Positions 1 to 20,182 of a stretch of 20,182 nt of DNA are shown one piece after another. Under the pieces are notes generated by a model. It saw only the letters and a list, made by a program, of their open reading frames with translations. It did no database searches and was not told where the DNA came from. Made by a program: the position numbers and the translations under genes. Source of the stretch: a virus; IMG/VR virus record IMGVR_UViG_3300046451_001742, positions 1-20,182 of that record; one strand, given 5' to 3'. Position 1 is the first letter of the stretch. Each line of letters begins with the position of its first letter.

Positions 1-870
1 ATAGTTGTTAGCTCGTTTGTAACCTAATGCCCTTGGAGTTATCCATACTGGAGTTCTTACGTTAGTTGTATCAGCAGTGAATACACCTGTACCGGCTTGC
101 ATGTCTGTGTTGTCTGCTTTTAAATAATCATCGCCAACAACATATATTTTAAATTCTCGTCTTGTATAAGTTTCACCGTCTGTTACAGTTACAGCAAAAG
201 GATAATATCTATTAAGTTTTCTTACGTTTGCAGTCGCTACGCTATAATCAAAGTCAACTGTGTCATAATAAAAGCTGCCGTAACCATTAGAACTTAGTAC
301 AGCATAATCCATTACTTCGCCGTATGGAGTTGCATCGTATTGGCCGCCCGCGCTTCGTTTATCTAAACTAAGTAGTGGTTCAGTTGTTCCTGTTAGTTTG
401 CCCGAGTCTGACATTACAACACCAGGCGGAAGCGTACCGTCACCGTCTGCAATAAAATATATAAGCTGTTGCCCTGTGCTTATATCTGTGTCAGTTGCTA
501 CTAATTGATAATCGATAATTTCGCTATCTAAGATGAACAAACTATTGTTTGAACCTACTCCTAGTAAGCCTGTATTAGTTGCCCAATTAGGAGCATCAGG
601 ACCTTGTACAACAAACTCGATAGTAACGTCTTGAAATCCTGTATCTGTAGTTGCTCTAAATACAGAGTTAAATGTTGTATCGTATGCTACTTCGTATACA
701 GTACCAACTATTTTATTATTTTCTAATCTTGTACCTGTGGGGATACTGCCACTTATAAGTTCTATAGTAGCAACAACACCAGCAGTGAGCGGTAATGTTA
801 TATCTACTGAGGATCGCTCAATAAGTGTTTGTAGCCTAGTTCCGGTTGTAACGGTCCATAATTGTGACAT
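1..870 (-). CDS. Ig/cadherin-like phage structural protein (3' end outside window)
   Basis: This frame is open for 290 codons from the ATG at 870 to the left edge, so the C-terminus lies outside the window. The protein starts MSQLWTVTTG and is rich in Thr, Val, Gly and Asp. Two stretches resemble putative Ig (He_PIG) or cadherin-like beta-sandwich repeats. One is around residues 25-80, ending in 'TIEFVVQG'. The other is around residues 115-225, with 'GTLPPGV', 'SGKLTG' and 'FAVTVTDGE', the usual 'P.G..l....G.l.G.....f.vtvtDg' pattern. There is no signal peptide. An AAGGAA ribosome-binding site precedes the start, and a late-promoter octamer lies 23 bases upstream of the ATG. Proteins of this kind are common among structural genes of marine T4-like phages, so a virion tail or fibre component is likely. 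Its exact place in the particle is unknown. Confidence 0.72.
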   Translation of the reverse strand, partial: MSQLWTVTTGTRLQTLIERSSVDITLPLTAGVVATIELISGSIPTGTRLENNKIVGTVYEVAYDTTFNSVFRATTDTGFQDVTIEFVVQGPDAPNWATNTGLLGVGSNNSLFILDSEIIDYQLVATDTDISTGQQLIYFIADGDGTLPPGVVMSDSGKLTGTTEPLLSLDKRSAGGQYDATPYGEVMDYAVLSSNGYGSFYYDTVDFDYSVATANVRKLNRYYPFAVTVTDGETYTRREFKIYVVGDDYLKADNTDMQAGTGVFTADTTNVRTPVWITPRALGYKRANNY

Positions 871-893
871 TCGATAGTTTCCTTAATACTAAG

Positions 894-901
894 TATTTAT
901 C
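894..901 (-). promoter_or_regulatory. T4/cyanophage-type late promoter (GATAAATA)
   Basis: The minus strand reads GATAAATA inside the 40-base gap between the 243-residue gene and the Ig-like gene. It matches the late-promoter octamer of T4-like marine phages (NATAAATA; TATAAATA in T4). Exactly 23 bases separate it from the downstream ATG, the same distance as at 8672-8679. No sigma-70-like -35 box is evident, as expected for late promoters read by the gp55-type sigma factor. Confidence 0.7.
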
Positions 902-910
902 GGAATTGAC

Positions 911-1642
911 TTAGACGGCAATTGGACCAGCATCAAGTGAAACAGTACCAGGGTCAACAATTGTTCCCCATTCGACATCTGTATTATATATAATATATTC
1001 AAGTATATTAGTTACAGTACTGTTAATACCACCAAAGTCTGAACTAGATAACAGTGTACGCACATCAATACCGTTTACTAGTCCTGTTACGTTACCTAAT
1101 ATATCACCAGTAACATTACCTGTTACTGGTCCAGTAACTCCTGACGTAGTAATAGTTCCTACATTTAATAGATTATTAGTTTGTGCATCTAAGTCAGCAG
1201 TAAGTTGCGGAGTAGTATCTGAAGCTAAGTCAGTTACACCCGAGTATGATACGGTTACTGTGCCGCTAGTTTGATCAATACTAATATCGTTGCCACCAGC
1301 AAACGTTATGTCAGCGTTATCGTACAAGTAAAACGTACCACCTGTGTCTGCTACTACTCTTACTTGTTTAACACCAACATTGACGCCTATAGATATTGAT
1401 TGATCAGATGGTGTCAACAAAACGTTTTGACCAGCAACTAATTTCTTAAACTGTAAATCGTATACTAACTTTTGAGCAAATAATCCTTCGCCAACTTCAC
1501 CCAAGTTAGATACGGTTGTTTGTTCGTCATCACGCAAGTCTAGTTCTTCAAAGTTAGCATTTGTTTTAATAAATGCTTCTCTAAGATCATCTCCAGTTCC
1601 GTCGTTTGCGACATTACCGATATTAATTAATTGTACTGCCAT
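911..1642 (-). CDS. Anchor-domain phage structural protein, 243 aa
   Basis: Residues 1-35 carry the tail-fibre anchor motif: 'NIGNVANDGTGDDLREAF' followed by 'KTNANFEEL'. The same motif opens the 200- and 2923-residue proteins in this window and is widespread at the N-termini of phage fibre proteins. The middle (about 65-140) looks like beta-strand-rich sandwich sequence. Residues 165-190 are a short Gly/Thr repeat (VTGPVTGNVTGDILGNVTG) of the kind found in fibre shafts. There is no signal peptide or membrane segment. An AAAGGAAAAG ribosome-binding site precedes the ATG, and only 18 bases separate it from the subtilisin gene upstream, so the two are probably cotranscribed. The likely role is a short fibre or baseplate decoration. 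Receptor binding is possible but unproven. Confidence 0.75.
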   Translation of the reverse strand: MAVQLINIGNVANDGTGDDLREAFIKTNANFEELDLRDDEQTTVSNLGEVGEGLFAQKLVYDLQFKKLVAGQNVLLTPSDQSISIGVNVGVKQVRVVADTGGTFYLYDNADITFAGGNDISIDQTSGTVTVSYSGVTDLASDTTPQLTADLDAQTNNLLNVGTITTSGVTGPVTGNVTGDILGNVTGLVNGIDVRTLLSSSDFGGINSTVTNILEYIIYNTDVEWGTIVDPGTVSLDAGPIAV

Positions 1643-1660
1643 TTTCTTCTTTTCCTTTTA

Positions 1661-4600
1661 TTAGCTTACTGTGATGTCGCCATGCATTGCTGCGTGTAGT
1701 GAACAGTTGTAATGATATGCACCTGCTGCCGGCACTGTCCATCTAATTGTAGCATTTGTTGCACCTTGGTTTGTTGCTCCACTAGCTTGGTTGCCAGTGC
1801 CAGTACCGTTTACAGTTTTAAGGTAGAACGGATGTCCTGCTGCTGATACAACAAAGTCTACTACATCACCTGCATTAAATGCCAGAGCCGGATCATCACC
1901 ACTTATACTACCACTTCGATCTGTACCGCTTAGTGTATATGCGCTAGCGCCGTTGTTTCCTACGTTAAGAGTATAATCAGCACCTATTGAAGTATCATTA
2001 ATTGTAACTGTATGGTTGTCATATGTATTATCTAGTGCTAGTAATATTGTCTCTGCACCTTCAGTAACTCCATCTGCTGCCAGTGTAAATGTAACAGTAG
2101 CAGTATTAGAAGCTACTGTAAAGTTACCAGTTAGACTTGCTGCACTTAAATCTGCACTAGTAACACCTGTAATAGTATATGGTACTGTAGTTGCATCAGC
2201 TACGTTAGTTGTAGTAAGTGTAAATGTAACAGTGCCACCTTCGTTAACTGCTGCTGCACTTGAAGTTACTAAGTACGTTGGATTCAATATACTTGAATCA
2301 GTTACAGCAACACTAACAGTAGCACTCAGTGGTGAATCTAATGATAGTAATAAAGTTTCACTTCCTTCAGTTGTCATATCTTTCGATAAGTTAAGATCTA
2401 GTGTAGCAGCATTTGAACTAATTGTAAAGTTGCCAGTTAGTGAAATTGCTGCATCTGCTGTGTATCCTGATGCACCAGCTACTGCTGGATTACCTGTGTC
2501 ACCGTCTTGGAATATGTTTCTCATTGTTGCAAGTGTTGGCTTAGACATTACTGGTAAAATGTATGTATTAAATAATGCATAACCTAATGGGTTATATGAT
2601 TGAACTCCTGCTGGTGTTCTTGCATTGTCGTTCCATTCAGGACTTAGTGATCCGCCGTCCCATAGTGAAGTGTATTCAAACATAGCAAATGTAAGCAAAT
2701 ACAAGTATTCTTTAGCTGCTATTACAAACGTATCTGCTGTTGCAAGATTACCGTCGTTGTAGCCGCTAATATTAAATGTAGTTGCTGCAACTGCTTCTGC
2801 TATTGCTGCATATAACGCTCTTGTCGCCCACTGAGCATCTGTGCTTGGATCCCAGCTTAGTGCTACAGTTGATCCACTAACGCCGCCACGTACACCAAAG
2901 TAATGTAGAGTGTGGAATATGTGCTCTAGTACTTCAGCTAAGTCATCGTCGCCGATACCTGGCCTAGCACTACTTGAATTTCTGTACCATACCATATCGT
3001 TCACTAAGTACTCGTCTAAAAGACCGTCTACATAACCTGGATACTGATACGATCCTTGTTCTGTTAAGAAGTTCGGATTATAACTTGCTCCGCCGCCATA
3101 AGCAATTCGCTGTGCTGTTGGTTTTCCAGCATGCCATGTACCTGTATCACCTCTTAGTGTTTTAATCATATTCTTCTGATCAGCAGCAACAATATTAGAT
3201 CCTGTTGGGTCAGTAAATAACTCAACAACTCGTGCAACTTTGTCTGTCCACAAATCTGGAACTGCTGTAGCACCTCCAACGTTTGTTGCTTGGTAAAGCT
3301 TTACTCCGTGGACAAGTCTAGACTTATTAAATAATGACCCTGCGGATGTATCTGTAACAAGGCCGCCTTTTGTGTATGGTCCGTTATCTAAATCTGCACT
3401 AGTAACACCTGATAGTGTATATGGTACTGTAGTTGCGTCAGCTACGTTAGTTGTGCTAAGTGTAAGTGTAACACTTTGTCCTTCGCTTATTGTTGTTGCA
3501 CTTCTAGTTAATACATGTGTTGCACCAGGTGTAAGACTTGTATCATTAAGCGTAGTAGACAGGTTGACTCCAAGTGAGTCAAGTGTTAATACCATTGTCT
3601 CTGCGCCTTCAGTAGTTTCGTCTGCTGTGATTGCAAACGCTGCGTTTGCAGTGTTTGATGCAATTGTAAAGATACCAGCTAGACTTGCTCCACCAATGTC
3701 TGCACTATTAATACCTGTAATAGTATATGGTACTGTAGTTGCATCTGCCAAGTTAGCTGTGTTTAGTGTAACAGTTAGTGTACTACCTTCGTTAACATTA
3801 GCAGCACTTCCTGATAATGCGTATGTAGGTGTAATACTTGTGTCGTTAATAGCAACAGTAATACTTTCACTAACTCCATTTAGAGTAATTGTAAATGTCT
3901 CTGCACCTTCAGTAAGTGCGTCATTAGCTAAAGTAAATATAGCTGATGCAGTATTTGACGCTATTGTAAAGTTACCAGTTAAACTTGCTCCGCTTATATC
4001 AGCAGTAGTTACACCTGTAATAGTGTACGGTACATTTGTTGCATCTGCAATATTTGCTGTAGTTAGTGTAATAGTAAATGATTGCCCTTCGTTGAATGCT
4101 GCTCCGCTTCTAGACAATGAGTATGTTGCTGCTGCTGCGTAAGATACTGCTGCTGCCGGAGTACCGATGGTAAGCTGTGTATTGCTATTAAATTTATTAT
4201 ACAAAAATCTATTTGAGCTGCCTGATAAACTACGATTGTTATCATAATCAACAACACTAGCAGTGTCATATAATTGTGCCGTCTTTGCAGTAGACTCAAT
4301 AAACGCTTTAAGCTGTGCTGGAGTTGAAGCTGGATTTAACTGCGCATTTAATGCAGCCATGCCTGCTACTTGTGGTGATGCCATACTTGTACCGCTTATA
4401 TTATTAATTAAGTAAGCAGAGTTTGCTGGGTATGGATTGTTTGTAGTATTAGCACCAAACTTATTAGTTGTGCTCATTGCACTCATAATGTCTGTGCCTG
4501 GTGCATAAATTGTTACAGCAGGTCCTGTTTCTGAATAAGTTGCTTTTTGTTCTAGTCCGCCTGCATTTACAGCAGTATCAATGCTTCCAACAGTATTAGC

Positions 4601-5719
4601 TTGATCATCATAAGGACTTGAACCTCTGTTGTGGTATATAGTTCCTGAATTTGATGTCGTAGTGTTATCATAGTCAAGACCACTAGCAACGTCAATTTTG
4701 TGACTTCTGTTACCAGCAGCAACCATAACGTGTACGCCTGCATCAATAAGCTCTTGCATGTCAACATCAACTGATGCAACTCTTGTATTAGCTGCGTAAG
4801 TAGTTCCTATCGATGCGCCACTTGCTGGATAAAGTCCAAAGGCTGCACGTTTTGAAGCACTATCGATATCAGTGCCTGATTTGGCTGAGCCTCTATATAC
4901 CATACCCGAAACTGTATTGTATCCGATACCGTAACCCCAACTCATGTTAACAATAGTTGGACGCTTATATCCAGTAGCTGCGTCAACTGTTTTTGCATTG
5001 TGCCAGAGCTTAATGCAATCAAATGCGTATGTTATACTAATACCAGTTCCGCTATCGCCTGTGCCTTCAAGACCAGCGAGCTTTACAGAATATATTTTAG
5101 CGTTCTTTGCCCAACCATATGTTTTACCAGTTGCTGTGCCAGCAACGTGTGTGCCGTGTCCGTCATAGTCTCTATAATGATTAGCATTTTGTGTAAAGCC
5201 AAGACCGCTCTCTGTAGCCCAGTTAATTTGTTGTACTCTGCTTACTCCTGATGCATCTTGGAATTCAGGATGGTCAGCTTGTATGCCGCTATCCATAATT
5301 ACAACGTCAACGCCTGTTCCGTCTAAAGTATAGCCGTAGCCGCCTGCTGCTGCTACTGCGCCTGTGTAGACGTTTTGAGATTCGTTGCATCTGCGCATGC
5401 CCCAGTTAAGAAAGCTTCCACGATCAAGTAACGTCTTTGAAAAGTCACCTGTTTGTGTTGCATCAAATCCAATATGAAGATTTGTGTCTAATTCAGGTAG
5501 CAATGTTACACCGTATACTCTAGAATCAGACCTTAAAGCTTCTGCCTCAGCATCTGTTAGATCATAATGCGTATTACGTGCAGATCCAGGCCTAGCATTT
5601 AACACACTAACGGTTCTGTTAGGAATATCGCCTGCTCCAGTGTCGCGTATCATGTCAGCGTTAAAGCCCTCATAATCGACACCTTTATTTAAACTTACAA
5701 TGTGTTCTCTTTCGCTCAT
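1661..5719 (-). CDS. Virion-type subtilisin-like protease with Calx-beta repeats and C-terminal cupredoxin
   Basis: This is a 1352-residue multidomain protein. Residues 1-75 resemble an I9 propeptide ('YDLTDAEAEALRSDSRVYGV'). A peptidase S8 domain follows at about 130-500, with the full triad: Asp143 in 'VVIMDSG', His188 in 'DGHGTHVAG' and Ser445 in 'SGTSMASP', plus oxyanion Asn337 in 'VAAGN'. The His-Ser spacing is wide, which implies insertions. Residues about 530-1245 hold four Calx-beta-like repeats ('NEG..', 'VADATTVPYTITG', 'TEGAET', 'NDTS'). The third repeat is split by an insert of about 310 residues. Residues about 1245-1352 look like a cupredoxin: His1296 ('GHPFYL'), Cys1339, His1342 and Met1345 ('YNCSLHAAM'). 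There is no signal peptide, consistent with a virion protein. AGGAAAAG precedes the ATG. Subtilisin-like structural proteins with this N-terminus are known in marine T4-like phages. Likely jobs are processing of virion proteins or degradation of host surface material; the substrate is unknown. Confidence 0.85.
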   Translation of the reverse strand: MSEREHIVSLNKGVDYEGFNADMIRDTGAGDIPNRTVSVLNARPGSARNTHYDLTDAEAEALRSDSRVYGVTLLPELDTNLHIGFDATQTGDFSKTLLDRGSFLNWGMRRCNESQNVYTGAVAAAGGYGYTLDGTGVDVVIMDSGIQADHPEFQDASGVSRVQQINWATESGLGFTQNANHYRDYDGHGTHVAGTATGKTYGWAKNAKIYSVKLAGLEGTGDSGTGISITYAFDCIKLWHNAKTVDAATGYKRPTIVNMSWGYGIGYNTVSGMVYRGSAKSGTDIDSASKRAAFGLYPASGASIGTTYAANTRVASVDVDMQELIDAGVHVMVAAGNRSHKIDVASGLDYDNTTTSNSGTIYHNRGSSPYDDQANTVGSIDTAVNAGGLEQKATYSETGPAVTIYAPGTDIMSAMSTTNKFGANTTNNPYPANSAYLINNISGTSMASPQVAGMAALNAQLNPASTPAQLKAFIESTAKTAQLYDTASVVDYDNNRSLSGSSNRFLYNKFNSNTQLTIGTPAAAVSYAAAATYSLSRSGAAFNEGQSFTITLTTANIADATNVPYTITGVTTADISGASLTGNFTIASNTASAIFTLANDALTEGAETFTITLNGVSESITVAINDTSITPTYALSGSAANVNEGSTLTVTLNTANLADATTVPYTITGINSADIGGASLAGIFTIASNTANAAFAITADETTEGAETMVLTLDSLGVNLSTTLNDTSLTPGATHVLTRSATTISEGQSVTLTLSTTNVADATTVPYTLSGVTSADLDNGPYTKGGLVTDTSAGSLFNKSRLVHGVKLYQATNVGGATAVPDLWTDKVARVVELFTDPTGSNIVAADQKNMIKTLRGDTGTWHAGKPTAQRIAYGGGASYNPNFLTEQGSYQYPGYVDGLLDEYLVNDMVWYRNSSSARPGIGDDDLAEVLEHIFHTLHYFGVRGGVSGSTVALSWDPSTDAQWATRALYAAIAEAVAATTFNISGYNDGNLATADTFVIAAKEYLYLLTFAMFEYTSLWDGGSLSPEWNDNARTPAGVQSYNPLGYALFNTYILPVMSKPTLATMRNIFQDGDTGNPAVAGASGYTADAAISLTGNFTISSNAATLDLNLSKDMTTEGSETLLLSLDSPLSATVSVAVTDSSILNPTYLVTSSAAAVNEGGTVTFTLTTTNVADATTVPYTITGVTSADLSAASLTGNFTVASNTATVTFTLAADGVTEGAETILLALDNTYDNHTVTINDTSIGADYTLNVGNNGASAYTLSGTDRSGSISGDDPALAFNAGDVVDFVVSAAGHPFYLKTVNGTGTGNQASGATNQGATNATIRWTVPAAGAYHYNCSLHAAMHGDITVS
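1985..4135 (-). repeat. Calx-beta-like domain repeats, four copies, one interrupted
   Basis: Approximate copies lie at 3830-4130, 3520-3830, 3390-3520 plus 2290-2455 (split), and 1985-2280. Each unit is about 290-310 bases. At the protein level the units share 'EG', 'ADAT.VPYTITGV', 'LTGNFTI.SN' and 'TEG.ET'. At the DNA level the segments around 2140-2230 and 3390-3470 are nearly the same over about 80 bases. This points to recent duplication or gene conversion rather than only protein-level similarity. Confidence 0.75.
2455..3389 (-). other. Domain of about 310 aa inserted inside a Calx-beta repeat
   Basis: The third Calx-beta-like repeat reads '..GVTSADL', is interrupted, and resumes at 'SLTGNFTI'. 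The uninterrupted fourth repeat reads 'GVTSADLSAASLTGNF' straight through. The insert is predicted mostly helical and rich in Trp, Tyr and Leu, unlike the Thr/Ala/Val-rich beta repeats around it. It includes 'EHIFHTLHYFG', in which His933, His936 and His939 lie on one helix face next to Glu932. It also has 'AAKEYLYLLTFAMFEY' and 'SLSPEWNDNARTPAG'. I do not recognise the family with confidence. Confidence 0.7.
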
Positions 5720-5747
5720 TTTACTTTTCCTATATTGTTATGTGTTA

Positions 5748-8648
5748 TCATGCTATAACTGCACCCTGGTTTGCAGTATTTACCCAACCATTTGTAGTGT
5801 ATAGTAATGATATGTTATCATTAATATCATTGAATGTAATTGTTGTTCCAGTTGCTAATGTAGTTGGAGTAAGTGTTCCATCACCGCCGTCTACTATCAT
5901 TGCAATTATTTTTATTTGTCCTGCAACACCGTCTGCTAGTGTATATGCATCTGCGCCAGTTGTTGTAATTTCAGTTACAAGTGTATCTAAACTAATTACA
6001 CCCGGTCCACTAATTTGTTGTACATCACCGACTATTCTACTTATTGGTCCTACAATTTTTCCTGCAAGACCATCAATTATTGTTGAACTATCATCACCAT
6101 ACACGCTACCTACTAAGTCACCAGTTAGTGATCCAGTGTGCGCGCCTTGTGCGCTTCCAACTAGTGTTCCGTTAACTGTTGCATTATGCATTGTTACTGT
6201 TTGATTACGTGTGCTACTTGTAGTACCAATAACTACGTTACCTGATGTTGCAGCAGCGTTAATTGCTATATTAGCAACATCGTTTGCATCTCCAGGAGTT
6301 TTAGGTGTTGTAGTCAATTCTATATGATTAATACCAGTTTGATCCATTTGTATCTTACTCAAACCAGCATCGTCAGTTCCTGCATTAATATTAATAAACC
6401 CTGCTGCGTTAACAGCTATATCGTCACTGCCAGTTAAGTTTGCAATAGTGCCTGCTTTAATTGTAGTTGACGCTGTAATAGTTGTGCCTGTAATAGTTGT
6501 TGTATCTACTGGTCCAGTTACTACGCCGCCAACGCTGTCGATCATCACTGTTGAATCGTCTGCTACTACACTACCTTTAAGATCTCCAACAACGCCCCCC
6601 ACAGCATCAATACTTCTTGTTACTGCTCCAAAGAATTTAATTTCGTCAGCAGTTAAGTTAACTGCTGTATTTGTTCCAGCTGGCCCAATACTAATTGCAT
6701 TGCCGTTGCCTGTAGCAGTAGTAATACTCATACTGTCGTCTGCTGTAATACTTCCTGATATTACAGCCGGTGATGCCAATGTGCCGTTAATTGTTGTTGT
6801 GCTGCCTGCATTACCTATACCAATAGTTGTTGCTGTTGCCGCACCAATTGCTAGTGTTTCTTGATCTATATTACCAGTAATATTTCCTGTAACGTTACCT
6901 TGTAAATTTCCAATGATAGTACTACTAAAAGTTTTAGCACCGCCAATAGTTTGATCACCAATTGTATATACACCATTAGTTACTGTATCAGCATTGCCAG
7001 TTAAGTTACCTGTAACATTGCCTATAACTGTAATTGTTGCAGTCCCTAATAAGTTAGCTGCTGGTATTACTCCGTTAACTCCGTCTACAAGTAAGGTACT
7101 ATCGTCTGCAAATACACTACCTGTTACATCACCGTCTAGTGTTCCTGTATGTGCGCCAGCTGCATTACCAGTTACATTACCAACAAACCCTGTAGATGCT
7201 GTAATTGTTGTACCTTCTACTGTTGTTGCTGTTACTGCTGCTGGTGTTACACCGCCAAGTATGCCAGTGAATGCTGCTTCTACTGTTCCTGCAACAAATG
7301 TCTCTGCTCCAATTGTCCATTTATCTGTGGTTTCGTTCCATATAAATGTCTTTGCTGTTGCACTGCCTCTATTAATACTAATGCCGCTATCTTGTGTTGG
7401 TGCAACGGCTACACCTAAGTTACTATTAAGATTAATAATATTATCAGCAAGGTTAATTTCTTCTGTGTTAACAGTTGTAGTGGTACCTGTTACAGTAAAG
7501 TTACCTGCAATTACAACATCGTTAAAGTTTGATGTTCCTGCTGTTGCTTCAACGTTTCCGTTGACGTCTTTCCAAGCACTGCCTTGATACATTTGCAAAC
7601 GGCTTGTTGTGGTGTTGTAAATTACATCACCTTCTTCTGCACCGATTGCTAATTGGTTAGCTGTAGTAACTGATGAAAATCTAAATGGTACACCACCGTC
7701 AATTTTAACTCTGTTACCAGCAGTAATTGATAAGTTTGTATTTGCTGTTAGCTTGGCAACTCCTAAATCTCTACCTTGAGTAAATGATTCTATTACTGCA
7801 TCGCCTATGTTAACAACACTAGTTGCTGCACCAAATCCTATATCAACGGTGCCTGATGCTCCTGCATCAATTGCTAAGTTTCCTGATGCTGGCCCGTTAA
7901 TAGTTGTTGCTGTTGTAGTAGTAATCTGGGCTGTATTAGTAACTAAACCTGTAGTAGTTACATTTGAGTTTATTACGTCACCAAGTACTTTACCAGCAAC
8001 ACCGTCTATTATCATTGAACTATCATCAGCAAACACACTACCTTGTATGTCAGTGTTAAACGTTATGCCGTCATCATATAAAGCTGCAATTTGTGTGCCA
8101 AGTGCTGTTGATGTTACAAAGCCAATATCATCTGTAAATTCTGAAAGGAAAACTGGCGCGCCTTGTAGTGCAGCATAACTTACTTTTCCTGTTGTAGCAT
8201 TAAATACTATAGATCCGTCGTATGCAGCTAAGTTACCCCTAAGTGTTGTTGCTACTACTTCATTAAACTTAAAGTTGTCAGTGCCTATTGTTCCTACATT
8301 GTTAACTGTTGGTATAACACTAACATCAACTGAAATAGTATTAAGCTGTATAGTTCCTAAGCTACCTAGTGAAGAAAATTCTAAGCCTGTGCCATCTGCC
8401 TTTACTTTTACAAACTGACTTTCTGATCCAGTAAATGTACTCGGAGTATCAGTTAAGTCAGCAAATTGTTGCGCAACTAGGTGTTCCCCAGCCACTTTGA
8501 TCTGAGCAGCGTCGATAGTTCCCAATGCAGTAATATTTTGGACACCAGTGATACTGTTGTCAGCTAGATACAAATTGTCCCCGGTTTGGATCTCTTTGAT
8601 CTTATTACCGTCTTCTGTATCTAGTACTAGTGGAAATCTATTAGCCAT
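5748..8648 (-). CDS. Repeat-rich phage tail-fibre protein, 966 aa
   Basis: The N-terminus starts MANRFPLVLDTEDGNKI and continues 'EIQTGDNLYLADNSITG', a start typical of cyanophage-type fibre proteins. Near residue 62 is 'FADLTDTPSTFTG', then 'VKADGTGLEF', a fibre module also present in the giant protein. Around residues 395-450 are 'TTTTVNTEEINLADN' and 'TAKTFIWNETTDKW', which I recognise from marine T4-like structural proteins. Much of the rest is Gly/Thr/Val repeats ('VTGNITGN') and four 'GSV.(A/G)DDS' modules, probably forming a beta-stranded trimeric shaft. The last 85 residues ('ITTTGADAYTLADG' onward) resemble a C-terminal beta-sandwich cap seen in such fibres. AGGA precedes the ATG, and a late promoter lies 23 bases upstream. 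The stop is TGA, so the standard code applies. Receptor recognition is a reasonable inference only. Confidence 0.8.
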   Translation of the reverse strand: MANRFPLVLDTEDGNKIKEIQTGDNLYLADNSITGVQNITALGTIDAAQIKVAGEHLVAQQFADLTDTPSTFTGSESQFVKVKADGTGLEFSSLGSLGTIQLNTISVDVSVIPTVNNVGTIGTDNFKFNEVVATTLRGNLAAYDGSIVFNATTGKVSYAALQGAPVFLSEFTDDIGFVTSTALGTQIAALYDDGITFNTDIQGSVFADDSSMIIDGVAGKVLGDVINSNVTTTGLVTNTAQITTTTATTINGPASGNLAIDAGASGTVDIGFGAATSVVNIGDAVIESFTQGRDLGVAKLTANTNLSITAGNRVKIDGGVPFRFSSVTTANQLAIGAEEGDVIYNTTTSRLQMYQGSAWKDVNGNVEATAGTSNFNDVVIAGNFTVTGTTTTVNTEEINLADNIINLNSNLGVAVAPTQDSGISINRGSATAKTFIWNETTDKWTIGAETFVAGTVEAAFTGILGGVTPAAVTATTVEGTTITASTGFVGNVTGNAAGAHTGTLDGDVTGSVFADDSTLLVDGVNGVIPAANLLGTATITVIGNVTGNLTGNADTVTNGVYTIGDQTIGGAKTFSSTIIGNLQGNVTGNITGNIDQETLAIGAATATTIGIGNAGSTTTINGTLASPAVISGSITADDSMSITTATGNGNAISIGPAGTNTAVNLTADEIKFFGAVTRSIDAVGGVVGDLKGSVVADDSTVMIDSVGGVVTGPVDTTTITGTTITASTTIKAGTIANLTGSDDIAVNAAGFININAGTDDAGLSKIQMDQTGINHIELTTTPKTPGDANDVANIAINAAATSGNVVIGTTSSTRNQTVTMHNATVNGTLVGSAQGAHTGSLTGDLVGSVYGDDSSTIIDGLAGKIVGPISRIVGDVQQISGPGVISLDTLVTEITTTGADAYTLADGVAGQIKIIAMIVDGGDGTLTPTTLATGTTITFNDINDNISLLYTTNGWVNTANQGAVIA

Positions 8649-9048
8649 TCTTTAAATCCTATTGTTTTATATATTTATCGTATTCAGTTAAAGTATTATA
8701 GTGCTGCTATTCTACCTTTAAATGCTGCAAAGTCTGCACTTGCTGCAACTTCTGTTTTTAATGTTGCTAATGTTATAGTTTCAGCTTGTAATGCACTTGC
8801 TGCCAATACACCTTGTGCTGCTGTTGCTGCATCAGTAATACTATATCCTGCTAAAGTAGTAGGTTTACCTGTTAAACTTGTGAATGTTTGTGCTGGTACA
8901 CTTGTTAAATATCCTGCAACACTATGATCTCCCCAACCATATGCTGTATTCCAATTAGTTGCTTCTGTTCCAGAAATAACTGAACTTGGTATTAAACCGG
9001 CAACGCCATCTACAAGTAATGTACTATCATCAGCAAACACACTACCTG
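6069..9048 (-). repeat. Dispersed 'GSVFADDS' module, five copies across two fibre genes
   Basis: Copies lie near 6069-6110, 6532-6575, 7081-7123 and 8001-8043 in the 966-residue gene, and 9005-9048 in the 200-residue gene. Each encodes a version of 'GSVFADDSTLLVDGVAG', often followed by a hydrophobic/Gly strand. The copies at 7081 and 9005 and the pair at 8001 and 9005 also share long runs of identical bases. The module is a shaft repeat and a likely recombination point between neighbouring fibre genes. Confidence 0.7.
8672..8679 (-). promoter_or_regulatory. T4/cyanophage-type late promoter (GATAAATA)
   Basis: GATAAATA on the minus strand lies in the 47-base gap between the 200- and 966-residue genes, with exactly 23 bases between the octamer and the ATG at 8648. 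The flank downstream (TATAAAACAATAGG) is AT-rich and contains the AGGA ribosome-binding site. It would give the 966-residue fibre gene and the genes after it their own late start. Confidence 0.72.
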
Positions 9049-9298
9049 TAATGTCACCGTCATATGGATCTACACTAAAAATTATTTTATTAGCAGCATC
9101 GTCTCTTGTTACAGTAACGTTTGTGTGGCTATTGTGTACAAGCATCGGTGCAACAACATCATCGACATCTCCACCTTCTGCACCTAGTAAACTATATACT
9201 TCTGTAAAGTTTGCGTTTACTTTTGTAAATGCTGTGCGTAACGGGTCGCCGTCACCTTTGTTTGCACTGGTTCCTAAATTAACGGTTTGTTTGGCCAC
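8696..9298 (-). CDS. Anchor-domain tail-fibre-like protein, 200 aa (GTG start)
   Basis: The N-terminus (MAKQTVNLGTSANKGDGD, then 'LRTAFTKVNANFTEVY') is the fibre anchor domain shared with the 243- and 2923-residue proteins. Residues about 78-105 hold one 'GSVFADDSTLLVDGVAG' module. Residues about 115-155 read 'NWNTAYGWGDH' and 'LTGKPTTLAGYSITDA', a motif common in phage tail fibres. The C-terminus is helical and ends 'FKGRIAAL'. The start is GTG at 9298: it is preceded by AAGGGAG, it puts the conserved MAKQ at residue 1, and the next in-frame ATG would remove the anchor. The gene overlaps the end of the 51-residue gene by 20 bases, suggesting coupled translation. A short fibre or baseplate-attached protein is likely. 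Confidence 0.77.
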   Translation of the reverse strand: MAKQTVNLGTSANKGDGDPLRTAFTKVNANFTEVYSLLGAEGGDVDDVVAPMLVHNSHTNVTVTRDDAANKIIFSVDPYDGDITGSVFADDSTLLVDGVAGLIPSSVISGTEATNWNTAYGWGDHSVAGYLTSVPAQTFTSLTGKPTTLAGYSITDAATAAQGVLAASALQAETITLATLKTEVAASADFAAFKGRIAAL

Positions 9299-9434
9299 GG
9301 TCTGCTCCCTTGTTTACTTGTATTCTTATTTTGCCAGCAGTAACAACTACTTGCCTTGCTTGCGGATTTCTAGTGTCATTACTAACTTTTACGCCATCTT
9401 TAATTAGTTTGTCTATCTCTGCTTTCTTATCCAT
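9279..9434 (-). CDS. Small hypothetical protein, 51 aa
   Basis: The ATG at 9434 shares one base with the stop of the giant protein (TAATG), and AGGAAAA is placed correctly upstream, so reinitiation after the giant gene is likely. The product starts MDKKAEIDKLIKDG, with a charged amphipathic helix at residues 2-14. A strand-like stretch 'ARQVVVTAGKIRIQV' follows, then a basic, Gly/Asn-rich tail. It has no cysteines or membrane segment. It overlaps the next gene by 20 bases. The tight overlaps on both sides and the good ribosome-binding site make it a real gene. I do not recognise the family; a small virion, assembly or chaperone factor for its fibre neighbours is only a guess. Confidence 0.6.
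   Translation of the reverse strand: MDKKAEIDKLIKDGVKVSNDTRNPQARQVVVTAGKIRIQVNKGADRGQTNR
9305..9311 (-). promoter_or_regulatory. Ribosome-binding site deciding the GTG start at 9298
   Basis: The minus strand reads AAGGGAG six bases before the GTG. It lies inside the coding region of the 51-residue gene and supports GTG over any downstream ATG. Confidence 0.6.
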
Positions 9435-12400
9435 TAGTGTTTTCCTACTACAACTTCAACTGTACCGCGTTCGCCGTCTAGTTTATCTCCAAGTGCTTTA
9501 CCAATAACACTACCAACAGTTGGAGTGTTGTTAACAATTGCATATCCTGGAATATTACTTGCTACTAGCATATCGCCTTTGGCAACTTTACCAATTACGT
9601 TACAAGGTACACGCCCTTGTAGTGCTACTGCAACAACGTTGGCGCCTTCACACTGTGAGTTCATTAAGTGTGCTGGGTTAGTAGACACAACGCCTGCTAC
9701 ACGATGTGTACCGTGTGTTGTGCTTTGTGTAACTTCAGCTTCTCCACCAAACTCAATAACTGTGCCAGGAGCATACTCTGCGTCAGCTAAGTAATTCTCC
9801 GCCAAGTCAGCGTAGTATGATTCAGTTGCAGTACCACGGAACAATGTTGCATAAACATCTTTGTACTTTTTAGTTGCACTACCAATGTCATATGTGTTAT
9901 CAGTGTCTGGTAGCATTCCAGCAGAGCTAAAGATAGCTGGTACAACACTTGAGCCAGATCCAGCAGCAACTATGCCTACTTGTCCAGCTGTTGTCTTACC
10001 AGTGTTACCACCAATTGCTATGCCTGTACTTGCTGCACCCTTTTCACCCGGTGCTTCAATAAAGCTCGAGTAAATCCAGTCAACTCCTAACCGTTTTTCA
10101 TTAGTAAGTGTTGAAGTACTTTGTAAAATACTCTGCGCTGAAACAAGATCTGTTGCTCCAACGTTAATACTACCACTAAGCATCATATCTGGATAAGTTG
10201 GTGCAACATAGCCTGCGTCACCTAAGTTACCTGTACCAGCACTACCACCAACTGCTGTAAACAATAAACCTTGTGCAGGTGTTTTAACTTGTAGTGTTAA
10301 GCTGTCTAAACTTAATACTTCGTAACTTGCATCACCGCCAAGTATTAATGAGTTAGCTTGGATAGTACCATTAGCATCTGTTTTAACAATACTATTAACT
10401 TCACCTGTTTTAGATACGTTAGTAATACCGTAGGTGCCTGCACCAGTTTTAATTAGTGCTTGGCCTGCATCTGCTGCTACTAATATTTCAGTAACAAAGT
10501 CTCCGTCTGCTAAACCTAATCCTTCATCAACTACTGTAGCAAATGGTATTGCTGTAACTGCACCAGCTCCTGCTGCACTACGACCAAGTACTGTATCAGT
10601 TGCAATGTCTTCAAGATCTGCTAGTACTGTAGCTCCTGCTGCTGTAGTAACCCATCCATCAGTAATAGTAAATTTAGAAGAGTCAAAACTTGCACTACCT
10701 AAGTCAGCTTGTGCAATTCCTGTTGCATTTGCTCTTGTAGTTGCTGCATTTAAGTTTAATTTACTTTGTGCAATTTGTGCAGCACCATTGATGTCACCGT
10801 TAACAATAGCAAGTCCTGCAATTTGCATATTAACTTGCGTATAGCGTGTTGCTTGTCCTGCATTTATTCTGTTAGTAGTAATTAAAATATCTGCTGCTGG
10901 ATTTGCCACACCGTTAGCCCATTCATCTACTGGACCATCAATTACATTAATTTGTTTGCCGCCTGGTGCAGTAAGTACGTCTGCTGCTGGTCCAGATGCT
11001 GGTTTCCCGTCACTGAATACACCAGTTAATACAGTGTATGTTACTTCGCAAATATTACCTTCAATGCCAGTAAGACTATCTACGTAATCAACAACTGTAC
11101 CAGTTGCTCCTGATATTGATCCTGTAATAACATCACCTATAGCAAGGTTGCCGCCAACTAGACTTCCGGCGTCTAATATAAGCTTAAACGCTCCTGTAGA
11201 AACTAACATTTGGTTAGCTCCTTGATCTTCGTACGATACGCTCCGTAGATTTTTAATTTCATCAAGGTCGCCACGGCCAGCATCAACATATGCCTTAGTA
11301 GCTGCGTCAGATGTAGCAACAGGAGCTTTTAAGTTAGTAATTGTATTATTAGCTGCGTTTAAATCATCTGTCATTGGTACTGCACCGTTTGGAGCAAGTA
11401 CGCCAGGTCCTAATTTGTTACTAACTGCTGAACCGTTAACATCATAGCCTAAGCGTCTGTTAACATAACCACGTACAGCACTTTCTGTTGGTACTGTGTC
11501 CGAAGCATTGTCTACCATCGCTGTGTCTGTACTAAATTCAGTAATAACAACACCACGCTTAAAGCCTAGTCCGTCTACGTCACTAAGTGCAAGTGATGCA
11601 CTAAATGTAACTGTACCTGTGCCTTGGTCTACACTAAAGAATCTACCAACTCTAAAGATACCATTTTGGTCTGTACTCACATAGAACACACGACCTTTGC
11701 CTACTTCTCTTACTTCGTTAGCTTCTTTCTTCTCACCTGGCTCACCAAAGATAACATTTGGATAGTTACTTGAGTTAAATCCGCCTGTACCAATGTCTAA
11801 GAAGTCATGTGACGTAGCACGACATGTACTAATGTTAACAGTAACGCTACCAAGTGCTCCTGCTTTTAGACCGCCTCTAATCGTAACAAGCTCTGAACCT
11901 AGTACTGCTGTACTGTGAAGCCCTGTTGCATTTGTTTGGTTAATAAAGTCATAATCAACTAGGTCAACAATAGCATATAAGTTATCTTCTGCTGGTGCTT
12001 CAATAACATCACCTGCGCCAACTCCGCGATAGTTAAATGCATAGTGCTTTTTACCACCCCATGTAATAATTGGTGCTTCTAATGTTAAACTAGATGCTGT
12101 CCAACCTGCTGGCCTATTACCTGCAGGCGTTCTTGCGTTGTTGTTAAGTCTAAAGATTTCGTTAGTATCGCAAAGTTTAACAGCTAATACAATATCTCCA
12201 GCAGTATTACCTTTTGTAGTACCTGTGCCTGATAGTGGAGTTTCCTGTGCTTTAGCACTATCAACTGTTAATCTAATAAAGTCGTAAGTGCTATCAAGTC
12301 CTGCTTGTGCAACATTAGCTGGCAAATCTGTTCCCAAACTATTACTTGTTAAGAAGCTAATACTTCTGTAAACAAAGCCTGGGTTCTCATCAAACGTTAA

Positions 12401-15400
12401 TGCTGTACTTGGACGAATTGTTAATACATCTGGACGAGCCAAGTCACTAATAATGTGTGTTTGGTTTCTGTAGTAAACAACATTATAGTTAAACGGAACT
12501 ATTTCCAACAATCCATTTGCACTAAATTGTGTATCACTTGATGAGAAGTTTAACTTATAAACAGCACCGCTATACTTAGGTGTAGTTGGTTCAATTGCAA
12601 TAGTACCTGTAACTGTAACTGTTAGTATTTGTCCTGTACCGTCTACTGTTGCAACTGTAACTGTACAATCGTTTGCTGTAGTTGCGCCACCTAGTTTATC
12701 ACCAGTTACAACAAATGCATCGCCTATTGTATAATTAACTCCGTCGTTTCCTGCTGTAAATGTTACTGTATACCCTGCGTCAATTGTTTTGTAGATATTA
12801 AAAATAAATCCAGTTGCTGCTGCGTTAGCTTTAGTAAATGAGTAATCTGTTGTTTCTACAAGTAATGGATACTCACCAACTATATGATTAACAAGTTCTG
12901 CGTTTGCAACTTCGTAACGTGCAAATGCTGGACGAGCCGGATGCCACACGTTAACTTCTGATCTGTTTGACGGAGCATCTTTCATGTCGTATGCATAAAG
13001 TGCCAAGCTCTGTACTGTGTTAGCATAACCGTTTGAGTCAACACTAACTGGAACACTGTTTGCGCCAAGACCGCCGCTTGTACTACCAGTAAGTATGTTA
13101 GTTGTATCAAACGATCCTGTAACTGTTGTTAAGTAAATTACATTCGAACCACCTGTTTGACTTGTTCCGACTGTAACAACTCCTGTTGCTCCTGAACCTG
13201 TTTGTGTTAATGTTTCACCTGTTGTTAGTACTAAGAATCCAGTAGTGTCTAAAATAATTTTAGCATCAAATGCCTTTATCGGTTGCGTCATATCTTCATA
13301 CAATGCAATTGCATCTGGAATTTCGTTTGGATCACTGCCTTCAGCAACTAGACCAAACTCTCCATAACAACTTGAACCTGTTAGTGATCTAATTTCAGCA
13401 CCATTCTTGGAATAGTAACTAGCATGGCAATAATATGTAAACATACTAACCATCTCTGATAGCGCACCGTTACATGCAACTAGTCCGTATCCTAAGTCGT
13501 TAACTTGTGTAAAGTCGTTTCCTAGTATACTTCTGTTACCAGCAGTTTGTAGTGTAATTGGTAATGGCGCTGCAACACTTTGTATAACACGGTTGATAAT
13601 TAATGCTCTGTTGCTAATAACACTATTAGCTGCTGCAATTAATCCTGCACTTACTGCAAGTGCTGTTAGATTTGGGAATATTTCAGCTGGTAAGCTATTT
13701 AAGTTTCCTGCTGTTATAACATCTTCAATATGCTGTAGTAATCCGTCAAGTACTGTACCTTCTGTACCTGTTGCTGCTGCGCCTGTTGTAACTTGTACTG
13801 ATGCGTTACCCGTTGTTGGAGTTGTACTTGCAACTCCTGTTGCATCTGTAACAACTGCTGCAACAACTGTTGCTAAGTGTGCGTATGCTGCTGCTGTAGC
13901 AACTCTTTGTGCCTCTGGAAGCTGCGCAACTGCTGCATCGTGATATGCACGAGCATTAATTACTGTAGCACTGTTGCCGCCGTATAGTACGTCATACGTT
14001 AATGCATCGACAATAAAGCCTGCATCACGCAAGCATTTAGCTTGACTAAATCCTGCTGGAGGAGTGTTAGCATTTACATATGCTACTACTTCTGCTGCTA
14101 GGAAAGCTCTGTTAGCTTGTAAACGTACTGCTGCATCGTCTGCGTCAGTGGTTGGAAGTGTTGCCGGTGCAGGGAATGTTAATGCATCTGCACTGTTTAC
14201 GCCTGGCTCTGTAACACTTACAACACCGTTATTAATAATATCAATAATTTCATCAAAGGCTGCATTTGATCTTGATAATGCTGCACTTGTTGCTATTACT
14301 GGTGCAAGTAGTGCAACTTCAGTTTTACCTTTAGTAATAGCTGTTGTAGTTTGTGTCTTTTGGTTTGCAATAAGATATGCGCCCGTTGCTCTTTGATACG
14401 CAATACCATTATAAACTGCTTTATAATTAGTGCCTAACGCAAGGTCGTATGTAACAGCGTCAAGTATGTATCCTGTATCTCTTCCGCATTTTACTGTATC
14501 AAACTGGAATGTACCTACTGAGTCTAAGTCAACTCCTGTAGCCAACGCACTTGTTATGCCTGTAAAGCCAGCTCCGCCATTTGAACTTGGTGCTAATATT
14601 AGCTCCGCTGTACCAGCCGCTTTGTCGTATGCAGTAACAGCATTAATTTGAAAACGTCTACCGTCTATATAAAATGCACTTGGAGTTTCAGGACGCCTTA
14701 CAAACAATCCTTGTGGTGCTGCTGCTGATCCTAAACTTTGAATTCCTAATCTAAATGCACTGCCGTCTATTTTGCTTATAACTTGTACTGCACTGTTACC
14801 AACAAACGCATCAACAAACAATCCGCCTCTAAATGCTTGCTTGTTAAGTGACTGTGAGAAACTTGAACCAGTTTGTATATATGGGGACTTAGTTAGAACC
14901 TGTCCTTCAGGATCAAGTACACACATAAATCCGCCGTGTCCTTGTACAGTTAAGTTACGTACCATAGTAGCATCGTTCATTAAGAACACATCACAGTCTG
15001 CATTGCGTAGCGGTGGATTGTAATCTACATTAAACGCAAACTTAACAGTGTCTAGTAAGTTTTGTAATACAACTGCTGGACCGTCAATAACTCTCCAGTT
15101 TGATGAAATTTCTGCTGCGTTAAATACTGCTCCGCCAGTGTGTTCTTTAGTTGGAGTATAATATGTTTTAACACTTGCTGCTGTAAATGTAACTACTGTG
15201 CCTAAACGATAAACTGTGCTTGCTGCCCATGCTTGTGGCTCACCTGATCCATTATACAAGTCTTCTGCATAAAGTCTGTCAGCAAGTGCTCCACCGGCTT
15301 GATTGTAAGTTGTAGTTGGTGATTGGCCAAGTATTAGTTTTTCAGCCATTGTGTAGACATGTTGTATACCTGCAACAGTTTCATCTTCTGTTCCTGCTTC

Positions 15401-18205
15401 TACTGCGCCTGCATAATACTCACCTTGTGTTTCTAGTGCAAACTCGTTGCCACCATTGCGTAAATCTTTTACTAGCGCATCAACAATTAATCCTACATCT
15501 CTAAAGCATTTAGTTCTGCTGTAAGAACCAACTAGTGCAGGATATGTAGTTTCAATGTAGTTAACAACTTGCTCTTGAATAAACTCTTTGTTGTCAATAA
15601 GTGTAAGTGCATTAGTATTCCACTTGCCTACGTTCTCGTAACCAGAACCTGTGTTACGTAATGAGTTAGGCTTATTTAAGTAATGATAACCAAAGTATCC
15701 ATCTACTACATTAGTAAGTGGATTTACATATTCAATTCCGTTTGGTACACTAGCAACTGTAAATGTAATTGCTGCTGCGCCGCCTGCTCCTAGTTGTGCA
15801 TCTAGTACAGTAATACGTTCGCCTTTCTGGAAACTAGTACCTTTGTTAACTGGAGTAATACTTGAAATAGCACCATCTGTGCCAATTACAATAGTAAATG
15901 TAGCAAGGGTGCCTAACTTATCAGTTGTCCATAAACTTACAGTGTATGTTCCTGGTGTTCTACTAGCATCTAATTGTGTGTCAAATGCAACAGATGCAAT
16001 ATTAGACTTACCTAAAATCATTCCATCAAATTCTGCATCGCGATAGAAGAACGTATTCGCCCAACGTGATTGTGAAACACGTTTCTTAGGACGTATAATA
16101 CAACGTCTAAACTCGTCGCCTTTAACACTTACGTTTGCAGGTATACGAATTGGATAGTCTTCTTCGTAAATTCCTGATTCAACACGAATAGCAATTTGTG
16201 TTTCTCTTACATAGTTGCCGTACTCTAATTCTTCCCCAGCAACAAATTCAATTGGCTCTAGTAGTTGAACTTCAAGTTCATCTGTTCCTGCAACAGCTAC
16301 AGCCCTTGGCCCGCTTTCGTGTTTATAATCTATAATACGTGCTGTTGCTCCGGAGTTTACACCTCGTACAACTTTACCAGGAATAATATCAGTATTAGCA
16401 GGGTTAGCTTGTTTAATAAATCCAAGTCCACCGTTGTTCATATTAATCTTATATGTAGTAGTACCATCAACAATTGGCGGAGCATCTAATGGTCCGTTAG
16501 CAATAACAGCTAACACATCGTCCATTCTTGCTGCGATAGCATCATCAGCACTACTATCTGGTAGTGTTAAATTTACATTCTGTAAAACTCGTGTTTGGTA
16601 TGTAGTAGGTACTGCTGTGTTAGTTAAAATGTATTGTGTAACAATGCTTTTAGCATATGTAATGCCTGCAATAGTTTCTACACGCTGCGAGCCAATTGCT
16701 TTTTGCGCACTAACATTTGAGTAGTAACGTATGCCTGCCCAACGTGATAGATAGTTAGCTGAGTTACCTAGTAGTGCATCTAAACTAACACTATCTAATA
16801 TAAATGCAACGTCACGTTGACAAATTTCTAAACTGTATGTTCCTGCAAAGTTAGGGAATGTAGCATCAATGTAGCCCGTAACTTCTTTAGCAATAAATTC
16901 TTTGTTAGCAACAATGATTGCTCTTGCATTTGAACGATTAGCAATACCCGATGCAATTCCTACTGTATTAGTTAATGCTTTTGCTGTGCCAGTTGCAAGT
17001 TGCATAATCTGCATATACGGGCCTGGCTCTGGTGGTGCTGCAATAATTAATTCTTCTGCTTTTTTAGCTGCTGCGTTAATAGTACGATAAGCATACGCAG
17101 GAGCTCTGCCCTCTTTACCATCAGGTGTGTATGTTTGTAAGTCGTTACCTGCTGTACTTACATATAAGTTAACATTACTTTGTGCTGCTGCGTTATCAAC
17201 ATATAGCTTTGTAGCAGCTTGCAAGTCATCTGGTCCATTTGGTAAGCCAGTACCTTTTAGCTCGCCTGGATGATCAAACAAGTTAAGTGTGCCTGCCATG
17301 TCATCGCCTTGGCGCCTTACTACACTCTTACGTGGAATAGCAACATTGTCTAAGAAAAAACCCTCTAGTGTAGCATCGTAAGCAGCATCAGTAATTGTAA
17401 ATGTACCACTGCCGCCACTTAGTAAAATACGTGATGTATTAGAAATAGCATTAGCTTCGGTTGGATAAAGTGCTATTGTGTTTTCGTCTACTATACTGAT
17501 ATAGAATGTACTGCCAGTGACAACACCAAACGGATCAGTTCCAGATGAGTTAAAAATAAATCCAGCACCGTTAAATGCTTCAGTTAGTCCATGAGCAGTA
17601 ATTGTTAAATTACCAACACTGATTCCAGAAGCAGTAAACACATATCCTGTTGCATCTGTTGGCTCGTTGGCAAGACGTAAGCCGCCACCTGCAACGTCTT
17701 TTTGTTGGTAGTTTCTATCTGCAAATGCTTTGTCAATAACAAGAGCACCAGTTGTTAACGCTGTGCCGTGTATTGAGTTAAAAGTATCAATAGCTGACTG
17801 TGTAACACTTACGTTAGCAATTGGCTGCGTTGATGCATCCATCGGGCCGCCTAAAATAGGCTCAGGGTCGTTTGATACCTTACTAACTAGCTGCTTGATA
17901 ATTACTTTACCTGTTTGAGTAAAGTCAAACCCAATAGTATCTGGTGTGCCGTCTAGTGCATTATCTGAAGCAAGTGTAAGTAAGTCAATACCACTACCAT
18001 CTGATTTTACAAGTGGAACTTTGTTTTCGTTACCTTCGTATGTACCTGGAGTATCATTTAGATCAGTGAATGATATTTGTCCACCTATTCCAAATACTGC
18101 ATACAACTCTTGAAAGTTTTCATTTACTTTACGAAATGATTCGCGTATGCTATCACCTGTACCGTCATTACCTTCAATGCCGATGTCTATACCTTGCTTT
18201 GCCAT
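9434..18205 (-). CDS. Giant phage structural protein (tail fibre/adhesin), 2923 aa
   Basis: Residues 1-40 are the fibre anchor ('GNDGTGDSIRESFRKVNENF'), followed near 47 by 'FTDLNDTPGTYEG', also found in the 966-residue protein. Four helical 'C.RD' modules begin near residues 460, 898, 1239 and 1390. A beta-helix-like stretch around 670-730 ('RVESGIYEEDYPIRIPANVS') resembles pectin-lyase-like fibre folds. Regions around 1070-1215 ('MVRNLTVQGHGGFMCVLDP') and 1555-1645 ('NDFTQVNDLGYGLVACNGAL') are hallmarks I recognise from large cyanophage structural proteins. 'GKGRVFYVSTDQNGIFRVG' and 'TKLYVD'-type joins mark the shaft. The last ~130 residues ('YYADLAENYLADAEYAPG' to 'GTVEVVVGKH') are a conserved C-terminal domain of such fibres. 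There is no signal peptide. GGAG precedes the ATG, 17 bases after iscA. It is probably the major long fibre or host-recognition protein; which T4 fibre it corresponds to cannot be told. Confidence 0.83.
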   Translation of the reverse strand: MAKQGIDIGIEGNDGTGDSIRESFRKVNENFQELYAVFGIGGQISFTDLNDTPGTYEGNENKVPLVKSDGSGIDLLTLASDNALDGTPDTIGFDFTQTGKVIIKQLVSKVSNDPEPILGGPMDASTQPIANVSVTQSAIDTFNSIHGTALTTGALVIDKAFADRNYQQKDVAGGGLRLANEPTDATGYVFTASGISVGNLTITAHGLTEAFNGAGFIFNSSGTDPFGVVTGSTFYISIVDENTIALYPTEANAISNTSRILLSGGSGTFTITDAAYDATLEGFFLDNVAIPRKSVVRRQGDDMAGTLNLFDHPGELKGTGLPNGPDDLQAATKLYVDNAAAQSNVNLYVSTAGNDLQTYTPDGKEGRAPAYAYRTINAAAKKAEELIIAAPPEPGPYMQIMQLATGTAKALTNTVGIASGIANRSNARAIIVANKEFIAKEVTGYIDATFPNFAGTYSLEICQRDVAFILDSVSLDALLGNSANYLSRWAGIRYYSNVSAQKAIGSQRVETIAGITYAKSIVTQYILTNTAVPTTYQTRVLQNVNLTLPDSSADDAIAARMDDVLAVIANGPLDAPPIVDGTTTYKINMNNGGLGFIKQANPANTDIIPGKVVRGVNSGATARIIDYKHESGPRAVAVAGTDELEVQLLEPIEFVAGEELEYGNYVRETQIAIRVESGIYEEDYPIRIPANVSVKGDEFRRCIIRPKKRVSQSRWANTFFYRDAEFDGMILGKSNIASVAFDTQLDASRTPGTYTVSLWTTDKLGTLATFTIVIGTDGAISSITPVNKGTSFQKGERITVLDAQLGAGGAAAITFTVASVPNGIEYVNPLTNVVDGYFGYHYLNKPNSLRNTGSGYENVGKWNTNALTLIDNKEFIQEQVVNYIETTYPALVGSYSRTKCFRDVGLIVDALVKDLRNGGNEFALETQGEYYAGAVEAGTEDETVAGIQHVYTMAEKLILGQSPTTTYNQAGGALADRLYAEDLYNGSGEPQAWAASTVYRLGTVVTFTAASVKTYYTPTKEHTGGAVFNAAEISSNWRVIDGPAVVLQNLLDTVKFAFNVDYNPPLRNADCDVFLMNDATMVRNLTVQGHGGFMCVLDPEGQVLTKSPYIQTGSSFSQSLNKQAFRGGLFVDAFVGNSAVQVISKIDGSAFRLGIQSLGSAAAPQGLFVRRPETPSAFYIDGRRFQINAVTAYDKAAGTAELILAPSSNGGAGFTGITSALATGVDLDSVGTFQFDTVKCGRDTGYILDAVTYDLALGTNYKAVYNGIAYQRATGAYLIANQKTQTTTAITKGKTEVALLAPVIATSAALSRSNAAFDEIIDIINNGVVSVTEPGVNSADALTFPAPATLPTTDADDAAVRLQANRAFLAAEVVAYVNANTPPAGFSQAKCLRDAGFIVDALTYDVLYGGNSATVINARAYHDAAVAQLPEAQRVATAAAYAHLATVVAAVVTDATGVASTTPTTGNASVQVTTGAAATGTEGTVLDGLLQHIEDVITAGNLNSLPAEIFPNLTALAVSAGLIAAANSVISNRALIINRVIQSVAAPLPITLQTAGNRSILGNDFTQVNDLGYGLVACNGALSEMVSMFTYYCHASYYSKNGAEIRSLTGSSCYGEFGLVAEGSDPNEIPDAIALYEDMTQPIKAFDAKIILDTTGFLVLTTGETLTQTGSGATGVVTVGTSQTGGSNVIYLTTVTGSFDTTNILTGSTSGGLGANSVPVSVDSNGYANTVQSLALYAYDMKDAPSNRSEVNVWHPARPAFARYEVANAELVNHIVGEYPLLVETTDYSFTKANAAATGFIFNIYKTIDAGYTVTFTAGNDGVNYTIGDAFVVTGDKLGGATTANDCTVTVATVDGTGQILTVTVTGTIAIEPTTPKYSGAVYKLNFSSSDTQFSANGLLEIVPFNYNVVYYRNQTHIISDLARPDVLTIRPSTALTFDENPGFVYRSISFLTSNSLGTDLPANVAQAGLDSTYDFIRLTVDSAKAQETPLSGTGTTKGNTAGDIVLAVKLCDTNEIFRLNNNARTPAGNRPAGWTASSLTLEAPIITWGGKKHYAFNYRGVGAGDVIEAPAEDNLYAIVDLVDYDFINQTNATGLHSTAVLGSELVTIRGGLKAGALGSVTVNISTCRATSHDFLDIGTGGFNSSNYPNVIFGEPGEKKEANEVREVGKGRVFYVSTDQNGIFRVGRFFSVDQGTGTVTFSASLALSDVDGLGFKRGVVITEFSTDTAMVDNASDTVPTESAVRGYVNRRLGYDVNGSAVSNKLGPGVLAPNGAVPMTDDLNAANNTITNLKAPVATSDAATKAYVDAGRGDLDEIKNLRSVSYEDQGANQMLVSTGAFKLILDAGSLVGGNLAIGDVITGSISGATGTVVDYVDSLTGIEGNICEVTYTVLTGVFSDGKPASGPAADVLTAPGGKQINVIDGPVDEWANGVANPAADILITTNRINAGQATRYTQVNMQIAGLAIVNGDINGAAQIAQSKLNLNAATTRANATGIAQADLGSASFDSSKFTITDGWVTTAAGATVLADLEDIATDTVLGRSAAGAGAVTAIPFATVVDEGLGLADGDFVTEILVAADAGQALIKTGAGTYGITNVSKTGEVNSIVKTDANGTIQANSLILGGDASYEVLSLDSLTLQVKTPAQGLLFTAVGGSAGTGNLGDAGYVAPTYPDMMLSGSINVGATDLVSAQSILQSTSTLTNEKRLGVDWIYSSFIEAPGEKGAASTGIAIGGNTGKTTAGQVGIVAAGSGSSVVPAIFSSAGMLPDTDNTYDIGSATKKYKDVYATLFRGTATESYYADLAENYLADAEYAPGTVIEFGGEAEVTQSTTHGTHRVAGVVSTNPAHLMNSQCEGANVVAVALQGRVPCNVIGKVAKGDMLVASNIPGYAIVNNTPTVGSVIGKALGDKLDGERGTVEVVVGKH
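13860..16920 (-). repeat. Four 'C.RD..(I/V)DA..D' helical modules in the giant protein
   Basis: Modules lie near 16625-16915, 15310-15597, 14330-14500 and 13860-14118. Three open with 'N(K/R)(E/A)F(I/L)...V..Y(I/V)', and all four then have a conserved Cys followed by 'RD.(G/A).I(V/L)D' and 'D' about eight residues later. Examples are 'CQRDVAFILDSV', 'CFRDVGLIVDAL', 'CGRDTGYILDAV' and 'CLRDAGFIVDAL'. The third copy lacks the opening helix. Bases are less alike than residues, so the duplications are old. Confidence 0.65.
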
Positions 18206-18222
18206 TCTTTATGCTCCGTGTT

Positions 18223-18582
18223 TTATATTGCTATTGCTAATGAATTGTCTAACTTGTCTATATCAAAGTTAATACTTACGCCGCAACCACATGCTGATTC
18301 TGCGTTTGGATTTTTAATATCAAAATTTGAACCTACTAAGTTCCTTACATAGTCTATTTCTGTACCTATTAGATACATTACAGTGGCTGCTCTAATAACA
18401 AACCGCCCTATAACTACATCATTTTTTTCTACATCTGTTTCTGAATCTAAAGTTGTCCAGTCGTATTCAAAGCCAGCGCAGCCGCCGCCTTTAAGGTCTA
18501 AGCATACTGCATAGACATCGTTATCATCACAAATAGAGTCTATTTGTTTGACTGCTTTCTCGGTTAGTGTACAAATTGTCAT
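18223..18582 (-). CDS. iscA: A-type iron-sulfur carrier protein (HesB/IscA family), 119 aa
   Basis: The product carries the family's three metal/cluster cysteines: Cys35 in 'LKGGGCAGFEY' and Cys98 and Cys100 in 'ESACGCG'. It is of normal family length (about 105-120 aa) and cytoplasmic, with no signal peptide. A-type carriers hold Fe-S clusters or iron and pass clusters to target proteins. Homologs are known in marine T4-like phages. I chose the ATG at 18582: AAGGAAAA precedes it by a normal distance, a late promoter lies 20 bases upstream, and the product then starts at the family's usual 'TLTEKAV' helix. An upstream in-frame extension would run across the divergent gene. It is 17 bases upstream of the giant protein gene and probably cotranscribed with it. 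The sequence cannot separate IscA, SufA and ErpA-like roles, so the symbol is by family only. Confidence 0.87.
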   Translation of the reverse strand: MTICTLTEKAVKQIDSICDDNDVYAVCLDLKGGGCAGFEYDWTTLDSETDVEKNDVVIGRFVIRAATVMYLIGTEIDYVRNLVGSNFDIKNPNAESACGCGVSINFDIDKLDNSLAIAI

Positions 18583-18602
18583 TAATTTTCCTTCTATGCT
18601 AT

Positions 18603-18610
18603 TATTTATT
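18603..18610 (-). promoter_or_regulatory. T4/cyanophage-type late promoter (AATAAATA) in divergent gap
   Basis: The minus strand reads AATAAATA in the 61-base gap between iscA and the plus-strand zinc-ribbon gene, 20 bases before the iscA ATG. It matches NATAAATA and is the only candidate seen for the iscA/giant-protein unit. The rest of the gap is AT-rich. No clear promoter or strong ribosome-binding site was found for the plus-strand gene. Confidence 0.6.
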
Positions 18611-18643
18611 CTTTTATTTTGTAATCTTAATGTAAATATACTT

Positions 18644-18931
18644 ATGTTTATAAGAGAATTTAAAAAGCAGACCCGGCATGTGCGTACTAGCAAAATGGGC
18701 AAGGAACATGCATACAAGCGTGAACAAACGCATTGTGTATTTCGGTGTGACAATTGTGATGCAGAGTTTGAACGTGCTAGAGGAAGCATGGATCCAAAGC
18801 GTCTAAGTAATAACTACTTTCACGTATGTAAGAACTGTGATAGTAAGGTTTTTGCCCAAAAGAAAGGCGTAGAACGCAAACAAGTTTGGAACATGAGTGC
18901 TAGTAGCTCTACGCCTATCGGTAAGTTATAG
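18644..18931 (+). CDS. Zinc-ribbon-like small protein, 95 aa
   Basis: This is the only convincing plus-strand gene. The protein starts MFIREFKKQTRHVRTSKMGK, very basic, and holds two CxxC pairs: Cys35/Cys38 in 'FRCDNCD' and Cys62/Cys65 in 'HVCKNCD'. The spacing suits one zinc-ribbon site. Extra Cys31 and His60 are nearby. It ends in a flexible 'SASSSTPIGKL' tail. The basic N-terminus and zinc site suggest nucleic-acid binding, but no catalytic motif such as HNH is seen. I chose the ATG at 18644 because the conserved-looking charged sequence starts there; longer in-frame starts would enter iscA on the other strand and add hydrophobic junk. No good Shine-Dalgarno was found. Similar proteins seem to occur in T4-like cyanophages, recalled from memory. 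The role is unknown. Confidence 0.68.
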   Translation: MFIREFKKQTRHVRTSKMGKEHAYKREQTHCVFRCDNCDAEFERARGSMDPKRLSNNYFHVCKNCDSKVFAQKKGVERKQVWNMSASSSTPIGKL

Positions 18932-19057
18932 TTTTTTATAGTCGCCGATGTGCTTGATGTCGTTAAATGCTTCGTGTCCTTCAAAATACATCTGTACCAT
19001 TACATATATTGCTATATTAACAAATATAAGAAGTCCGTACATTAAATAGCCAATCAT
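18926..19057 (-). CDS. Single-pass membrane microprotein, 43 aa
   Basis: Its ATG overlaps the TGA of the copper monooxygenase-like gene (ATGA, 19057-19054), a standard sign of coupled translation. It encodes MIGYLMYGLLIFVNIAIYVM, then a short polar tail with Glu, His, Asp and Lys ('FEGHEAFNDIKHIGDYKKL'). Residues about 3-25 form one membrane helix, without a cleavable signal. The stop overlaps the end of the convergent zinc-ribbon gene by six bases. The tail has two His and several acidic residues but no clear metal motif. The coupling suggests it anchors, assembles or regulates the upstream oxidoreductase at the membrane. This is inference, since the family is not recognised. Confidence 0.6.
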   Translation of the reverse strand: MIGYLMYGLLIFVNIAIYVMVQMYFEGHEAFNDIKHIGDYKKL

Positions 19058-20182
19058 AAGTTTTTCCAAGTAAATGCGCCAAAGAACATTTCATCCTCTG
19101 ACATTTGTCCCCATGGCACTAGTCTGCTTGGATCTGGATTCATTTTATTCTCTTCTGAGTTATCAAATGCTCCTTCTACAAACAGTCTTGTTCCTTTAGG
19201 TAAAGGCTTAGGCTCTTTCCAGGTATATGATAGCTGCCAAGCGTAGTCGTATACAGGAATATCGATTAGCTCCTCTACAGTACCATCTGGGTAAAATGCT
19301 GTAGCTTTCATACTTTTACCACGAAAGTGCATGTGCGGTAAAAATGTGTGCAAGTTTACATCGTTCTTTAATACTACTTCTGCTGTTTGTACAAAGTTAG
19401 GATCGTATGGAGGAATCGGTGTCCATGTGTCGGGGAATATACAAGCACAATCGCCTGCCATTCTTTCTTCTGGTACTACGCCTTCATCGTGAAAGTACAA
19501 CCCAATTCTTGCTTTATCTGTTCTAGCAGTTCCGTCAGGTGTATAATGTAATTGCAAATTTACAATTGATCCTGCACGTATTAAACCACCAGTGTTAGCA
19601 TCATAGAACTCAGGGTCGCCGCCTGGAACATATGCACTAATACTAGCATAATTCATTTCTTCTTGACCACCACCTTGTGTACCTAAGATGTTACCGTTGC
19701 GCTCGCCAGGTACTGTAATTGAGTTTAGCATGTGATGCATTACAGTTGGCTCTGAAGGCAAAAACTGCGACCCACGTAACCAACGATCCTCAGTTAATCC
19801 TAGGTCTGCTTGCGTGTATCTGTAAGGTATTGCATTAGGTCCCATAGATCCTATTGCTGGTATTTCTTGTGGGGGAACTTCGATAATCATATCAGGTTCA
19901 CCGTGTACCCATTCTGAAGTTGAGTATACAGTTTCTGTTAGAGGATCTCTATCACCTTCTACAGGAGTGCCTGCGTCAATCCAAGCTACAAGAGTTTCCA
20001 TCTCTAAATCATTTAGCGTTCTGTGATTTATGATATCCTTTGCATACTTACGATCGATCTGTCCTGGTGGCATACGTTTTGATACAATAGCTTCTTTAAT
20101 TGCAGGAGCAAATGCTTGTAACATTCTATAGTCAGTCATTGCCCATGGCGCAATGCCACTTTCTCTATGACAAGCTTGACAT
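19054..20182 (-). CDS. Cytochrome c-type heme domain fused to PHM/DBH-like type II copper monooxygenase (5' end outside window)
   Basis: The frame is open to the right edge, giving 375 codons plus stop; the true start and any signal peptide lie outside. Position 20181-20167 encodes CQACH, a c-type heme-binding CxxCH, and 'SKRMPPG' (20082-20062) supplies a likely axial Met. The rest matches the two-domain copper type II ascorbate-dependent monooxygenase fold. Counting from the ATG at 20139, His135-His136 ('MHHML') and His198 ('LQLHY') match the first copper site. His269 and His271 ('PHMHFRG') and Met351 ('SEDEMFFG') match the catalytic copper site of PHM. 'FDNSEENKMNPDP' is typical of bacterial members. 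Such enzymes hydroxylate C-H bonds or dehydrogenate with O2. The substrate here is unknown, but heme fusion implies electron delivery outside the cytoplasm. It overlaps the membrane microprotein gene. It is not a normal phage gene. Confidence 0.82.
   Translation of the reverse strand, partial: CQACHRESGIAPWAMTDYRMLQAFAPAIKEAIVSKRMPPGQIDRKYAKDIINHRTLNDLEMETLVAWIDAGTPVEGDRDPLTETVYSTSEWVHGEPDMIIEVPPQEIPAIGSMGPNAIPYRYTQADLGLTEDRWLRGSQFLPSEPTVMHHMLNSITVPGERNGNILGTQGGGQEEMNYASISAYVPGGDPEFYDANTGGLIRAGSIVNLQLHYTPDGTARTDKARIGLYFHDEGVVPEERMAGDCACIFPDTWTPIPPYDPNFVQTAEVVLKNDVNLHTFLPHMHFRGKSMKATAFYPDGTVEELIDIPVYDYAWQLSYTWKEPKPLPKGTRLFVEGAFDNSEENKMNPDPSRLVPWGQMSEDEMFFGAFTWKNL

What the first reader, a model, noticed from the sequence alone, without database searches (positions are those of the whole stretch)
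2455..3389. A whole helical domain nested inside one Calx-beta repeat
The repeat unit is cut cleanly between 'SADL' and 'SLTGNF', and about 310 residues of a very different composition are inserted. The join is in a loop, so the repeat can still fold. The insert has a Glu-His-x2-His-x2-His helix face that might bind metal. This looks like module capture by recombination and may carry the protein's real specificity.
Basis: partly seen in the sequence, partly recalled or inferred. Interest (0 to 1): 0.6.

Follow-up and report, generated by a model that had tools for sequence, protein, structure and literature searches.

The report
Roaming metal-site domain in phage tails
The 311-residue insert is a self-contained protein domain that marine phages have moved, in frame and at the DNA level, into dozens of different places in their tail, fibre and protease proteins; it has an unchanging set of metal-binding-type residues on a metalloprotease-like fold and belongs to no family in the libraries searched.

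Summary
Residues 778-1088 of the 1352-aa phage subtilisin (window 2456-3388, minus) split one repeat at its SADL/SLTGNF loop. The same ~305-aa module occurs in 85 cyanophage genomes, over 200 IMG/VR contigs and some marine bacteria. It sits in about 36 phage contexts: inside the subtilisin domain, in baseplate and fibre proteins, and in lectin-like domains. Modules 96-98% identical in DNA lie in unrelated proteins, with identity ending within about 10 bp of the module edges. Two isolates of one cyanophage species differ by exactly a 951-bp in-frame module. Every long record searched has at most one copy. Across 182 modules E152, E155, H156, H159, K226 and E227 are invariant and dN/dS is 0.13. 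AlphaFold gives a confident fold (pLDDT 94). Foldseek finds nothing significant, but its candidates re-aligned by VIA-align are all zinc metallopeptidases in the top 50 (best Z 7.2). The motif is E-H-x-x-H, not HExxH; a wider lipoprotein superfamily has E-E-x-x-H. No Pfam, NCBIfam, PHROG or PDB match. Best reading: a transferable, virion-displayed metal-dependent hydrolase, probably a peptidase acting on the host surface. Mobility is shown; catalysis is inferred.

The parts
1661..5719 (-). Host protein: 1352-aa phage subtilisin-repeat protein carrying the module
   Evidence: Open frame; Peptidase_S8 E=2.3e-30; PHROG 9158 and 3677
4277..5320 (-). Subtilase (S8) domain, residues 134-481, free of the module here; relatives carry the module inside this domain
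   Evidence: Pfam PF00082; S8-internal relatives
3389..3523 (-). First half of the interrupted Calx-beta-like repeat, residues 733-777, ends ...GVTSADL
   Evidence: Comparison with uninterrupted repeats in the same protein
2456..3388 (-). The module: residues 778-1088, zincin-like alpha/beta domain
   Evidence: Homology to over 180 modules; AF2 pLDDT 94.3, pTM 0.93; VIA-align to gluzincins
2903..2926 (-). EHIFHTLH motif, residues 932-939 (E155 H156 xx H159 xx H162 of the module); putative metal site
   Evidence: E152, E155, H156, H159 invariant in 182 of 182 modules, H162 in 180
2705..2713 (-). KEY, residues 1003-1005 (K226 E227 Y228 of the module); E227 is the putative third ligand on the following long helix
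   Evidence: Invariant in 182 of 182; helix 218-236
2291..2455 (-). Second half of the interrupted repeat, residues 1089-1143, starts DAAISLTGNF
   Evidence: Comparison with uninterrupted repeats
1667..1888 (-). C-terminal cupredoxin-like tail of the host protein, residues 1278-1351
   Evidence: Weak Copper-bind E=0.096; PHROG 27200 and 15006 tail fiber

Best explanation
The insert is one copy of a roaming, in-frame protein module of about 305 aa: a previously unclassified zincin-like metal-site domain that marine phages exchange by recombination and install in exposed loops or at the ends of virion proteins (subtilisin, baseplate wedge, tail fibre and lectin-like proteins). Mechanism, step by step. 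(1) The cassette moves as DNA between sites and phages through recombination, keeping frame (shown). (2) It folds on its own inside the host protein, so the host fold tolerates it (inferred from the confident stand-alone model and from S8-internal copies with intact catalytic triads). (3) It rides on the virion tail or on the tail-associated subtilisin (supported where host proteins can be classified). (4) A metal held by residues of the E-H-x-x-H helix and E227 hydrolyses a host-surface target, most likely a protein, helping the phage reach the cell (inferred).
For: Mobility: 182 distinct module+context pairs fall into 41 site classes, 36 of them phage. The module tree needs at least 59 site changes against 113 for shuffled labels, with 11 in or out of the S8-internal site and 3 for the Calx-beta-like site. 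DNA 96-98% identical over ~905-923 bp in unrelated host proteins, with identity ending within ~10 bp of the module edges (L052/L054, L044/L049). Presence/absence: isolates KX349318 and KX349307 of Brizovirus syn33 differ by a 951-bp in-frame unit, with flanks 100% identical further out and a diverged tract at the junctions; the lacking genome has no copy anywhere. One copy per record: 85/85 phages, 23/23 long records. Function: E152, E155, H156, H159, K226, E227 and a dozen further residues invariant in 182 modules; median dN/dS 0.126, and 0.125 between different host sites. Fold: pLDDT 94.3; the 50 entries listed by VIA-align are all gluzincin peptidases, from the M34, M30, M9, M1 and M4 families, best Z 7.2, 168 aligned, rmsd 4.2. 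Independent motif evidence: distant homologues carry E-E-x-x-H at the same place (HHalign prob 96, E 4.5e-9). Virion setting: of 20 host proteins scanned, 9 match tail or baseplate PHROGs and 3 the subtilisin family. S8 triad motifs complete in 50 of 54 full-length S8-internal proteins.
Against: The canonical HExxH is absent in all 182 modules (E-H-x-x-H instead). The best structural Z (7.2) is in the range the tool calls common, and Foldseek gives no significant hit. Profile comparison with an HExxH family (PF13485 members) is negative, though those profiles are shallow. No metal, activity or substrate was shown. Several host proteins have no family match, so virion location is not shown for every site.
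Confidence: 0.55

Rival explanations
1. A transferable binding module (adhesin): the conserved residues hold a structural metal, and the domain binds a common host-surface ligand without catalysis.
For: Several host proteins match baseplate and tail-fibre families, the usual place of receptor binders. The module is dispensable in nature. The motif departs from HExxH.
Against: Invariance is concentrated in a catalytic-looking set of charged and polar residues and dN/dS is uniformly low; receptor binders usually diversify. It also occurs on bacterial secreted lipoproteins.
Confidence: 0.25
2. A self-processing element: the module cleaves or splices its own host protein, like an intein or an autoprotease that matures tail proteins.
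For: In-frame mobility and nesting inside folded domains resemble inteins; the fold resembles peptidases.
Against: No intein or HINT match. No conserved Cys/Ser/Thr at the junctions: the residue after the terminal GY is Val in 86 of 145 cases read and otherwise variable. In several phage and bacterial proteins it lies at a chain end, where splicing is pointless.
Confidence: 0.07
3. A selfish mobile cassette with no benefit to the phage, spread by an unseen homing activity.
For: DNA-level mobility with sharp edges; patchy presence among close relatives.
Against: No genome searched has more than one full copy; no nuclease in the module; no inverted repeats or target duplications seen at the edges; strong purifying selection.
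Confidence: 0.05
4. An ordinary fixed domain of this one protein family, or a gene-model artefact.
For: L002, the closest relative, has the same arrangement at 91% module identity.
Against: Insert-free orthologues and dozens of other contexts.
Confidence: 0.01

Closest known systems
Domain mosaicism of phage receptor-binding and tail proteins (Smug et al. 2023, PMC10684548)
   Same: Homologous fragments shared by otherwise unrelated phage proteins, with recent exchanges
   Different: Here one enzyme-like domain is nested inside folded domains at dozens of sites, moves as a cassette with edges sharp to about 10 bp, and stays at one copy per genome. A word search of that paper's main text for 'nested', 'inserted' and 'metallo' gave no occurrence.
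Gluzincin metallopeptidases (clan MA(E): M34 PPEP/lethal-factor type, M30, M1, M4, M9)
   Same: Alpha/beta scaffold matched by VIA-align; active-site-type helix followed by a helix with an invariant Glu
   Different: E-H-x-x-H in place of H-E-x-x-H; no detectable sequence or profile relationship
Inteins
   Same: In-frame, nested, patchily distributed, single unit of about 300 aa
   Different: No splice junction residues, no HINT match, also found at chain ends and in bacterial lipoproteins
T4-like cyanophage baseplate proteins (T4-GC 1018, gp7/gp8/gp9 region; Sullivan et al. 2010, PMC3037559)
   Same: Host protein of the module in Syn33, S-RIM12 and S-RIM2
   Different: Orthologues in S-BM1, S-CAM8, P-SSM7 and others match in two pieces covering about 82-83% of the protein; in S-BM1 the gap is exactly the module

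Membership tests
Gluzincin zinc metallopeptidase (clan MA(E)) | HExxH motif on the active-site helix | tested here: not met
   E-H-x-x-H in 182 of 182 modules; distant relatives have E-E-x-x-H
Gluzincin zinc metallopeptidase (clan MA(E)) | Gluzincin fold | tested here: inconclusive
   VIA-align: all 50 listed entries gluzincins, best Z 7.2, but Foldseek not significant
Gluzincin zinc metallopeptidase (clan MA(E)) | Third ligand Glu on a following helix | tested here: inconclusive
   Invariant E227 on helix 218-236; geometry could not be measured without coordinates
Gluzincin zinc metallopeptidase (clan MA(E)) | Detectable sequence or profile homology | tested here: not met
   No Pfam, NCBIfam or PDB sequence hit; HHalign to PF13485 members prob 3.8, with shallow profiles
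Gluzincin zinc metallopeptidase (clan MA(E)) | Bound zinc and peptidase activity | not testable with these tools
   Needs protein
Intein | HINT domain and conserved junction residues | tested here: not met
   No match; variable residue after the module
Calx-beta domain (flanking repeats) | Match to the Pfam Calx-beta model | tested here: not met
   None at E<=1 in P0001; repeat resemblance only
Calx-beta domain (flanking repeats) | Two halves fold as one beta sandwich around the insert | tested here: inconclusive
   Flank pLDDT about 26-63 in the nested model
Subtilase S8 (host protein) | S8 domain | tested here: met
   Pfam E=2.3e-30

The most novel reading that the evidence does not exclude
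A new enzyme superfamily (E-[E/H]-x-x-H) with a rearranged zincin-type site has, in one branch, become a nomadic phage cassette: a single-copy protein module relocated between virion proteins by recombination, nested even inside another protease's catalytic domain without disabling its triad, so that activity rather than gene position is what selection keeps.
Probability: 0.4. Interest if true: 0.85.

Novelty: new variant of a known kind. Interest (0 to 1): 0.74.

Why it matters
It shows a protein domain behaving like a mobile unit with DNA-sharp borders, in and out of the same loops many times, at one copy per phage. That makes an old question directly testable: what lets a whole domain be nested in another without breaking it, and what keeps its copy number at one. 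Natural near-isogenic cyanophage pairs with and without the module (S-RIM12 KX349318 and KX349307) exist as isolates. It also exposes an unannotated superfamily, spread through marine phages and surface lipoproteins of marine bacteria, whose metal-type motif differs from that of known zincins.

Tried and rejected
Pfam, NCBIfam, PHROGs and PDB sequence searches with the insert: nothing. Foldseek against PDB and BFVD: no significant hit. Nested-unit AF2 (A3): module confident, flanks too poor to judge. Intein and fixed-domain readings rejected (see rivals). The edges were looked over for terminal inverted repeats and target-site duplications by eye only: none seen. L143/L144, first taken as a clean insertion pair, shows the surrounding repeat replaced together with the module, so it supports exchange by recombination between repeats rather than insertion alone. 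HHalign of the EExxH relatives or the module against HExxH proteins from the same bacteria: negative, with a 3-sequence template. Plasmids: no match. Papers: no report of this module found in nine searches of the open library; subscription papers are not held, so absence there is not shown. The count of 36 phage site classes is an upper estimate, as singletons with diverged flanks may be the same site; 19 of the classes printed have two or more members.

Full report
What is there. The window is a 20-kb IMG/VR virus fragment. Its minus-strand ORF 1661-5719 encodes a 1352-aa protein with a subtilase domain (PF00082, E=2.3e-30, residues 134-481), Thr-rich repeats and a weak cupredoxin-like tail. 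Three repeats read TGVTTADI-SGA-SLTGNF, TGINSADI-GGA-SLAGIF and TGVTSADL-SAA-SLTGNF. A fourth is opened at the same loop by residues 778-1088 (window 2456-3388). The repeats resemble Calx-beta, but Pfam does not report that domain at E<=1, so I call them Calx-beta-like.

The insert is a module found elsewhere. tblastn finds it in 85 phage records, all marine T4-like cyanophages, over 98-99% of its length at about 52-53% identity. A profile scan of IMG/VR finds 263 contigs, and a scan of bacterial genomes finds 22 loci. In most phages the unit is internal to a larger protein, and the proteins differ: the catalytic domain of subtilisins between the Asp and His boxes, regions after S8, Calx-beta-like repeats, baseplate wedge proteins, tail fibres, a LamG-type lectin domain, and proline-threonine repeat proteins, where it sits between two cysteines.

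Mobility. I clustered the flanks of 182 distinct module-plus-context pairs. Seventy raw cluster pairs collapse to 41 site classes, 36 of them in phages. Site classes were partly assigned by pattern and by hand, and singletons could be diverged copies of one site; 19 classes have more than one member. On a maximum-likelihood tree of the modules the site must change at least 59 times, against 113 on average for shuffled labels. The S8-internal site is gained or lost at least 11 times and the Calx-beta-like site falls in three clades. The window's copy groups with L002 (same protein) and lies near copies in a giant tail protein (L003, L004).

At the DNA level the module in L052 (inside S8) and L054 (inside a different protein) are 97.9% identical over 906 bp. 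L044 (Calx-beta-like loop) and L049 (after S8) are 96.2% identical over 923 bp. In each case similarity stops within about 10 bp of the conserved edges GATCCAGAATAYAACAAYGG and GCAGGTGCATCAGGATATGTAGTAGAC.

Empty sites. Eighty subtilisin ORFs lack the module and 35 carry it internally; alignments show HPEF-[about 310 aa]-SRV against an uninterrupted loop. L159 gives an empty counterpart of L051 and L054. Most telling, two cultured isolates of Brizovirus syn33, KX349318 and KX349307, differ by exactly 951 bp (317 aa) in the baseplate protein between YIYDA[TS][IV]G and LD[EQ][FY]NGK. Their flanks are 100% identical further out, with short diverged tracts at the junctions. The module-free isolate, and S-BM1, have no copy anywhere. 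This looks like exchange by flanking recombination rather than precise excision (inference). L143 and L144 tell the same story for the Calx-beta-like site.

Copy number. One copy in 85 of 85 phage records, in 23 of 23 long records including 252, 206 and 174 kb, and in 13 of 15 bacterial genomes; in the other two the matches are adjacent fragments of one broken copy. So the unit is present once or not at all.

Constraint and structure. In all 182 modules H86, Q93, Y103, D131, W134, Y135, E152, E155, H156, H159, T160, G165, K226, E227, Y228, M236, W243, E251 and W252 are unchanged; H162 is His in 180. Median dN/dS over 1137 pairs is 0.126, and 0.125 between different host sites. AlphaFold gives pLDDT 94.3 and pTM 0.93: two strands, two helices, two further strands, then a long helix bearing E152, E155, H156, H159 and H162, then a long helix bearing K226-E227-Y228. 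Foldseek finds nothing significant. VIA-align of Foldseek's candidates lists only gluzincin metallopeptidases in its 50 rows, from the M34, M30, M9, M1 and M4 families (family names from the entry titles and my own knowledge), best Z 7.2 over 168 residues at 4.2 A. The tool warns that such Z values are not proof.

A wider superfamily. Distant relatives in Flavobacteriaceae are lipoprotein-like and about 320 aa long, with EVIEHLLHT or EVVEHILHA and QE[YF]AYW. An Opitutales protein with the module also has an N-terminal domain with EEVLH, and a flavobacterial genome has three neighbouring genes of this kind (RDAxxEExxH). Profile comparison links the two sets (prob 96, E 4.5e-9) and places E-E-x-x-H on E155-H156-x-x-H159, and TE[YF] on KE227Y. 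Position 1 of the zincin-like motif is thus Glu throughout, position 2 Glu or His, position 5 His. None of these proteins meets a curated cut-off in Pfam or NCBIfam, and the one compared with the PDB had no credible match.

Working model. Shown: a DNA-level mobile, in-frame, single-copy module under strong purifying selection. Supported: it travels on virion or virion-associated proteins. Of 20 host proteins scanned, 9 match tail or baseplate PHROGs and 3 the subtilisin PHROG; the rest are unclassified. The host subtilisin keeps its triad motifs in 50 of 54 full-length S8-internal proteins. Inferred: a metal-dependent hydrolase, probably a peptidase, working on the host surface. I put about 0.55 on this whole chain and about 0.97 on the mobility part (my own estimates).

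Limits. No coordinates were available, so ligand geometry and the distance between the module's ends are unmeasured. The nested-unit model did not resolve the flanking repeat. The open-access paper library gave no earlier description, but subscription papers are not held.

Noticed in passing
L271, ORF of 999 aa, module at about 498: The module lacks its usual start, and 'DPEYNNGPLISNG' (that start) follows its end, as in a partial circular permutation or duplication.
   Followed up: no
window 1667-1888 (-): C-terminus of the subtilisin protein looks like a small cupredoxin (HPFYLK...YHYNCSLHAAMHG); weak Pfam Copper-bind E=0.096.
   Followed up: no
window 911-1642, 8696-9298, 9434-18205 (-): Tail proteins start with a shared ~38-aa T4 gp9/gp10-like anchor (Pfam PF07880 and PHROG 677 for the first two; by eye for the third).
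   Followed up: no
window 18223-18789 (-) and 19054-20181 (-): An Fe-S biosynthesis (IscA-like) protein (E=1.5e-11) and a weak copper monooxygenase C-terminal match (E=0.0074) in the phage fragment.
   Followed up: no
L375 (G751:C25:58000-68500): Three neighbouring genes of the wider E-[E/H]-x-x-H superfamily in a flavobacterial genome, next to a CocE-like hydrolase.
   Followed up: partly
L031, L277-L286: In proline-threonine repeat proteins the module sits between two cysteines (LLSC[...]DDC), possibly a disulfide staple at the neck.
   Followed up: no
L358-L363: Flavobacterial copies sit at the C-terminus of lipoproteins with one or two InlB-type B-repeats.
   Followed up: no
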